From Tichowtungia aerotolerans (GTDB lineage: Bacteria; Verrucomicrobiota; Kiritimatiellia; Kiritimatiellales; Tichowtungiaceae), in NCBI RefSeq assembly GCF_009905215.1, contig NZ_CP047593.1:2794900-2858899 (forward strand): 64,000 nucleotides of DNA, in the 5' to 3' direction. The notes beneath the pieces are model-generated. The model was not told the origin of the DNA, did no database searches, and was given only the letters and a program-made list of their open reading frames with translations. Every line of letters begins with the position of its first letter. Positions within the stretch are counted from its first letter, which is position 1. The position numbers were made by a program, and so were the translations under genes. Of this stretch, positions 1 to 64,000 are shown piece after piece.

Positions 1-1
1 A

Positions 2-517
2 GTCTTCTGTGCCGATTTATTCGGAGCCGGTGTGCGGCCAACCGAACTCGACGCAAAACAAAAATGCACCGGTGAACTGTATGCCGATCGCGCAAAAATG
101 CGCCTCCTGATGTCCGGTGCCTTGAACGCCGCCAAAGAACAGGGCGGCAACATCGGCAACGCCGTCACCATGGGCTACTGCTTCGGAGGAACCGCCGTAC
201 TCGAATTCGCCCGTTCCGGTGCAGACCTCAAAGGCTTCGTCACCTTTCACGGCGGACTCCAGACGCCGGAAGATCAGGACTATTCAAAAACAAAAGGACA
301 GGTTGTGGTCTTTCATGGTACTGCTGATACCAGCATCCCCATGGACGACTTCGTCAACCTCGCCCGCGAGCTTGAACGCGCCGGAGTCCCGCACGAACTC
401 ACCACCTACGGCGGTGCACCGCACGCCTTCACCGTCTTCGGCTCCGACCGTTACCGCAAAGACGCCGACGAAAAATCTTGGCGGCGGTTCACTCAGTTCC
501 TAAAAATGACTTTATGA
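2..517 (+). CDS. Dienelactone hydrolase family protein, 5' partial
   Basis: C-terminal part of an alpha/beta hydrolase; the reading frame is open from the window edge, so the true start lies outside. The dienelactone hydrolase signature is visible: nucleophile elbow GYCFGG with cysteine as nucleophile, the acid Asp in HGTADTSIP and the catalytic His in GAPHAFTVFG, in the usual Cys-Asp-His order. Family members hydrolyse cyclic esters or related small esters in the cytoplasm; the substrate here cannot be deduced. The stop overlaps the start of the next gene (ATGA), so the two are probably co-translated. Confidence 0.85.
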   Translation, partial: VFCADLFGAGVRPTELDAKQKCTGELYADRAKMRLLMSGALNAAKEQGGNIGNAVTMGYCFGGTAVLEFARSGADLKGFVTFHGGLQTPEDQDYSKTKGQVVVFHGTADTSIPMDDFVNLARELERAGVPHELTTYGGAPHAFTVFGSDRYRKDADEKSWRRFTQFLKMTL

Positions 518-771
518 CTTCTTCGTACTTATACGTCTCGGGAATCTGTTTCCTGTTAGGGTTTGCTGCCTCAATTTATCCAAGAACATGTTTGGACCGT
601 TTCAAGAAAGCACTTCGACAGAACGGGGAAGACCCAAATCAAAAACTAGGGATTAGTAAAATGAAAGAGCTGGATCCGGCCCTTTACAGAAAATATCTGT
701 TTGGCGTGTTTGTTTGGATTCCTTTCGCCGTAGGCTTCGTTGTCTTCACATTGCTGGCGTTGAGAAAATGA
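514..771 (+). CDS. Small two-helix membrane protein, unknown function
   Basis: 85 aa. ATG at 514 overlaps the upstream stop as ATGA, and its own stop overlaps the TatD start at 768 in the same way, which supports this start and a three-gene operon. Two hydrophobic stretches (about residues 5-22 and 63-82) flank a basic, polar stretch. I do not recognise the family; it looks like an inner-membrane protein with both ends on the same side. Confidence 0.6.
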   Translation: MTSSYLYVSGICFLLGFAASIYPRTCLDRFKKALRQNGEDPNQKLGISKMKELDPALYRKYLFGVFVWIPFAVGFVVFTLLALRK

Positions 772-1517
772 TAAGTTTATTTGATGCCCATTGCCATCTG
801 CAGGATGACGCGCTGTTTCCGGACCTCGGAAAAATTATAGAACGCGCGGACGCGGCCGGCATCGAACGAATGGTTTGCTGCGGCACCAATTCCAATGATT
901 GGAAAAAAGTGTTCCAATGTGCGGGAAAATACCCGCAGGTCTATCCCATGATTGGAATTCACCCCTGGTTTGTTTCCAATGATTGGAAAAAGGAGTTTCA
1001 GGGGTTGGAAAAAATGCTGCGCGATTTTCCAACCTCTGGAGTCGGCGAGTGTGGTCTGGATTTTCAGGATCGCTTTGAAAACCGTGCGGAGCAGGAGGAT
1101 TGTTTTGCGGCGCATCTGGAACTTGCGACAATACTGGGGCGTCCGGTAGCCGTTCACTGTGTACAGGCGTGGGGACGGATGCTGGAAATCCTGCGCGGGT
1201 TTCCGAAACCGAAAAAAATCCTGCACGCCTTCGGCGGGGCGGTGGAGCTGATTCCGGAACTGACCCGGCTGAACTGCTGGTTTTCGTTTTGCGGCAGTGT
1301 GATCAATCCCAACGCAAAGCGGGTTCGTGCTGCGGCCGCCGCGGTTCCGGATGAACGACTCCTCGTCGAAACCGATTCTCCCGATTTCCCGCCCGCCGGA
1401 TGTCCCGCTCCCAATGAGCCGGCAAACCTGATCCATGTTGTCCGGGCAGTGGCTGAGCTGCGGGATGTCTCTGTTGAAAGAATTGCTTCTTTGACCGGTT
1501 CGAACATTTTATTTTAA
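768..1517 (+). CDS. tatD: TatD family metal-dependent hydrolase (DNase)
   Basis: 249 aa, about normal for TatD/YcfH enzymes. Metal ligands visible: DAHCHLQ (H8, H10), GECGLDF (E94), VHCVQAWG and LHAFGG histidines, and ETDSPDFPP near the C-terminus. The family consists of cytoplasmic 3'-5' nucleases or related phosphoesterases with a TIM-barrel fold. Start at 768 is set by the ATGA overlap and by the alignment of the HxH motif near residue 8. Oddity: the gene holds two perfect copies of the palindrome TTCCAATGATTGGAA (890-904, 974-988), each encoding SNDWKK (residues 42-47 and 70-75). Confidence 0.9.
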   Translation: MISLFDAHCHLQDDALFPDLGKIIERADAAGIERMVCCGTNSNDWKKVFQCAGKYPQVYPMIGIHPWFVSNDWKKEFQGLEKMLRDFPTSGVGECGLDFQDRFENRAEQEDCFAAHLELATILGRPVAVHCVQAWGRMLEILRGFPKPKKILHAFGGAVELIPELTRLNCWFSFCGSVINPNAKRVRAAAAAVPDERLLVETDSPDFPPAGCPAPNEPANLIHVVRAVAELRDVSVERIASLTGSNILF

Positions 1518-1567
1518 CAGAAATATTATAAGTTGTTTTTAATAAGTTTTTTAGGATGTTGTTTGCC

Positions 1568-1587
1568 CCATACATTTAAATGTATGG
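1568..1587. terminator. Perfect 20-bp palindrome between convergent genes
   Basis: CCATACATTTAAATGTATGG is fully self-complementary and lies between the convergent tatD and PHP-glycosyltransferase genes. A short AT-rich hairpin here could end transcription from either side, but there is no clear T-tract, so the terminator role is inferred from position. Confidence 0.4.
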
Positions 1588-1622
1588 AATAAATCGCGGA
1601 TTTATTGGGTCAAAAACTCTGC

Positions 1623-4019
1623 TTACACAAGCAGGTCGAGAGCGGTTTCCCAACGGCTTTCCGCGGCTTTCTGGAGGGCTTTGTTACGCAGGAATATGTA
1701 GGTGTTTGGATCGTTTATGAGCGAGTTCATCGCTTCCTGAAAGGTTTCGGGAGTGCGGGCGTCGATGACGATGCCGGAGTTGTGTGATCGGACGATTTCC
1801 TGCGGGCCGCCTTGATCGGAGACGATGGCGGGCAACCCGGAGGCGTGAGCTTCCAGGACGGCATTGCCGAAGGTGTCGGTCATGCTGGGGAAGATGAAAG
1901 CGTCCGCGCTGGCGTATGCCTGCTGGAGGCGTTCGCCGCGCATGAAGCCGGTGAAGGCGATGTGGTCGTTGCGGTAGCGGCGGCGAAGTTCCTCGCAGTG
2001 CGGTCCGTCGCCGACAATAATCAGATCGGCGTGCGGATTTTCTTTCAGCAGTTTGAGGAAGCCACCGATCATGTTTTCGAGGTTCTTTTCTTTGGAGACG
2101 CGTCCGACGTATAGAAATTTAAATCCACCGTTCAGGTTGTAGGCCGCCCAGAAGTTGTTGTCTCGCTTCCGCGGGTTGAAGTCGTTCAGATTGACGCCGC
2201 GCGGCAGCACTTTGATTGTTGGAGCATCAAAGCCGTTTTCGATGAGCAGTTTGCGGTACCGGTGGGTCGGGGAGTAGACGGTTTCCATGTTGCGATAGAA
2301 CCAGCGCATGTATTTCCAGGTCATTTTGCCGAGATTGTCGTCGTCTGTCATGCTTTGTACGAATTTTGGAAAGTCGGTGTGGTAGATGCCTTTGACGGTG
2401 AGACCGAGCAGTCGGGCGGCGAGCAGTCCGCTCAGGCCGAGCGCGCCCGGAGTAGAGATGATGAGCTCGTCGAACCGTTCTTCTTCCAGGAAGTGGAGTA
2501 GTTCGAGAAATGGCGGGAATGGAATTTTGATGGATTCGTATTCGGGCAGATCGAAGCTGCCGACGGGCGGGAAGTTTTTATGCGGATAGGCGACGTCCGG
2601 ATCGTTCTGTTGGCATGTGATAACGGTGATGGGCTGATCTTTTCTGCAGGCGAGTCCGGCGAGCGTGTTGATGGTGTGCGAGACTCCGTTGACGTCCGCA
2701 AAGGTATCGGTGATCCATGCGCGTTTTCCGCTTTTTCTTTTCAGCGGGTTTGCGGCGGGAAAGCGGTCCGCCAGGGAGTGAAGGAACTGTTCGTCTTTAT
2801 GCTGGGTGGCAAAGGCAGTCAGATAGGGAGCAATGCCGAGCATGACGGGGCCCATTGATGAGATGGCCTGAAGGCTTTCGATAATATTTCCATCGCGGAG
2901 TTTAAAGATGAATTTTTTGAGGAAGGTATATCCGAGCTGTTGGCTGATTTTGCAGGCGGCATAGAAATTCTGCGCATCGCTGTCGTCCTGATTTCCTAAT
3001 GGGCAAAGGCGGTGCGGGTCCTGTTCGAGTACGCGCGCGAATTCGTCAACAATCAGCCGTTCGATTTCGCTGAGCTGCCGTTTTTTCTTTTTGGCGACCA
3101 GTTTTTTGACTCCGGTTCTGATGCTGGAGCGCAGGGAGGGCGGCTCTGGCTGGTCCGGCGGTACGTCGCCGGAGAGTCTGCCGAGCATGGCGCCGATAAC
3201 ACTGGTGTCGTTACGTTTGCCGTTAAGGAATCGGCTGCTGTAGTAGTTGTAGGTGATTTTGTAGAGACTGTTGGCGAGCCGGATGCTGGTGCCGGCGCGT
3301 CCGGCAGGTGAGTGGCGGCCTTCGCGCAGGTGGGTGAGGAATTCATTGACGTCAGCTGCGTGCGGAGTGACGGTGTGAGCTCCGGCGATATAGAGTCCGC
3401 TGTGGTCGTCGCTGCCGCCGACCAGGATTTTTTTCCAGGGTTCGGAGCCGGTTGGGTTTATGCCGTGGCGATTGGCCATGTTGCTGATGTCTTCGGGGGT
3501 CAGACTGCTGAGGATGGCGTTTGATATGTCGCAGGCGCGCGGATCGCGCGAACCGTTGATGCCTTCGAAGCGGTTGAACAGGAGAATCAGTTTTTCGAAT
3601 AGCTCGATCGACAGTCGGTCATTGATTCGAAAAAGGGGATGGGCGATGGAGTGGATGATGTTCTGCTGGTTGAGATATTGCTGCAGGTCATAAATGTTTT
3701 CGCGGGCTTCCTGAAGAATTGAAAACTGATCGGGATTGATACCGGTGACGAGGCAATGGATTTTACATCTGTTTTCGGGGAAGTATGTGGTCAGTTCGCT
3801 CGAGATAAATGTGTTAGGCAGGTGGGCGATTTCCATCGCTCCGCGGATGCAGTTGTGGTCCGAAATGGTCACGTAGTCCATGCCGGCTTCTTTGCAGGCG
3901 TCGTAGACGGCCATGGGCTCCATAAAGCTTTCCGGTGCGCCGATACGACGAAGGAACCATTCGCTGGGACGGTCCGAATATTTGCAGTGAACATGCAGGT
4001 CTGCTTTGGATGTTTTCAT
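1623..4019 (-). CDS. PHP-domain / GT4 glycosyltransferase fusion protein
   Basis: 798 aa. The N-terminal about 270 residues form a PHP-type metal-dependent phosphoesterase module: DLHVHCKYSD (D7, H9, H11), then ISDHNC and a later HSIAHPLF. The middle (about 270-430) is a linker of unknown role. The C-terminal about 370 residues are a GT-B glycosyltransferase of family 4 type: YVGRVSKEKN, IVGDGP, and the nucleotide-sugar binding stretch DTFGNAVLEAHASGLPAI. Similar PHP-GT fusions exist but are not biochemically understood; glycan or glycolipid synthesis is a guess. Monocistronic, convergent with tatD. No signal peptide. Confidence 0.8.
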   Translation of the reverse strand: MKTSKADLHVHCKYSDRPSEWFLRRIGAPESFMEPMAVYDACKEAGMDYVTISDHNCIRGAMEIAHLPNTFISSELTTYFPENRCKIHCLVTGINPDQFSILQEARENIYDLQQYLNQQNIIHSIAHPLFRINDRLSIELFEKLILLFNRFEGINGSRDPRACDISNAILSSLTPEDISNMANRHGINPTGSEPWKKILVGGSDDHSGLYIAGAHTVTPHAADVNEFLTHLREGRHSPAGRAGTSIRLANSLYKITYNYYSSRFLNGKRNDTSVIGAMLGRLSGDVPPDQPEPPSLRSSIRTGVKKLVAKKKKRQLSEIERLIVDEFARVLEQDPHRLCPLGNQDDSDAQNFYAACKISQQLGYTFLKKFIFKLRDGNIIESLQAISSMGPVMLGIAPYLTAFATQHKDEQFLHSLADRFPAANPLKRKSGKRAWITDTFADVNGVSHTINTLAGLACRKDQPITVITCQQNDPDVAYPHKNFPPVGSFDLPEYESIKIPFPPFLELLHFLEEERFDELIISTPGALGLSGLLAARLLGLTVKGIYHTDFPKFVQSMTDDDNLGKMTWKYMRWFYRNMETVYSPTHRYRKLLIENGFDAPTIKVLPRGVNLNDFNPRKRDNNFWAAYNLNGGFKFLYVGRVSKEKNLENMIGGFLKLLKENPHADLIIVGDGPHCEELRRRYRNDHIAFTGFMRGERLQQAYASADAFIFPSMTDTFGNAVLEAHASGLPAIVSDQGGPQEIVRSHNSGIVIDARTPETFQEAMNSLINDPNTYIFLRNKALQKAAESRWETALDLLV

Positions 4020-4268
4020 GTCCTTATAAAACCGTTTATCTGTTCCTGTATGATTAGGAATCGGTTAGGAAGGTGTGAGCCTGTTCAAGGCCTGTGTTCC
4101 TTGTAAAAGCCGGGGAAATATTGCGGGTTGCGTGCCGAATGAGCGGAGGAAGGATGGAATAAAGTGTCTGTCGGCTGTTTGTCGCCGGCCATGTTTTTTG
4201 CGTATTTCTTGCGTGCTTTTAATAAAGCACAAACATAATTTCAACAGGCAATGCTTAAGGTGAACAGG

Positions 4269-4889
4269 ATGAAAACAAACATCATCATTTGGTTTTTGCT
4301 GGCAGCAGCCGTATTCGGGGACGGATTGGACTCCCATGCCCCGAGTCAGAAACTCCTGAGCCGGGATCCAATCCGGTTGACCGGAGGCGGGCGCGTAGAG
4401 CTTTCATTCGAAGATGCGGTGGGGATTCTTGACCGCAAAGATCTGCTGGCGGCCATTCAGCGCGGCTATTCCGCAGTTCTTCCTAAAGGAAAAACTCCGG
4501 AGTTTACTGTGACACAGACGGGGCCCGGCACTTATCACTATGTAAACCGTCATGGGCAGGAAACAGCTGTTGAGCAGGTGTCGCTTGAAACCGTTTCCGG
4601 TGAACATGCAGAGATCGCTCTTTATTCCGAGGGGCGCCGCTTTTTTGGGAACTATCAGTCCCTTTGTTGTGTAACGGTGACCCCGGCCGGCGAAGGGCAG
4701 GTGGATTACAGTGTTACCGTTTATGCCCGACCGGAATCGGCCGCGGTCCGGATCTTTGCACGGCTGACTCCGGCAGAACTCTATTTTCGACATAAGCTCA
4801 AGGAGATGACCGGGCTGGTCATTGATGTTTGCAATCAGATCAAGGAATGCGAACCGGCAGAAAAGGCCCATGTTGCCTCTTCATCTTAA
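4269..4889 (+). CDS. Secreted protein of unknown function
   Basis: 206 aa. Start chosen at 4269 because AAGG at 4257-4260 is correctly spaced; an in-frame ATG at 4251 lacks a ribosome site. A hydrophobic signal peptide (IIIWFLLAAAVFG) suggests export. The mature part is mostly polar and beta-rich in appearance, with a single LCCVTV stretch and a Lys/Glu-rich C-terminal helix. No family recognised. A small hairpin (GTGCTTTTAATAAAGCAC, 4213-4230) lies upstream. Confidence 0.6.
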   Translation: MKTNIIIWFLLAAAVFGDGLDSHAPSQKLLSRDPIRLTGGGRVELSFEDAVGILDRKDLLAAIQRGYSAVLPKGKTPEFTVTQTGPGTYHYVNRHGQETAVEQVSLETVSGEHAEIALYSEGRRFFGNYQSLCCVTVTPAGEGQVDYSVTVYARPESAAVRIFARLTPAELYFRHKLKEMTGLVIDVCNQIKECEPAEKAHVASSS

Positions 4890-4964
4890 GAATGTTTTGC
4901 ACGGGACATTTGCGACGGTCCGCCCGGAGGAACCCAGGGCAGGCGTTACGGACTGCCTCCCGCG

Positions 4965-5120
4965 ATGGGAGGGCACCTTTGTTCGGCCTGTCGGATTCGG
5001 CTCGATGATACACATCGCCGGAAAGAACTGGAATTGATTTGCCGCTGGGCCGACGAACAGAAACTGCGCTGGAATCGGCAGGGAACGACCGGTCGCTGTG
5101 CAGAAATTGTTTTCGCATAA
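4965..5120 (+). CDS. Possible small CxxC protein (51 aa), doubtful
   Basis: Short frame starting MGGHLCSACRIRLDD and ending TTGRCAEIVFA. A CSAC pair and a basic, charged middle resemble half a zinc ribbon. The frame is open upstream to 4890 without an ATG, so it could also be the decayed tail of a longer gene. It occupies most of the 329-base gap between 4889 and 5219. Confidence 0.25.
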   Translation: MGGHLCSACRIRLDDTHRRKELELICRWADEQKLRWNRQGTTGRCAEIVFA

Positions 5121-5143
5121 GTCTCAAACGTCATCACCGTTTT

Positions 5144-5184
5144 TTAACAATCCCCTGATCAATCGATAACGCGGGGGTTGTTAA
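5144..5184. promoter_or_regulatory. 12-bp inverted repeat upstream of response regulator
   Basis: TTAACAATCCCC (5144-5155) faces GGGGGTTGTTAA (5173-5184), pairing over 12 bases with one G-T, loop of 17. It ends 34 bases before the response-regulator ATG. It lacks a following T-tract, so an operator or a 5'-UTR structure fits better than a terminator. Function inferred from position only. Confidence 0.35.
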
Positions 5185-5218
5185 CTGCTTACCCAAAGCA
5201 GGTTCACTGGGGTGAGAT

Positions 5219-5911
5219 ATGACAAAAACAAACATTCTGATTGTTGAGGATGAAGAAGATATTCGCGAGCTCGTTAAGTATAACCTTCATCGCGAAAACT
5301 TTGGGGTTTTAGAAGCCGGGTCCGGCGAAGAAGGATTGACTATGGTGGAGCGAATGACGCCCGATCTGGTTCTGCTTGATCTGATGCTGCCCGGAAAAGA
5401 CGGACTGGAAATCTGCCGAATTCTCAAACGCGACGAACGTACTCAGGACATTCCGGTGGTGATGATGACCGCTCGTGGTGAAGAGAGCGATATCGTGACA
5501 GGCCTGGAGCTTGGCGCTGAAGATTACATCGTCAAACCGTTCAGTCCAAAAGTTCTGGCCGCCCGCGTTAAAGCGGTTCTTCGGCGCCATGCATCCGCTC
5601 CGGAGCTGGCGCCTGAAGATGTACTTCGCATCCACGACATGGTCATACATCCCGGTCGCCACGAAGTGCTGGTGAAAGAAAGACCGGTTGATCTGACCGC
5701 CACCGAATTCCGTATTCTCCATTTTCTGGCCCGTCGTCCCGGCTGGGTTTTTACCCGCTATCAAATCGTAGATGCGGTTCACGGTGAAGATTATCCGGTT
5801 ACCGAGCGATCCGTCGACGTGCAGATTGTCGGTTTGCGTCGTAAACTCAAACGGGCCGGCAGCAATATTGAAACCGTTCGCGGCATCGGCTACCGCTTTC
5901 GTGATAAATAA
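5219..5911 (+). CDS. OmpR/PhoB-family response regulator
   Basis: 230 aa. Receiver domain (residues 1-120) with the acidic pocket EDEED (10-14), phosphoacceptor D54 in LLDLMLPG, the conserved Thr/Ala in MTARG and the Lys in YIVKPFSP. A winged-helix DNA-binding domain follows (about 130-228; LTATEFRILHFLARRPG, VDVQIVGLRRKL). Closest in feel to PhoB. No histidine kinase lies beside it, so the partner is encoded elsewhere. It stands just upstream of, and in line with, the TonB-system cluster, which it may control; that link is inference from position. ATG preceded by a GGGGTG-like ribosome site. Confidence 0.92.
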   Translation: MTKTNILIVEDEEDIRELVKYNLHRENFGVLEAGSGEEGLTMVERMTPDLVLLDLMLPGKDGLEICRILKRDERTQDIPVVMMTARGEESDIVTGLELGAEDYIVKPFSPKVLAARVKAVLRRHASAPELAPEDVLRIHDMVIHPGRHEVLVKERPVDLTATEFRILHFLARRPGWVFTRYQIVDAVHGEDYPVTERSVDVQIVGLRRKLKRAGSNIETVRGIGYRFRDK

Positions 5912-5943
5912 TTTTCCACTCTATTGCATCGCGGCGCATGCAT

Positions 5944-5997
5944 TTCCAGTGTTTGGAATCAACTGCGTTGCGGTGCGTGTTTTTCCGAACCTTGGAA
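5944..5997. repeat. Composite palindromic element (two near-copies of TTCCAAN3TTGGAA)
   Basis: TTCCAGTGTTTGGAA (5944-5958) and TTCCGAACCTTGGAA (5983-5997), each one base off the consensus, flank a GC-rich core containing GCGTTGCGGTGCG. The element starts 33 bases after the response-regulator stop and may act as its terminator. Belongs to the dispersed palindrome family described in the findings. Confidence 0.6.
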
Positions 5998-6181
5998 AAA
6001 TCGAAAATCAGGCAGGTTCTTATATTTAACACAACCTGCAGGTTTCTCTCATTAAACCCAAATAAAACGGCCGTAGTTTTTTTGCAGATAAACAGAGTCT
6101 GCCAGCGAGTCGCCCCAGGAAGGATAGGGGGCGGTTGGAAAGCAGGATCTGACAGGACAGTAAAGTAAACAGGAGAAAATA

Positions 6182-7921
6182 ATGAAGATGAAACAGATAG
6201 CTACAGCTGCCATGTTGGCGGCAGGTCTGGGGGCCCAGGCCGCGGTTACGTATATCACCGATGATATTACGACCTCCACCCATCTGCCGGCTCTTCCGGA
6301 GGGAGATTATTATTCACTGACGAATGTTGTTTACGTGATGCCGGGTGCCAGCCTGACTCTCGATGCCGGCGTTGTTTTCAAAAACTCCGGAGATGGAAGC
6401 CTGGGTGTGGCACGTGGAGGTCAGCTGTTCGTTGACGGAACGAAAGACAATCCGGTGATTTTCACTGCTTTGAACGATGACTTTGCAACATGGCAGGCTC
6501 AGTGTAATCAGTGGGGTTCCATTGCGATCTGTGGTAATGGTTTGATCTCTGCTTCGCACTACAAAGGATCTGCGGTTACCGGATCTGACGGTGAACTCAA
6601 TTCCAAAGAGCCGGACGGACGCAGTGACAAGGAAATGGAAGGTCTTTCTGCTGCTTTCGGAGGAGACACCCGTCATTATTACGGTGGCAATAACGACAAT
6701 GATGACAGTGGCTCTATCAAGTATCTGTCCATCCGTTACGGTGGCCAGCAGTCCTCTGAGCCGAATAAAGAGCTGAATGGACTCTCTCTTGGCGGGGTCG
6801 GTGCTGAAACGGATATCGACTATGTCGAAATCATGAACAACGTCGACGACGGCATCGAAATCTGGGGGGGGAAGGTCAATTTGAAACACGTCAATATCTG
6901 GAATATCGGCGATGACAGTTTCGATATTGACGAAGGATGGCGCGGCAAAGCCCAGTTCGGACTGATCGTTCAGGGATACTCTGGCGATTACAATCAGGGG
7001 TCCGGTGTCGGTGATAACATATTCGAACACGACGGAGCAGAAGACTCCGATGCACAGCCGGTGACCACCGCTGTGATCGCTAACTTCACTGCAATCGGAC
7101 AGGGAAATGGAAACGGTGAAGACGGAGACGGTGCGACCGCGTGGCGCGACGGAGCCCGCATGCAGTACCGGAACTGTATCTTTATGGACTGTTCGGAAGA
7201 AGTTGTTCGTCCGGACGGAGATGACGGTGATGGTGCCAACGGATACGGTTATAACGGAACGTTGACTTTGGCTGAAGTTTTTCAGACTCCGTACACCACT
7301 CTACCGACTAACTCTCTTGGAATTGCTCCGCAGACTCTTTATAACACGCAGGCTGAAGGTACTCTCGCCGGATTCAAAAACTGTGTGTTCTACAACAACA
7401 ACGATTACTTTGAATTCGAAGAGAACGGTCAGACGAATGCCGCTCTGAACAACATTGTTGAGCCGGCCTCCATGCCGATCGCTGCGATTGTTCGTGATAC
7501 AGCTGGATTCACCAGCACAGAAGGGAAAACCATCAGCCCGGTTATCAGCCTGGATCCGTGTCCGGCTAACGATGCGATGGATATGGGCGCTTCGGTAACG
7601 GCCGATGGTTTCTTCGAAACTGCTAATTATGCCGGCGGGTTTGCTCCGAACTATAACTGGCTGCTGGGATGGTCTGCTGCTGATCAGTACGGCTTTATCG
7701 ATGGAACAAGCCATGCTGCGCCGGCTGCTTCCATCAGCAAGGGCGGTGTATCGATCACCTTCCAGAGTCAGGATTCGGTTGTCTACAAACTGCAGAGCTC
7801 TTCAGAAGCCAGCTTCACCACTCCGGTTGATGTTGCTGAATTCGCCGGTGACGGAACTCTTATGACGTATGTCGATGCTGCCCTGGATCCGGTCAAATTC
7901 TATCGCGTCGTCTTCAAATAA
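6182..7921 (+). CDS. Secreted right-handed beta-helix-like surface protein
   Basis: 579 aa. AGGAG at 6171-6175 fixes the start. Signal peptide ends near AAGLGAQAAV. The body has repeating short strands typical of parallel beta-helix proteins (LTLDAGVVFKNSGDGSLGVARGG; IKYLSIRYGG; DYVEIMNNVDDGIEIWGG; LKHVNIWNIGDDSFDIDEG given in pieces), very rich in Asp, Asn and Gly. Proteins of this sort are often encoded beside TonB-dependent receptors and probably sit on the cell surface. The last about 70 residues form a separate small beta domain ending KFYRVVFK, similar to the tails of two enzymes at 53-60 kb. Likely abundant: strong ribosome site and its own terminator before the next gene. Confidence 0.7.
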   Translation: MKMKQIATAAMLAAGLGAQAAVTYITDDITTSTHLPALPEGDYYSLTNVVYVMPGASLTLDAGVVFKNSGDGSLGVARGGQLFVDGTKDNPVIFTALNDDFATWQAQCNQWGSIAICGNGLISASHYKGSAVTGSDGELNSKEPDGRSDKEMEGLSAAFGGDTRHYYGGNNDNDDSGSIKYLSIRYGGQQSSEPNKELNGLSLGGVGAETDIDYVEIMNNVDDGIEIWGGKVNLKHVNIWNIGDDSFDIDEGWRGKAQFGLIVQGYSGDYNQGSGVGDNIFEHDGAEDSDAQPVTTAVIANFTAIGQGNGNGEDGDGATAWRDGARMQYRNCIFMDCSEEVVRPDGDDGDGANGYGYNGTLTLAEVFQTPYTTLPTNSLGIAPQTLYNTQAEGTLAGFKNCVFYNNNDYFEFEENGQTNAALNNIVEPASMPIAAIVRDTAGFTSTEGKTISPVISLDPCPANDAMDMGASVTADGFFETANYAGGFAPNYNWLLGWSAADQYGFIDGTSHAAPAASISKGGVSITFQSQDSVVYKLQSSSEASFTTPVDVAEFAGDGTLMTYVDAALDPVKFYRVVFK

Positions 7922-7948
7922 GATGCGCAGATATTGAATTGGAACGCT

Positions 7949-7979
7949 GGTGGCAGGGAACCCTGCCGCCGGCCTTTTT
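7949..7979 (+). terminator. Intrinsic terminator / attenuator
   Basis: GGTGGCAGG pairs with CCTGCCGCC (one G-T) around GGAAC-type loop bases, followed by GGCC and TTTTT. It sits between the beta-helix protein gene and the lipoprotein gene, so it probably trims most transcripts after the first gene and lets a fraction through to the rest of the cluster. Confidence 0.7.
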
Positions 7980-8005
7980 AAAACTTTTTACATTAGGATA
8001 TGAAG

Positions 8006-9295
8006 ATGAAGCGGTTAGTGACAGGTTCGGTTTTAATTTTGATAGTGGCGGTTGTCTCTGCATGTGATTCCGTTTCGAAAAGTGGGCAGGGGCTTGCTGA
8101 GAGAATCCAGGCCGATGTTGCTGATCAGCGCGTACAGGATTTTCAGTTGAAACTGCTGAACCTTGCATTCAATGGCGTTTCTGAAATGCCTTTGAGACCT
8201 CATATCAAAAACCGTTCCCGTGCGCAGTTGAATATTGTAGAGGCCTGCATCGAACTGGGACAGCCTGGTCTCGCTCAGTCATATCTTGACCAGATCGCCA
8301 ACTGGAGACGCTGGATGGGAACTGCGGATCTTGCTTTCTATCTGGCAGAAAACGGCTACGGAAACCTCTCTCGACAACTTGCCGGAACAGTACAGCCTGC
8401 GTTGCAGGCTGCCGAGGACATCCGCAGAGGGCGAACTGTTGCTGCAACTCCGAATGCTCTGGTTGATACTCTGGAAGACTGGCGTTATCAGGCGGTGCTT
8501 TCCCGGATTGCCGAAGTTCATCTTCTGAATGGAACGGTCGAATCCATTGAGGTTGATGAAGAAAAATACGGGGAAATTAATGCGTCGGTTTTAGGGATGG
8601 GGATGCTTTCCGATACGAAGGATGCATTTGACAGTACCTTGAACTCCTTGCGAGCAGTTGCTGAAGATCCCAATTTTGAAATTGTACATTTAGGATTGGT
8701 CCAGATGGCTGAGCTGGTCGGTGAAAATTATGACCAGATATCTCTGTCTGAATTTGTGGAGGAAAATGTGTCTTCGAAGCTTAATCGACAGATGCCGGTC
8801 TTTCTTCGCATGGATATTCTGCTTCAGTTTGCGAATGCCGCGTTAAAAAACAGTGATACGAACGCTGCATTGTCTTTATTGGATCAGGTGGAGGAAATGG
8901 CTGAAACTCTCAAATCATCTCCACGTGTTTATATTCCTGAAAAAGCAAGGCTGGTTCAGGTGAAATACTTTGCAGGAGAACTCGGCGGTGCGGAGGACGG
9001 ACTGCAGTCCATGATTTCTGTTTTTAATGAAAAACGCGATTTAATCGTCAATATCGAGCGTGCCGATCTGCTCTGCAGAATTGCAGAGACCGCCTTTAGC
9101 CTGGGGCACCATCACCAGGCATTGACGTTTTACAGACAGGCTGTTGCTGAGGGACAGGTAAATCCAAACTCAAGACCGCAGGCTGAAGACCTGGAGCGAA
9201 TCTGCCGCTCGATGGCGCTGCATGCGATTGAGCCGACGGCAGATCTGTGGAGTGCTTTGAAGCTCATGAGAGACGGATTGGGCGCCCCATGGTGA
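8006..9295 (+). CDS. Helical-repeat lipoprotein
   Basis: 429 aa from the ATG at 8006, chosen because AGGA at 7995-7998 is 7 bases away; an in-frame ATG at 8000 is too close to it. Lipobox VVSAC near residue 20 predicts lipid anchoring. The mature protein is entirely alpha-helical in appearance with TPR-like Ala/Leu/Tyr spacing (LGQPGLAQSYLDQI, LGHHHQALTFYRQAV). It lies between the beta-helix protein and the TonB-dependent receptor, so a periplasmic helper of the transport system is plausible. No specific family recognised. Confidence 0.7.
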   Translation: MKRLVTGSVLILIVAVVSACDSVSKSGQGLAERIQADVADQRVQDFQLKLLNLAFNGVSEMPLRPHIKNRSRAQLNIVEACIELGQPGLAQSYLDQIANWRRWMGTADLAFYLAENGYGNLSRQLAGTVQPALQAAEDIRRGRTVAATPNALVDTLEDWRYQAVLSRIAEVHLLNGTVESIEVDEEKYGEINASVLGMGMLSDTKDAFDSTLNSLRAVAEDPNFEIVHLGLVQMAELVGENYDQISLSEFVEENVSSKLNRQMPVFLRMDILLQFANAALKNSDTNAALSLLDQVEEMAETLKSSPRVYIPEKARLVQVKYFAGELGGAEDGLQSMISVFNEKRDLIVNIERADLLCRIAETAFSLGHHHQALTFYRQAVAEGQVNPNSRPQAEDLERICRSMALHAIEPTADLWSALKLMRDGLGAPW

Positions 9296-9345
9296 TATCG
9301 CGCTTATATTCGAAATTGTAATTTCTAAACTCGAAACAAACCCGA

Positions 9346-12300
9346 ATGAATAAATTTCAAATAACCTGGGTGGCCGTTTGTGCCGTTTTTCTGATGATAA
9401 GCTCTGCCGTCGCGCAGTCTTCCGGCGGTATCCGCGGTATCGTTTATGATGAAGATTTTGAGTCTCCGCTTGCCAAAGCTGAAGTGACGGTTGCTGAAAC
9501 CGGCCGGAACGTTGCAGCGACTGAAGAGGGTAACTACGTCATCAGCGGCCTGGAGCCGGGTCCTTACACGCTGATTGTTTCTAAAGAAGGATATACCCGC
9601 AAGGTGTTTGCCAATGTGGTGGTGCCGGCCGGATGTATGGTCGATCAGGACGCTTCTCTGTCCGGAGAATTCACCGATATGGAGGAGTTCGTGGTTCAGG
9701 ATTTGAATATGGGCGGTGCCTCGGAGGAAGGATTGCTGAATCTGCGAATGGAAGCGCCGGCACTGATGGATGCGGTCGGCTCAGACCTGATGAGCCAAGC
9801 CGGAGCCAGTGATGCCGCTCAGGCTCTGACATTGGTTCCCGGGACGACCATTCAGGACGGAAAGTATGCCGTGGTGCGCGGGTTGCCCGATCGTTATGTG
9901 AGTTCCCAGATGAACGGAGTGCGTCTGCCTTCGGCAGACCCGGATAAGCGAGCTGTTCAGCTTGACCAGTTCCCTTCCGCGATGATTGAAAGTGTTCAGG
10001 TTGCCAAAACTTTCACCCCGGATCAGCAGGGTGACGCATCCGGGGGGGCGGTTAATATTATTCTAAAGGGTATCCCCGAAAAACGCGTTCTTGAATTCAG
10101 GGTTGGAACAAAATACAAGACGAATGTTGGCGATGCCGGCGATCAGTTTCTGAAGGACAAAGGAACTTCCATCAGCGCATGGGGCCATGATGCGGGCAGT
10201 ATTCAGCCTCAGGATATAAATGCTCAATGGACGGGGGCGCTCGGAGTTTCCCGAGGCGACAGTCCGTCAATGTATGACTGGTCCGTCACGGCTGGAGACA
10301 AATTTCAGATTGGACCGGATCTGAGGGTGGGGTTTATTGGATCGGTTTTTTATAAAAAAGAGGCTTCTTATTATGAAGGACGCGATGATGAATACTGGCT
10401 GGATCGGAATTATAATCGATCCACCCTTGTCCCGTATTTCAGCGGAGGCGGCGCCTATATGGATTACCGGGGAGAGGTTGTTCCAAACTGGCGCTCCGAA
10501 GGAAATACATCGCTGTTCGATATCCAGAAGGGAACAGAAGAACTGCAATGGGGAACACTCGGTGCAGTCGGTGCAGAGACGGAGAATCATGAGCTGACGC
10601 TCCTTTATTCCTATAACTTTTCTGCAGAGAACACAGCTCAGTTGGATGAAGACACCCGAGGGAAGTATTATTACTTTCCGGATTATGATCCGAAAGACCC
10701 AACGTCACCAGGAGGAGCAGATTCCGACTGGCCCCGACCCGGACGTGATTATTCTCAATTTGCACCTTTTCGCAGAACAGAGGGGCTCGAATATAAGGAG
10801 CGAATCGCCAGCAGTCTGCAGTTGCGAGGTAAACACACCTTGCCGTCGGGAGATTATCGTCTCGGTTCTGTCCTGACCATCAAAGAGCCAGAGTTTGATT
10901 GGACTGTTGCTAAAAGTAAATCAATCATTGATACGCCGGATCGACGAACGCTTTCAACCTATTGGCTGGTCGATGAAAACGGAGATCCGTCCCATAAGGT
11001 AGAATCAGGTGAGGGCGGTATTGCTGAGCTTCAGAGAAACTGGCGAAAAGTCGAGGAGGTCAGTGATCAGTATTTCTATAATATGAAACTGCCTTTCGAG
11101 GCCTGGAACGGTGACGACGGCTTCTTAAAGGTCGGGGCTTTTAATGATCAGGTCGACCGCAAGTATGATGAAAACACATATTATACAACTCAGACTCTGA
11201 GCTATGATGCGGACTGGGATGTGCTGTGGAATGAGCATTACTCCTCTCTCTCTCTGGATATGGAGGACTATCCGCTGGATGTAAATTATGACGGAAAACA
11301 GAATGTTTCCGCCTGGTACTACATGGCTGAGATTCCAGTCTTTTCTTTCTTTAAACTGATGGGGGGCGCGCGGTTTGAAAAAACAGATATTTCAACGACC
11401 ATGCGCGATGTGGATCCGGATGCGAAGCTTTACATTCCCAAATATAATTACAGTTCTGTGAATTTTGCTGGGAATGAAGGCGATGCAAATGCATCGGTTA
11501 AGCAGAATGATGTACTTCCCGCGCTTGGGTTTGAGTTTACTCCTCATGAAAAAATTACGGTTCGCGGATCATATACCGAAACCATTGCCCGGATGACCTT
11601 TAAAGAGCTGGCTCCCATTCAACAGGTTGAGGAAATCGGCGATGATATTTTTGTCGGGAATCCTGATCTGGGGTTGAGTTCGCTGAAAAACTATGACCTG
11701 CGCTTTGATTATAACCCTTATCCGGGGGGATTAATTTCTCTTTCGTGGTTCTATAAAAAAATCAAAGATCCGATTGATTATCGGCAGCAGTTGCTGGCTG
11801 GATCTATATTGGCGACAACTGCGGACAACTATTCAGAAGGTCAGATTAACGGGTATGAAATTGAAGTTCGACAGTCAATGGGTGAGTGGTGGGATCTTTT
11901 AGACGGTTTGAGTGTCGGTGGAAATTTAACCTATATCCAATCTGAACTGGATGCGTCCGGAAAGGAAATAAAGGATCTATTCGATGCCGGACTCGCCGAT
12001 GTCGTGGCGGCGGAATACGACGGAACGATCCGCGATATGATGGGCACTCCGGAGTATCTGTATAACCTGAATGCAACCTACACGGTTCCAAAGTTTGGAA
12101 CAGAACTTGGACTTTTCTACACGGTAAAAGGTGATGCTCTGAAGACCGCCGGAACTCAGGACGGCGGATATTATTTTCCTCATGTGTATGAAAAGGAATA
12201 CGCCACACTTAATTTTTCGTTGTCCCAGAAGTTATGGGAGCGCTGGAAACTTGGCTTTAAAGTTAAAAATCTGCTGAACCCGGAAGTCCAGGACGTTTAC

Positions 12301-12387
12301 CGCTCAAAATATACCGGGCAGGACATGGTCAAAAACTCTTATAAAAAAGGAGTGGAGTTTTCGATCAGTCTTGGTTGCGAGTTTTAA
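9346..12387 (+). CDS. TonB-dependent outer-membrane receptor
   Basis: 1013 aa. Signal peptide to about residue 24 (SSAVAQ), then a carboxypeptidase-regulatory-like beta-sandwich (about 27-105: GGIRGIVYDEDFESPL, GNYVISGLEPGPYTLIV), a possible TonB box EEFVVQDL near 120, plug domain (VPGTTIQDGKYAVVRGLPD, ASGGAVNII) and a long beta-barrel ending in aromatic residues (SLGCEF). It imports an unknown ligand using energy from the TonB operon that follows. The layout of a CarboxypepD-regulatory domain plus plug resembles receptors for complex substrates rather than simple siderophores, but the ligand cannot be inferred. It contains one perfect palindrome (12086-12100). Confidence 0.92.
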   Translation: MNKFQITWVAVCAVFLMISSAVAQSSGGIRGIVYDEDFESPLAKAEVTVAETGRNVAATEEGNYVISGLEPGPYTLIVSKEGYTRKVFANVVVPAGCMVDQDASLSGEFTDMEEFVVQDLNMGGASEEGLLNLRMEAPALMDAVGSDLMSQAGASDAAQALTLVPGTTIQDGKYAVVRGLPDRYVSSQMNGVRLPSADPDKRAVQLDQFPSAMIESVQVAKTFTPDQQGDASGGAVNIILKGIPEKRVLEFRVGTKYKTNVGDAGDQFLKDKGTSISAWGHDAGSIQPQDINAQWTGALGVSRGDSPSMYDWSVTAGDKFQIGPDLRVGFIGSVFYKKEASYYEGRDDEYWLDRNYNRSTLVPYFSGGGAYMDYRGEVVPNWRSEGNTSLFDIQKGTEELQWGTLGAVGAETENHELTLLYSYNFSAENTAQLDEDTRGKYYYFPDYDPKDPTSPGGADSDWPRPGRDYSQFAPFRRTEGLEYKERIASSLQLRGKHTLPSGDYRLGSVLTIKEPEFDWTVAKSKSIIDTPDRRTLSTYWLVDENGDPSHKVESGEGGIAELQRNWRKVEEVSDQYFYNMKLPFEAWNGDDGFLKVGAFNDQVDRKYDENTYYTTQTLSYDADWDVLWNEHYSSLSLDMEDYPLDVNYDGKQNVSAWYYMAEIPVFSFFKLMGGARFEKTDISTTMRDVDPDAKLYIPKYNYSSVNFAGNEGDANASVKQNDVLPALGFEFTPHEKITVRGSYTETIARMTFKELAPIQQVEEIGDDIFVGNPDLGLSSLKNYDLRFDYNPYPGGLISLSWFYKKIKDPIDYRQQLLAGSILATTADNYSEGQINGYEIEVRQSMGEWWDLLDGLSVGGNLTYIQSELDASGKEIKDLFDAGLADVVAAEYDGTIRDMMGTPEYLYNLNATYTVPKFGTELGLFYTVKGDALKTAGTQDGGYYFPHVYEKEYATLNFSLSQKLWERWKLGFKVKNLLNPEVQDVYRSKYTGQDMVKNSYKKGVEFSISLGCEF

Positions 12388-12455
12388 CAAAGCGCTCATG
12401 CGACTCTAACGGTTACATGGTTTATTAACGCGAATTGCAAGCAGATGAGGAAATT

Positions 12456-13229
12456 ATGAGGAAGAGGAAGTTATTGATTGTCGGCTGTTCGTTATTCGGG
12501 GCGGCGCTGCTCTGTAATGCTGCTGAGACTGATGCCGGCGATGTCGACAGTGTTCGTGCGGCACTTGAGAAATGGGTGGAAAGTCGCAAGGTCATTTCGC
12601 AGGAGCAGCGCGAATGGGCTCTTGGACAAGAGATGCTCAATGAGCGCATTGAGCTGGTTCAGCAGGAAATCGATTCGTTGAAAGAAAAAATTTCCGATGC
12701 AGAAAAAAGCATCAGCGAAGCCGATAAAAAACGTGACGGCCTCGTTGAGGAAAACGAAGAACTGAAAAAGGCATCAGTGGTTCTTGGCGAAACGATTATG
12801 ACACTGGAGCAGACTGCCGTGAAGCTGCTTGGGAAACTGCCGGATCCGATTCGTGAGCGTGTGATGCCGCTCAGTCAGCGCATTCCTGAAGACGTCAAAG
12901 AACCCAAACTGTCTCTGGCTGAGCGTTTTCAGAACATTATTGGAGTTCTGAACGAAGTGAATAAGTTCAGTCGTGAAATCACAGTAACCAGCGAAGTCCG
13001 TTCCCTGCCGGACGGATCTTCTGCGGAAGTAACTGTCATGTATCTCGGAATCGGCCAGGCATATTACGCCAGTGCTGACGGCACGTTTTCTGGAACCGGC
13101 ACCTCCTCTTCGGATGGATGGATCTGGGCTGAAGACAACAGTATTGCCGCTGATATTTTGCAGGCCATCGCTATTTTAAAGAACGAGCAGATTGCCTCTT
13201 TTGTGCAGCTGCCTGTTGAAGTTAAGTAA
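12456..13229 (+). CDS. DUF3450-family periplasmic coiled-coil protein
   Basis: 257 aa. ATG at 12456 follows GAGG; earlier in-frame TTG rejected. Signal peptide (LIVGCSLFGAALLCNAAE), a long heptad-rich coiled coil (about 40-120), then the globular part with LPDPIRERVMPLSQRIP, RFQNIIGVLNEVNKF and YLGIGQAYY, which match my memory of DUF3450. In Vibrio and Alteromonas, DUF3450 genes precede TtpC-ExbB2-ExbD2-TonB2-TPR operons, exactly as here. Role in the complex is unknown. Confidence 0.8.
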   Translation: MRKRKLLIVGCSLFGAALLCNAAETDAGDVDSVRAALEKWVESRKVISQEQREWALGQEMLNERIELVQQEIDSLKEKISDAEKSISEADKKRDGLVEENEELKKASVVLGETIMTLEQTAVKLLGKLPDPIRERVMPLSQRIPEDVKEPKLSLAERFQNIIGVLNEVNKFSREITVTSEVRSLPDGSSAEVTVMYLGIGQAYYASADGTFSGTGTSSSDGWIWAEDNSIAADILQAIAILKNEQIASFVQLPVEVK

Positions 13230-13246
13230 CCGAAAAAGTAACAGTC

Positions 13247-14920
13247 ATGAAAATCAGAAAATATTTCGTTCTTCTCCTTCTTCTTGCGGGAGCCCTGTTT
13301 GTGCAGGCGCAGGAGCCGGTCAAAGAAGTCGGGGCGCCATTGGTGTCGAACCAGCCGGTTGAGTATGCCGTGGAAGCCGGTGACACGCTGATGGGCGTTT
13401 CCCGCAAAGCGTATGGCGATTCCGATGGGTGGCGGGCCATTTATGCCGCCAATGAAGGGCGGATTAAAGCCGGGGGCGGACTCAAAGAGGGCATGGTGAT
13501 TACCCTTCCGGTCAACAGCGCCGATCCCGACACAGTGTCGTTTCCTGATCCCGACCCGCTGCCGAGTGAAGGCACCTTTGAGCGGGCCGACCTGTCGGTT
13601 CAGAAAAAACTCGAAGCGAGCCTCTCCGAACTGACCGCGCTGCGCGAAAAGATCGTAATGGAGAAAATTCCGCTCAGCCGCAGCCTGCGCGATCTGGAAG
13701 ACGAGCTGCTGGCGGTTCGCCGCGACTATCAGCAGACCACCCGCACACTCGACAGTCGTACGCTGGACCTGACCAACCTGCGCTCGGAAATCAAATCCCG
13801 CGAACAGGAAAAGAGCTATCTGGCCAATCTGCTGAGCGAATACATCCGCAACTTTGAATCCCGTCTGCACATCACGGAACTTAACCGCTACAACGATGTG
13901 CTGGAATCGGCTAAGCTGGCTCCGCAAAACAGCAACCTGTCCGATCTGGAAATCTACCAGGCTCAGGCAGCTCTGGTTGCTGCTTCCCTTGAGCGGCTCG
14001 AGAAAGGACTCGGCGGCGACCGCTTTGCCGGAACCGCGGTTGGTCCGGGTGGATTGGTCAAGGAAGGAACTTTTGTTTTGGTTGGCCCCGCGGCCGTTTT
14101 CCGTTCGAATGATGGCGAGGTGATTGGCTCAGCCGAACAGCGCCTCGGTTCGTTGGAACCGACGGTGATTGCCTATGAAGACGCCGTCGATAAAAGCGCG
14201 GCCGGTAAACTGGCGGCAAACGGCTTCGGCCGCTTTCCGCTCGACCCCACCCTTGGAAACGCACATAAGATGGAATCCACCAGGCAGACACTTTGGGAGC
14301 ATATCAGCAAGGGTGGTTTGACGATGATTCCAATCCTTGGGCTCGCTGCCGCCGCTCTGGCTGTCGCCCTCTTTAAATGGATTCAGCTGTCCCGTATGCG
14401 CTCGCCAAATGATGAACAGATCGGCGTTATCCTCCAGGCTGTATCGGAACACGACACATTCACCGCATCAGAAGTCGCCGGATCCATTAACGGTCCTGCC
14501 GGTGACATGCTGGAGTCCGGTATCGAACACATCCAGGAGCCGCGCGATTTGGTGGAAGAGGTGATGTTCGAAAAAGTTCTGGCTGCCAAGCTCAAGCTGG
14601 AAAGCTGGCTTCCGTTTGTGGCCATCAGTGCGTCGTCCGCACCGCTGCTCGGGCTGCTCGGAACGGTGACCGGAATTATCAACACCTTCAAGCTGATCAC
14701 CGTGTTCGGCTCCGGCGATGTGAAATCCCTGTCCGGCGGAATTTCCGAAGCACTAATTACCACCGAGTTTGGTCTGATTGTGGCGATTCCGTCATTGCTT
14801 CTGCACGCCTTCCTGTCCCGCAAAGCGCGCGGCCTGATTGACCAGATGGAGAAGTCTGCGGTTTCACTGATGAATCAGATCGGAAAAACCCCATATCACA
14901 AAACGGACCAAGCTGCGTAA
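13247..14920 (+). CDS. TtpC-like MotA/TolQ/ExbB proton-channel protein with LysM domain
   Basis: 557 aa. Signal peptide (to about 22), a LysM domain at about 38-88 (AGDTLMGVSRKAYGD, IYAANEGRIK), a long coiled coil (about 110-230), then the TolQ/ExbB-type channel region with membrane helices near 357-375 and 460-545 (SAPLLGLLGTVTGIINTF, EALITTEFGLIVAIPS). TtpC proteins of TonB2 systems are ExbB-like with an N-terminal periplasmic extension; a LysM domain, which usually binds peptidoglycan, is an unusual addition. It may tether the energising complex to the cell wall (inference). Three bases separate it from exbB. Confidence 0.85.
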   Translation: MKIRKYFVLLLLLAGALFVQAQEPVKEVGAPLVSNQPVEYAVEAGDTLMGVSRKAYGDSDGWRAIYAANEGRIKAGGGLKEGMVITLPVNSADPDTVSFPDPDPLPSEGTFERADLSVQKKLEASLSELTALREKIVMEKIPLSRSLRDLEDELLAVRRDYQQTTRTLDSRTLDLTNLRSEIKSREQEKSYLANLLSEYIRNFESRLHITELNRYNDVLESAKLAPQNSNLSDLEIYQAQAALVAASLERLEKGLGGDRFAGTAVGPGGLVKEGTFVLVGPAAVFRSNDGEVIGSAEQRLGSLEPTVIAYEDAVDKSAAGKLAANGFGRFPLDPTLGNAHKMESTRQTLWEHISKGGLTMIPILGLAAAALAVALFKWIQLSRMRSPNDEQIGVILQAVSEHDTFTASEVAGSINGPAGDMLESGIEHIQEPRDLVEEVMFEKVLAAKLKLESWLPFVAISASSAPLLGLLGTVTGIINTFKLITVFGSGDVKSLSGGISEALITTEFGLIVAIPSLLLHAFLSRKARGLIDQMEKSAVSLMNQIGKTPYHKTDQAA

Positions 14921-14923
14921 GTC

Positions 14924-15538
14924 ATGAGCAATCTGTTCCAGCAAACTGTTGAGATCTGGCTGTCCGGTGGGTGGGCGATGGTGGCGCTGACCATCAACGC
15001 GCTGATCCTGTTCGGTCTCGGCGTTCATATTCATCTGAAGCTGAACGAAAAGGGGTTCCTGTTCGTCCCGGAGAAAACCTGGCGGCGCTGGATCTCGCAC
15101 CCGGAAGAGCGCACGGGACCGATCGGCAAGCTGTTGGATTTTGTAACTGGCGGCGAAAGTCTGAAACAGACCTCTACCTGTTTTGAGTCACTTCGGTCTA
15201 CCGAGATTGTGCCGTTTGAGCGCGACCTGCGCGTAATGAAAATCTGCGTCAGCTCCGCGCCGCTGCTCGGGCTGCTCGGAACAGTGACCGGGATGCTTGC
15301 TACTTTCGGCGCACTGGCGTCCGGTTCCGGTGGCGACAAAACCATGGGCATGATCGCCGATGGGATTTCCGAAGCGCTGATCACGACCGAGACCGGCCTG
15401 ATCATCGCTCTGCCGGGACTCTTCTTTCAGTATCAGCTCACCCGTGGTCATGAGCGCTATAAAGCGTTTCTTTCGCATCTGGAAACAGTCTGCACGCAGA
15501 TTCAGTACCGCAAACAGCAGACGAAGCAGGCTGCGTAG
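14924..15538 (+). CDS. exbB: ExbB/TolQ proton channel subunit
   Basis: 204 aa. Three membrane helices (about 12-33, 105-128, 145-168) and the family hallmarks SAPLLGLLGTVTGMLATFG and GISEALITTETGLIIALPG. It forms with ExbD the proton-driven motor in the inner membrane that energises TonB. Starts three bases after the TtpC-like gene, so they are co-translated. Confidence 0.93.
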   Translation: MSNLFQQTVEIWLSGGWAMVALTINALILFGLGVHIHLKLNEKGFLFVPEKTWRRWISHPEERTGPIGKLLDFVTGGESLKQTSTCFESLRSTEIVPFERDLRVMKICVSSAPLLGLLGTVTGMLATFGALASGSGGDKTMGMIADGISEALITTETGLIIALPGLFFQYQLTRGHERYKAFLSHLETVCTQIQYRKQQTKQAA

Positions 15539-15564
15539 CCGCACTTTTAATGGAGTAAAACATC

Positions 15565-15978
15565 ATGGGACGTTTTCGTAATTTAGGAAACAGCGAAGGA
15601 GAGGCTCCGGCTGTGGATATGGGTCCGCTGATGGACTGTGTGTTTATCCTGCTCATCTTTTTTATTGTGACCACCACTTTCGTGGAGGAAACCGGCGTGG
15701 AGGTTGATAAGCCGCAGGCGGCTTCTGCTGTGCAGCTTGAAAAAACCAGCATCCTGCTGGCGCTTACCGATAAAGGCGAAGTGGTCTACGGAGGCCGCGA
15801 AATCGGAATCGGCGGTGTTCAGCCGCTGGTCAAACGCATGCTTCAGAAAGAAGACGTGCCGGTGATCATCCAGGCGGATTCCGCCTCGCAGTCCGGATTG
15901 CTTGTGCGTGTGATCGACGAAGCCAAACTCGCCGGTGCCACCAAGGTGAGCCTTGCATCCCGCAAACCGAAAGGCTGA
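15565..15978 (+). CDS. exbD: ExbD/TolR biopolymer transport protein
   Basis: 137 aa. Single N-terminal membrane helix (PLMDCVFILLIFFIVTTTF) with the essential membrane Asp at position 24 (DMGPLMD), followed by a periplasmic domain ending with VSLASRKPKG. Normal length for ExbD. Partner of ExbB in the proton-driven motor. Confidence 0.93.
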   Translation: MGRFRNLGNSEGEAPAVDMGPLMDCVFILLIFFIVTTTFVEETGVEVDKPQAASAVQLEKTSILLALTDKGEVVYGGREIGIGGVQPLVKRMLQKEDVPVIIQADSASQSGLLVRVIDEAKLAGATKVSLASRKPKG

Positions 15979-15989
15979 GTTCGACTGTC

Positions 15990-16655
15990 GTGAAATTCTC
16001 GAAACCAGATACCGTTTTTTCCCGCTTCCGGCACCATCTGTGGACTGCGCTTGGCGCAATTGGATTGACGCTCATTTTCTTTCTCGTGCTGCCGCTGATG
16101 CAGACCATCACTCAACCGCGCGACATGGAAGTGGAACTGCAGAGTGTTGATGGAGTGGTGGAACCACCGCCGCCACCGCCACCGGAGCCCGAGCAGGAAA
16201 AGAAGCAGGAGGAGGAGCCTCCGCCGCCGGAACTTTCCGAAGAGGCGCCGCCTCTCGATCTGTCCCAGCTTGAGCTCGCGCTCAATCCCGGATTCAGCGA
16301 AGGCTGGATGGGCGGCGACTTTGCGGTCCAGCTCAATACTGTGGTTTCGAAGAACCACGATCTCAACTCGGTATTTTCGATGGCAGACCTCGACCAGAAG
16401 CCGCGCGTGATTTATCAGCCCGGGCCGACTTTCACCAAACAGGTTCGCCGTAAAGCGCCCGGAACCGTTTACATTATTTTTGTAGTCGATCAGCGTGGCC
16501 GCGTTATCAACCCGGCGGTACAGAAAAGCACCGATCCCGTATTTACAAAACCGGCACTGGCCGCCGTGAAACAATGGAAATTTGAGCCCGGAAAACGCAA
16601 TGGAAAAGCGGTTCGTTTCCGCATGCGTGTTCCGATCACCTTCCCGAAAGGATGA
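15990..16655 (+). CDS. tonB: TonB energy-transducing protein
   Basis: 221 aa, GTG start. N-terminal membrane helix (about 18-40), a Pro/Glu-rich periplasmic stretch (PPPPPPPEPEQEKKQ), then a C-terminal TonB domain (about 140-221: PGTVYIIFVVDQRGRVINP, ALAAVKQWKFEPGKRNG). It links the ExbB-ExbD motor to the receptor encoded upstream. The stop overlaps the downstream TPR gene region. Confidence 0.92.
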   Translation: MKFSKPDTVFSRFRHHLWTALGAIGLTLIFFLVLPLMQTITQPRDMEVELQSVDGVVEPPPPPPPEPEQEKKQEEEPPPPELSEEAPPLDLSQLELALNPGFSEGWMGGDFAVQLNTVVSKNHDLNSVFSMADLDQKPRVIYQPGPTFTKQVRRKAPGTVYIIFVVDQRGRVINPAVQKSTDPVFTKPALAAVKQWKFEPGKRNGKAVRFRMRVPITFPKG

Positions 16656-16660
16656 ATGAG

Positions 16661-18055
16661 ATGAAAGAATTTGGTTATTTGTTATTGGCTGTTGGCTTTG
16701 TGGCGGGATGTTCTTCGCCGCAGGCAACGGTTTCGGTGCAGCCGAAGGCGGGATCTCCGCTGAGTAAATCGGAGCTCGACCTATGGAACAGCGCCGCGTT
16801 TAAAAAGAAATTTCAACGGAGCTATATCGCGGAAACCGACATTGAACCGCGCGTGACCACTGTTGAGCGCGATGAGCTGATGGCGGTTCAGAACCTGATC
16901 GGCGCTGACAAGATGGACGAGGCTGCAAAGCTGCTGGATAAAAGCCGTGGTGAAGCTGCCAGTGCAACCTGCGATTTCATGCTGGGTAATATCTACTTTC
17001 AGCAGGAGCGCTATGAAGAGGCTCTGCCGGCGTATGAAACCGCGGTCGAAAAATATCCGAAGTTCCGCCGTGCATGGCGCAATCTCGGGCTGATCTATGT
17101 GCGCAACGGCGATTACGAAAAAGCACTTCCTGCGCTGACGAAAGTGATTGAGCTCGGCGGCGGCGATTCGCTCACCTACGGACTGCTCGGCTTTGCCTAT
17201 TCATCCGTCGAAAACAGCATGGCCGCAGAATCGGCTTATCGTCAGGCTGTTCTGCTCGACCCAGCTACGATGGACTGGAAGATGGGACTGGCACGCTCGC
17301 TTTTTAAGCAGCAGCGTTATCCGGAAGCGGTCGCTCTTTGCAACAGCCTGATTGATTCCGATCCGGACCGCGCCGACCTTTGGCTGCTGCAGGCCAATGC
17401 CTACGTCGGCCTCAAACAGCCGCTCAAAGCGGCCGAAAACTACGAGATGGTCGACCAGCTCGGAAAGTCCACCGTGGACAGCCTCAACATGCTGGGCGAC
17501 ATCTACGTCAACGAAGACCTCTATGAAATGGCCGCCAACGCCTACATCCGTGCGATGGACCTGAACCCGGACCGCAACGCCGAACGGCCCATTCGTGCCT
17601 GCAAAGTGCTCGTCACCCGCGGTGCGCTGGAAGAAACCAAAACACTGATTCAGCACATCAAGGATCTGCACGATGCGCATCTCGGTCAGGTGGACCAAAA
17701 AGATCTCCTGAAGCTTCAGGCCCGCATCGCGGTGGCTGAGGGACAGGCTGACGAGGAAGTTCGCGTGCTTGAAGAAATCGTGGAGCTGGATCCGCTGGAT
17801 GGAGAAGCGTTAATTCTGCTGGGGCAGCATGCATCGCGGGTCAACGATCCGGACAAAGCCGTGTTCTATTACGAACGGGCCGAAAGCCTCGAAAAATACG
17901 AAGCCGACGCCAAAATCCGTCACGCTCAGCTGCTGGTCAGTCAGAGCAAATACACCGAAGCGCTGCCGCTGCTTCGCCGCGCACAGGAAATTAAGCCGCG
18001 CGACGACATCCAGAAATACCTGGACCAGATCGAGCGCGTCGCTAAAGCCAGATAG
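16661..18055 (+). CDS. TPR-repeat lipoprotein of the TonB system
   Basis: 464 aa from ATG 16661; AAGGA at 16647-16651 fits this start better than the ATG at 16652 that overlaps the tonB stop. Lipobox FVAGC (Cys 17). About ten TPR-like repeats fill the rest (ERYEEALPAYETAVEKYP, GDYEKALPALTKVIEL, NSMAAESAYRQAVLLDP, KYTEALPLLRRAQEIKP). A TPR protein is the last gene of TonB2 operons in Vibrio, where it is also expected in the periplasm. Probably a scaffold or receptor-selecting factor. Confidence 0.85.
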   Translation: MKEFGYLLLAVGFVAGCSSPQATVSVQPKAGSPLSKSELDLWNSAAFKKKFQRSYIAETDIEPRVTTVERDELMAVQNLIGADKMDEAAKLLDKSRGEAASATCDFMLGNIYFQQERYEEALPAYETAVEKYPKFRRAWRNLGLIYVRNGDYEKALPALTKVIELGGGDSLTYGLLGFAYSSVENSMAAESAYRQAVLLDPATMDWKMGLARSLFKQQRYPEAVALCNSLIDSDPDRADLWLLQANAYVGLKQPLKAAENYEMVDQLGKSTVDSLNMLGDIYVNEDLYEMAANAYIRAMDLNPDRNAERPIRACKVLVTRGALEETKTLIQHIKDLHDAHLGQVDQKDLLKLQARIAVAEGQADEEVRVLEEIVELDPLDGEALILLGQHASRVNDPDKAVFYYERAESLEKYEADAKIRHAQLLVSQSKYTEALPLLRRAQEIKPRDDIQKYLDQIERVAKAR

Positions 18056-18117
18056 CTTCCAAACATGGGAGACAGGTTGCGCCTGTATTTTGGAAGCTTT
18101 CCAATGTTTGGAAAGCT
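18054..18117. repeat. Composite palindromic element between convergent genes
   Basis: Nested inverted repeats: AGCTTCCAAA (18054-18063) faces TTTGGAAGCT (18089-18098) around a small hairpin ACAGG-TTGCG-CCTGT; directly after it AGCTTTCCAATGTTTGGAAAGCT (18095-18117) is a 10-bp perfect stem with a 3-base spacer. It fills the whole gap between the TPR gene and the convergent pseudouridine synthase and touches both stop codons. Likely a bidirectional terminator made from the dispersed palindrome. Confidence 0.7.
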
Positions 18118-18949
18118 ATTTGAGCTTCAGTGCTTTCAGCGCTTCCTGAAAGTCCGCCGGGATCGGTGCGGTAGCGCGCAGCGGTCCGTTTGCCTTTCCG
18201 GGAACCGGCAGCACCAATCGGTAGGCATGCAGCATTTGGCGCGGCAGGGTGCGCAGAATATCGGCGAGCCCTTTGGAGCCGGCGTAGCCTTTGTCGCCCA
18301 GCACCGGATGGCGCACAGCGGCGAGATGCTTGCGGATCTGGTGCGTGCGGCCGGTTTTGATGCGCAGTTCCAGATAGCTTGCATGGCGGCTGCGGTCCAG
18401 AACATTGACCATGGTGGTTGCTGATTCTCCATCAATATCACGGGTGATGGTCTGGAGCTGGTCCGATACCCGTCCGTTGACGATTGCACGGTAGATTTTG
18501 ACAACTTCCTGATTCTTGAAGATCGGAATCATAGCGGCTTTGGCTTCCGTATTTTTTGCGAAGATCACGCAGCCGGAGGTTTCGCGGTCGAGGCGGTGTA
18601 CGGCGCACAGCTCCGGATTGCGCAGTTCGCGCTGCAGGCGAACTTCCAGACTTTTTGCGCTGTCATTGGTGACCAGTCCGGCGGGTTTGTTGACCACCAG
18701 GATGTCGCCCGCTTTTTTCAAAATATCGATTTTTTTAACGGCAGTTGCTTCGGAGCGAATTACTTCAATCACGTCGCGGGTGGAAAGCTTATGTTTGGCC
18801 ATCCAGATGCGCTGACTGTTGACCATGACCTGTTTGCCGTCGAGCAGGGCCTTTGCCTGTTTCTTCGAGCAGCGCAGGCGGTCCGCCAGTACTTCCAGCA
18901 GGGCATTGCCTTCTTCGTGCGGTTTAACCTGAAAACTTTCTTTAATCAT
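18116..18949 (-). CDS. RluA-family 23S/tRNA pseudouridine synthase
   Basis: 277 aa. N-terminal S4 RNA-binding domain (about 14-65: LADRLRCSKKQAKALLDGKQVMVN) and the RluA catalytic domain with HRLDRETSG (catalytic D121), VNKPAGLVTND and GRTHQIRKHLA. It converts a specific uridine in rRNA or tRNA to pseudouridine; which one cannot be told. The ATG overlaps the argD stop by 4 bases, so it is translated with argD. Confidence 0.9.
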   Translation of the reverse strand: MIKESFQVKPHEEGNALLEVLADRLRCSKKQAKALLDGKQVMVNSQRIWMAKHKLSTRDVIEVIRSEATAVKKIDILKKAGDILVVNKPAGLVTNDSAKSLEVRLQRELRNPELCAVHRLDRETSGCVIFAKNTEAKAAMIPIFKNQEVVKIYRAIVNGRVSDQLQTITRDIDGESATTMVNVLDRSRHASYLELRIKTGRTHQIRKHLAAVRHPVLGDKGYAGSKGLADILRTLPRQMLHAYRLVLPVPGKANGPLRATAPIPADFQEALKALKLK

Positions 18950-20133
18950 AGGGAATCCAGTTCTGAGCAGGCGTCTTCAATCAGAGCAACTGCCTTTTCA
19001 ACATCTTCAACAGTGACGTTGAGTGGCGGAAGAATCCGCAGTACCCGTACTGCGGTGGCCAGGGTGAGCAGACCTTTTTCCTGAAGCTTTTTCTGCAGCG
19101 GCAGGGCGCTGTCGTTCAGAACCAGCCCGACCATCAGACCGGTGCCCCGGGCGCATTCAATCCAGTCGTACTGATCGGCAATGACCTGCAGTTTCTCGAG
19201 CAGCAGGGTGCCCATGGCTTTGGCGTTTTCAAGCAGGTTTTCCTGTTCAATGGTTTCGAGCACAGCCAGCGCAGCCGCGCACGCCAGCGGCGTGCCGCCG
19301 AAGGTGGTGGCGTGATTGCCCGGCTGGAAAGTGTCCGCAACTTCCGGTGAAGCAACGACGGCACCGATCGGGAATCCGTTGCCGAGGGCTTTGGCCAGCG
19401 AAAATGCGTCGGGCTGTACGTCGTAATTCTGGAAGCCGAACCATTTGCCGGTCCGGCCGATACCGGCCTGGACTTCATCAAAGAGAAGCAGGATGTTTTT
19501 TTCGTCGCATAGCGTCCGCAGACCGGCAATGAATTCCGAGTCAGCGGGAATGATTCCGCCTTCACCCTGAACGGCTTCAACCAATACGGCGGCCGTTTTT
19601 TCGGTAATGGCGGTTTTTACGGACTCAAGGTTGTTGAACTCGGCATAAGCAAATCCTTCGGGCAGGGGATAAAATCCTTTCTGGACCTTGTCCTGTCCGG
19701 TCGCGGTCAGAGTGGCCAGAGTCCGTCCGTGGAACGAGTTTTTCATCGTGACGACTTCAAATTTTCCTTTGTCCGACCCCCACAGCCGCGCCAGTTTAAT
19801 CAGTCCTTCGTTGGCTTCCGCTCCGCTGTTGCAGAAGAAGCATTTTCCGCCGCCGGCTTTTTCCGCGAGGGCTTTGGCGAGCTGCGGCTGTTTCTCATTA
19901 TAATAGAGGTTGGAAACATGCATCAGCGTGGCCGCCTGATCCTGAACGGCTTTCACCACGTTCGGGTGGCAGTGACCGACGTTGAGTACGGCGATACCGG
20001 CCAGGAAATCAAGATATTCCTTTCCGTCGGCGTCCCATACTTTGGTGCCGGATCCTTTTACCAGGGCCAGCTGCGGTGCATAGGTTGGAATTAAAAACTG
20101 TTTCTGCAAGTCAGCAATTTCTGCGGTATTCAT
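18946..20133 (-). CDS. argD: Acetylornithine / succinyldiaminopimelate aminotransferase
   Basis: 395 aa, class-III PLP aminotransferase of normal length. Seen: YLDFLAGIAVLNVGHCHP, FFCNSGAEANEGLIKLAR, KNSFHGRTLATL, LLFDEVQAGIGRTGKWF, and the PLP lysine K248 in SLAKALGNGFPIGA. ArgD transaminates N-acetylornithine in arginine synthesis and can also serve lysine synthesis. No other arg genes are adjacent. Forms a two-gene unit with the pseudouridine synthase. Confidence 0.9.
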   Translation of the reverse strand: MNTAEIADLQKQFLIPTYAPQLALVKGSGTKVWDADGKEYLDFLAGIAVLNVGHCHPNVVKAVQDQAATLMHVSNLYYNEKQPQLAKALAEKAGGGKCFFCNSGAEANEGLIKLARLWGSDKGKFEVVTMKNSFHGRTLATLTATGQDKVQKGFYPLPEGFAYAEFNNLESVKTAITEKTAAVLVEAVQGEGGIIPADSEFIAGLRTLCDEKNILLLFDEVQAGIGRTGKWFGFQNYDVQPDAFSLAKALGNGFPIGAVVASPEVADTFQPGNHATTFGGTPLACAAALAVLETIEQENLLENAKAMGTLLLEKLQVIADQYDWIECARGTGLMVGLVLNDSALPLQKKLQEKGLLTLATAVRVLRILPPLNVTVEDVEKAVALIEDACSELDSL

Positions 20134-20332
20134 CGGGTTTCTCCATCAAAGGGGCGGAACATACCGCATCAGGCTGCCTTTTGCCAATGCATTTAAACAG
20201 AACAGACTGTGTGAAAACTCGGTTTTAAGTTTCTTTACGGATAAAGAGTTGTTTCAAACGGTGTGAGATTTTGTGGCTTACCTTTGTCGTAATTTATTGA
20301 GTTATTTTAATCGTTAGTTTAAAGTATGTTTC

Positions 20333-20566
20333 ATGAAGCTCGAAATTGCCGAAGAAATTCTTGCGCGGGCCGACCGATGCTTGAAAAACTATCAGTGTAT
20401 TTCCGGTCATGCAGACAGCTGTTCCCATCCGGCGCCTCAACTGATGGGAAAACAGCGCTTTTTGTGTCATGAATCAGAACCCTGTGCCTATAAAATACCT
20501 TTCGGTTGCAATTTTTTCTGCACGTGTCCCGTTAGGGAGGAAGTTTTTAAGCAAACCGGAATATGA
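20333..20566 (+). CDS. Small cysteine-rich protein, unknown function
   Basis: 77 aa with ten cysteines, arranged as CLKNYQC, HADSCSH, FLCHESEPC and FGCNFFCTCPVREEVF. No signal peptide, so a cytoplasmic metal or iron-sulfur site is more likely than disulfides. The stop overlaps the upstream in-frame ATG of the next frame, but that gene probably starts 15 bases later. I do not recognise the family. Confidence 0.6.
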   Translation: MKLEIAEEILARADRCLKNYQCISGHADSCSHPAPQLMGKQRFLCHESEPCAYKIPFGCNFFCTCPVREEVFKQTGI

Positions 20567-20577
20567 AGGAGGCTCGG

Positions 20578-21051
20578 ATGAAACAGTGGTGTTGGATTGT
20601 GCTTCTGGCAGTTTTGCTGCCTTCGTCTTTTGTTTCTGCTCAGAAAAATCCAGTTAAAGATCGGTTGAAACAGCGAGCGGAAAATCCGCGGCTGGATCTC
20701 AGTAAGGAGCCGGAATGTGCCCCGACTGAGGATCTGAATGTGCAGGAACTTCAGTTGCAGCGGAATGAACTGAAGGGTCAGGTGATTGAGCTGGAGTTCG
20801 ATAATGTTATTGATCTGCAGCAGGCCGGCCCGGGGTATACAGCCCGCGTTACATTTGAAAGCCCCCGGGTCAGTGAAGGGGTCACGATCATGTTTCCCGC
20901 AGAAGGGCTGGAATTCATTCAGCCGCTTGCTGATCACCGCGGGCCGCTTCGTGCTACCGTGTATGTAGAGGTGATTAACAGTAAAATGCTGCGGGCTCTT
21001 GGTACCCGCTACAGCAAAAACAAGCCCGAAGGCGAACGGTACAATTGGTAG
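20578..21051 (+). CDS. Small secreted protein, unknown function
   Basis: 157 aa. AAGGAGG at 20566-20572 points to the ATG at 20578. Signal peptide (WIVLLAVLLPSSFVSAQ). The mature part has a Lys/Arg-rich helix then a beta-rich domain (LKGQVIELEFDNVIDLQQ, YTARVTFESPRVSEG, TVYVEVINSKMLRALGTRY). Co-oriented with the Cys-rich gene and closed by a clear terminator. Family not recognised. Confidence 0.6.
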   Translation: MKQWCWIVLLAVLLPSSFVSAQKNPVKDRLKQRAENPRLDLSKEPECAPTEDLNVQELQLQRNELKGQVIELEFDNVIDLQQAGPGYTARVTFESPRVSEGVTIMFPAEGLEFIQPLADHRGPLRATVYVEVINSKMLRALGTRYSKNKPEGERYNW

Positions 21052-21080
21052 TGATTCGTTAAATAGTTATTTGTTATCAG

Positions 21081-21108
21081 GGGAAATGGTCGTTACATTT
21101 CCCTTTTT
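21081..21108 (+). terminator. Intrinsic terminator
   Basis: GGGAAATG (21081-21088) pairs with CATTTCCC (21096-21103), loop of 7, followed directly by TTTTT. It ends the transcript of the small secreted protein before gltX. Confidence 0.85.
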
Positions 21109-21145
21109 GCTGATAACCGATAACCCTTAACCGAGAACTGAAATT

Positions 21146-22450
21146 ATGACTGTTCGTACTCGTTTTGCTCCCAGCCCTACCGGCAACGTACATATTGGCA
21201 ATATGCGCGCGGCCATCTTCAACTGGCTTTATGCCCGCCACACCGGCGGAAAATTTCTGCTCCGCGTTGAGGATACCGACATTGAACGCTCAACTCCTGA
21301 AGCGATTCAGGCTCTTTTGGATGCCATGGAATGGCTCGGGCTGGATGTTGATGAGGAACCGCTTTACCAGACCAGCCGCATGGAGGCTCACCTTGCCGCC
21401 GCAGAGCAGCTGCTCGCTTCCGGTCACGCCTACAGGGAAGACAAGGGCGGGCTGGGGCAGGGCGAATGCGTGATTTTCAGGATGCCTGATGAAGATATGG
21501 TTTTCGAAGATGAAGTGAAAGGAACCCTCCGCAAAAAGGCCGCCGATACGCAGGACTTTGTGATTGTCCGCTCCAACGGCACTCCCGTGTTTCATTTGGC
21601 CAATGTTCTCGATGATATCGAGCAGGGCATCACCCATGTGATTCGCGGTGACGACCACGTCGAAAACACCTATCGCCACATCGCGCTTTATAAAGCGCTT
21701 GGCGCGCCGGTTCCGGAATTCGCCCATCTGCCGATGATCATCAACGCGCAGGGTAAACCCTATTCCAAGCGAGATGGCGATGCATTTGTCGGAGACTTTC
21801 GCGAAAAGGGATTCCTCGGCGAAACGCTTTTCAATTATCTTGCGCTGCTCGGCTGGTCTCCCGGTGACGATCGCGAAGTGATGAGTCGTCAGGAAATGAT
21901 CGATGCCTTTGATCTAAAGAGCTGTAAATCATCGCCTGCTCAGGTTGATCTCCGGAAGCTGCAATGGATGAACGGGGAGTACATTCGTGCGCTGGCTCCG
22001 GATCAATTTGCAGTAATTGCACACCGTGAACTCGAAAAGGCCGGTGTGGATGTGCCGCCGGATGTCGGCGCAATTTTTGATTTGATGCAGGCGCGTGTTA
22101 AACTTCCGTCAGAAATTGTTCCGGCCTGCGAATTCTTTTTCAACGACGAGTTTGAGTACGATGAAAAAGCGGTTCGGAAAAAACTGCTCAAGGACGGAGT
22201 TTTCCAAACCTTGGAAAAAATCATGGAGATCTTCCAGGGATTGGAAGATTTTGATCAGGAAACGATTGATAAAGCGCTGCACGACTTTGTGGATCAGAGC
22301 GGTCTCGGTTTTGGAGCCGTGATGCCGCCGATCCGTATTGCGGTTTCCGGCCAGCAGTCCGGTCCCGATCTTGCGCCGGTTCTTTCGATTCTCGGCCGGG
22401 ATAAGGTGCTTGAGCGCATGCAGAATACCATCAGGCGGTTCAGAAAATGA
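21146..22450 (+). CDS. gltX: Glutamyl-tRNA synthetase
   Basis: 434 aa, slightly short for the family. Class-I signatures: RFAPSPTGNVHIGN near the N-terminus and YSKRDGD as the KMSKS variant. RVEDTDIERS and HVIRGDDHVENTYRH are also typical. It charges tRNA with glutamate. gatB lies two genes downstream, which fits a non-discriminating enzyme feeding the amidotransferase route to Gln-tRNA (inference). The gene contains the perfect palindrome at 22202-22216 and a near copy at 22232-22246, encoding FQTLEK and FQGLED. Overlaps the next gene as ATGA. Confidence 0.93.
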   Translation: MTVRTRFAPSPTGNVHIGNMRAAIFNWLYARHTGGKFLLRVEDTDIERSTPEAIQALLDAMEWLGLDVDEEPLYQTSRMEAHLAAAEQLLASGHAYREDKGGLGQGECVIFRMPDEDMVFEDEVKGTLRKKAADTQDFVIVRSNGTPVFHLANVLDDIEQGITHVIRGDDHVENTYRHIALYKALGAPVPEFAHLPMIINAQGKPYSKRDGDAFVGDFREKGFLGETLFNYLALLGWSPGDDREVMSRQEMIDAFDLKSCKSSPAQVDLRKLQWMNGEYIRALAPDQFAVIAHRELEKAGVDVPPDVGAIFDLMQARVKLPSEIVPACEFFFNDEFEYDEKAVRKKLLKDGVFQTLEKIMEIFQGLEDFDQETIDKALHDFVDQSGLGFGAVMPPIRIAVSGQQSGPDLAPVLSILGRDKVLERMQNTIRRFRK

Positions 22451-23148
22451 AGACGGCGTTGATTACCGGAGCGAGTCGCGGAATCGGCGCGGCCATTGCT
22501 CAGAAACTGGCTGGAAAATACAGGTTGGTTCTGACCGGCCGCGCTGAAGAAAAACTGGCCGACGTGAAGGCCGTCTGCGAGGCAAAAGGCGCATCGGTAC
22601 AGACGGTTGTCGCCGATCTGTCGGTTCCGGCTGATGTTGAAACACTGTTTGCCGGAGTGGATCGTGTCGACTTGCTGGTGAATAATGCCGGGGTTGGAAT
22701 TTTTGGAAGAATCGCCGGGTTTTCGCTATCGGACTGGCAGAGAATCCAGAGGGTGAATGTCGAGGGTGCGTTTCTGTGTACGCAGGCGGCGATGAAGAAA
22801 ATGGCTGCTCAGGGCGGTGGGCGTATTATCAATATTTCATCGGTTGTTGGCGTGAAAGGCTATGCGGAGCAGGCCGCCTACGGCGCGAGCAAGCACGCGC
22901 TGATTGGATTGACCAAAACCGCAATTGAAGAGGGGCGTGACGCCAATATCCGGGTTCATGCGGTTTGTCCCGGCGGCGTGGCCACCGAGATGGTGAAGCA
23001 GTCCCGCCCGGATCTGACCGATTTTTCGGCGATGATTCAGCCCGAAGATGTTGCGGATGCAGTCGCCTATCTGGACAGCCTGCCGCCGAATATTACGGTG
23101 GATGTCATCCATCTGCGCCGAGCCGCTTCGGCCCAGACCTGGGGCTGA
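22447..23148 (+). CDS. SDR-family oxidoreductase (FabG-like)
   Basis: 233 aa. Classical short-chain dehydrogenase: TGASRGIGAAIA nucleotide-binding motif, NNAGVG, the catalytic Ser in ISSVVG and YGASK with Tyr and Lys, then CPGGVATEM. It resembles 3-oxoacyl-ACP reductases, but SDR substrates cannot be fixed by sequence alone. Start overlaps the gltX stop by 4 bases, so they are translationally coupled. Confidence 0.88.
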   Translation: MKTALITGASRGIGAAIAQKLAGKYRLVLTGRAEEKLADVKAVCEAKGASVQTVVADLSVPADVETLFAGVDRVDLLVNNAGVGIFGRIAGFSLSDWQRIQRVNVEGAFLCTQAAMKKMAAQGGGRIINISSVVGVKGYAEQAAYGASKHALIGLTKTAIEEGRDANIRVHAVCPGGVATEMVKQSRPDLTDFSAMIQPEDVADAVAYLDSLPPNITVDVIHLRRAASAQTWG

Positions 23149-23251
23149 TGTTCCCAGCCCTTGGAATGCGCTGGCGGAAAATGCCGGGCTGATTGTGCTT
23201 TCGTGCTTTCCTCATTGAATTCAGCGGGAATCTGTGGAACCTTGTGCGGCT

Positions 23252-24676
23252 ATGAAATATGAAGCGTGTATAGGACTTGAAACCCATGTGATGCAGAAAA
23301 CGCAGACCAAAATGTTCTGCAGCTGTAAACACGAATACGGCGCGGCGCCGAACACCAATGTCTGCCCGGTTTGTCTCGGTTATCCCGGTGCGATGCCGGT
23401 AATGAATGAGCACGCCATCGAATTGATCTGCAAGGCCGGACTGATGATCGGCTGTGAGATTAATCCGCACTCCAAGTGGGATCGCAAAAATTATTTTTAT
23501 CCTGATATGTCCAAAAACTATCAGATTACGCAGGCGGACCAGCCGCTTTGCCTCGGCGGAGAAATTACCACAGAGGTGAATGGCGAGACCAAAACGTTCA
23601 CGATTGAGCGGATTCATCAGGAGGAAAACGCCGCGAAGAACACGCATGTGTCTGGTGCCAGCCTGATCGACTACAACCGCGCCGGAACCGCGCTGATGGA
23701 AATTGTTTCGAATCCCTGCATGCATTCCGCCGATGATGCGCTCGCCTACATGACTGCGCTCCGGCAAATCATGGTGTATGGCGGCATTTCCGACTGCGAA
23801 CTCGAAAAAGGGCATATGCGTTCCGACGTCAATGTGAGTGTTCGTCCAGTCGGTTCTGAGGTGCTCGGTTCCAAGGTCGAAATTAAAAATATGAATTCCT
23901 TCAGTTTCATTGCGGAAGCCATCAACTATGAAATTGATCGCCAGATCGATGTGCTCGAAAATGGAGGAACGGTTGTTCAGGAAACGCGGGGATACGATTC
24001 CGATCGCGGTGAAACTTTTACTCAGCGTACGAAGGAAGATGCGCACGACTATCGTTATTTTCCAGAGCCCGATCTGATGCCGGTCGAAATTTCCGCCGAG
24101 CAGCTTGAGCAGTGGAAGAGTGAGTTGCCCGAACTCCCCGCGCAGCGGCGCGAACGCTACATCAGCGAATTCGGGTTGCCGGAATACGACGCCGGAGTGC
24201 TTACTGCTGAAATGGCGGTGTCCGACTTTTTTGATGCCGCCTGCCGAAACACAAAGCAGTACAAACTGGTGTCCAACTACATGATGGGCAAAGTCGCGAG
24301 TCTTGTGACCGAAACAGAAACGCGGGTGACTGATTCAAAACTGACAGTTGAGGCGCTTGCCCAGGTGGCCGAGCTGGCCGGCGGCGGCACAATCAGTTCG
24401 AATGCTGCCAATGAGCTGATTGACATCCTCTTTAAGGAGGGTGGTGATCCCAAAGCCATTGTTGACGAAAAAGGCATGGCTCAGGTTTCCGACGATAGCC
24501 AGCTTGAGCAGTGGGCCGATGAAGCGATCGCCGGAAACGACAAAGCTGTTTCCGACTACAAAGCCGGTAATGCGGCCTCTATTAATGCGCTCATGGGCTA
24601 CGTGATGAAACAGAGCAAAGGCAAAGCCAATCCTCCTGCTGTCATCGCTATGCTTAAACAGAAACTCGACTCCTAG
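23252..24676 (+). CDS. gatB: Asp/Glu-tRNA(Asn/Gln) amidotransferase subunit B
   Basis: 474 aa from the ATG at 23252; an in-frame GTG at 23234 is possible but adds a non-family tail. GatB signatures: YEACIGLETHVMQ, zinc-type cysteines FCSCKH and CPVCLGYPGAMP, RIHQEENAAKN, DYNRAGTALMEIVSNP, DVNVSVRP, EIKNMNSFSF, and the C-terminal GatB/YqeY tail. It transfers ammonia from GatA to misacylated Glu-tRNA(Gln) or Asp-tRNA(Asn). gatA and gatC are not in the window. Confidence 0.94.
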   Translation: MKYEACIGLETHVMQKTQTKMFCSCKHEYGAAPNTNVCPVCLGYPGAMPVMNEHAIELICKAGLMIGCEINPHSKWDRKNYFYPDMSKNYQITQADQPLCLGGEITTEVNGETKTFTIERIHQEENAAKNTHVSGASLIDYNRAGTALMEIVSNPCMHSADDALAYMTALRQIMVYGGISDCELEKGHMRSDVNVSVRPVGSEVLGSKVEIKNMNSFSFIAEAINYEIDRQIDVLENGGTVVQETRGYDSDRGETFTQRTKEDAHDYRYFPEPDLMPVEISAEQLEQWKSELPELPAQRRERYISEFGLPEYDAGVLTAEMAVSDFFDAACRNTKQYKLVSNYMMGKVASLVTETETRVTDSKLTVEALAQVAELAGGGTISSNAANELIDILFKEGGDPKAIVDEKGMAQVSDDSQLEQWADEAIAGNDKAVSDYKAGNAASINALMGYVMKQSKGKANPPAVIAMLKQKLDS

Positions 24677-24818
24677 TCGCTGTAATAAGCCTCTGAGATC
24701 ATTTGTTTTTCCATCAGGAAATACGGCATTTACCGTATATGCGATCCCCGGACATTCTGTTGTAATTTGACTGTCGAGACGTATGTCTGCGTCAATCACA
24801 ACAGCAGGTGGGGCTTCT

Positions 24819-24986
24819 ATGGTGATGGATCTTAAGTTTGATGATGATGTGTGTATAAATATTGATTTGCCGTCCGCATTGCGCCGGCAGCTTGCGCTAC
24901 GCAGTCTGGAGAGGGGTATGGACCTGCAAAGCCTTATTCTTGAAGTTATTCAGAATGAATGCTCTGGGAAAGAGTGTGATTTTTAA
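24819..24986 (+). CDS. Small ribbon-helix-helix-like protein
   Basis: 55 aa from ATG 24819 (AGGTGGGG upstream; ATG 24783 also possible). The sequence VCINIDLPSALRRQLALR followed by SLERGMDLQSLILEVIQ has the strand-helix-helix pattern of CopG/Arc repressors or antitoxins. No toxin gene is adjacent; the next gene is a LuxR-type regulator. A hairpin ATACGG-CATTTA-CCGTAT (24721-24738) lies upstream after gatB. Confidence 0.5.
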   Translation: MVMDLKFDDDVCINIDLPSALRRQLALRSLERGMDLQSLILEVIQNECSGKECDF

Positions 24987-25048
24987 TTCAGGTTGTTTAA
25001 AAGTTGTTGATTGTGACTCAGGGGTGTGCCTGCTAAGTTTTCAACAGA

Positions 25049-25846
25049 ATGAATGTTTCAGAAGCCAGGTTGGAGCTGCTTACCATCCGCGATATTGAGT
25101 TTGTCGCGAAAGTATCAGAGCGGATTCATTATACCAATTCATCAGAGCCGTTTCTTAATCATTCGTTTGTGGTTCTTAATGATGCAATCCCCAGGAAGAT
25201 TTTCTCCGTAGACAGCTATTCTATCAATCCGGTGTCTTTTAAGCAGGCGGTGAGTGAAGGGGTGTCCAGCGATTTGTTCTCTGTATATCGGGCTTATATG
25301 CATCAGCACCCTTTGCTGCCGCATTTTTTGGCCCCGGAGAGTTCTGACGTGAGTACCATATTAACGACTACGACAGCAGATGAGTTTCACCAAACCGATC
25401 TTTATCAGGAATTTTATAAGGTTCTTGGAATTGAAGATCAGCTTGCATTTGCTTTGCCGCATCCGCAAGGCATCTACGTGCTTGTGTATTCCAGAGAAAC
25501 AGCATTTTCTGAAAAAGAGAAAGTCATCATGCAGCTTCTCAAACCACAGTTGCAGATTGCTTTAAAAAACTGGCAGCGCATTCGTGAACTCGAGCTGCAC
25601 CTGAGAACGCTGGAGGAGAACAGTGTCGGAGTTACGCAAACACATGAGGCTCCGGGTGGGTGGACGCGTCTCAGCCCCCGGCAGCAGGCTGTTGCTGAAC
25701 TGGCCGCGCTAGGGCTGGAAAACCGGAAAATTGCCGAAAAACTCCACATTTCGCCGAAGACTGTAGGAAAGCACCTCGAAAATATATTTGAAGTTCTGGA
25801 TATTCATAATCGAACAGCTCTTGCCGCTATGTGGTCGCGGCAATAG
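25049..25846 (+). CDS. LuxR-family transcriptional regulator
   Basis: 265 aa. C-terminal LuxR helix-turn-helix (about 200-262: LSPRQQAVAELAALGLENRKIA, EKLHISPKTVGKHLENIF). The N-terminal about 180 residues look like a PAS/GAF-type sensor but show no clear ligand motif. Upstream ribosome site weak. Targets unknown; the neighbours give no hint. (Peptide pieces are quoted separately.). Confidence 0.85.
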   Translation: MNVSEARLELLTIRDIEFVAKVSERIHYTNSSEPFLNHSFVVLNDAIPRKIFSVDSYSINPVSFKQAVSEGVSSDLFSVYRAYMHQHPLLPHFLAPESSDVSTILTTTTADEFHQTDLYQEFYKVLGIEDQLAFALPHPQGIYVLVYSRETAFSEKEKVIMQLLKPQLQIALKNWQRIRELELHLRTLEENSVGVTQTHEAPGGWTRLSPRQQAVAELAALGLENRKIAEKLHISPKTVGKHLENIFEVLDIHNRTALAAMWSRQ

Positions 25847-25862
25847 CGTATGACTTTTTTTT

Positions 25863-25877
25863 TTCCAAACCTTGGAA
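25863..25877. repeat. Palindrome TTCCAAACCTTGGAA between convergent genes
   Basis: Perfect copy of the dispersed palindrome, preceded by nine T and followed by AAAAC. It lies between the stop of the LuxR gene and the stop of the convergent hydrolase gene. The T-run on one side makes it a plausible terminator for the hydrolase in the minus direction only if read as A-run; its position suggests bidirectional termination. Confidence 0.6.
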
Positions 25878-25914
25878 AACAACGGATATCTGGTGCAGAG
25901 TTTCGAGGGGGGCA

Positions 25915-26742
25915 TCACTTTGCACCGGCCCATGTTTTGAATTGAGTGAGGAGTTTCGGGGCGAATTCAGTGAAGTAAGCTCCAAGAGCTTCTGTGTGTT
26001 TGCCGTTTGGAACGGTCCAGAGTTCTTTGGGTTCTCCGGCTTTTTTGAGCAGTACCTCTGCATGCCTGTAAGGAACCACTTTGTCGGCGGTTCCGTGGAT
26101 GAGCAGCAGCGGAACCGGAGAAATATTCTGAACGGATTTTTTCGGGCTGAACTTATTGCTGATAAGCAGAGCGGCCAGCGGTTTCAGCAGAGTTGTGTGA
26201 TCCATTGCCACACCTTTGTAGGATGAAAATGCGGAGTCGGCTGCCACTCCGACAACTCCGTCGAACCGGTTGTTGCCGGCGACGGACAGGGCATTGACTC
26301 CGCCGATGCTCTGGCCAAACAGGATGATTTTGTTCTGATCGATGTCGGTCCGGGTTTTGATGTATTCTATGGCGGCAACGGAATCTTCGTAGACGCCACG
26401 ACGGGAAATTCTGCCTTCGGATTTTCCGTAGCCGCGGTAATCAAAAACGAAAAGGTTGAACCCGTTGGCAGGAAGCCAGGAGACAAAGGAGTAGTGAGCG
26501 CTCATGTTCTGAGCGTTCCCGTGGAAGTGAATCACGGTGCCGAGAGCATTGTCTCTTGCGGGAATAAACCAGCCGAAGAGTTTTGTGCCGTCCTTGCTTG
26601 GGAACTGCACTTCCTCGAATTTGTATCCGTCTGCGGTCGGGGTGGTGTATTCCCTGTGGTCCGGGTAATAGAACACATGATCCAGTCCTGCCAGAGCTGT
26701 AGCAGTTAGAATGAAGATAATGATCAAGAGCATCTTTTTCAT
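25915..26742 (-). CDS. Secreted or membrane-anchored alpha/beta hydrolase
   Basis: 275 aa. N-terminal hydrophobic segment (LLIIIFILTATALAG) is a signal peptide or anchor. Alpha/beta hydrolase motifs: HFHGNAQN oxyanion region, FDYRGYGKSEG, nucleophile elbow GQSIGG, acid Asp in HGTADKVVP, His in GKHTEA. Similar to the BEM46/YfhR-type serine hydrolases, whose substrates are mostly unknown. Confidence 0.85.
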   Translation of the reverse strand: MKKMLLIIIFILTATALAGLDHVFYYPDHREYTTPTADGYKFEEVQFPSKDGTKLFGWFIPARDNALGTVIHFHGNAQNMSAHYSFVSWLPANGFNLFVFDYRGYGKSEGRISRRGVYEDSVAAIEYIKTRTDIDQNKIILFGQSIGGVNALSVAGNNRFDGVVGVAADSAFSSYKGVAMDHTTLLKPLAALLISNKFSPKKSVQNISPVPLLLIHGTADKVVPYRHAEVLLKKAGEPKELWTVPNGKHTEALGAYFTEFAPKLLTQFKTWAGAK

Positions 26743-27054
26743 GGGAAAAAGTTACTGACTGGCAAAAGATACGGCAAGGTGTCTTTGATTCGTATGCGGT
26801 CTTTCCTGAGATCCTGGAGACGCTTTGTTTTCTCATGTATGCAAAGTGTGAGGGAGAGGGATTCTGGCTTAAGCCGCTTTTTTTGAATAAAAACAGGTGC
26901 GTTTCGCTGGTACATTTCAATCCAATCAGGAAACAGGACGATTTCTTTTTATAAAAGAGTTTTAGGTATGACAAATGCTTGCTAGAGTAGGTGTTGGAAG
27001 CCTGTCTGGTCAGGGCTAGGCGTTTTAACGTCTCGCAATGAAAAGGTGGATACG
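26743..27054. other. 312-base gap between divergent genes
   Basis: Intergenic region between the hydrolase (minus) and the WYL-like gene (plus). It must hold both promoters. A TATAAA lies at about 26950 but I find no convincing -35, no hairpin with a T-tract and no open frame worth calling. Confidence 0.4.
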
Positions 27055-27351
27055 ATGATTGAGCAAATGCTGCGCCAAGCTGTTTTAGGAAAAAATTTAA
27101 TAGAGTTTGACTATCAGGGCGGAACCAAAGTGGTTGAACCGCATATGGTGGCTCATAATATGCAGGGGCATATCCTGCTGAGTGCATGGTTTGTTCGAGG
27201 CGATCGAAAATTCAATGAAGAAGGCTGGCAGGAATATATGCTGGCCGGAATTTCCAAATTGAAAATTCTGCCGGAAACCTTTCCAAAAGCGAGGTTCGGC
27301 TATAACCCGATGGACGACCGGAAGTATGCCAATATTCAGTTTTGTTTGTGA
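27055..27351 (+). CDS. Stand-alone WYL-like domain protein
   Basis: 98 aa; AAGGTGG upstream supports ATG 27055. The sequence GKNLIEFDYQGGTKVVEPHM, AHNMQGHILLSAWFVRG and GWQEYMLAGISKLKIL is the core of a WYL domain (small SH3-like ligand-sensing fold), here without the usual DNA-binding part. Such single-domain versions occur in several phyla and their role is unknown. The pilin-like gene follows closely. Confidence 0.6.
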   Translation: MIEQMLRQAVLGKNLIEFDYQGGTKVVEPHMVAHNMQGHILLSAWFVRGDRKFNEEGWQEYMLAGISKLKILPETFPKARFGYNPMDDRKYANIQFCL

Positions 27352-27366
27352 TTGAGGTTTTTGAGG

Positions 27367-27735
27367 ATGGCTCCTGTGAATCAGTCAAAGAATTTCGGTT
27401 TTACATTAGTTGAGGTCTTAATTGTTACATCTATCATCGGCTTGCTGGCGGCGATTGGAATTCCTTATGTGCTGAAAGCGTACGATAGTTCTCAACAAAG
27501 CGCTAAAGATAGGGCGGTCACAGAAGTGGAAAAAGCGAAAGGGGTTCTCACTCTTCCGCCGGTTTTATCTCTTCCGGGAGCAATGGGATTGGATGATAAA
27601 GACCTGATGATTCAGGACGATCCGCATGCGCTTAGTAATCTGTGCGAGGCGTTGAGTATTGGGCAGATCGAAGAACTGACAATTGACGGAGATCCGATAG
27701 CAGTTGGTTCATTGGTTCTTAAAGCATCCTATTAA
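27367..27735 (+). CDS. Type IV pilin-like / pseudopilin protein
   Basis: 122 aa. Class-III signal KNFG|FTLVEVLIVTSIIGLLAA with Gly before the cut and Glu at +5 of the mature protein, followed by a short globular domain. It would be cut by a prepilin peptidase and inserted in the inner membrane. No secretion or pilus genes are adjacent, so it is an orphan; PVC bacteria have many such proteins. Confidence 0.75.
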   Translation: MAPVNQSKNFGFTLVEVLIVTSIIGLLAAIGIPYVLKAYDSSQQSAKDRAVTEVEKAKGVLTLPPVLSLPGAMGLDDKDLMIQDDPHALSNLCEALSIGQIEELTIDGDPIAVGSLVLKASY

Positions 27736-27821
27736 CAGGTTCTTTTCAGAACAGGCCATGTTTTCATCAGTTTGGCCGAGAGTTATGTTTGGAACTTGAG
27801 GCGTTGAGTGCCGTTTTTTTT

Positions 27822-27855
27822 AAGTACGTAAAAAATTTCGGTTTTTTGCGTTCTT
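27822..27855. other. AT-rich hairpin upstream of nox
   Basis: AAGTACGTAAAAAA faces TTTTTTGCGTTCTT (12 of 14 bases pair, one more as G-T) across a 6-base loop, preceded by eight T. Could terminate the pilin-like gene or form part of the nox leader. The rest of the 210-base gap shows nothing else. Confidence 0.35.
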
Positions 27856-27945
27856 AGGTTGCAAACATGACAAAAACGGTTATGTTTGGGGCCTATAGCT
27901 GGACAGGCTGGAGTACAGAACGGATCTATTGGAAAGGATTAGAAC

Positions 27946-29313
27946 ATGGCAAAGGTGGTTGTAGTTGGAGTGAATCATGCGGGAACGTCGGCGATTCGGA
28001 CGTTGCTGTCGCAGAATAAGAACCATGAAGTGGTAGCGTTTGATCGAAACAATAATATTTCGTTTCTCGGGTGCGGCATTGCATTGACGGTGAGCGGTGT
28101 GGTTCAGAATGTGAATGATCTTTTCTACTCTAACTGTAATGAGCTTGAAACGCTCGGTGCAGAAGTGCACATGAGCACTGATGTCACAAAAATCGACACT
28201 GATAAAAAGGAAGTGACCGCAAAAAACCTGGAGACCGGCAACGAAATGACGGTCGGTTATGACAAACTGATTTATGCCGCCGGTTCCTGGCCGGTCGATT
28301 TCAATATTCCGAATAGCGACCTTGATAATATTTATGTGTGTAAGCTGTTTCAGCATGCGGCAACACTGATCGATAAGGCCAATGAGCCGGGGATTGAGAG
28401 TGTTGCGATCATCGGCGCAGGCTACATCGGTATTGAGCTGGCAGAGGCGTACCACCAGAAAGGAAAAAAAGTGACTTTGGTAGACCTGCAGGAACGTGTG
28501 GTTCCCGCCTATTTTGACACCGAGTTTACTGATCGCCTGCAGGCGGATATTCGTCGTTCCGGCGTCAATCTGGTGCTGGGTGCCCGGGTGACCGGTTATA
28601 TCGGCGGCGAAAACGGACAGGTCAAACAGATTGAAACCAACCACGGTAATTATGATGCTGATCTCGTGATTCAGTGTGTTGGATTTAAGCCGAATACCGA
28701 CCTTCTCGAAGATGCAGAGAAGCTTCCCAACGGAGCGCTGGTGGTTGACTCGTGCATGCGTACCACTGTTCCGGACGTGTATGCAATCGGTGATACGGCT
28801 GCAATTTATCATTCAGCAGTCGGCGCTCATCGTCATGTGGCTTTGGCGACGAACGCGGTTAAAGGCGGTGTTGTGGCTGCCAGCCAGATCAACGAGCTGT
28901 ATACGGTGCAGTTGCCAAGCATTGCCGGAACCAACGCCATCTGCGTGTTTGGAAATATGCTGGCCAGTACAGGACTGAGTGAAGCTGCCGCCCGTGCGGA
29001 AGGAATGAATGTGTTGAGCTCATTCTACGTGGATAACGACCGTCCGGAGTTTATGAACGATGTGGAAGAGGTCGGTGTAAAACTGGTGTACGACAAAGAG
29101 TCGCTTCGACTGGTTGGTGCGCAGATCGGATCCTACGGAAACACACCGCATACAGAATGTATCTTCTACCTTTCGCTGGCCATTCAGAAAGGGTTGACTC
29201 TGCCGGAGCTGGCCATGACAGATGTCTATTTTCTTCCGCATTTCAACAAGCCGTTTAACTTTGTCATTTCGGCCATCCTTCAGGCTCTCGGTCTGACCTA
29301 TATGAAAGGTTGA
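27946..29313 (+). CDS. nox: NADH oxidase (CoA-disulfide reductase family)
   Basis: 455 aa. FAD motif VVVVGVNHAGTSAIR at the N-terminus, redox-active Cys 43 in SFLGCGIAL, NAD-binding AIIGAGYIGIELAEAYH, second FAD motif PDVYAIGDTA, and the C-terminal dimerisation domain. The single active cysteine that can form a sulfenic acid is typical of water-forming NADH oxidases of the Nox/Cdr group. Cytoplasmic; reduces oxygen with NADH and so protects or rebalances redox state. Good ribosome site (AAAGGA) and a strong terminator follow. Confidence 0.9.
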   Translation: MAKVVVVGVNHAGTSAIRTLLSQNKNHEVVAFDRNNNISFLGCGIALTVSGVVQNVNDLFYSNCNELETLGAEVHMSTDVTKIDTDKKEVTAKNLETGNEMTVGYDKLIYAAGSWPVDFNIPNSDLDNIYVCKLFQHAATLIDKANEPGIESVAIIGAGYIGIELAEAYHQKGKKVTLVDLQERVVPAYFDTEFTDRLQADIRRSGVNLVLGARVTGYIGGENGQVKQIETNHGNYDADLVIQCVGFKPNTDLLEDAEKLPNGALVVDSCMRTTVPDVYAIGDTAAIYHSAVGAHRHVALATNAVKGGVVAASQINELYTVQLPSIAGTNAICVFGNMLASTGLSEAAARAEGMNVLSSFYVDNDRPEFMNDVEEVGVKLVYDKESLRLVGAQIGSYGNTPHTECIFYLSLAIQKGLTLPELAMTDVYFLPHFNKPFNFVISAILQALGLTYMKG

Positions 29314-29336
29314 AATCAACCAGAGTCATAAAAAGA

Positions 29337-29370
29337 AACGCCCTGCGGATTTCGCAGGGCGTTTTCTTTT
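29337..29370. terminator. Strong bidirectional terminator
   Basis: AACGCCCTGCG (29337-29347) pairs with CGCAGGGCGTT (29353-29363), loop GATTT, followed by TTCTTTT; an A-run lies on the other side (AAAAAG), so it works for the convergent lipoprotein gene too. Confidence 0.92.
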
Positions 29371-29387
29371 GTTTGGAAGATATCCGC

Positions 29388-30140
29388 TTAAAGCGAATCG
29401 ATGATTTTACGACGTTGTGTCTTATACTCGGGCTCGGAGATAATATCGTCGTTTTTAAGCTGTTCGAGCTTTTCAAGGCGGTCGCGCGGAGCGGATTTGT
29501 AGTAGTGCAGCGTCAGCGCGATCTGTTGTGCGATGTAGTCCGAGACAATCGGGTCAACTTCCTGGTTGACCAGCGGAGTGACTGTCGGATCGTAGTTCAT
29601 CGTAACCAGGCCGCCGATCAGTGGGGCCAGTCCAAGCGTGGGGTACCCGGCGCCGGTGGTCCATGTGCGGCTGATATCGGCGTGTTTTACATCGAGTCGA
29701 ACCGGAACAAAGATCGTATTGATCAGTTTTCCGGTTTTTGCGTCGTTAAGCCGCACATCAATATCGTAATTGGCTTGATAGTTGTATCCATGCCATGCCG
29801 GCGTCCAGATCAGGAAACCGGGAAAATCGACCCAGAAGTTCCAGCCGGATCCTTTGTATTCCGGAACGATGGAAATGTCGGCAATCACATCGATATAGGT
29901 GTTGTCATCATCAACAGCCGTGCTGCTTTCAGCGTTGTATTTGAGCAGATCGCGGCTGACCTGATGAATCAGTCGGTGACCCTGCAGGTCGGGAGCTGTC
30001 GGGCGGATTCCAAGTCGCAGGCGCTCCTGAAGCGCAATAACCGACGGGTTTTTGTAATTGTTGAGATTTTTGACGGTCAGCGGATGAGTGCAGCCGGTCA
30101 GGATCGCGACAGCCGATGCGAAGATCGGTAAATGCTTCAT
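29388..30140 (-). CDS. Lipoprotein with SHOCT-like C-terminus
   Basis: 250 aa. Lipobox SAVAILTGC (Cys 17). Middle domain is beta-rich (IDVIADISIVPEYKGSG, ANYDIDVRLNDAKTGK). The last about 30 residues (RLEKLEQLKNDDIISEPEY, KTQRRKIIDSL) resemble the SHOCT motif, a short helix often found at protein ends. Function unknown. Convergent with nox and sharing its terminator. Confidence 0.75.
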   Translation of the reverse strand: MKHLPIFASAVAILTGCTHPLTVKNLNNYKNPSVIALQERLRLGIRPTAPDLQGHRLIHQVSRDLLKYNAESSTAVDDDNTYIDVIADISIVPEYKGSGWNFWVDFPGFLIWTPAWHGYNYQANYDIDVRLNDAKTGKLINTIFVPVRLDVKHADISRTWTTGAGYPTLGLAPLIGGLVTMNYDPTVTPLVNQEVDPIVSDYIAQQIALTLHYYKSAPRDRLEKLEQLKNDDIISEPEYKTQRRKIIDSL

Positions 30141-30202
30141 TCCGGTTCCTTTCAGGTTTTTCGTATTTCACGGGTCTGTGTAAATTCAAAGAGTCTTCCC
30201 GC

Positions 30203-31537
30203 TCATAGGTATGAGGTAAGGACGGCTTCAATCGCAGATCGTTTTTCAGCGAGGATTGTTTGGTCGTTGGCTTCAATGAGCAGACGCAGATAAGGCTCGG
30301 TATTCGATGGCCGGACGCTGAACCACCAGTCGGGGAATTCAATACGCATGCCGTCGAAGTCATAAACTGCTACCGGTTTTTCTGTTTCAGCAAACGTTCT
30401 GACCAGTGCGGCGATCGCATCATCTTTGGCTTCGATATGAAAGTTCAGTTCTCCGGAGTTCGCGTAGCGCACCAGTCCGTCAATGCAGGCCGAGAAAGAT
30501 TTCCCTTCGGCGTTCAGTTTTGCGGCAACGCTCAGGACGATCAGTGCTGTCAGAATGCCAGAATCACAGTTGAAAAAGTCGCGGAAATAATAATGCCCCG
30601 CCAGTTCGCCGCCGACAATGCAGCCGAGTTCGCGCATTTTCAGTTTGGCAAATGAGTGTCCGACCTTCCACATGTGCGGCTCTCCACCGAGCTCGATGAT
30701 CCGCTCCGTAACGGATTTCGATGTGCGGATATCGTGCAGGACGCGACCGGGCCTGTCTGACAGATAATACTCAGCCAGCACTCCGGTAACCAGATCGGGC
30801 TGCACGTAGCGGCCCCGTTCGTCGATGAACATGACGCGGTCGGCATCGCCATCAAAAATCAGTCCGATATCGAGTCCGTTATCGCAAACCAGTTTTTTGA
30901 TGGCCGCGCAGTTTTTTTCTTCGAGCGGGTTCGGCGGATGGTTGGGAAAGGTTCCGTCGAGATCATCGTAGATATAGACAGGAGCGGTTCCGAGAAGATC
31001 TTTGATGAGCAGCCCGGCCATACCGTTGGAGCAGTCGACGCCGATTTTCAGTTTGGACAGGTCCGGAAGGTACTGCCGCAGAAAGCTGAGATAGTCATCG
31101 CGTACATCAAGTTCCCGAACGCTGCCTGCTCTCTCAGAAGGAACAGCCTCTGCCTGAATCATCTGCTCGAGATCGGAAAGTCCGGTTGCATAATCGACGG
31201 GCAGGGCGCCGGTTTTGCAGACCTTGAGTCCGTTGTATTCCGGTGGGTTATGCGAGGCGGTAATCATCACCGCAGCGTCGTATCCCCCGGAGGCGGTTGC
31301 AAAATAGACAGTCGGCGTGGTGCATTGTCCGATGGATACAACGTCCGCACCTGCTGCTGTGATGCCGCCGCACAGCGCCTCAAAGACTTCCGGCGAGCTG
31401 GCGCGGTCGTCGCGTCCGACCAGCACGGTTTCTGCGTTTAGCAGTTTCGGAAGAAAAAAACCGATTTTCCAAACATTGGAAGAATCAAAATCACGTCCGT
31501 AAACGCCGCGGATATCATATGCTTTAAATGCCTTCAT
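30203..31537 (-). CDS. manB: Phosphomannomutase / phosphoglucomutase
   Basis: 444 aa from the ATG at 31537; an ATG at 31555 would add six non-family residues. Signatures: AYDIRGVYG, active-site Ser 95 in ITASHNPPEYNG, metal loop DGDADRV, sugar ring GGELAGHYYF and phosphate-binding RPSNTEPYLR. It interconverts hexose 6- and 1-phosphates for glycan synthesis. The N-terminal region carries a perfect palindrome (31467-31481) coding SSNVWK, at a point where family members vary. Confidence 0.92.
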   Translation of the reverse strand: MKAFKAYDIRGVYGRDFDSSNVWKIGFFLPKLLNAETVLVGRDDRASSPEVFEALCGGITAAGADVVSIGQCTTPTVYFATASGGYDAAVMITASHNPPEYNGLKVCKTGALPVDYATGLSDLEQMIQAEAVPSERAGSVRELDVRDDYLSFLRQYLPDLSKLKIGVDCSNGMAGLLIKDLLGTAPVYIYDDLDGTFPNHPPNPLEEKNCAAIKKLVCDNGLDIGLIFDGDADRVMFIDERGRYVQPDLVTGVLAEYYLSDRPGRVLHDIRTSKSVTERIIELGGEPHMWKVGHSFAKLKMRELGCIVGGELAGHYYFRDFFNCDSGILTALIVLSVAAKLNAEGKSFSACIDGLVRYANSGELNFHIEAKDDAIAALVRTFAETEKPVAVYDFDGMRIEFPDWWFSVRPSNTEPYLRLLIEANDQTILAEKRSAIEAVLTSYL

Positions 31538-31580
31538 GGCCTGAAAGAAAACCATGAAAGCATTTTCTTAACCAGCCTTT

Positions 31581-32006
31581 TCAGCCAGCGATAACCGGCA
31601 CGCCGCTCAGTGTATCCTTGACCGGGCAGGCGGTCAGTACGTGCTCTGTGAGTTCCGCCACTTTGTCGGCAGGAGAGGGAGAGTCGATGACCAGTTGATA
31701 GCGGATTTCACTGAATCCGGGACGCACATCGGCAATCCCTTGAAAACCGTCTGGATCGAGATCGCCTTCTACTTCCACCTTCACGTCGTTTATCTCAACG
31801 CCATGTGCCGGTGCGAAGGCGTTGACGAGCACCACAAGGCAGCCGCCGAGCGCCGAAAGAAGCAGCTCGACCGGGTTGGGGCCGGTGTTTTGTCCGCCGA
31901 GAGCTTCTGGTTCATCAATCCGTAATGTATGCGGTCCGCTTACGGCGTCAGAACTGACGCCGGTTCCGCTCCATTGAACATCACTTTTAAACGTAATATT
32001 TGCCAT
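31581..32006 (-). CDS. OsmC-family peroxiredoxin-like protein
   Basis: 141 aa; AAAGGA upstream supports the start at 32006. OsmC/YhfA fold signatures: GPNPVELLLSALGGCLV with Cys 56 and a second Cys in VLTACPVKDTL. The cysteine pair reduces organic hydroperoxides in the Ohr/OsmC group. Cytoplasmic. Confidence 0.88.
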   Translation of the reverse strand: MANITFKSDVQWSGTGVSSDAVSGPHTLRIDEPEALGGQNTGPNPVELLLSALGGCLVVLVNAFAPAHGVEINDVKVEVEGDLDPDGFQGIADVRPGFSEIRYQLVIDSPSPADKVAELTEHVLTACPVKDTLSGVPVIAG

Positions 32007-32199
32007 TTCAGATTTCCTTTTCGTTGTTAGAAAGGTCATTGAAGCAGAAATGGATCACCAAATCAATATATCATGATCATAATTATCACAATTAAGGAGA
32101 AAGGGCTGTCTGTGCCCTGCATAAGCGCTACGGCTGTCGTAGGCTTTGAATGCAATGGTGGGGACAGTTTTGTGAAGGAAATATTTTGAGCGTGGTGGC

Positions 32200-32583
32200 T
32201 TAGTTCAGTTTAGCAATGGCGTCGATTTCAATAAAAACGCCTTTGGGCAGTGCGGAGACCTGCACGGTGGAACGGGCCGGAGCGGTTGCTTCGTCGAAGT
32301 ATTCGCCATAGATAGCGTTGACGGCGGCAAAGCAGTTCAGGTCCGTCAGAAAGATGGTGGTTTTCACGACGTCTTCCAGATCGCCGCCGGCTTCTTTAAT
32401 AACCGCCCGCAGGTTCGCGAGAACCTGATGAGCCTGTTCTTCGATGGTTTCGGGAATGTCGCCGGTTTGCGGGTTTACGGGAATCTGACCGGAACAGTAA
32501 AGAGTTCCGTCAGATTCAACGGCCTGAGAGTACGGTCCGATCGGTTCAGGAGCGGCGGCGGTTTGAATAATATCTTTTTTCAC
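32200..32583 (-). CDS. ridA: RidA family enamine/imine deaminase
   Basis: 127 aa with GTG start at 32583, chosen because AAGGAG lies 8 bases upstream and the N-terminus then matches the family. GPYSQAVESDGTLYCSGQIP, NLRAVIKEAGG, KTTIFLTDL and the substrate Arg in APARSTVQV are all present. It removes reactive enamine intermediates from PLP enzymes. Its start lies inside the 3' end of the upstream flavoprotein gene (38-base overlap). Confidence 0.92.
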   Translation of the reverse strand: MKKDIIQTAAAPEPIGPYSQAVESDGTLYCSGQIPVNPQTGDIPETIEEQAHQVLANLRAVIKEAGGDLEDVVKTTIFLTDLNCFAAVNAIYGEYFDEATAPARSTVQVSALPKGVFIEIDAIAKLN

Positions 32584-33715
32584 GGGGGTTTCTCCTTTTT
32601 TGCGCTTGAGGCGGATACTTGCGAATTGGATGGTTTTTGGCAATCGATTCTATCGCGAGGCGGGCCGTGGAAAAGGCGGCCTGCAGGTTATAGCCGCCGC
32701 ACGGGCCGTCCACATCCAGCACTTCGCCGGCAAAGTAAAGGCCGGGAACCTTTCTCGATTCCATGGTTTGCGGATACACTTCATTCAGTGCCACGCCGCC
32801 GATCGTCGTCATGGCTTCCTTGAGCGGCCGCGGCTTCCCGGGTTCAATTTTCCAAACTTTGGATGCAGGCTGTGCCTGTGCCCGATTGAGTTTCCGGGGT
32901 TTGGAAGAGTTGTCGGGTGCGGGCGCATTCTTGGAAATTTCGAATGAGACGTTTTTGAGATTGAGGCGCGAGATAATGCGGCAGGCGTTGATGACGGCGG
33001 GACCGCTGATGCCGTACTTCTCGATTTCGAGTGCGCCGTATGTCGTGGCGATGGTTTTTCCGTCCACAATAATTTTCAGTACTGCTTCGTCCGTCGCGCG
33101 CAGATGATGTTGTTGCAGATTAAACCCGGCCAGTCCCGGGCGGTATGGCAGGATTTTATGCCCAAGCGCCGCGGCCATTTTCTGTCCGTCGCCGACGGAT
33201 CCGGTTTTTGGATAGCTGACGCCGCCGGTCGCGATCAGAACATTTTTTGCGGTCAGTTCGACGTTTGCAGTTTTTACAGAAAGCCCGTTTCCCGATATCT
33301 GGACGTTCTCAACCGGGCTGTTGAGCATCAGTCCGATGCTGTGCTTCGCCAGCAGATCGGTAAAGCAGTGATGCACATCAATTGCCCGCTCACTTTGCGG
33401 GTACACCCGCCGATCGCGCTGCATTTTCGTGATCAGTCCGTTTTGGTGAAACCAGTTGCGCAGAGCAGACGGCGGAAAGTCGGTGATGGCGGTTTTTAAG
33501 AAAGGGCCGGCCGGTTCGCCGTAATCGATCAGCATCTGCTCGGCGGGTAGGGCGGACGTGATGTTGCAGCGATTGTTTCCGCACATTAAGAGTTTGCGTC
33601 CGGGTTTGGGGCAGCGTTCCAGAATGATCGCCCTCAGTCCCGCTTCGCCGGCCGCCGCTCCGGCCATAAGCCCCGCCGCTCCTCCGCCGATAATAATCAG
33701 GTCGGTTGATAGCAT
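32546..33715 (-). CDS. HI0933/BaiN-family flavoprotein
   Basis: 389 aa. FAD motif LIIIGGGAAGLMAGAAAGEAG, CGNNRCNITS, ATGGVSYPKTGSVGDG, KYGISGPAV (from about 234) and TIGGVALNEV, then GLYFAGEVLDVDGPCGGYNLQ. The stretch between ISGPA (236) and GGV (306) is about 70 residues, shorter than I expect for the family, and just there the DNA carries a palindromic composite element (32849-32906). The C-terminal tail is very basic (KRRNPREKRYYSNRRRS). Reaction unknown; the family may reduce steroids or flavin-linked compounds. Confidence 0.85.
   Translation of the reverse strand: MLSTDLIIIGGGAAGLMAGAAAGEAGLRAIILERCPKPGRKLLMCGNNRCNITSALPAEQMLIDYGEPAGPFLKTAITDFPPSALRNWFHQNGLITKMQRDRRVYPQSERAIDVHHCFTDLLAKHSIGLMLNSPVENVQISGNGLSVKTANVELTAKNVLIATGGVSYPKTGSVGDGQKMAAALGHKILPYRPGLAGFNLQQHHLRATDEAVLKIIVDGKTIATTYGALEIEKYGISGPAVINACRIISRLNLKNVSFEISKNAPAPDNSSKPRKLNRAQAQPASKVWKIEPGKPRPLKEAMTTIGGVALNEVYPQTMESRKVPGLYFAGEVLDVDGPCGGYNLQAAFSTARLAIESIAKNHPIRKYPPQAQKRRNPREKRYYSNRRRS
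32849..32906. repeat. Palindromic composite element inside the flavoprotein gene
   Basis: TTCCAAACTTTGGAT (32849-32863), then a hairpin CAGGC-TGT-GCCTG, then TTCCGGGGTTTGGAA (32892-32906). The order palindrome, ACAGG/GCCTG-type hairpin, palindrome matches the element at 18054-18117. Here it is read in frame as part of the protein (ASKVWKIEPG and SSKPRK on the coded strand). Confidence 0.55.
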
Positions 33716-33718
33716 TGC

Positions 33719-34729
33719 TTATTCCTGCGAGGCTTCCGCCAGTTTTTTGAGCTTTTCAAGGGCGGCACCGGAGTCGATGGATTCTTCGGCAAGGGCGATG
33801 CCTTCCGGCGGCGTGGATGCTCTTCCGGATGCCATGATGGCAAATGCGGAGTTGAGCAGAACGATGTTGCGCTTCGGTCCTTTTTCTTTGCCTTCGAGGA
33901 TCGAGCGGACGATGACTGCGTTTTCTGCCGGTTCGCCGCCGGTGATGTCGGATGTGGTCGCTGAAAAACCGAATCCTGCCGGTTGCACTTCGTAGGTCTC
34001 AAGTTTTCCGCGGCGAATTTCTGTTACCAGCGTGGTGGTTGTGGTGGTGATTTCGTCGAGGCCGTCATTGCCATGTACCACAAACAGGGTTTTTGCACCC
34101 AGCTGGGCGCAGGCGTCGGCCATGACCGGTACCAACTCAGCGGAAAAGACGCCGAGTACGCCGTTGGTGACACCGGCCGGGTTGCAAAGCGGTCCGAGGA
34201 TATTAAACAGGCTCCAGAAGCCGAGTTCTTTACGCGGTCCGGCGGCGTGTTTCATCGCCGGATGAAGGGTCGGCGCAAAAAGAAATGCGATGCCCAGTTC
34301 ATTCAGGCACTGTTCCATTTTCTGCGGGCTGTACTGCAGGTTCACGCCCAGCTCACTCAAAACATTGGCAGCGCCGCATTTGCTCGATACCCCGTAGCTG
34401 CCGTGCTTGGCAACGGTGACGCCTGCGCCGGCGGTGACAAATGCGGATGCTGTGGAAATGTTGAAGGTGTGGGCTCCGTCGCCGCCGGTTCCCACAATGT
34501 CGATGGCATCGGGATCGTTGCACGGGATTTTAACCATGTTTTCGCGCATTGCTTTTGCGGATCCGGCGATGATTTCAGGGGTGACTCCACTCATCCGGAC
34601 GGCTGTAATAAAAGCACCGGTCTGGGCCGGGGTTGCTGCGCCGGTCATGACATCGGTAATTGCTCCATATGCTTCATCGCGGGAAAGTTTTATTCCTTCT
34701 GTCAGGGCTTTTACGGCTTGCTGGATCAT
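33719..34729 (-). CDS. trpD: Anthranilate phosphoribosyltransferase
   Basis: 336 aa, normal length. PRPP loop GTGGDGAHTFNIST (about 80-93), AVRMSGVTPE, and LFNILGPLCNPAG. The usual KHGNR or KHGNY motif reads KHGSYGVSSKCG (108-119): the Asn that helps hold the substrates is Ser. Second step specific to tryptophan synthesis, joining PRPP and anthranilate. No other trp gene is nearby, so the pathway is scattered. Three bases separate it from the flavoprotein gene. Confidence 0.9.
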   Translation of the reverse strand: MIQQAVKALTEGIKLSRDEAYGAITDVMTGAATPAQTGAFITAVRMSGVTPEIIAGSAKAMRENMVKIPCNDPDAIDIVGTGGDGAHTFNISTASAFVTAGAGVTVAKHGSYGVSSKCGAANVLSELGVNLQYSPQKMEQCLNELGIAFLFAPTLHPAMKHAAGPRKELGFWSLFNILGPLCNPAGVTNGVLGVFSAELVPVMADACAQLGAKTLFVVHGNDGLDEITTTTTTLVTEIRRGKLETYEVQPAGFGFSATTSDITGGEPAENAVIVRSILEGKEKGPKRNIVLLNSAFAIMASGRASTPPEGIALAEESIDSGAALEKLKKLAEASQE

Positions 34730-34878
34730 AGCGCTTCCTTTTCGGCTTGTTTCAATTCCGGGAGGTCATATCATATCCGGCTTCAATTCTTAATCTTAAT
34801 CTTACTCCTAATCTGAATCGATGAGAGGCCGGAGTGGATGCGGGATTAGGAGGTAGATTTAAGGTTAGGAAGTTGCTT

Positions 34879-36219
34879 ATGTCCCACACACCATTTGTCT
34901 GTACCAGTCCGGCCGACGAAAAAGCCATGCTCCATGCGGTCGATGCCGAAAGCTTTGATGATTTGTTCTCGCACATTCCGGCGGAGTTCCAGACGGATCA
35001 GTTCGGTTTGTCTGCCGGTCTGTCCGAAATGGAAATGATGCAGCACCTGCGGAAGATTGCGCGCAAAAACTCCAGCGATCTCACCAATTTCTGCGGTGCA
35101 GGGTTTTATGACCATTTTATTCCGGCGGCTGTTGATTCCCTGACTTCACGCGGCGAGTTCTTCACCGCTTACACGCCGTATCAGCCGGAAGCCGCGCAGG
35201 GAACCCTGCAGGCGGCCTATGAATATCAGACCGCCATCGCCCGCCTGACCGGCATGGAGGTTTCCAATGCCTCTCTTTACGACGGCGGTACTGCGCTGTT
35301 TGAGGGAATGATGATGGCGCTGCGCATTACCCGTCGCAACTGCGTACTGGTCGATACGGGCGTCAGCCCCATCTATCGCACAATGCTTCGCAGCTATACC
35401 CGCAATCTGAAAATTGACTACAAGGAAATTCCGCTCAGCGGCGGAATTGCGGACCGCGACGCCTTTGCTCAGCATCTGGATGACAGCATTGGTGCGGTGC
35501 TGCTGCAGAATCCAAACTTTTTCGGCTGTATCGATGATCTGACCGGCCTGATTGAGCAGATTCATCGAGTAAAAGCGGTCGCAGTTGTCTCGACGTATCC
35601 GGTATCGCTGGGACTGCTTAAAACGCCTGGCGAAATGGGGGCGGATATTGTAACCGGTGAAGGCCAGAGTCTTGGAATGCCGCTTTCATTCGGCGGTCCG
35701 TACCTCGGATTTATGGCCACGCGTAAAAAACTGGTGCGCAATATGCCGGGGCGTATTGTTGGAGCCACACAGGACACACAGGGCCGTCGCGGCTACGTGC
35801 TGACTCTGCAGGCGCGCGAGCAGCACATCCGTCGCGAAAAAGCTGCGTCAAACATCTGCACCAACATGCAGCTCTGCGCGCTGCGCTCGATCGTTTACCT
35901 TTCCCTTCTTGGTAAGCACGGCTTCGCTGATGTCGCCCGCCAGTGCATGGACCGCGCGGGCTATGCATGGACACGCCTTAAGGCCATTGACGGTGTTGAG
36001 CCGCTGTTTGATCGTCCGTTCTTCAATGAGTTTGCTCTTAAGCTTCCCAAAGACGCCAGCGAAGTCGTCAGCGACCTGATCGAAGAGGGCATCGCCGCCG
36101 GTTTCCCCGCCGGGCGGTACTACGTCGGCATGGAAAATGTCCTGCTCTTTGCCTTCACCGAAAAGCGAACCAAAAAAGAGATCGATATCCTCGCCGCTAG
36201 ACTGGAAAGCGTGCTTTAG
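34879..36219 (+). CDS. gcvPA: Glycine dehydrogenase (decarboxylating) subunit 1
   Basis: 446 aa; AGGAAG upstream fits ATG 34879. Split-type P-protein alpha subunit: FCGAGFYDHFIPAAVDSL, FFTAYTPYQPEAAQGTLQA, EVSNASLYDGGTALFEGM, GRRGYVLTLQAREQHIRREKA quoted in parts. With GcvPB it decarboxylates glycine and passes the aminomethyl group to the H-protein. gcvT and gcvH are not adjacent. Confidence 0.93.
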   Translation: MSHTPFVCTSPADEKAMLHAVDAESFDDLFSHIPAEFQTDQFGLSAGLSEMEMMQHLRKIARKNSSDLTNFCGAGFYDHFIPAAVDSLTSRGEFFTAYTPYQPEAAQGTLQAAYEYQTAIARLTGMEVSNASLYDGGTALFEGMMMALRITRRNCVLVDTGVSPIYRTMLRSYTRNLKIDYKEIPLSGGIADRDAFAQHLDDSIGAVLLQNPNFFGCIDDLTGLIEQIHRVKAVAVVSTYPVSLGLLKTPGEMGADIVTGEGQSLGMPLSFGGPYLGFMATRKKLVRNMPGRIVGATQDTQGRRGYVLTLQAREQHIRREKAASNICTNMQLCALRSIVYLSLLGKHGFADVARQCMDRAGYAWTRLKAIDGVEPLFDRPFFNEFALKLPKDASEVVSDLIEEGIAAGFPAGRYYVGMENVLLFAFTEKRTKKEIDILAARLESVL

Positions 36220-36231
36220 GGAAGGGCCGGT

Positions 36232-36246
36232 TTCCACCTCTTGGAA
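36232..36246. repeat. Near-copy of dispersed palindrome between gcvPA and gcvPB
   Basis: TTCCACCTCTTGGAA, one base from the TTCCAAN3TTGGAA consensus, lies in the 58-base gap between the two glycine-cleavage genes. Confidence 0.5.
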
Positions 36247-36277
36247 AATACGCAGTACGAAATACGGAATAAAAGTT

Positions 36278-37735
36278 ATGAAGCTGATTTTTGAAAAAAG
36301 TTCACCGGGCCGGGGCGGAGTGCGGATTCCCGAAGACCGGATTTCTCCGGAAGAAGTGATCCCTGCAGAATTGCTGCGCAGCGAGCCGGCAGAGCTGCCG
36401 GAGGTATCGGAAAGTGAAGTGGTGCGCCACTACACCCGTCTGTCACGCCTGAATTTTTCGGTTGATACCCATTTTTACCCGCTGGGCTCCTGTACGATGA
36501 AGCACAACCCGCGAGCCTGCGAGAAGGCCGCTTCAGTGCCGGAGCTGTGTGAGACACATCCGCTCTGGCCGCAGCTCCGTCACGGCGGACTGCTGACGCA
36601 GGGCTCGTTGCAGATTCTCTATTCGCTGGAGCGCATTCTTTCCGAGATTACCGGGCTGGCGGAGTTTACGCTTCAGCCGATGGCCGGTTCGCACGGCGAG
36701 CTGACGGCTGTGATGATGATGGCTGCTTATCACCGTGACCGCGGCAATAAAAAGACGCACATCATTATTCCAGATTCAGCGCATGGAACCAATCCGGCCA
36801 GCGCGGCGCTGGGCGGCTACAGTGTGGTAACTGTTCCGTCCGACGAGAACGGTGTGATGGATCTGGAGAAATTCAAAGAGGCCGTCAATGAGGAAACGGC
36901 CGGCGTCATGCTTACGCTGCCGAATACGCTGGGCGTGTTCAATCCGCAGATCAGAGAGCTGATTGACGCGGTTCACGCTGTGGATGGACTGATGTACTAT
37001 GACGGCGCGAACTTCAACGCCATCATGGGGCGTATCAAGCCGGGAGATCTCGGGTTTGATCTCTGTCACCTCAATCTGCACAAGTCGTTTTCAACGCCGC
37101 ACGGCGGCGGCGGACCGGGCACCGGGCCGGTCGGCGTCTGTGAGAAGCTTCGTCCGTTCCTGCCGATTTCGCGCGTTGCGAAAACCAAGGACGGAACCTA
37201 TACGCTGGATTACGACCACCCGAAGAGCATCGGTTATATTGCGCCGTTTTACGGCAACTTTTCCATTCTGGTGCGCGCCTATGCCTACCTGTTGATGCTC
37301 GGCAGGGAAGGCCTGCGCGGCACCAGCAACCGCGCAGTGCTTAATGCCAACTACCTGCTCGAGAAACTGCGCGGTTCGTATGCCGCCGTTTCCGAGAGCC
37401 GTTGTATGCACGAATGCGTTTTCAGCGGAAAATCGTTGGGCGAGGGCATTCACACGCTCGACCTGGCCAAGGCACTGCTCGACCGCGGTGTGCATGCGCC
37501 GACCATCTACTTCCCGCTTAATGTTCCGGAAGCGATCATGATTGAGCCGACCGAAACCGAGACCAAAGAGACGCTCGACGAATTTGTGACGATGATGGAG
37601 GAAATCATGGAGCTGTCCAAAACCGATCCGGACGCACTGCATGCTGCACCTGTCACGACACCGGTGGGGCGCCTTGATGAGGTGGCCGCTGCCAAAAACA
37701 TGGATTTGACCTATACAGGAGATCAGAATGATTAA
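36278..37735 (+). CDS. gcvPB: Glycine dehydrogenase (decarboxylating) subunit 2
   Basis: 485 aa from ATG 36278, where the family N-terminus (KLIFEKSSPGRGGVRIP) begins. Signatures: FYPLGSCTMKHNPR, MAGSHGELTAVMMM, HGTNPASAAL, PLP lysine K269 in LHKSFSTPHGGGGPG. Beta subunit of split P-protein. The stop overlaps the next gene by 8 bases. Confidence 0.94.
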   Translation: MKLIFEKSSPGRGGVRIPEDRISPEEVIPAELLRSEPAELPEVSESEVVRHYTRLSRLNFSVDTHFYPLGSCTMKHNPRACEKAASVPELCETHPLWPQLRHGGLLTQGSLQILYSLERILSEITGLAEFTLQPMAGSHGELTAVMMMAAYHRDRGNKKTHIIIPDSAHGTNPASAALGGYSVVTVPSDENGVMDLEKFKEAVNEETAGVMLTLPNTLGVFNPQIRELIDAVHAVDGLMYYDGANFNAIMGRIKPGDLGFDLCHLNLHKSFSTPHGGGGPGTGPVGVCEKLRPFLPISRVAKTKDGTYTLDYDHPKSIGYIAPFYGNFSILVRAYAYLLMLGREGLRGTSNRAVLNANYLLEKLRGSYAAVSESRCMHECVFSGKSLGEGIHTLDLAKALLDRGVHAPTIYFPLNVPEAIMIEPTETETKETLDEFVTMMEEIMELSKTDPDALHAAPVTTPVGRLDEVAAAKNMDLTYTGDQND

Positions 37736-38006
37736 GCATATTGTCATCTGGACGATGAAAGAAGAGGCAACGCTTGAGCAGAAAACGGAAATGAAAAACC
37801 GGCTTGAAGCGCTGGATGGAAAAGTTTCTGAACTTCGGAAAATCGAGGTCGGCATCGATGATGACAGCGGGACGATATCGCTAACTTCCGAATTTGATTC
37901 AATCGATGATTTGAATGCGTATCAGGAGCATCCGGATCATCAGGCTGTTGTCGGTTTAGTCAGGACGCTGGTTTGCAGTCGCATTGCCTGTGACTACACG
38001 GCTTAA
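37728..38006 (+). CDS. Dabb-family (stress-responsive A/B barrel) protein
   Basis: 92 aa. CAGGAG precedes the ATG, which sits inside gcvPB. Family marks: MIKHIVIWTMKEEA start, LRKIEVGID, and FDSIDDLNAYQEHPDHQAVV. Small dimeric alpha-beta barrel; function unknown, in plants and bacteria stress-linked. Co-translated with gcvPB, but a link to glycine cleavage is unproven. Confidence 0.8.
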   Translation: MIKHIVIWTMKEEATLEQKTEMKNRLEALDGKVSELRKIEVGIDDDSGTISLTSEFDSIDDLNAYQEHPDHQAVVGLVRTLVCSRIACDYTA

Positions 38007-38696
38007 TCATTCGTCCAGAATCTGCTCGGTGATCGCGTTGGCGTCGTGGCGCTTGTCGCGGCCATTGATCCCCAGCATACCGGTCGTTTTGTTTTTGCCT
38101 GTATCAATGATCGCAATATCCAATCCGAGTTCCCGCCCGGTCATGATTTCTGATTCACTGCAGCGATGTCTGTAATCCGGGTCAAACCAGTCATAGACCG
38201 GAACGGCTATTTCACAGGTAAAAGTGTTGTTTTCCAGACTCACTGCGGCTTTAGCCCGGTTGTGCCGCGGAATGTTTTCGAATTCTCCCATTTGCAGCCA
38301 GGTGCTGGTTTTGTCTGCTGCCAAACCGAAACGATAGCTTTGTGCGCTTTGTTGATTCTTGGCGTATGCTGTCGGAGAGCTTCCGGTGTCGCCGCGCACA
38401 TAAACCTCTACGCAGTCCGCCGCATTGGTTCCGTTTTTCAGGACAATATCTGCATCGTCATATTGAACGGCGATATAGATCATCGGGTCCTCATCCCATG
38501 CCGCAGTCCAGCGCACGTTGGACAGGTTGGTCGGGGTGCCGTTGATGACAGTGTTCATCTGAAACCATTCCGGTCGCCGCCAGTCGTTGATGCGTCCGTC
38601 GACACGGGTGCTTCCAGCCTGCGGGATGTCGAGCTGGGCGAACGCACTCAGGCTGACCATTGCGAAAACGGCGGAGAGAGTGGTTTTTTGTTTCAT
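38007..38696 (-). CDS. Secreted CBM9-like carbohydrate-binding protein
   Basis: 229 aa. Signal peptide (LSAVFAMVSLSAFAQ). DGRINDWRRPEWF, TAAWDEDPMIYIAVQYDDADIV (quoted short: WDEDPMIYIAVQYDD), DCVEVYVRGD and CEIAVPVYDW match the pattern of CBM9-type or DOMON-like sandwiches. Probably binds a glycan outside the cell. Convergent with the Dabb gene, divergent from the SpoU gene. Confidence 0.65.
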   Translation of the reverse strand: MKQKTTLSAVFAMVSLSAFAQLDIPQAGSTRVDGRINDWRRPEWFQMNTVINGTPTNLSNVRWTAAWDEDPMIYIAVQYDDADIVLKNGTNAADCVEVYVRGDTGSSPTAYAKNQQSAQSYRFGLAADKTSTWLQMGEFENIPRHNRAKAAVSLENNTFTCEIAVPVYDWFDPDYRHRCSESEIMTGRELGLDIAIIDTGKNKTTGMLGINGRDKRHDANAITEQILDE

Positions 38697-38727
38697 GAAA
38701 CGGGAGTCTACGCTAATTGTTTCGGCT

Positions 38728-39531
38728 ATGGAAGAAATCAGCAGCCTGCAAAACGCGCGCGTTAAACGAATTGTTAAGCTTCAGCGAAAACCCTCCTTCC
38801 GTCGGTCGGAAGGTTTGACTGTAATCGAAGGCGCACGCGAAGTGTCCCGCGCCATTGAAAACGGATGGCAGCCTTCAGAGCTCTGGCTGTGCGGAAAAAG
38901 TTCCAATGATTGGAAGCTTGAGTGTGATTTTATCCAAGTCTCGGACGCCGTGTTTGAAAAGATAGCCTATCGCGACAGCCCGGACGGGATTCTGGCGGTC
39001 GGGCCGTTGATTGGCCGGAAGCTCGCTGAGCTGGACCTGCCGGAGAATCCGCTGATTCTGGTCGCGGAAGGAGTGGAAAAGCCCGGGAACCTCGGCGCAC
39101 TGCTGCGAACGGCCGACGGTGCGGGTGCGGACGCCGTGATCGTATGCGATCCTGCGACCGACCTGAATAACCCGAATGTGATTCGCAACAGCATCGGTAC
39201 ATTGTTTTACCTGCCGGTGGCAGAGGCGTCCTCGGAAGAAACGATTGCTTTTCTTAACGGGAAAGGTGTTCGAATGCTTTCCGCTATGCCGGATGCTGAA
39301 ACGGTCTACACGGACTGTGATCTGAAAGGGCCGCTGGCGATTGTGGTCGGCGCGGAGGATCAGGGGCTTTCCGATGTTTGGAGACAGGTTGAGTCTGCTC
39401 CTGATAAATTTTCCAATGATTGGAAAATATTGGAGGTGAGAATCCCAATGCTTGGTAAAAACGATTCGCTCAATGTGTCGGTTTCTGCAGCTATTCTTAT
39501 GTATGAAGCCGTGCGACAGAGGGAAAGTTAG
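38728..39531 (+). CDS. TrmH/SpoU-family RNA 2'-O-methyltransferase
   Basis: 267 aa from ATG 38728; the extended upstream frame overlaps the divergent gene. N-terminal substrate-binding domain (RKPSFRRSEGLTVIEGAREV), then the SPOUT knot: GVEKPGNLGALLRTADGAGA, NPNVIRNSIGTLF, VVGAEDQGLSD, IPMLGKNDSLNVSVSAAI. Methylates rRNA or tRNA ribose. Two perfect palindromes occur in it (38901-38915, 39411-39425); the second and its flank lengthen the loop between GLSDVW and IPML by roughly 10 residues compared with what I expect. Confidence 0.9.
   Translation: MEEISSLQNARVKRIVKLQRKPSFRRSEGLTVIEGAREVSRAIENGWQPSELWLCGKSSNDWKLECDFIQVSDAVFEKIAYRDSPDGILAVGPLIGRKLAELDLPENPLILVAEGVEKPGNLGALLRTADGAGADAVIVCDPATDLNNPNVIRNSIGTLFYLPVAEASSEETIAFLNGKGVRMLSAMPDAETVYTDCDLKGPLAIVVGAEDQGLSDVWRQVESAPDKFSNDWKILEVRIPMLGKNDSLNVSVSAAILMYEAVRQRES
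39369..39425. repeat. Palindromic composite element inside SpoU gene
   Basis: TTCCGATGTTTGGAG, then ACAGGTTGAGTCTG, then TTCCAATGATTGGAA (39411-39425, perfect). Order and several bases (GGAGACAGGTTG) match the intergenic element at 18054-18117. It codes for part of the loop VWRQVESAPDKFSNDWK. Confidence 0.5.
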
Positions 39532-39591
39532 ATTTTTATAAATTTCCCCTTGTCTCGTGTTCTGAAAAGAGTACCTTCTTCAACTCTTGAT

Positions 39592-39668
<77 letters not shown>

Positions 39669-39686
39669 ATTTGAGAAAAAGATGAT

Positions 39687-39763
<77 letters not shown>

Positions 39764-39787
39764 ATTTAAAGTCGGGCTTTTCGGCTC

Positions 39788-41098
39788 TGGCTCTTCCCCA
39801 AAGACGGGGGCAAGGGCGAATTTTTATTAACCACATAAGACTCATTCCGAAAGAAGGAGTCCAGTTACTCTCAATCTGTAATTGCTGAAATTCCTAAAGC
39901 CGTAGGCTCTCCTTTGAATCAGCTCCATCTTGGTATGGAAGCCTTCTGTAATGCCGTTGTTGCGGGTGAACCTCCACATCCGGGCGATCTCATCGCGCCA
40001 GGAACTCAATGTGGCCCCCAGCGTGCGCAACGGCTCGAATGGACTGTTGCGCAGCTGATCGATCCAGTACAGCAGGCGTGAGATTAGCGGCCGGCAGTCC
40101 TTTTGTGTTCGATGCTTCTGGTTGAGCAGTTCGCATAGCTCCTCTTTGGCCTTGTACACCATACCAATCGCTGGGTTCTGCTCAAAATATCGCTCCAGAC
40201 GGGCTTGCTGCTCCGGGCGCAGGTTTTCGCCTTTTCGGCGCATCAGCGATAGCAGCCCACGGTTTTTACGCCCTACAGGGTCAAGTAGCTTCCATGTGTC
40301 GAGGAAATGGCGGATGACGGTTCGCACCACATGGAACCGATCGCTGACGATCAATGCATTCGGGAAATACTTCCGAGCCAAGCTGCGATAGCTTGATGAA
40401 AGGTCGATACAGACCACCTGAACGCGCTCTCGGCCTTTCATTCGCATCAGAGCGCTATGCAGGGAGTGCTCCGATCGTCCCTTGGCTACCTCGAATATCC
40501 GATGCTTCTGCAGGTCACAGAAGGTCGTTGCGTATCCCTGCTTCTTGGTGAAGAAGTGTTCATCAATACCCAGAACCGTCGGGCACAACCGGCTGGAAAA
40601 CATCTTCTCTTTAAGCTCCAGATGGTCATGAAACCACCGCTCGACAGTAGCGGATCCGATCCGCCGGGTGCGGTGCAGCTGTTGCTGGCTGATGCCGTCA
40701 CGGTGATCCATAAAGATCTCCTGACGGAACATCTCGGTACTGCGCCGGTACGGCAGCAGGCCGGGCACTCGGGCCCTAAAATAGCGTCTGCAGTCTTCGC
40801 AGCGATATTTACGCAGCGTCAAGTACAGCCAGGTGTTTTTCGTTCCAATGCTTTCATGACGCAGCTTCCGTACAAATCGATCCTTAGTGCGCAGCTGCTC
40901 TGAACTGCATTGCGGACAGGCCACCGGGCCAACGTACTCGGCATGAATCATCACGCCACCGTGGCGGACTACGGAATGAACCTTGATGCCGGGGCCGACC
41001 AGGTCTATCTTCTCTTGGGGCATAGCGATCTCCTTTTTATTCCAACTGCTACCTTAGCAGTCAGGGATCGCCCTTGCCCCCGTCTTTGAGGAAGAGCC
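39788..41098. mobile_element. ISL3-family insertion sequence, complete
   Basis: 1311 bp bounded by 31-bp inverted repeats (39788-39818 and 41068-41098) that begin GGCTCTTCC and differ at one base (GGCTCTTCCC versus GGCTCTTCCT). Encloses one intact transposase. I see no 8-bp target duplication (flanks TCGGCTCT and CGCCGTCT), so either it has decayed or one end was rearranged. Inserted 24 bases after the tRNA pair. Confidence 0.9.
39842..41023 (-). CDS. ISL3-family transposase
   Basis: 393 aa. N-terminal zinc-binding part (CPQCSSEQLRTKDRFVRKL, CEDCRRYFRARVPG) and DDE catalytic core: GIDEHFF, VCIDLSSSYRS and NNGITEGFHTKMELIQRRAYG with the final Glu. Intact length for ISL3, so the element could be active. 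Confidence 0.93.
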   Translation of the reverse strand: MPQEKIDLVGPGIKVHSVVRHGGVMIHAEYVGPVACPQCSSEQLRTKDRFVRKLRHESIGTKNTWLYLTLRKYRCEDCRRYFRARVPGLLPYRRSTEMFRQEIFMDHRDGISQQQLHRTRRIGSATVERWFHDHLELKEKMFSSRLCPTVLGIDEHFFTKKQGYATTFCDLQKHRIFEVAKGRSEHSLHSALMRMKGRERVQVVCIDLSSSYRSLARKYFPNALIVSDRFHVVRTVIRHFLDTWKLLDPVGRKNRGLLSLMRRKGENLRPEQQARLERYFEQNPAIGMVYKAKEELCELLNQKHRTQKDCRPLISRLLYWIDQLRNSPFEPLRTLGATLSSWRDEIARMWRFTRNNGITEGFHTKMELIQRRAYGFRNFSNYRLRVTGLLLSE

Positions 41099-41106
41099 CG
41101 CCGTCT

Positions 41107-41235
41107 TGATATGGGATCCTTCCGGTAATGCTGTTGCTTTGGTTGAAAAGCGCCATATCCGGGCGATCTCATCGCGCCATGAACTCAGTGTGCCCCCCCC
41201 CAGCGTGAGCAACGGATCGAACGAGTTGAGAACTC
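41107..41235 (-). pseudogene. Fragment of a second ISL3-type transposase
   Basis: On the minus strand the reading frame pieces TLSSWRDEIARIWRF and FDPLLTLG match the C-terminal part of the intact neighbour (TLSSWRDEIARMWRF, FEPLRTLG) at DNA level, with a run of nine extra C/G and several frameshifts. It sits directly outside the right end of the complete IS, so an older related element was broken here. The remaining bases to 41371 hold only a 9-bp inverted repeat (GTGAGCGGC at 41295, GCCGCTCAC at 41343). Confidence 0.8.
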
Positions 41236-41429
41236 ACTGCCCAGCAGGCGGAAAGCCAACAGTTTTGCATTTTCTGTTATTTTTGATTCGAGTCGTGAGC
41301 GGCGCGATTACCGCATGTGCGCAATGCAGTCGTGATCTGCTTGCCGCTCACTTCACTTTTCAGCCAACGCGTTGACTCATAAATAAATGACACCGTAGCG
41401 GGCTGTTTCAGATCCGTTGAACTGCATGG

Positions 41430-42659
41430 TTAAGTACCTGTTGGTTGAAGTGGTGTCAAGGAACGGGAGGCAGTCGGGAGCCCCGGGGCTCCCGACTGCG
41501 GCGAGCCCGCCGCCGGTTTCATTTTTTCTATTTTCTTTAGTCGTCGCTGGATGCGCTGCTCCAGTTCGAATGGGTCGAGCGATTCATATTGTTCCTGTAG
41601 CACCTTCTCCTGCTTGTCCGAGAGGATTCCTGACGCTTTGAGGCGTTGGAAGGGGGGCGCCGGCGTATCGTATGTTTTTATATATCGGCTCTTCTGCCTC
41701 ATTTTGCTCTTTAGCTTCAGCGATGGCTTGAAGAAGTTGTTCAGCTGTTCCCATTCCTGATAGAGCCGATTTAGCTCTTTAAGCATGGCCGGGTTATCAA
41801 GACGGTCATAGCCGAGTAGTTCGCGCACATGGGGCCAGTTTTTCTGCTCAACATGCGCGTTGTCATTTTTACGATACGGACGGGAGCGCGTGAAGTGAAC
41901 GGGCTGTTCGCGGTGCAGAAAATAACGGGTCAGATGATGATTAAGGAACTCGCTTTCATTGTCGCAGTCGAAGCCCGGGATCTTAAACGGCAGGCTGAGT
42001 TCAACATCCTGAGTCTGGTTGCGAACACCTTCGTAACCCTTGTTCCAGACCGCTCGTAATGCAGTCCAGCCGGTCTTTATGTCGGTGTAGGTAACTGACC
42101 AGATAAACTCACCGCTCATTGATCCGCCGCAATGCGCAACGGTGTCGGCTTCGAGATAGCCGGGTCGATCAATGTCCTCGTTGGAGGTTCGGATCGGGAT
42201 TTGATTTTTCAGCAATGTGCCGGGCTTTGTGCCCGTGTTGCATTTGCGTCGTTGCTGAGCTTTGTATGGCTTAAGCAATCGGTCGATACTGGCCTGACTA
42301 ATCTGCAGCAGTTTTTTTCGGCACCCGACTGCCAGATCCCCATGGTGCTTCTTATAGTGGTTGAGCCAAAGCGGTAGCGCCTGCTTCAAGCGCTTTGAGC
42401 ACATCTGCCCGGATTTTAGCCATAGCCTCTTCAGGGCCTTTGTCAGTTCAGGATCATCATATTCGCTCTTGCGCCCGCGCTTCTTTTTTGACGGCTGTTT
42501 GCTCCGGCCCAACAGCTTAATAGCATACTTCCGGTCGTAGCCGCACACCTCGCACACTTCATCGAGCAGGCGGGTTTTATACGCTTTTGCAACCCGGCAA
42601 TAACGCCGCCTCTGAACCTCAATATATTCCTGTTTTGATTCGCAACTCATCTTCTGCAT
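41430..42659 (-). CDS. Integrase-core (DDE) transposase
   Basis: 409 aa. Helix-turn-helix N-terminus (AYKTRLLDEVCEVCGYDRKY), charged linker, then rve-type catalytic core: EADTVAHCGG, FDCDNESEFLNHH and RKNDNAHVEQKNW supply D, D and E. Resembles IS481/ISNCY-type proteins; exact family not assignable by eye. Last about 25 residues (GSPQSGAPGLPTASRSL) come from a GC-rich palindrome and look like an appended tail. Confidence 0.88.
   Translation of the reverse strand: MQKMSCESKQEYIEVQRRRYCRVAKAYKTRLLDEVCEVCGYDRKYAIKLLGRSKQPSKKKRGRKSEYDDPELTKALKRLWLKSGQMCSKRLKQALPLWLNHYKKHHGDLAVGCRKKLLQISQASIDRLLKPYKAQQRRKCNTGTKPGTLLKNQIPIRTSNEDIDRPGYLEADTVAHCGGSMSGEFIWSVTYTDIKTGWTALRAVWNKGYEGVRNQTQDVELSLPFKIPGFDCDNESEFLNHHLTRYFLHREQPVHFTRSRPYRKNDNAHVEQKNWPHVRELLGYDRLDNPAMLKELNRLYQEWEQLNNFFKPSLKLKSKMRQKSRYIKTYDTPAPPFQRLKASGILSDKQEKVLQEQYESLDPFELEQRIQRRLKKIEKMKPAAGSPQSGAPGLPTASRSLTPLQPTGT
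41470..41499. repeat. 30-bp perfect palindrome in transposase 3' end
   Basis: GCAGTCGGGAGCCCC followed at once by its exact reverse complement. It lies within the final codons of the transposase, is far more GC-rich than the surrounding IS and lacks a T-tract. Could be a transcription or translation stopper of the element, or an inserted mini-element. Confidence 0.8.
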
Positions 42660-42805
42660 CCCCCGTTTTTCACGGTGTCATTAATTATGAGTCAACGAAT
42701 CCGTTGAGCCCGCGTCCGGTCGGGCGCTACGGTATCATTTAATTTGAGTCAATTCGCAAATCAAAGTGGTGTGTGTTCTCCTTGTCATGTTAGTTGCGGG
42801 GCGTT

Positions 42806-44479
42806 ATGTTGGTGACCATGATTACAGCACGTCTGAAATGGATTGTTGGCGCCGTTTTATTTGCGATATTTTCGGGGTTTTCCCAGCTGGAAATTGAGCC
42901 GTGGGCGGCGACCGACGGGCTGGGGCGCGAGCTGCCGGGGTACAGGGAGTGCGGCCGACCTCGTGACGATAAGTTTGTCGGCATTTTCTATTTTCTCTGG
43001 CTGGGCGGCCACGAGCAGGCCGGGCCGCATGATATCACAAAAATTTTGCAGCAGCCGGAGGGCGGGCGGCAGTGGGGGAAAAAGAACTTGTTCCACTGGT
43101 GGGGCGAGCCGCGCTTCGGTTACTACCTGATGGATGACGAATGGGTGATTGCCAAGCATGCGCAGATGCTGGCGGACGCCGGGGTCGATGTGGTGATTTT
43201 TGATGTGACCAACGGCTACACCTACAAGGATCATTATCTCAAGCTGTGCGAGGTATATTCCAATATCCGCTCCAAAGGCGGCAAAACGCCGCAGGTTTCT
43301 TTTTTGTTCAATTCCAATCACGTCAAAACCACACGCGAGGTGTATGACGATTTCTACAAGCCGGGCCTGTACCGGGAGCTCTGGTTCGAGTGGAAAGGTA
43401 AGCCGCTCCTGATGACCAACCCGACGGAGCTGCCGGAGGTGATTCTCGACTTTTTTACCATCCGCCGTTCGTGGGCGTGGTGCAAGGGTCCCGGCTCCGA
43501 CTGGTTTGAAGACGGTAAAGACAAATGGGCATGGATCGATCGGTCGCCGCAGACTTACGGTTGGCACGAAGATGATGACGAACCGGAGTATGTTCCGGTG
43601 TCTGCCGCCGCCCACCCGGTCAATCGCACCGGCCGCAGCCACAAAAACGGCAAGCAGCCGTATCCCGAACAGCAGAATTCAATGGTTGGAACCTATTTCC
43701 AGGAGCAGTGGGACCGGGCGCTTGAAATTGATCCTGAGTTTGTTTTTATCACCGGTTGGAACGAATGGGTTGCCCAGCGTTTGGCGTATGGCGGCAAACA
43801 GTCACGCGCCTATGCCAACACAACGGTCGAGCCGGGCGGCTATTGGTTTATCGACCAGTACTCGATCGAATACAGCCGCGACTGCGAACCGATGCGTGGC
43901 GGGTTTGAAGACAATTATTATTATCAGATGGTTTCCAATATTCGGAAATTCAAAGGGGTCGATCGCAAGTGCAATTGGCGCGATGATGCCGGCGACACAC
44001 GCCACCGCAACCATCCCGGCTATGCCTCGGCTGGTCCATACGTCAACGAGTGGGGCCGCAATGATATAGTTTCCTGTGGTGTTTCTCTTGAAGAAACCAA
44101 TTTGATTTTTACCGCTGAAACTGCGGAGGCTCTGCCGCCCCCTCAGGGAACCACATGGATGAACCTGCTTATTCGCAATTCGCGCGAAAGAGATGACGGG
44201 TGGGAAGGATTCCACTTTCGGATTCGTCCAAAGGATCGGGACACTGCAGACTTTCTTGCCTTCGAGGATGGCGAGTGGAAAACTGTTGCGGCGGTTTCGG
44301 CTTCAACAACGGAGAAAACGGTTTCGTTCACTGTGCCGGTTTCAATGATTGGAAAAAGTTTTCGAGCCCTGGAAATCAAATGGTTCGATCATATGCCCGA
44401 GCCGCTCGATATTCTCGATTTTCAGGACCATGGAGATACCGCACCGAACAATCGTTTCCGGTATGTATGGGAGAAGTGA
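42806..44479 (+). CDS. Secreted GH99/WbsX-like glycosidase
   Basis: 557 aa from ATG 42806 (GCGGGG upstream; ATG 42818 possible). Signal peptide (WIVGAVLFAIFSGFSQ). The catalytic-type domain has VGIFYFLWLGGHEQAG near residue 60, DAGVDVVIFDVTNGYTY, and the hallmark ITGWNEW of GH99/WbsX-type alpha-barrels. C-terminal about 110 residues form a beta-sandwich. Paralogue of the protein at 51325. Likely acts outside on a glycan whose identity is unknown; the sulfatase neighbours suggest a sulfated one. Its native promoter may have been displaced by the IS ending 53 bases upstream. Confidence 0.8.
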   Translation: MLVTMITARLKWIVGAVLFAIFSGFSQLEIEPWAATDGLGRELPGYRECGRPRDDKFVGIFYFLWLGGHEQAGPHDITKILQQPEGGRQWGKKNLFHWWGEPRFGYYLMDDEWVIAKHAQMLADAGVDVVIFDVTNGYTYKDHYLKLCEVYSNIRSKGGKTPQVSFLFNSNHVKTTREVYDDFYKPGLYRELWFEWKGKPLLMTNPTELPEVILDFFTIRRSWAWCKGPGSDWFEDGKDKWAWIDRSPQTYGWHEDDDEPEYVPVSAAAHPVNRTGRSHKNGKQPYPEQQNSMVGTYFQEQWDRALEIDPEFVFITGWNEWVAQRLAYGGKQSRAYANTTVEPGGYWFIDQYSIEYSRDCEPMRGGFEDNYYYQMVSNIRKFKGVDRKCNWRDDAGDTRHRNHPGYASAGPYVNEWGRNDIVSCGVSLEETNLIFTAETAEALPPPQGTTWMNLLIRNSRERDDGWEGFHFRIRPKDRDTADFLAFEDGEWKTVAAVSASTTEKTVSFTVPVSMIGKSFRALEIKWFDHMPEPLDILDFQDHGDTAPNNRFRYVWEK

Positions 44480-44770
44480 TGATGACGAAAATAATCGTTA
44501 TTTTTCTGTTTCCGGTTTTTTTGCGGGTGGAGTGTCACACACCCGGAATATTCTATTGATCTATACGGACGATCACAGTTATGCCCCTTTGGGTGCAGGG
44601 CATTTCCAGTGATTCAAAAAGTCTGAACATCGACGCGGTGGGGCGGTGTGCGTATGGCCGACGGCGGCAACACGGCGGCACCGCAGTGCGACGGCTCAAT
44701 AAACGGACAATATCAGAGTAAGCTGGATATTGAGTTCGGCAATTCATTTCTGATGATGACCCAATTCCGT
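44479..44770 (+). pseudogene. Sulfatase pseudogene
   Basis: ATG at 44479 overlaps the GH99-like stop. The pieces are spread over frames: an N-terminal hydrophobic start (IIVIFLFPVFL), then RNILLIYTDDHSYAPLGAG, a stop, then MADGGNTAAPQC and GQYQSKLDIEFGN. These match the start, active-site block and following part of S1 sulfatases such as the one at 62916. The CxPSR active site is lost after the cysteine and most of the gene is deleted. Confidence 0.8.
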
Positions 44771-45903
44771 CAAGGATTGCCTCGCAGAGTATTGGCAAAT
44801 TCCGGGTCGGTCGGCTCCAATTGCCTTGAAAGATACTCGCGGGCATTTTCGCTTAACATTCCCATTTGGTCTATCTCTGTCAGCCATGCTTTAATTGCGG
44901 CAGGATTTTCTGAGTAGAGCTGATGATAAAGGCTGAAGATCAGCGGAGTGAACTCATTCTCGGTAAAAACGAACGATTCGAAATACCCGTATGCGCTTTC
45001 CAGATTTTTTTCTATCAGTTTCTGGAGTCCCGATACCACAAGATCCTGGTAGCGGGGATCTCGGCTGTGGTTCGCCGCCAGTTCGTTCAGTGCTTCTGCA
45101 GGATTTTCATCTGTTTTTCGTGCGAGTATGCTGAAAGTGACTACTTCCCGCAGATCATTCGACGGCAGCGAGTCCCGCCATTCAAGAGCTTCCTCTTCCG
45201 GAAGTTGACCAGCAATCGCGGCTGCCGCTCCGAAACGTGTTTCATGATCGGTGATGCACTCCAGCATTTCGCCGGATAGCTTCAAGTCAGATTCAGCCAT
45301 TCCGGTAATGGCCGCAGCGATAAGTCGGTCATAGGCCTCCAAAACAAATGCTTCCTTGGACTGGGCCAGCCAGTCAATCGTTTGGGAGGGAGCCAGCTCT
45401 GCTGATCTTCTCACCAACACGTCAAACCAATCGTCCCGTAGATTTGTATCCCAGCTGGCCAGTGCATAGTTCATGGATTCATCTGCATCAAAATCGATCC
45501 AGCGATAATGCACGGCAATCAGTCCGCGACGACGATAGCGGAAATCTTCAATCCGGTTGACTGCTTTTAGGTAGATCGGGATATCGTTCGGCGACATTTT
45601 CTGGATCAGCAGGTGAAGCTGGTATTCTGCATTGATGTCGTCGGTATCGATGATGGCCTGCATGGCAGAAAATAATCTGTCTTCTTGGTTTTTCTTTTTA
45701 TCCTCTTCGGCAGTTTCCTGCAGCGGAAGGGGGGTGGAAAATGCCGGGGTGACGCATTCTGTTTCTGATGAAGCCGGAGAATGTTCAGGATCGGAGCTTC
45801 TGTCTGGCAGTAGAAAGAATGCAAGCATTCCTGTCAGAAGAACAAGTGCCATGACAACTGCAATATTTCTGCCTGTTTTCATGGTCGAATTTACAGGCCC
45901 CAT
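44770..45903 (-). CDS. Membrane-anchored helical-repeat protein
   Basis: 377 aa. One N-terminal membrane helix (IAVVMALVLLTGMLAFFLL), acidic/Ser-rich linker, then about 280 residues of alpha-helical repeats (SQTIDWLAQS, AEALNELAANHSRDPRYQD, ESAYGYFESFVF, YHQLYSENPAAIKAWL). Start may be 45903 (ATG overlapping the previous gene's end) or 45882. No family name known to me, but such helical proteins are common in Verrucomicrobia and relatives. Translationally coupled to the upstream secreted protein. Confidence 0.7.
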   Translation of the reverse strand: MGPVNSTMKTGRNIAVVMALVLLTGMLAFFLLPDRSSDPEHSPASSETECVTPAFSTPLPLQETAEEDKKKNQEDRLFSAMQAIIDTDDINAEYQLHLLIQKMSPNDIPIYLKAVNRIEDFRYRRRGLIAVHYRWIDFDADESMNYALASWDTNLRDDWFDVLVRRSAELAPSQTIDWLAQSKEAFVLEAYDRLIAAAITGMAESDLKLSGEMLECITDHETRFGAAAAIAGQLPEEEALEWRDSLPSNDLREVVTFSILARKTDENPAEALNELAANHSRDPRYQDLVVSGLQKLIEKNLESAYGYFESFVFTENEFTPLIFSLYHQLYSENPAAIKAWLTEIDQMGMLSENAREYLSRQLEPTDPEFANTLRGNP

Positions 45904-47192
45904 AGGTCATTTTCACATACTTGGCGTATTTGCGTGGGATTTCCAAACAGGAAGTAAACGTCTCCCCGGAATTCTTCATAGGCATTCAGAGACTCAAGAG
46001 TAACCAAATGAAGCATTCCCGTGGCAACGAATCGTGCTCCAAACCACTCCAAGGTAGATGTGCGCAGAGAGTCTCGCAGTTCGGCACCGTATACACGGTC
46101 ATCGGTGTAAAGTACAGCTCCTGTGGACCGGTTTCGACCTACGATGCATGTGTTGTTGAAGCCGCTTGCGGGATAATAGCATCCTATAGCCATCTTGTTG
46201 CCGCCGATATCTTGATTTTGTGCCAGAATCAAAAGCCGCTTGCCTGGAGTTCCGTAGCTTTCCAGTCCGGTTCCATAGTCATCAGCAGTCCGATTGCGCA
46301 ACGTCTGGTTGTTGTAGACATTGACAACATTCAACCAGTTGCCGGAGCGATCTGCCATCTGCCAGTTTCCGTTGTTATCAATCCATCGTGTGACTGTGAA
46401 AGGAGATCGATCTGTGTCAAATCGCACTGCCATCGAACAGCTGATGTTCGACAGGTAGTAAGTCAAGTCTGGATGACTGCCTGAGGGGTTTGTATTGGAA
46501 ATGTCGGTTACAGATCCATTGACTGGGTCCAGCACTGTCGCTCCTGGCCCAAATTGACGGAAGCATTCCCCTGACGGTCCGCGTACCAGCGAATAGGTGA
46601 ACATGTGTCGGAAAATCGGTATATCATATGTTATTCCCTGGACCCGTTCGTATCTACCCCAATAGTCAAATTCACTTTTAACTTCCGCATCTTGTTTTCC
46701 AGGCAGGTTTTCTTCGTCTATTGGATCGGTATCGCTGTTGCCGTTGTCGTTTGTGTACGGGTCGGCCCCGATGTTTTCCCAGCGGGTGAAGTCGTACAAC
46801 CCGTCTCCATGCCAGAGGGCGCACGGACGAGACTGAATAGCCATTACAGAACTGTTGGCTATAATTGTCGAAGGTGTGCCTAGAGTTTCATTGAAGCCTG
46901 CCTGTGTGGGATTATACCTGTCGGAGTGTAGGCGATCACGAATGGAGCTCTGGCCCATACGACCATACATATCCGCATTCGGTCCCATAAGATCGGTGCC
47001 GCCAACAATAATTTGGTTAATGGCCCCTCCACCATAGGAGGTGATGCCAAGTGTAATGTTATTATAGGTTATGCTATGCGTTGTAACGGTTGGGTTGCTC
47101 GGAGCTATCACGGCTCCTCTGCCGATTTGACCGAGCAGGCAGGCCATTGTAAGGGCCGTGATGAGATAATCTTTTATGTCTTTTTGTATCAT
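45891..47192 (-). CDS. Secreted protein of an unrecognised family
   Basis: 433 aa with signal peptide (ITALTMACLLGQIGRGAV). It aligns along its whole mature length with the C-terminal half of the protein at 60489: GGGAINQI / GGGYINRL, RYNPTQAGF in both, RPCALWHGDG / RPCVLFRGDG, DEENLPGKQ / DESLLPGKQ, SEFDY, FRHMFTYSLVR / FRHYYEYRYVR, and YTDDRVYGAELRDS / YRDDRRLHVELRDS. Beta-rich; could be a glycan-active enzyme or binding protein. Expression is probably under the GTTTACAG box at 47266. Confidence 0.75.
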   Translation of the reverse strand: MIQKDIKDYLITALTMACLLGQIGRGAVIAPSNPTVTTHSITYNNITLGITSYGGGAINQIIVGGTDLMGPNADMYGRMGQSSIRDRLHSDRYNPTQAGFNETLGTPSTIIANSSVMAIQSRPCALWHGDGLYDFTRWENIGADPYTNDNGNSDTDPIDEENLPGKQDAEVKSEFDYWGRYERVQGITYDIPIFRHMFTYSLVRGPSGECFRQFGPGATVLDPVNGSVTDISNTNPSGSHPDLTYYLSNISCSMAVRFDTDRSPFTVTRWIDNNGNWQMADRSGNWLNVVNVYNNQTLRNRTADDYGTGLESYGTPGKRLLILAQNQDIGGNKMAIGCYYPASGFNNTCIVGRNRSTGAVLYTDDRVYGAELRDSLRTSTLEWFGARFVATGMLHLVTLESLNAYEEFRGDVYFLFGNPTQIRQVCENDLWGL

Positions 47193-47591
47193 CGCGTTTC
47201 TCCGTGTTGGGTGAAAGCGTAGTGCGTTTCGTCTTACTAACGCCTTATTTTATAAGATTATGCTCTTGTTTACAGTAATCAATTGTTTAGTGTCAAAGTT
47301 TTGTTAAATTTAATTTCAACAAAGATAGTCGCGTTATATTTAGGTGTGTGTGGTTGAATCGTAATTATTGTGATATGTGAAAACTTTATTTGTCCAGTAT
47401 CTGAGTGTCTGAAGAAAATAAGGGAAGGTGGACTTCGCATTCGGCGCAAACTGTGTCGATTTCGAAAATAATTTCGGTCCGTTTCGGTACTGTTTGGAAT
47501 GTTTTGTTCGATTCATGAATAAATAACTGGTTTCCGTAGAATTTTATGATTCAATGAAACTGTTTACAGTGTTTGGTTTTGGAGGTTTGAT
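47193..47591. promoter_or_regulatory. Divergent promoter region of the polysaccharide island
   Basis: 399-base AT-rich gap between the divergent secreted-protein gene and the first sulfatase. On the minus side, CTTGTTTACAGT (47265-47276) lies between a possible -35 (TTGATT read on the minus strand) and AT-rich -10 candidates. On the plus side, TGAAACTGTTTACAGT (47555-47570) lies 22 bases before the sulfatase ATG, after TTCAAT as a poor -35. GGAGG at 47580-47584 is its ribosome site. Confidence 0.55.
47555..47570 (+). promoter_or_regulatory. Operator-like box TGANACWGTTTACAG
   Basis: TGAAACTGTTTACAGT; its inner 12 bases ACTGTTTACAGT form an imperfect dyad (ACTGT-TT-ACAGT). Shared with the promoters at 52959 and 56886. 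LacI-type repressors bind sites of this general kind. Confidence 0.5.
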
Positions 47592-49460
47592 ATGGTTAAG
47601 AAGTGCTTTTTCGGAATTTCAGCGATGGCAGCTTGCGCGTTGGCGGACAAGCCGATGAACGTGGTGTTTATTCTGGCGGATGATCTGGGATGGTCGGATA
47701 CCACGCTGTATGGGCATACGAGCCTTTACAAAACACCGAATATTGAGCGGCTGGCGAAGCGCGGTATGACGTTTACGCGGGCGCATTCCAACAGCCCGCT
47801 CTGTTCGCCGACACGCGCGAGTATTCTGACCGGGCAGACACCCGCACGTCACGGGTCGACTGCGCCGCAGCACCATCTTGGGACCATGCGGATGGAGCCC
47901 TCGGTTAAGCCGTCGGCTCCGCCCGGCAGCAAGGCGCTTGAGACCGAGTCGGTGACGCGCCTCGACACGGCTTTTCCAACCCTTGGAAAAATGGTTCAGG
48001 ATGCCGGGTACAAAACCGCGCATTTTGGAAAATGGCACCTTGGTCCGGAGCCGTACAGCCCGCTGGAGCACGGTTTTGATGTCGACATCCCGCACTGGCA
48101 CGGTCCGGGACCGAAGGGCAGTTTTGTTGCGCCGTGGAGCTACCCGCGGCTGCAGCCCAAATCGCCGAAAGAGCACATTGAAGACCGCATGGCCGAAGAG
48201 GCCGTAAAATGGCTGGGTTCGGTAGGCAAAAAGCCGTTTTTTATGAACTACTGGCAATTCTCGGTTCATGCGCCGTTTGATGCCAAGGAAGAGCTGATTG
48301 AGAAATACCGCAAGGAAATAAACCCCAACGATCCGCAACGCTGCCCGGTTTATGCGGCAATGGTGCATTCGCTCGACGATGCGGTCGGCACGTTGCTCGA
48401 TGCCATTGACGCAAACGGACTGAGCGATGAAACAATTATCGTTTTTACATCGGATAACGGGGGCAATATGTACAACGAGGTCGAAGGTGAAACCCCGACC
48501 AGCAATGCGCCGTTGCGCGGCGGAAAAGCGACGATGTTTGAGGGCGGAATTCGTGTGCCGTGTGTAGTCGTCTGGCCGGGCGTCACGACGCCGGAAAGCC
48601 GCTGCGATGAAATCATTCAACTGTCCGATTTTTATCCCACACTGCTGAACGGTCTCGATATTGATCTCCCTGCAGACTGGCCGATTGACGGTGTCGATCT
48701 GATGCCGGCACTGAAAGGCGGCACGCTGGGGCGCGATGCCATCTTTACCTATTTTCCGCATTCACCTCCGATTCCGGACTGGCTGCCGCCGGCGATGTCG
48801 GTCCATTCCGGAGACTGGAAGCTGATCCGGCTGTTCTGTCAGGGAGAAAACGGCGCGCATGATTATCGGTTGTATAATCTGAAGGAAGACATCGGGGAGA
48901 AAAATAATCTGGCGGCGTCCTATCCGGAAAAAGTCAGAACGCTCGATCGGATGATCGAAAACTATATTGAAGAATCCGGCGCGGTGGTTCCGCAGCCCAA
49001 TCCGAAGTTTAATCCGAAAATGTACGCACCGGAAAATATCGGGGTGCCGAAAGACAAGCAGAAACTGAAAGGGGAGGTGGCCGGATGGATCGGGGCCGGA
49101 ACCTGCTCTCTGGAGCAGGGAGAAGGAACTCTGGTTGTCAACAGTCGCGGTGAAGACCCGTTTTTGAGTGCGCAGAGGTTTGATGCGGTTAAAGGCGGGC
49201 CGTTTAGAATTTGTTTCAGCATGAAGTCCGATTCCAAAGGGACCGGAACAGTGTATTATAACAAACCGGCAGCCGCCGGACGCACGGTGTCATTTCCGGT
49301 CCATCACGACGGTGCATATCATGAATATGAGGTAAGCATTCCGGTGGATATGCTGAATGCCGTACGCCTCGATCCATCACGCGGTCCGGGTCGTATGGAA
49401 ATTGATTGGATTAGAGTTTTTAACAGCTCAGGTGAAGCCGTTTGTGAGTGGGCTTTTTAA
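47592..49460 (+). CDS. Secreted S1 family sulfatase with C-terminal beta domain
   Basis: 622 aa. Signal peptide to about residue 18. Alkaline-phosphatase-like sulfatase core: [13 protein letters not shown] (metal Asp pair D30-D31), active-site [12 protein letters not shown] with Cys 71 to be turned into formylglycine, HFGKWHLG, and FTSDNGGN. After about residue 490 comes an extra about 110-residue beta domain ([38 protein letters not shown]), like a carbohydrate-binding module. It removes sulfate esters from a glycan. Contains the perfect palindrome at 47974-47988 (AFPTLGKM). An anaerobic sulfatase-maturing enzyme or FGE must be elsewhere. Confidence 0.92.
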
Positions 49461-49800
49461 CGAAAAGGCATTCGTGTTTCGTTAGTTCTAAAGGTCGATT
49501 CGCGAATGACCAGCTCTGCGGGAACTTCATAGAAGCCGGGAGTGTAGGGCTTTTGTCCTTCCAACACCTCCAGCAGTTTTTCCGTGGCCTTGTAGGCCAT
49601 TTGATAGAAAGGAATTTTTACGGTGGACAGCCGGGCGGCTTTTTCGCTGAACAGGTCTATGCCGTTGAAACCCATGAGTGCGATGTCTTCCGGACGTATG
49701 ATGCGTGTCAGATCCGGGGCAGCGGTGAATCCTGCCTCATCCATGGCTTGTCGAAAGCCTTCCATTCGGTCGCGAATGGCGATATTGCTGTGGAATCTAA
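49457..49800 (-). pseudogene. 5'-truncated LacI-family regulator
   Basis: The frame reads RDRMEGFRQAMDEAGF, PEDIALMGFNGIDLFS and LVIRESTF, the C-terminal part of a LacI/GalR sugar-sensing repressor. The DNA-binding half and most of the ligand domain are missing; the frame runs open to about 49805 and then meets the leader of the next sulfatase. The stop codon overlaps that of the upstream sulfatase. Likely the former local repressor, lost by deletion. Confidence 0.75.
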
Positions 49801-49818
49801 GCCGTTGGGGAGACAGAG

Positions 49819-51324
49819 ATGAAAAAGAGTGGGAAAATAAGGTATAAAACAGTGGCTGCCATGATCGGTTTGGTTGTCGGGTTGGGCCAGGCAGCTGCAG
49901 AAAAAAAACCTAATATATTATATATTATGGCGGACGACCAGCGTTATGACACGCTGGGCTGCACTGGCAATCCGGTGCTGAAGACACCGAACATCGACAG
50001 GCTGGCCGAGCAGGGGGTGAGTTTCAGCAAGGCGTTTGCCACCACACCGATCTGCTGTGTCAGTCGCGTCTCTGTTCTGACCGGTCAGTATGCCCGCCGT
50101 CACGGTGTGCATGACTTTTTCACCCAGGTTCCAGACCTTGGAAAAACCTATCCGGGCATCCTGCAGCAGAACGGATACTACACCGGTTTTATCGGCAAGT
50201 GGGGCACCGATGAGCAGAATCAGGAATACTTTCAGCGCGTTTCCTCCTTTTTCGATTTCTGGGGCGGTTCAATGCATCAGTCCAACTACTGGCATGAGCG
50301 TGACTGCCGGTTTGTGAAAAACAACGGTACGACCGATCGCACGGAATTCCAATGCGACTGTCCGCCCGATGCGCGCGGCGCCAAAGGAGAGCAGACTCGG
50401 GTCGGTCGCAAAAACATCCAAGACCCGATCCATCAGGAAATCCACGTGATTCCGCAAAAGGTGGAGCAGTTCCTATCGCAGCGCGATGCGGACAAGCCGT
50501 TCTGCCTTTCGATCAGCCTGAAGGCGCCGCATGGCCCGTGGGGCGATTATGCGGATGAGGTAAAGCATTTGTTCGAGGGAGTTGCGCTGCCGGTCAAGGC
50601 ATCGGTTGATGTCACCGATGCGGAGAACCGCCCGGACTTTCTCAAAAACTCGCTGATGAATCCGCAGCGCGGATCAAAGCTGGTGCGCGATCCAAAAATG
50701 CTGCAGGAGGAGATGCGTCACTATTACCGCCTGATCGCCGGGATCGATATCTGCATGGGCAAAATTCTGGCATCCTTAAAGGAGCATGATGTGGATGACA
50801 ACACCGTCATCATCTACACCTCCGACCACGGACACTTTCTCGGCGAACACGGCTTTGACGGGAAATGGCTGCTCTACGAAGAGTCGGCGCATATTCCGAT
50901 GATTCTCTACGATCCGCGAAACCCGGTGCAGGCACAGACGAGCGACGAGCTGGCGCTGCTGATTGATATGGCTCCAACCATGCTTGATTTGGCGGAGATC
51001 AAAGTGCCGAAGGACATGCAGGGTAAGAGTCTTTTGTTGCAGCTGACCGATCCAGCGCAGCCTCTGCGCGACTCCTTTTTCATGGAGCACCTGTACGGTC
51101 ATGGGCCGAAGCCGCCGAATCACATTGAACGCTCGGAAGGTGTGCGCACCCGCCGTTGGAAATACATCAACTATATCGATCAGTCCGGCCCGCAGTCGGA
51201 AGAACTCTATGACTTAGAAAATGATCCGATGGAAATGCATAATCTTGCAGGGAACCCTGAATTTACTGTGCAGTTCAAAAAAATAAGCAGTCAATGGCGT
51301 CGTTATCGCGAGGAGCTGAAGTAA
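49819..51324 (+). CDS. Secreted S1 family sulfatase
   Basis: 501 aa. GGGGAG precedes the ATG. Signal peptide (MIGLVVGLGQAAA). Sulfatase core: ILYIMADDQRYDTLG (D39-D40), active site CCVSRVSVLTGQ with Cys 79 (Val in the place of the usual Pro, a known variant), GFIGKWGTD, SLKAPHGPW and YTSDHGHFLGEHG. It differs clearly from the sulfatase upstream, so it should act on another position or sugar. The palindrome copy at 50129-50143 has one mismatch. The next gene starts right after its stop. Confidence 0.92.
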   Translation: MKKSGKIRYKTVAAMIGLVVGLGQAAAEKKPNILYIMADDQRYDTLGCTGNPVLKTPNIDRLAEQGVSFSKAFATTPICCVSRVSVLTGQYARRHGVHDFFTQVPDLGKTYPGILQQNGYYTGFIGKWGTDEQNQEYFQRVSSFFDFWGGSMHQSNYWHERDCRFVKNNGTTDRTEFQCDCPPDARGAKGEQTRVGRKNIQDPIHQEIHVIPQKVEQFLSQRDADKPFCLSISLKAPHGPWGDYADEVKHLFEGVALPVKASVDVTDAENRPDFLKNSLMNPQRGSKLVRDPKMLQEEMRHYYRLIAGIDICMGKILASLKEHDVDDNTVIIYTSDHGHFLGEHGFDGKWLLYEESAHIPMILYDPRNPVQAQTSDELALLIDMAPTMLDLAEIKVPKDMQGKSLLLQLTDPAQPLRDSFFMEHLYGHGPKPPNHIERSEGVRTRRWKYINYIDQSGPQSEELYDLENDPMEMHNLAGNPEFTVQFKKISSQWRRYREELK

Positions 51325-52920
51325 ATGAAGATAAAAGTTTTACTCGGTTGCGGGGTTGTTTTTGCGGGCATGGTTTTTGCAAACCCATGGCCGGCGACGG
51401 ATTCGCTGGGGCGCAAGCTGCCGACGCATGAAGAAGTCGGCGCTCCGCGAAAAGATCGCTATGTGGCGATGTTTTATTTTCTTTGGCAATACCAGCATTC
51501 GAAAACCGGCCCGCACGATATCACAAAGATTCTGGCTGAGCACCCGGAGGCGCGTCAGGATGCCGATCATCCGGCATGGGGCCCGCCTGGTCATTATCAT
51601 CATTTTTCCGAACCGCTGTTCGGCTATTATCGGTCAACCGATGAGTGGGTCTATCGAAAACATGCCGAAATGCTGGCTGATGCGGATATTGATGTGATCG
51701 TTTTCGATTGCAGCAACAACTTTACTTACAAGGAAAGCTACATGGCGCTGTGCCGGGCCTTTGATCAGGCACAGCGGGATGGAGTGGATGTCCCGAAGAT
51801 TGCTTTCCTCTGCCGCTTCGGCCCAAATTGGCCGGGAGAGGTGGTTGAAATTTATAACGACCTCTATGGGCCGGGGCTGTATGAAAACCTCTGGTTTCAC
51901 TGGAAAGGTAAGCCGCTGATTATGGCGTATCCCGAGAATGTACCGGATGAGATTCAGGACTTTTTCACTTTTCGCGCGCCCATGCCGACTTACTTCGACG
52001 GGCCGTCGCGCCCCGACCACTGGAGCTGGGCGCAGGTTTGTCCGCAGCATTCATTTGGCGGCACCAAAAGGCATCCCGAACAGATGGCGGTTGCTGTTGC
52101 GCAGAATGCCGTAGCAGGGAAACTGTCGGCGCTCAGCCATCCCGACGCGCAGGGACGCAGTTTTCATAAAGGGAAAGACGATACGCGCCCGGATGCTTAC
52201 CAGTATGGGTTTAACTTTGAGGAGCAGTGGGATTACGCGTTGGAGAAAGACCCGGAACTGATCTTTGTGACCGGCTGGAACGAATGGGTCGCCATGCGCC
52301 TGAACGCATTCAACGGTTATGAAGCCCCGGTCGTATTTGTCGATTTGTTCGATGTTGAGCACAGCCGCGACATTGAACCGATGAAGGGAGGCTACGGCGA
52401 TCTCTATTATTACCAGCTGGTTTCCAATGTTCGGAAATTCAAGGGAATGGAGGCTCCGGACACATCGGGAACCTACTCCGACTATCGCGGCGATACCATG
52501 CACCGCGACCATCCGGGGTGGGGCGACAAGCTGCACTACATCGACCAACAGGGTCGCAACGATATCATCAAGACAGCTGTCATGCACGATTCCGAATTTG
52601 TGCGTTTTCGCGTTGAAACCGCCGCGCCATTGACGCCGCCGGAAGGTGACTCGTGGATGCTGCTTCTGATCGACACCGACCGTTCCAGAAAAACGGGCTG
52701 GGAAGGCTACGACCTGACGGTTGATTTCCGCAGTTCCAACTATTGGAAACTCGAGGACAACACGCTCGAGCTCGCCATTGAGCGGGAGAAATTCGGCGAC
52801 ACCCTCGATTTTGAATTCAAGTGGGTGGACAACCTGAACCGCCTCGGCGATATCATGGATTTTTATACCTGCGGCGACACCGCGCCCGGCGGACGGTTTA
52901 ACTACCGCTTTTGCGAATAG
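51325..52920 (+). CDS. Secreted GH99/WbsX-like glycosidase, paralogue 2
   Basis: 531 aa, starts one base after the sulfatase stop, so translated with it. Signal peptide (VLLGCGVVFAGMVFANP). Same build as the protein at 42806: PWPATDSLGRKLP, YVAMFYFLWQYQH, GPHDITKIL, DVIVFDCSNNFTYKE, FVTGWNEWVA and a C-terminal beta-sandwich ending FYTCGDTAPGGRFNYRF. Perfect palindrome at 52734-52748 coding SSNYWK; one-mismatch copy at 52422-52436 (VSNVRKF), matched by VSNIRKF in the paralogue. Confidence 0.82.
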   Translation: MKIKVLLGCGVVFAGMVFANPWPATDSLGRKLPTHEEVGAPRKDRYVAMFYFLWQYQHSKTGPHDITKILAEHPEARQDADHPAWGPPGHYHHFSEPLFGYYRSTDEWVYRKHAEMLADADIDVIVFDCSNNFTYKESYMALCRAFDQAQRDGVDVPKIAFLCRFGPNWPGEVVEIYNDLYGPGLYENLWFHWKGKPLIMAYPENVPDEIQDFFTFRAPMPTYFDGPSRPDHWSWAQVCPQHSFGGTKRHPEQMAVAVAQNAVAGKLSALSHPDAQGRSFHKGKDDTRPDAYQYGFNFEEQWDYALEKDPELIFVTGWNEWVAMRLNAFNGYEAPVVFVDLFDVEHSRDIEPMKGGYGDLYYYQLVSNVRKFKGMEAPDTSGTYSDYRGDTMHRDHPGWGDKLHYIDQQGRNDIIKTAVMHDSEFVRFRVETAAPLTPPEGDSWMLLLIDTDRSRKTGWEGYDLTVDFRSSNYWKLEDNTLELAIEREKFGDTLDFEFKWVDNLNRLGDIMDFYTCGDTAPGGRFNYRFCE

Positions 52921-52958
52921 AGGTGCGCGCCAGGTCGGGTGGTTATTTCATTTTGATC

Positions 52959-52987
52959 TTGAATGACACTGTTTACAGCGCTATAAA
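52959..52987 (+). promoter_or_regulatory. Promoter with operator-like box upstream of DUF5722 gene 1
   Basis: TTGAAT (-35, 52959-52964), 17-base spacer holding TGACACTGTTTACAGC (52964-52979), TATAAA (-10, 52982-52987). Aligns base for base with the promoter at 56886. A box between -35 and -10 is typical of repression. Confidence 0.65.
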
Positions 52988-53012
52988 TTTGGTTCAAAAG
53001 AAAGGTGGGGGC

Positions 53013-56000
53013 ATGAGGCTTTGTTCGTTTCATTTTGTGTTGCTGTTTGGGAGCCTTTTCTTCGGAAATCCTCAGGTTTTTGGCGCCGGAATGACACTGA
53101 TTAAGGCTTCTGATTCTGACATTACGGTTCAGCTTAACGAAGCGGTTTCAGGCACGGTGAATCTTTTGGAGATTGAGCCCTACGATACGCTCAACCCGCT
53201 GCGGGGATTGACGAGCAACCGGCCGGACTGTCAGGCGCTGGATTTGTCGAACGACGGATTTCTCCGGGTGACCTTTATCGACCCCGCACCGGCCGGATTT
53301 GATCCGCAAATTGAGTTTAAAGATTATCCGGTAAATGCAGATTATGTCGGACAGTTTTCGATGCGTGTCCGGGTCTCGAGGACGCAGAGTGGGGCGGATA
53401 TGCCGTTTCGAATTTTCGGGCTTCCGGCTTATCAGGACATTTTGGTTCCGGCGGACGGGGCCTGGCATATTGTCCGCGTCGACATGACGACGACGAATTG
53501 GAGTGGAACGTCCCGTATATTGCGGATCGATCCGGCTAATGCGCAGAGCTTTGCTGTCAATTCGAATACCGTAGTAGATATCGACTGGGCGGCGGTGACC
53601 TATCGCGACGATTTTGACGGCAGTCGCAACCACACCGGCTTTGATGTATTTATCGACCTGGGAATGCCGGAGCCGTCTTGGTCCGGAACGGCTCAACGCG
53701 AAATCGTGCTTTCACGATACAACGGGGTGCGCGACCGGCTTTACTCCAAATACATTTTAACAGATGCCGGAACCAATCAGATCGGTCATGCGCGGTTTGT
53801 AACCGATCTGTCCGAGCTTTTATACAGCGAAGACTCGCTGCAGGGATGGACTGCGCTGAATGTCAATAACGGTATCATGGAGCCGGTGGTTTCCGGTGGC
53901 ATTTTAGCCGCGCAATACCAGGCCCCGACTTCGGGCTCGCCATGGGATCCCGGAGTTCAGGACGGTGCGCCGTTGCGGGTGGATATGGATGTCGCCAAAG
54001 AATTTGCGATGAAGTATCGCATTGCCGGTTACAGCGGCAGTTTTTCGACCGTGCCGATGGCGCTCTACGGATTTGTGCTGGGTGAGCTCGGCACGGCGCG
54101 TCAAGAAGATGTGCTGATTCCGGACGGCGAGTGGCATGTGTACCGCACGCGGCTGGATCAGTCTGTCGGAGCACTGAGCTGGCACGGCGATGTAAAAATC
54201 CGCCTGGATGTGCCCAACAGTGATCCGGGCAACTATCCGTCGAGCCATTTCATTGGCGGCAGCATTGAACTCGACTGGGTATCGGTTTCCGATGACGCAC
54301 GGTTTACACCGTCGCAACCGCTGTGCGATGGCGGGCAGGTTTGGACCTTTGAGGATGATCGTACCTTTGCGCTTTCCGACGGCGGTGGGTTTAAGGGAAC
54401 GGACGGGACGGTTCTGACTGATAAAGCTGATCTGGGCATTCAGAAAAACAAAATGAATTTTCTGCAGAAAAATGCGCTTAATCTGTCTCTTTCTCCGGGG
54501 ACAACCTGGGCGGTGGACGAGTTCGATATCGGTATCAATGCCAGTTATGTTCACAACAATATGGGAGATGACATTCGTTATGCCTCTGCCAACGGCATGG
54601 CAACGATTATTACCTCATTGAATTCGCTGGGGGATTATTGGCTCGATGAAGGCACTGCCGATCAGCGTTTCAATCCACTGCGTAATCCACTTTCTTCCAC
54701 GAACGCACCCAACACATTTTCGGTGGCGCATAATGTGATGGACCCGGTCGGGCTGGCACATTATCGCGGCACGATGGAATACCTCGGCAGATATTTTTCG
54801 GATCCGTCCGGCAAGAACGGCGAGCTGTATCGTTTTACGATCGGTAACGAGCTCGATCAGCACTGGGCTTGGTATAACCTCGGTGAAATCACAATGGAAG
54901 AGGTTGTGGAAATCTATCTCACCTCCTGCCGCATTGCCGACCTGGCGCTGCGTTCGCAGCATCCCGATTACCGCATTTATCTTTCGTTCACTCATTACTG
55001 GGACAAACTCGGCGGCATCGCGGATCCGTTGAAGTGCGCAAATATGCGCGATTTCCTCGATCTGTTCGCCGCACGCGCCAAAGAAGAGGGCGATTTCCCG
55101 TGGGCGCTGTGCATTCATCCGTATCCGCAAAGCCTGTTTGATCCCACCTTCTGGGATGACACCGGGCCGACGGATTCGTTTGATACAGAATATATGACCT
55201 TCAAAAATCTGCAGGTGGCGCGGCGCTATCTGCAGCAGGAGTCCATGCTCTATAATGGACAGGTACGTGGCATCAACCTCGGCGAACAAGGGTTCCATGT
55301 GGCCGTCGACGGCGACGCCGAAGATGAAGCCATCCAGGCGGCGGCAATGGCTTATTCCCATAAAATTGTTGAGCAGGTGCCGGATATCGAGGCCTACCTC
55401 TACCATCGTCAGGTCGACCATTCGCTGGAGGGAACCCTGCGCTTTGGTATCTGGGCGGACAATCCGGATGTCGACGGCCAACAGCTGTTCCGCCGGCGTC
55501 CGTCGTGGTATGTGCTGCGCGATTACGGCACTGATAATGAGTCAGCAACTCTGGATCCGTATCTGGCATATCTGCCGATCAGCAGCTGGGACGACATCAA
55601 TCTGGCCGATATCAAACTCGATTATGACTTCGATGAACCGGATCCGAACATTACCACGATCCAACTTCCAATGTTTGGAACTGCCAACGGTGTCTTCTAT
55701 GGAACAGTCGCCACCAACGACCCGCAGATGATCAACGCCAATATCAACACCTATGGTGACGGACAGGAAACCTTGCTGCTGCGTCTGAAAGCCGAGCGCA
55801 GCGGCAACTGGCAGCTGTTCTGGAAAAACGCCGGCGATGTCGCGTTTGCTCAGGCCCGATCAGCTCTGATCCCGGTTTCCGCATCCACTGTTTTTCAGAT
55901 TGTCTCCGCTGATTTGTCGACCAACGCTCTTTGGGTCGGTCAGAATCTTAAAGCGTGGCGACTGGATCCCGTCGGTTCGACCACTGCTTATGACTTTGAA

Positions 56001-56540
56001 CTCGATTACATCAAGTTCGGCCCCGCCGGAGATTTTGATGGTGACGGCATTACAGATGCTCTGGAATCTTCCGCCGACTCGGATGGCGACGGCCTGCCGG
56101 ACTTTGCCGACACCGACTCCAACAACAACGGCTGGAGCGACACCCGTGAAGCTTCCAGAGGATGGAATGCTGCGTCTGATGATACGGATGGCGACGGCAT
56201 GTCCAATGAGTGGGAAATTCAATACGGCTTTGATCCGCATGACGCACTGGAAGCGCAGTGGGATTTCGATGGCGACGGTTACGACTCGCTCGCTGAACAC
56301 ATTGCCCTGACCGATCCGGAAAACGGACTCGACTATTTCGTAATCGATGGTGTTGGCGAAGCCGTTGTTACGGTCGATGCCAAGGCCGGGCGCACCTACA
56401 CGCTGCTTGCGGCAGCCAATCTGGTTTCCAATGTCTGGAATCCGGTGGATGTGCAGACGGTCGCCGTTGATGGTCCGCTGGTTCTGGTGGATACGAACGA
56501 CACGGAAACAGCCGTGTACAGGGTGCGGGTGAGTAAATAG
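53013..56540 (+). CDS. Secreted DUF5722-like putative glycoside hydrolase 1
   Basis: 1175 aa; AAGGTGG precedes ATG 53013. Signal peptide (to FGAG). Two N-terminal beta-sandwich regions (about 25-480; each ends in a pattern like RLDPANAQ/ELDWVSVSDD). The DUF5722-like barrel spans about 490-900: FTIGNELDQHWAWYN with E613, HPDYRIYLSFTHYWD, HPYPQSLFDPTFWDD and INLGEQGFHVAVDG with E758. An Asn-Glu and a later Glu fit clan GH-A acid/base and nucleophile. Then thrombospondin type 3 calcium repeats (DFDGDGITDALESSADSDGD in parts, about 1005-1100) and a small terminal beta domain ending VYRVRVSK. Substrate unknown. Confidence 0.75.
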   Translation: MRLCSFHFVLLFGSLFFGNPQVFGAGMTLIKASDSDITVQLNEAVSGTVNLLEIEPYDTLNPLRGLTSNRPDCQALDLSNDGFLRVTFIDPAPAGFDPQIEFKDYPVNADYVGQFSMRVRVSRTQSGADMPFRIFGLPAYQDILVPADGAWHIVRVDMTTTNWSGTSRILRIDPANAQSFAVNSNTVVDIDWAAVTYRDDFDGSRNHTGFDVFIDLGMPEPSWSGTAQREIVLSRYNGVRDRLYSKYILTDAGTNQIGHARFVTDLSELLYSEDSLQGWTALNVNNGIMEPVVSGGILAAQYQAPTSGSPWDPGVQDGAPLRVDMDVAKEFAMKYRIAGYSGSFSTVPMALYGFVLGELGTARQEDVLIPDGEWHVYRTRLDQSVGALSWHGDVKIRLDVPNSDPGNYPSSHFIGGSIELDWVSVSDDARFTPSQPLCDGGQVWTFEDDRTFALSDGGGFKGTDGTVLTDKADLGIQKNKMNFLQKNALNLSLSPGTTWAVDEFDIGINASYVHNNMGDDIRYASANGMATIITSLNSLGDYWLDEGTADQRFNPLRNPLSSTNAPNTFSVAHNVMDPVGLAHYRGTMEYLGRYFSDPSGKNGELYRFTIGNELDQHWAWYNLGEITMEEVVEIYLTSCRIADLALRSQHPDYRIYLSFTHYWDKLGGIADPLKCANMRDFLDLFAARAKEEGDFPWALCIHPYPQSLFDPTFWDDTGPTDSFDTEYMTFKNLQVARRYLQQESMLYNGQVRGINLGEQGFHVAVDGDAEDEAIQAAAMAYSHKIVEQVPDIEAYLYHRQVDHSLEGTLRFGIWADNPDVDGQQLFRRRPSWYVLRDYGTDNESATLDPYLAYLPISSWDDINLADIKLDYDFDEPDPNITTIQLPMFGTANGVFYGTVATNDPQMINANINTYGDGQETLLLRLKAERSGNWQLFWKNAGDVAFAQARSALIPVSASTVFQIVSADLSTNALWVGQNLKAWRLDPVGSTTAYDFELDYIKFGPAGDFDGDGITDALESSADSDGDGLPDFADTDSNNNGWSDTREASRGWNAASDDTDGDGMSNEWEIQYGFDPHDALEAQWDFDGDGYDSLAEHIALTDPENGLDYFVIDGVGEAVVTVDAKAGRTYTLLAAANLVSNVWNPVDVQTVAVDGPLVLVDTNDTETAVYRVRVSK

Positions 56541-56800
56541 ACTCTCTTGTATTGCGGCGTTGCCGGATACCGTAAAAGCTTGTTCATCTGATTGGTTCGG
56601 TGCCGTGTGGGGGATCCTTCGGCGCAAGCTGTGTTTATCAGGGAAACGTCGCCACCCCGAACAATTGGTTCGACACCGCCAGCGGGAGTGATGCCGGCGG
56701 TGGAATCTGGTGGCTACGGATGATAACGCATTGTTTATTTCTAAACGGGACATGTTTTGCAGATGGTTTCGATGTGCTTCAGGGCGCGGGGCTGTCTGCA
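56541..56800 (+). pseudogene. Decayed copy of the 60489 gene's 5' end
   Basis: DNA matches the start region of the gene at 60489: TTGTATTGCGGCGTTGCCGG versus TTGTATTGCGGTGTTGCCGG, then TTCATCTGATTGGTTCGGTG in both, TGTTTATCAGGGAAACG in both, and the equivalents of NWFDTASGSDAGG and ALFISKRDM. The ATG, many codons and the rest of the gene are lost. It takes the place after DUF5722 gene 1 that the intact gene takes after gene 2. 56800-56885 shows nothing else. Confidence 0.85.
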
Positions 56801-56885
56801 CGGTAATCTCTGCTCAAACGGATTTCTGCAGATTTTGATTGTTAGCGGCTTCCTGTGGCGGAATCGCCTCTGTTTATTTTTGTTC

Positions 56886-56914
56886 TTGAGTGATACAGTT
56901 TACAGTATTATACG
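56886..56914 (+). promoter_or_regulatory. Promoter with operator-like box upstream of DUF5722 gene 2
   Basis: TTGAGT (-35, 56886-56891), TGATACAGTTTACAGT (56891-56906) in the spacer, TATACG (-10, 56909-56914). Paired with the promoter at 52959; bases outside the elements differ, so the shared parts are likely under selection or recently duplicated. Confidence 0.6.
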
Positions 56915-56937
56915 TATGTGTTGAATGAGAGGTGGTA

Positions 56938-59900
56938 ATGCGTATTTTTTCTGTAAATGTTTTTGTGTTTCTTATATTGGTTTTTTCCGGAATCCTGCCG
57001 GTTTTCGGGGCCGGAATGACGCTGATTAAAACTTCTGATTCTGACATTACAATTCAGCTTGATGAGTCGGTTTCCGGCAGTATCAAACTTCTGGAAATTG
57101 AGCCCTATGATACATTGAATCCTTTGCGCGGACTGGTTCAGAATCGGGCGGATTGTCAGCAGCTGGATTTGTCCAATGACGGGTTTCTGCGGATGACGTT
57201 TCTGAACGGAAGTCCGTTCGATCCCCAGATTTATTTTCCGGATTATCCAATCAATGCCGATTATGTGGGCCAGTTCAGCATGCGTGTGCGAGTGAGCGGC
57301 ACACAGGGCGGGGCGGATATGCCGTTCCGGATTTTCGGTCTGCCTCTTACTGCGGATTATCAGGATTTTAATGTGCCGGCAGACGGCGAGTGGCACATTG
57401 TGCGCGCAGATGTCATGAACTGGAGCGGAACGCGCTCGTTGCGGATTGATCCGGCAAATGCTCAGGACTATGCCATCAATTCGAATGCCGTGGTTGATAT
57501 CGATTGGGTGGCGGTGACATATCGAAATGATTTTTCCGGCGACCGCCATCATACGGGTTTGGATGTGTTTATCGATCTGGGAATGCCGGAACCGTCCTGG
57601 TCGGGAAGCGCGCAGCCGGAAATTGTTTTGCCGCGCTATAACGGGGTGCGCGACCGACTTTACTCCAAGTATATTCTGACTGATGGGGCGACCAATCAGG
57701 TTGGGAGTGCCCGTTATGTGACGGACCTGTCCGGGCTGTCTTATCGTCAGGATTCACTGCAGAACTGGTCTTCACTGAATACGGCCAACGGTGTGACTGC
57801 CGCAGCGGTTTCCAACGGGATTCTGTCGGTACACTATCAGCTGCCTGCAGGAACCTGGGATCCGGGGGTTCAGGAGAGCGGAGCGCGTCGCATCGATATG
57901 GATGTTGCACAGGAATTTGCGATGAAATACCGGATCAGCGGCTATACTGGCGGGTTGTCAACGGTATCGCTTGGTGTGTTTGGTTTTGTGTTGGGAGAGG
58001 ACGGCCCTGCCCGGCAGGGCGATGTACTGATTCCGGACGGGGAGTGGCATGTGTTTCGGACGACACTGGACAGTTCAATCGGTACGTTGACATGGCACGG
58101 GGATGTTCGAATTCGCGTCGATGTTCCCAACGCAGGCACTGCGGGTTCTCAGGCTTCGGATTTTGCCGGCGGAACTTTTGAGCTGGACTGGCTTGCTGTT
58201 TCTGATGATGCGCTGTTTACACCGTCGCGGCCGCTGTGTGAGGGCGGGCAGGTTTGGACGTTTGAGGATGACCGGACTTATTCTCTTTCCGACGGCGGCG
58301 GATTCAAGGGAACGGACGGATCGGTTCTGACCGACAAAACCGATCTGGGCATCCAGAAAAACAAGATGAATTTTCTGCAGAAAAACGCGCTGAATCTGTC
58401 TCTGTCTCCCAGTACGACTTGGGCGGTGGATGAGTTTGATGTCGGTATTAACGCAAACTATGTTCACAATAACCTGGGAGAGGATATTCGGTATGTCACA
58501 GCCAACGGTATGGCCACGATCATTACCTCGCTGAATTCTTTAGGGGATTATTGGCTTGATGAAGGGACGGCCGATCAACGTTTCAACCCGTTGCGCAACC
58601 CGCTGTCTTCCCCTAGTTCTCCAAACTCGTTTTCTGTTGCTCATAACGTGATGGACCCGGTTGGACTGGCGTATTATCGAGGTACGATGGAATACCTGGG
58701 CCGTTACTTTTCCGATCCATCCGGCGTAAACGGGGAACTGTATCGGTTTACCGTTGGAAACGAACTGGACCAGCATTGGAGCTGGTACAACGTCGGCGAA
58801 ATGGAAATGGAAGAGGTGGTGGAAATCTACCTCGTTTCCTGTCGCATCGCCGACCTCGCGCTGCGCTCGCAGCATCCCGATTACCGAATCTATCTATCGT
58901 TTACTCATTACTGGGACATGCTGGGCGGAAATGTCGGAGCATTGAAGGCCTGTAATATGCGCGACTTCCTTGATCTGTTTGCAGCGCGCGCCAAAGAGGA
59001 GGGCGACTTCCCATGGGCACTCTGTCTTCACCCGTATCCGCAAAGCCTGCTTGATCCCACGTTCTGGGATGATCCCGGTCCGGTTGATTCGTTCGATACG
59101 GAATATGTCACCTTCAAAAACCTGCAGGTGGCCCGCCGTTATCTGCAGCAGGAATCCATGCTCTATAACGGGCAGGTGCGCGGCATCAACCTCGGCGAAC
59201 AGGGGTTCCATGTGGCCGTCGATGGCGACGCCGAAGATGAAGCCATTCAGGCTGCTGCAATGGCCTATTCGCACAAAATCGTTGAGCAGATCCCAAACAT
59301 GGAGGCTTATCTGTATCACCGACAGGTCGACCTCTCACTCGAGGGCAATTTGCGTTTCGGCCTGTGGGCCGATAATCCGGACATTGACGGGGCACAGCTG
59401 TTCCGCCGCCGCCCATCCTGGTATGTTCTGCGCGATTATGGAACCACCAACGAGGCCGTGCAGTTTGATCCGTACCTGTCGTACCTGCCGCTCAGCAGTT
59501 GGGATGAAATCAATTTGGCCGATATTGCACTCCGTTATGAGTTCAATGCTCCGGATCCTGATTTCACATCGGAGCAAATTGATGCATTTCAGATTACCGA
59601 TGGAGTCTGCCGCGGAACGGTGAGCGGTTTGGATCCAAAAATTCAGAACCTGAACGTCAACACCTACGGGGACGGGCAGGAAACCTGTATTCTCCGAATC
59701 AAGACGGCGAAGTCCGGCAGCTGGCAGTTGTTCTGGCGCAAGGCAGGAGGTACGTTCAATCAGACTCAACCTATCTCGTTTTCGGTGACGGCTTCCGGTG
59801 AGTTTTCCGTTTATCAGTTTGACCTTTCTGCGGATACGAACTGGTGCGGAGCCAACATTACCGGCTGGCGACTGGATCCCGTCGGCTCGTCAACCGCTTA

Positions 59901-60450
59901 CGACTTTGAAATCGATTATATGTATTTTGGCCCTGCCGGCGATTTCGACGGAGACGGCATCGCTGACGCTCTGGAATCTACCGCCGATTCCGATGGTGAC
60001 GGCCTGCCGGACTTTGCTGATACCGATTCCAACAACAACGGCTGGAGCGATGCGCGGGAAGTTTCCAACGGTTGGAATCCTGTTTCGTCCGATACGGATG
60101 GCGACGGCCTTTCCAATGAGTGGGAAATTCAGTACGGCTTCGACCCACACGATGCACTTGAATCGGCATGGGATCTCGATGCCGACGGCTATGACACACT
60201 CGCCGAGCATATCGCGCTGACTGATCCGGTCGACGGACAGGACTATTTTGTGATTGATGGAGCGGCCGGTCCGGCGGTTTCAGTCGTTGCCAAAGCCGGG
60301 CGCACATACACGCTGCTGGCCTGCACCAACCTGTCTTCCAATGTTTGGAAGGCAGTGGATGTGCAGGCAGTCGCCATCGATGGGCTGCTGGTTCTGGTGG
60401 ATACGAACGACACGGAAACAGCCATGTACAGGGTGCGGGTGAGTAAATAG
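56938..60450 (+). CDS. Secreted DUF5722-like putative glycoside hydrolase 2
   Basis: 1170 aa; AGAGGTGG precedes ATG 56938. Same order as its neighbour: signal peptide (to FGAG), two beta-sandwich regions, barrel with FTVGNELDQHWSWYN (E609) and INLGEQGFHVAVDG (E754), calcium repeats and terminal beta domain (MYRVRVSK). The two Glu are 145 residues apart in both copies. Clearly a tandem duplicate; the barrel is the best conserved part. Perfect palindromes at 60063-60077 and 60336-60350, the latter in the terminal domain as SSNVWK. Confidence 0.75.
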   Translation: MRIFSVNVFVFLILVFSGILPVFGAGMTLIKTSDSDITIQLDESVSGSIKLLEIEPYDTLNPLRGLVQNRADCQQLDLSNDGFLRMTFLNGSPFDPQIYFPDYPINADYVGQFSMRVRVSGTQGGADMPFRIFGLPLTADYQDFNVPADGEWHIVRADVMNWSGTRSLRIDPANAQDYAINSNAVVDIDWVAVTYRNDFSGDRHHTGLDVFIDLGMPEPSWSGSAQPEIVLPRYNGVRDRLYSKYILTDGATNQVGSARYVTDLSGLSYRQDSLQNWSSLNTANGVTAAAVSNGILSVHYQLPAGTWDPGVQESGARRIDMDVAQEFAMKYRISGYTGGLSTVSLGVFGFVLGEDGPARQGDVLIPDGEWHVFRTTLDSSIGTLTWHGDVRIRVDVPNAGTAGSQASDFAGGTFELDWLAVSDDALFTPSRPLCEGGQVWTFEDDRTYSLSDGGGFKGTDGSVLTDKTDLGIQKNKMNFLQKNALNLSLSPSTTWAVDEFDVGINANYVHNNLGEDIRYVTANGMATIITSLNSLGDYWLDEGTADQRFNPLRNPLSSPSSPNSFSVAHNVMDPVGLAYYRGTMEYLGRYFSDPSGVNGELYRFTVGNELDQHWSWYNVGEMEMEEVVEIYLVSCRIADLALRSQHPDYRIYLSFTHYWDMLGGNVGALKACNMRDFLDLFAARAKEEGDFPWALCLHPYPQSLLDPTFWDDPGPVDSFDTEYVTFKNLQVARRYLQQESMLYNGQVRGINLGEQGFHVAVDGDAEDEAIQAAAMAYSHKIVEQIPNMEAYLYHRQVDLSLEGNLRFGLWADNPDIDGAQLFRRRPSWYVLRDYGTTNEAVQFDPYLSYLPLSSWDEINLADIALRYEFNAPDPDFTSEQIDAFQITDGVCRGTVSGLDPKIQNLNVNTYGDGQETCILRIKTAKSGSWQLFWRKAGGTFNQTQPISFSVTASGEFSVYQFDLSADTNWCGANITGWRLDPVGSSTAYDFEIDYMYFGPAGDFDGDGIADALESTADSDGDGLPDFADTDSNNNGWSDAREVSNGWNPVSSDTDGDGLSNEWEIQYGFDPHDALESAWDLDADGYDTLAEHIALTDPVDGQDYFVIDGAAGPAVSVVAKAGRTYTLLACTNLSSNVWKAVDVQAVAIDGLLVLVDTNDTETAMYRVRVSK

Positions 60451-60488
60451 CCTCTTTTGTATTGCGGTGTTGCCGGATATCGTGAGCT

Positions 60489-62900
60489 ATGAATAAAAAG
60501 CTTATTCATCTGATTGGTTCGGTGCTGTGCGGGGTGTCATTCGGCGCAAACTATGTTTATCAGGGAAACGGCGGCGATCCGAACGACTGGTATGATGATG
60601 CCAATTGGAGTGATGCTGCCGGTTTAGCCGACTGGCCGACGGCGGCAGATAATGCCCTTTTTATGTCTGAGCTCGATATGACCATTTCTCAAATTGTGCC
60701 GGTACATGGTCAGCTTCAGACTGGTCGTGGAGCAACCAATACGGTAACGATTGCCGCCGGTGGAGTTGTGTCCAATTCGAATCAGACGATTGCCGGCATT
60801 GTCGACAACGGAGAAGGTCATTTTGTTGTTGATGGCGGAACACTGGTGACCAAGGCGCTTCGTTTGAATGTGTTTGGGGGAGCCACGGTGTTGAGTTCAG
60901 GAACCCGCTTCGAACTTAAGAGCGGAGCTGTGCATGTCGATTCATCTTTTGGCGGCGATAACGCGGGTGATGTTGATCTGGGACTCAACGAGTCGGCCAC
61001 CATGGAGGTTTCCGGCGGTTCACTGATGGTTGATAACAATCTCGATTTTACCGACGGATTCCTGAAGATCGTAGGGGCTTCAGGTTTCATCCAAATCGGG
61101 AATACATTGCAGCTGGGTACTGGAACAGGTTCGAGCACACAACTGTCTTTTGAACTAAATGGTTCCGGGTTGGTTTCAACCGTGTTTGCCGATGCCTTTT
61201 CTCTGCTGGGAGTTACGACACTGGAAGTGGATGCGTCTCAGGCTTCATGCGGTGATGTTTTGAACCTGGTCCTGATTGATCTGGCGAATGACACGTTCAG
61301 TATTTCGGAATTCAGCGCGCTTTCAAATGCGCTGACAACAGTCAATGTTCGTAGTGGGACTTTGTCCCTGAGCGGCGACGGCAGGCAATTGCTTTTTTCC
61401 GGAATTGCTGAAGGAACGCGGATTGTTTCAGCGAGTGTGTCCGAGAACTTTTTGAAGCTGGATGTTGAGACAACAGATTCTCCGTCCGATCTTTTTGTGG
61501 TTGGGTGCACCAACTTGAATTCCGGGTGGCGTTCGATTGCGTATGCGACAAATGCGACGGGTGGACTTCAGGCCGATCTTTCGCGTGCCCCGACCGTTGG
61601 CACCAATCGGACGGTTTACGTGCCGGCCACTACCCAGCAGGCGTTTTACAGCATCGAACGTTCTCCGCTTGATGACTGGTTTGTTGTGGCCGCCGAGAAT
61701 GATCCGGCGGCAACAACGCATGAGCTTTCCTCTGGCGGGTTTGAGCTCGGTATTTCTTCCCTTGGCGGGGGATATATCAATCGCCTGGCTTTACCGGGCA
61801 TCGGCGATACGATGGGGCCTGTGGCCGATCGTTTTGGGCGAGGCGGGCAGTCCGCGATTCGCGATTATCTGCACGGCCAGCGCTATAACCCGACACAGGC
61901 CGGTTTCAGTGATCCGGCCGGAACGGTGTGTCGCGTTCTTGAAACGCTTGACGATTCTGCGCTTGTGGTTGCGCCGCGGCCCTGCGTTCTGTTCCGCGGC
62001 GACGGCCAGATGGATTTCACGGAATGGGAAAACCTGGTGGATGATGGTTACACGGAGTCCGGCGGCTCCAACGACTGGGACACGATTGACGAGAGCCTGC
62101 TGCCCGGGAAACAGGCAACCGAGATTACGAGCGAGTTTGATTATTTCTGTACCTATGAGGATCGGGCGGGTGCGGACGGCATTACGATTCCCTGCTTTCG
62201 GCATTATTATGAATACCGCTATGTGCGCGATCCGGGGCACTGCATTCTTCAGCATAATCTCGGCCCGCTGTTCGATCCCGTTACCGGAGAAGTGACGGAT
62301 CTTTCTGTGACGGAACCCGTCGGGATTTATCCCGCAACATCGAATGATCTGGGCGTTCTTCAGTTTTCGATTTCCATCCGAATGGATCGTGATCTGTGGG
62401 CTCCGCTATACCGTGGATTGGTAAACGGTCCAACGATCGGCGATTTGTCCATGCAGGAGCGCGGCAGCAATGTGGCCGTGCGCGCGTTTCATCGGGATGC
62501 GTCTTTGGCAGAGCGAACGCCGGGATTTGCACTGCCCAATTATGCTCAGATACAGGTGCCGTTGCTGATTTTGTCAGAATCGTCCGATATTGATCAGGGC
62601 GGTGCTCTGGGACTCTATTTCCCGGATAGTGAGATCAATACGGAATCGGTTGTCGGTGTGGATGAGAACAGTGGCGCGATTTTATACAGGGATGACCGCC
62701 GCCTTCATGTGGAATTGCGCGACAGTCCGTTTCGCATTCCGACCATGCAGTGGGACGGGTTCCGCGGCTATCTGCTGGGGATGCTCAATCCGACCCGCAC
62801 GCCGGCCGGAACGGTCGAGGTGCTTCGCGGGGAATTTTATCTGTTGAACGGATCACCCCGTGAAATTTTTGAGAACGCCCAGCGGATTCAGCCGTTTTAA
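60489..62900 (+). CDS. Secreted two-part protein: beta-repeat N-terminus plus unrecognised domain
   Basis: 803 aa. Signal peptide (LIGSVLCGVSFGAN). N-terminal about 300 residues are an autotransporter-like beta-repeat region (YVYQGNGGDPNDW, DDANWSDAAG, DNGEGHFVVDGGTLVTKAL, NESATMEVSGGSLMVDNNL). A small connecting beta domain follows (about 320-390). From about 395 it is the same family as the protein at 45891 (RYNPTQAGF, RPCVLFRGDG, SLLPGKQ, FRHYYEYRYVRDPGHC). The N-terminal part is shared with the sulfatase at 62916. Short gap after DUF5722 gene 2 suggests one transcript. Confidence 0.75.
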   Translation: MNKKLIHLIGSVLCGVSFGANYVYQGNGGDPNDWYDDANWSDAAGLADWPTAADNALFMSELDMTISQIVPVHGQLQTGRGATNTVTIAAGGVVSNSNQTIAGIVDNGEGHFVVDGGTLVTKALRLNVFGGATVLSSGTRFELKSGAVHVDSSFGGDNAGDVDLGLNESATMEVSGGSLMVDNNLDFTDGFLKIVGASGFIQIGNTLQLGTGTGSSTQLSFELNGSGLVSTVFADAFSLLGVTTLEVDASQASCGDVLNLVLIDLANDTFSISEFSALSNALTTVNVRSGTLSLSGDGRQLLFSGIAEGTRIVSASVSENFLKLDVETTDSPSDLFVVGCTNLNSGWRSIAYATNATGGLQADLSRAPTVGTNRTVYVPATTQQAFYSIERSPLDDWFVVAAENDPAATTHELSSGGFELGISSLGGGYINRLALPGIGDTMGPVADRFGRGGQSAIRDYLHGQRYNPTQAGFSDPAGTVCRVLETLDDSALVVAPRPCVLFRGDGQMDFTEWENLVDDGYTESGGSNDWDTIDESLLPGKQATEITSEFDYFCTYEDRAGADGITIPCFRHYYEYRYVRDPGHCILQHNLGPLFDPVTGEVTDLSVTEPVGIYPATSNDLGVLQFSISIRMDRDLWAPLYRGLVNGPTIGDLSMQERGSNVAVRAFHRDASLAERTPGFALPNYAQIQVPLLILSESSDIDQGGALGLYFPDSEINTESVVGVDENSGAILYRDDRRLHVELRDSPFRIPTMQWDGFRGYLLGMLNPTRTPAGTVEVLRGEFYLLNGSPREIFENAQRIQPF

Positions 62901-62915
62901 AAGTGAGGCAATACA

Positions 62916-64000
62916 ATGAAGTTGATTGTCGAGATTCTGGTGTTGCTGCTGTGTATGAGCGCTTTGGGCGCAAACTATGTGTATCAGGGAAACGGCAGCG
63001 ACCCGGACAACTGGTTTGATGATGCCAACTGGAGTGAAGCCGGAGGAGTAACCAACTGGCCTGCGGCGGGTGACAATGCTTTGTTTACATCTGAACTCGG
63101 GATGACTGTTTCGCAGGCAGTACCTTCGTTCAATCAACTACAGCCCGGACGCGGCGCAACCAATACAGTGACGGTTGCGGCAGGCGGCGTGATGACGAAT
63201 CTTAACCAGACGGTGGTTGGTATTCTTGATAACGGCGAAGGTCATCTGATTGTTGACGGCGGGACGCTGGTGACAAAGGCGCTGCGGTTGAATGTGTTTG
63301 ACGCTAATACCAGCGTTTTGAGCCCGGAAACTTCTTTTGAGCTCAAAGCCGGAGCGGTTCATGTCAATGCTTCATTTGGTGGAGTGAATGCAGGAGATGT
63401 CGATTTTGGATTGAATGAGTCCGCCACGATGAAAATTTCCGGCGGGGCTCTGACTGTCGATAATAATCTGGATTTTACAGCAGGGCTGCTGGAGATCACC
63501 GGAACAGCGGGGTCCGTGAATATCGGAAACAGCCTGAACCTTGGAACCGGAGCGGGCAGTAAAACAGAACTTGCGTTTGTGTTGGGCGTTACGGGTGGTG
63601 TCACAACAGTTTTCGCCGGCAGTTTTGCTTTGCAGGGAGTGTCCACGATTAAGGTGGATGGGCGTTTTGCGGTTGGGCAGGGAGCTCAGAACCTCATTTT
63701 GATCGATCTGCAGAGCGACACGTTTGAGGCCGCAGAGTTTGCGGTGCTGTCAAATAACTTTTCGATGGCCGGGATGACGGGCGGAGAGCTGTCTCTGAGC
63801 GCCGATGGCTCACAGCTGCTGTTCAGCGGTGCACCGTCGGAGCAGCGTCCGAATATCATTATTATCTACACGGATGATCACGGTTTCACGGATCTGGGTG
63901 CTCATGGTATTGATGATAATGTGCAGACGCCGGTGCTTGATTCGCTGGTGACCGGTGGAGCACTGATGGCGAACGGATATTCCACGGCTCCTCAGTGTGT
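62916..64000 (+). CDS. Secreted sulfatase with N-terminal beta-repeat domain, 3' partial
   Basis: 361 codons seen before the window ends. Signal peptide (EILVLLLCMSALGAN). Residues about 20-305 repeat the N-terminal domain of the gene before (YVYQGNGSDPDNWFDDANWS, GGTLVTKALRLNVF, NESATMKISGGALTVDNNL). At about 310 an S1 sulfatase begins: RPNIIIIYTDDHGFTDLGAH, TPVLDSLVTGGALMANGYS, TAPQC; Cys 361, probably the future formylglycine, is the last complete codon. AGTGAGG precedes the ATG. Not listed anywhere with a stop because the end is outside. Confidence 0.85.
   Translation, partial: MKLIVEILVLLLCMSALGANYVYQGNGSDPDNWFDDANWSEAGGVTNWPAAGDNALFTSELGMTVSQAVPSFNQLQPGRGATNTVTVAAGGVMTNLNQTVVGILDNGEGHLIVDGGTLVTKALRLNVFDANTSVLSPETSFELKAGAVHVNASFGGVNAGDVDFGLNESATMKISGGALTVDNNLDFTAGLLEITGTAGSVNIGNSLNLGTGAGSKTELAFVLGVTGGVTTVFAGSFALQGVSTIKVDGRFAVGQGAQNLILIDLQSDTFEAAEFAVLSNNFSMAGMTGGELSLSADGSQLLFSGAPSEQRPNIIIIYTDDHGFTDLGAHGIDDNVQTPVLDSLVTGGALMANGYSTAPQC

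What the first reader, a model, noticed from the sequence alone, without database searches (positions are those of the whole stretch)
45891..47192. Unrecognised secreted protein family, two members in this island
The 433-aa protein and the C-terminal half (about 400 residues) of the 803-aa protein at 60489 share many ungapped blocks, including RYNPTQAGF, an R-P-C-x-L-x-x-G-D-G block, L-P-G-K-Q, SEFDY, F-R-H-x-x-x-Y and E-L-R-D-S, yet I recognise no known family. Both are exported and sit among sulfatases and putative glycosidases. Conserved Arg, His, Asp, Glu and Tyr residues would suit a lyase or hydrolase.
Basis: partly seen in the sequence, partly recalled or inferred. Interest (0 to 1): 0.65.

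Follow-up and report, generated by a model that had tools for sequence, protein, structure and literature searches.

The report
Unnamed secreted fucanase-fold enzyme family
Two genes in this stretch belong to a real but unnamed family of secreted bacterial proteins whose predicted shape is closest to enzymes that cut sulfated seaweed fucans, and whose genes often sit beside genes for removing sulfate and rhamnose, so it is probably an uncatalogued enzyme for digesting sulfated, rhamnose-rich algal polysaccharides.

Summary
No Pfam, NCBIfam, PHROG or PDB sequence matches. Relatives (31 copies aligned) come from Kiritimatiellota, Verrucomicrobiota, Bacteroidota, Planctomycetota, Sumerlaeota and Bdellovibrionota. 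The family is rare and patchy (2 of 387 genomes sampled in the home phylum); several members carry type IX secretion tails. A 25-sequence AlphaFold2 model (pLDDT 88.7, pTM 0.90) is an all-beta supersandwich. Its best solved matches are the two GH174 endo-1,3-fucanases (Z 20.8 and 19.7; other rows 16.6 or less), yet sequence profiles do not recognise GH174. Neighbouring genes encode sulfatases and, in Flavobacteriaceae, Pelagicoccus, one Pontiellaceae locus and a Sumerlaeota genome, GH78/GH106 alpha-L-rhamnosidases. Best reading: a secreted endo-acting glycanase of sulfated rhamnose-containing algal glycans, a candidate new CAZy family related to GH174 at fold level. Fold and context are shown; catalysis, bond and substrate are inferred.

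The parts
45891..47192 (-). 433-aa secreted protein P0001, single-domain member of the unnamed family (domain = residues 28-433)
   Evidence: signal-peptide-like N-terminus MIQKDIKDYLITALTMACLLG read directly
46893..46919 (-). signature RYNPTQAGF (residues 92-100): N94 and G99 in 31/31 members, Q97 and P95 in 30/31
46713..46748 (-). acidic loop DNGNSDTDPIDE (residues 149-160) with D154, D156, E160 in 31/31; resembles a calcium-binding loop (inference)
60489..61685 (+). N-terminal module (residues 1-399) of the 803-aa protein; no Pfam match; 63% identical to the N-terminus of the neighbouring sulfatase
61686..62900 (+). C-terminal family domain (residues 400-803) of the 803-aa protein P0002
44770..45903 (-). 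377-aa partner, overlaps the 3' end of P0001 by 13 bases (likely same operon); a 34%-identical homologue lies next to the family member in Pelagicoccus (L014 8613-9860)
62916..64000 (+). start of a protein of about 1060 aa: same N-terminal module as P0002 followed by a sulfatase domain (continues past the window)
47592..49460 (+). sulfatase (PF00884, E 1.9e-56)
49819..51324 (+). sulfatase (PF00884, E 4.4e-55)
42794..44479 (+). GH99-like protein, below the Pfam cut-off (E 0.0015); homologue beside the family copy in Pontiellaceae L025
51325..52920 (+). GH99-like protein, below the Pfam cut-off (E 0.0021)
52911..56540 (+). DUF5722 protein (E 1.3e-77), homologue in the Pontiellaceae locus
56932..60450 (+). 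second DUF5722 protein (E 7.2e-74)

Best explanation
The family is an uncatalogued secreted carbohydrate-active enzyme domain of about 390-410 residues with a beta-supersandwich fold closest to GH174 endo-1,3-L-fucanases. It most likely acts outside the cell as an endo-acting glycoside hydrolase that opens sulfated, L-rhamnose-containing algal polysaccharide (ulvan or rhamnan-sulfate type) so that neighbouring sulfatases and GH78/GH106 rhamnosidases can finish the job. Shown: family, export signals, fold, neighbourhood. Inferred: that it is catalytic, that it hydrolyses rather than eliminates, that the invariant acidic and basic residues form the active site and sulfate-binding cleft, and that rhamnose is in the substrate.
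For: Model pLDDT 88.7, pTM 0.90; the top two VIA-align rows are the two GH174 structures, Z 20.8 (rmsd 3.1, 257 aligned) and 19.7 (rmsd 3.5, 268 aligned), next 16.6 and then about 15 and lower; Foldseek rank 1 is also GH174, E 5e-8. 14 polar or charged residues are invariant in 31 members that are 22-49% identical to P0001. Bacteroidota members carry type IX secretion tails. GH78/GH106 lie within 10-15 kb of the family in three Algibacter genomes, Flavicella, Pelagicoccus and Pontiellaceae contig C111, where only about 3-8% of each genome is that near one; L-rhamnose mutarotase RhaM is in the same Algibacter locus; a GH78 homologue lies beside the second Sumerlaeota copy. Domain swap: the same N-terminal module is on P0002 and on a sulfatase. 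No GH88/GH105 or polysaccharide lyase was identified among the genes scanned in the Algibacter (about 40 kb) and Pontiellaceae (about 60 kb) loci, which argues for hydrolysis (the tally shows only 25 of 44 families).
Against: A shared supersandwich does not prove activity. Identity to GH174 is 9-14% and profiles miss it. Whether GH174 residues D119, E120, E218 have counterparts could not be tested. Rubritalea and the Bdellovibrionaceae genome have a family copy but no GH78/GH106 at all, and the Seonamhaeicola and Planctomycetota copies are not near one, so the substrate may differ by clade. In the window's own island the only rhamnosidase-like gene is a distant GH106 relative about 7 kb on. 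A sparse alignment (25 rows) supports the model, and the model is of the Planctomycetota homologue, 38% identical to P0001.
Confidence: 0.5

Rival explanations
1. It is a polysaccharide lyase: the invariant Arg, Asn and Tyr with a nearly invariant His act as neutraliser and base on a uronic acid next to sulfated rhamnose, as in ulvan.
For: Invariant R85, N94, R257, Y362, R366 and near-invariant H89, Y93 resemble lyase residue types; PL26 and PL4 rhamnogalacturonan lyases are among the fold matches (Z 14.9 and 12.5); in Pelagicoccus a BNR_4 plus GH88 gene lies about 8 kb away.
Against: GH174 beats the lyases by about 5-6 Z units; no GH88/GH105 gene was identified in the Algibacter and Pontiellaceae loci, where a lyase's unsaturated products would need one.
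Confidence: 0.2
2. It is a non-catalytic secreted glycan-binding or sugar-processing module of the galactose-mutarotase-like superfamily.
For: The fold is shared with many non-catalytic supersandwich domains of GH36, GH38, GH94 and with aldose epimerases.
Against: Most members are stand-alone proteins of about 430 aa with no other domain to assist, the invariant set is rich in acidic and basic residues, and one genome may hold three to five copies, mostly in one locus.
Confidence: 0.2
3. It is a fucan-cleaving enzyme like GH174 itself, the rhamnosidases nearby being bystanders.
For: The closest fold match is an endo-1,3-fucanase; related Pontiella strains degrade fucoidan (PMC10880615).
Against: Rhamnosidases and RhaM are the glycan-specific neighbours in several independent lineages; no fucosidase family was seen in the Pfam scans of neighbours.
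Confidence: 0.1

Closest known systems
GH174 endo-1,3-L-fucanases (Fun174A, Fun174Sb; PDB 8jd7, 9k1g)
   Same: Best fold match over nearly the whole domain (Z 20.8 and 19.7); GH174 enzymes cut sulfated 6-deoxyhexose polysaccharides, the kind of substrate inferred here (PMC11943901)
   Different: 9-14% identity, no profile match at E up to 10; different predicted sugar; GH174 catalytic residues not located here
Galactose mutarotase-like superfamily (GalM, aldose 1-epimerases; supersandwich domains of GH36, GH38, GH94, GH97)
   Same: Beta-supersandwich topology, Z about 12-15
   Different: No Pfam match to any such family in 25 members
PL26 and PL4 rhamnogalacturonan lyases
   Same: Contain a similar supersandwich domain, Z 14.9 and 12.5
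   Different: Multidomain enzymes; no sequence match; lower Z than GH174
GH39 endo-rhamnosidase of ulvan degradation
   Same: Functional parallel: an endo-cleaving enzyme for rhamnose-containing ulvan fragments (PMC8360166)
   Different: Classed in GH39; the present proteins match no Pfam family at all

Membership tests
GH174 | Sequence similarity to GH174 (CAZy families are sequence-based) | tested here: not met
   Profiles of 4, 25 and 31 members against PDB sequences: no GH174 match at E up to 10
GH174 | Beta-supersandwich fold over the whole catalytic domain | tested here: met
   Z 20.8 and 19.7, model 9-383 against chain 70-375 and 5-384 against 71-374
GH174 | Catalytic residues D119, E120, E218 of Fun174A | not testable with these tools
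   No residue-level structural alignment or GH174 sequence could be obtained; residue numbers from PMC11943901
GH174 | Cleaves alpha-1,3-L-fucan | not testable with these tools
   Needs an assay
Any Pfam-A, NCBIfam or PHROG family | Profile match above cut-off | tested here: not met
   all 25 members against Pfam: nothing significant
Polysaccharide lyase | Partner unsaturated-uronyl hydrolase (GH88/GH105) in the locus | tested here: inconclusive
   None identified in Algibacter and Pontiellaceae loci, one GH88 domain near the Pelagicoccus copy
Galactose mutarotase / aldose 1-epimerase | Pfam aldose epimerase match | tested here: not met
S1 sulfatase | PF00884 in the family domain itself | tested here: not met
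   P0001 and P0002 have no Pfam match; their neighbours do

The most novel reading that the evidence does not exclude
A new CAZy-level glycoside hydrolase family, structurally a sister of GH174, that supplies an endo-acting cleavage of sulfated rhamnan or ulvan backbones in Kiritimatiellota, Verrucomicrobiota and marine Flavobacteriia.
Probability: 0.35. Interest if true: 0.7.

Novelty: new variant of a known kind. Interest (0 to 1): 0.52.

Why it matters
Enzymes that open sulfated rhamnose-rich algal polysaccharides from the inside are few; exo-acting rhamnosidases and sulfatases need one to make chain ends. A family defined here by sequence, with a confident fold, invariant candidate residues, cultured hosts (Algibacter, Flavicella, Seonamhaeicola, Pelagicoccus) and small single-domain members is directly testable, and would let hypothetical genes in marine glycan loci be named.

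Tried and rejected
AlphaFold2 with only 4 sequences failed (pLDDT 32). The first genome-contig scan with 2 sequences found nothing; the second with 4 sequences found 20 loci. Viral contigs and plasmids: no relatives. A chlorovirus capsid protein and chlorovirus models appear in the fold lists but without sequence support; treated as a common supersandwich. Copper amine oxidases rank in Foldseek with rmsd near 20 and are absent from the 50 rows; rejected. Sulfatase neighbourhood as evidence of substrate: weakened by base rate, dozens of sulfatases in most of these genomes. Weak hits in G213 and G1415 are fragments and were not used. Literature: searches for rhamnanase, rhamnan hydrolase or rhamnan lyase gave no enzyme of this kind in the held library.

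Full report
Observation. The finding is a 433-aa ORF at 45891-47192, which is on the minus strand, and an 803-aa ORF at 60489-62900 on the plus strand. BLASTP aligns 414 columns at 42% identity, 263 bits, E 3e-84. No Pfam, NCBIfam or PHROG family matches either, and no PDB sequence matches the 433-aa protein. The genome has only these two copies.

Family. Searching with the two proteins plus two copies from a genome of the same order brought 20 loci from genome contigs: Pelagicoccus, Flavicella, Algibacter, Seonamhaeicola, a Flavobacterium MAG, Pontiellaceae bacterium B12227, Planctomycetota, Puniceicoccales, Rubritalea, Bdellovibrionaceae, Sumerlaeota and others. With further copies from whole genomes the alignment has 31 members. 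None of 25 members matches Pfam. The family is rare and patchy: 2 of 387 genomes sampled in the home phylum (one being the window's own), only the seed genome among 343 Planctomycetota, 2 of 299 in the family of Algibacter. A maximum-likelihood tree puts the 433-aa protein with Pelagicoccus (100/100) and the 803-aa one with Pontiellaceae and a Puniceicoccales MAG (100/99), so the two window copies are old, separate lineages. Patchiness across phyla suggests horizontal transfer; this is an inference.

Conservation. Fourteen polar or charged residues are identical in all 31: R85, N94, D130, D134, D154, D156, E160, E170, Q213, R257, N346, Y362, R366, E406 in the numbering of the 433-aa protein. 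The signature RYNPTQAGF and the acidic loop DNGNSDTDPIDE are the strongest blocks. That the acidic loop binds calcium is only suggested by its pattern.

Export and modularity. Several Bacteroidota members end in a type IX sorting domain; others have lipoprotein-like N-termini by eye. In the window the C-terminal module of the 803-aa protein is the family domain, while its N-terminal module is 63% identical to the N-terminus of the next gene (62916 onward), which continues into a sulfatase domain. The same accessory module thus carries two different working domains.

Fold. With four sequences the prediction failed. With 25 sequences and the Planctomycetota homologue (38% identical to the 433-aa protein) as query, mean pLDDT is 88.7 and pTM 0.90. 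The best solved structures are the two GH174 endo-1,3-fucanases, Z 20.8 (rmsd 3.1, 257 aligned) and 19.7 (rmsd 3.5, 268 aligned), against 16.6 for a chlorovirus capsid protein and about 15 for the first other glycosidases and PL26 lyases; Foldseek also ranks GH174 first, E 5e-8. Sequence profiles nevertheless do not find GH174 in the PDB sequence set, so membership in GH174 is not met although the fold is alike. The reported key residues of Fun174A are D119, E120 and E218 (PMC11943901); I could not map them because no residue-level alignment was available.

Neighbourhood. In Algibacter and Flavicella the family sits beside GH106 and GH78 alpha-L-rhamnosidases and sulfatases, with L-rhamnose mutarotase and GH43 in some. 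In Pontiellaceae contig C111 two copies lie in a locus with two GH78, many sulfatases, GH99-like proteins, DUF5722 and a distant GH106 relative. In Pelagicoccus GH78 genes are about 8-13 kb away. In a Sumerlaeota genome a GH78 homologue is next door. Only 3-7% of these genomes lies within 10 kb of a rhamnosidase, yet the family loci in seven of them hold one to four (the three Algibacter genomes and Flavicella are related and count as about one lineage, and the window's own hit is the distant GH106 relative). Exceptions: Seonamhaeicola, the Planctomycetota MAG, the Verrucomicrobiaceae MAG and Pontiellaceae contig C11; Rubritalea and the Bdellovibrionaceae MAG lack GH78/GH106 altogether. Sulfatases are so abundant in most of these genomes that their presence alone says little. 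In the window's own island the rhamnosidase evidence is one distant GH106 relative about 7 kb beyond the second copy.

Mechanism. The best reading is a secreted, endo-acting hydrolase of sulfated rhamnose-containing glycans. Steps shown: family, export signals, fold, context. Steps inferred: catalysis, hydrolysis rather than elimination, rhamnose in the substrate. A lyase remains possible because of invariant Arg, Asn and Tyr; against it is the lack of an identified GH88/GH105 gene in the Algibacter and Pontiellaceae loci. A non-catalytic role is possible because the supersandwich is common.

Known state. Verrucomicrobiota are reported as specialists on sulfated methyl pentoses with GH78 and GH106 surrounded by sulfatases (PMC8857213). 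An endo-rhamnosidase acting on ulvan fragments is described only as an unusual GH39 enzyme in the review read here (PMC8360166). No paper found in the held library describes a rhamnanase of this kind; subscription papers and CAZy itself were not searchable, so a recently named CAZy family cannot be excluded.

Noticed in passing
window 60489-61685 and 62916-63848: An unnamed N-terminal module of about 300-400 residues is fused to the new family domain in one gene and to a sulfatase in the next (63% identical); it recurs in Pontiellaceae B12227 loci (L027, L019).
   Followed up: partly
window 52911-56540 and 56932-60450: Two tandem DUF5722 proteins with C-terminal TSP3 repeats; a homologue lies in the Pontiellaceae locus next to the family copy.
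   Followed up: partly
window 42794-44479 and 51325-52920: Two GH99-like proteins below the Pfam cut-off, homologous to two in the Pontiellaceae locus; possibly a second uncatalogued glycosidase family.
   Followed up: partly
window 44770-45903; L014 8613-9860: A 377-aa protein without Pfam match overlapping the 433-aa gene by 13 bases has a homologue beside the family copy in Pelagicoccus: a conserved partner of that clade.
   Followed up: partly
L017 5337-6296, 4225-5304; L051 13440-14291; L052 10856-11920; L024 2307-3269; L056 11029-12006: Three more families without a naming Pfam match (about 320 aa, about 355 aa with a PKD domain, and about 320 aa) recur in these loci; the first two across phyla.
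   Followed up: no
window 39842-42659: Two genes that look like transposases at the edge of the island; 41430-42659 matches IS481 weakly (E 4e-7), the other was judged by eye.
   Followed up: no
L027 8810-11202: A third Pontiellaceae copy is split between two frames (frameshift in the gene or in the assembly).
   Followed up: no
L049 6441-9374: 977-aa distant GH106 relative just beyond the window, with homologues of 1008 and 1034 aa in both Pontiellaceae loci.
   Followed up: partly
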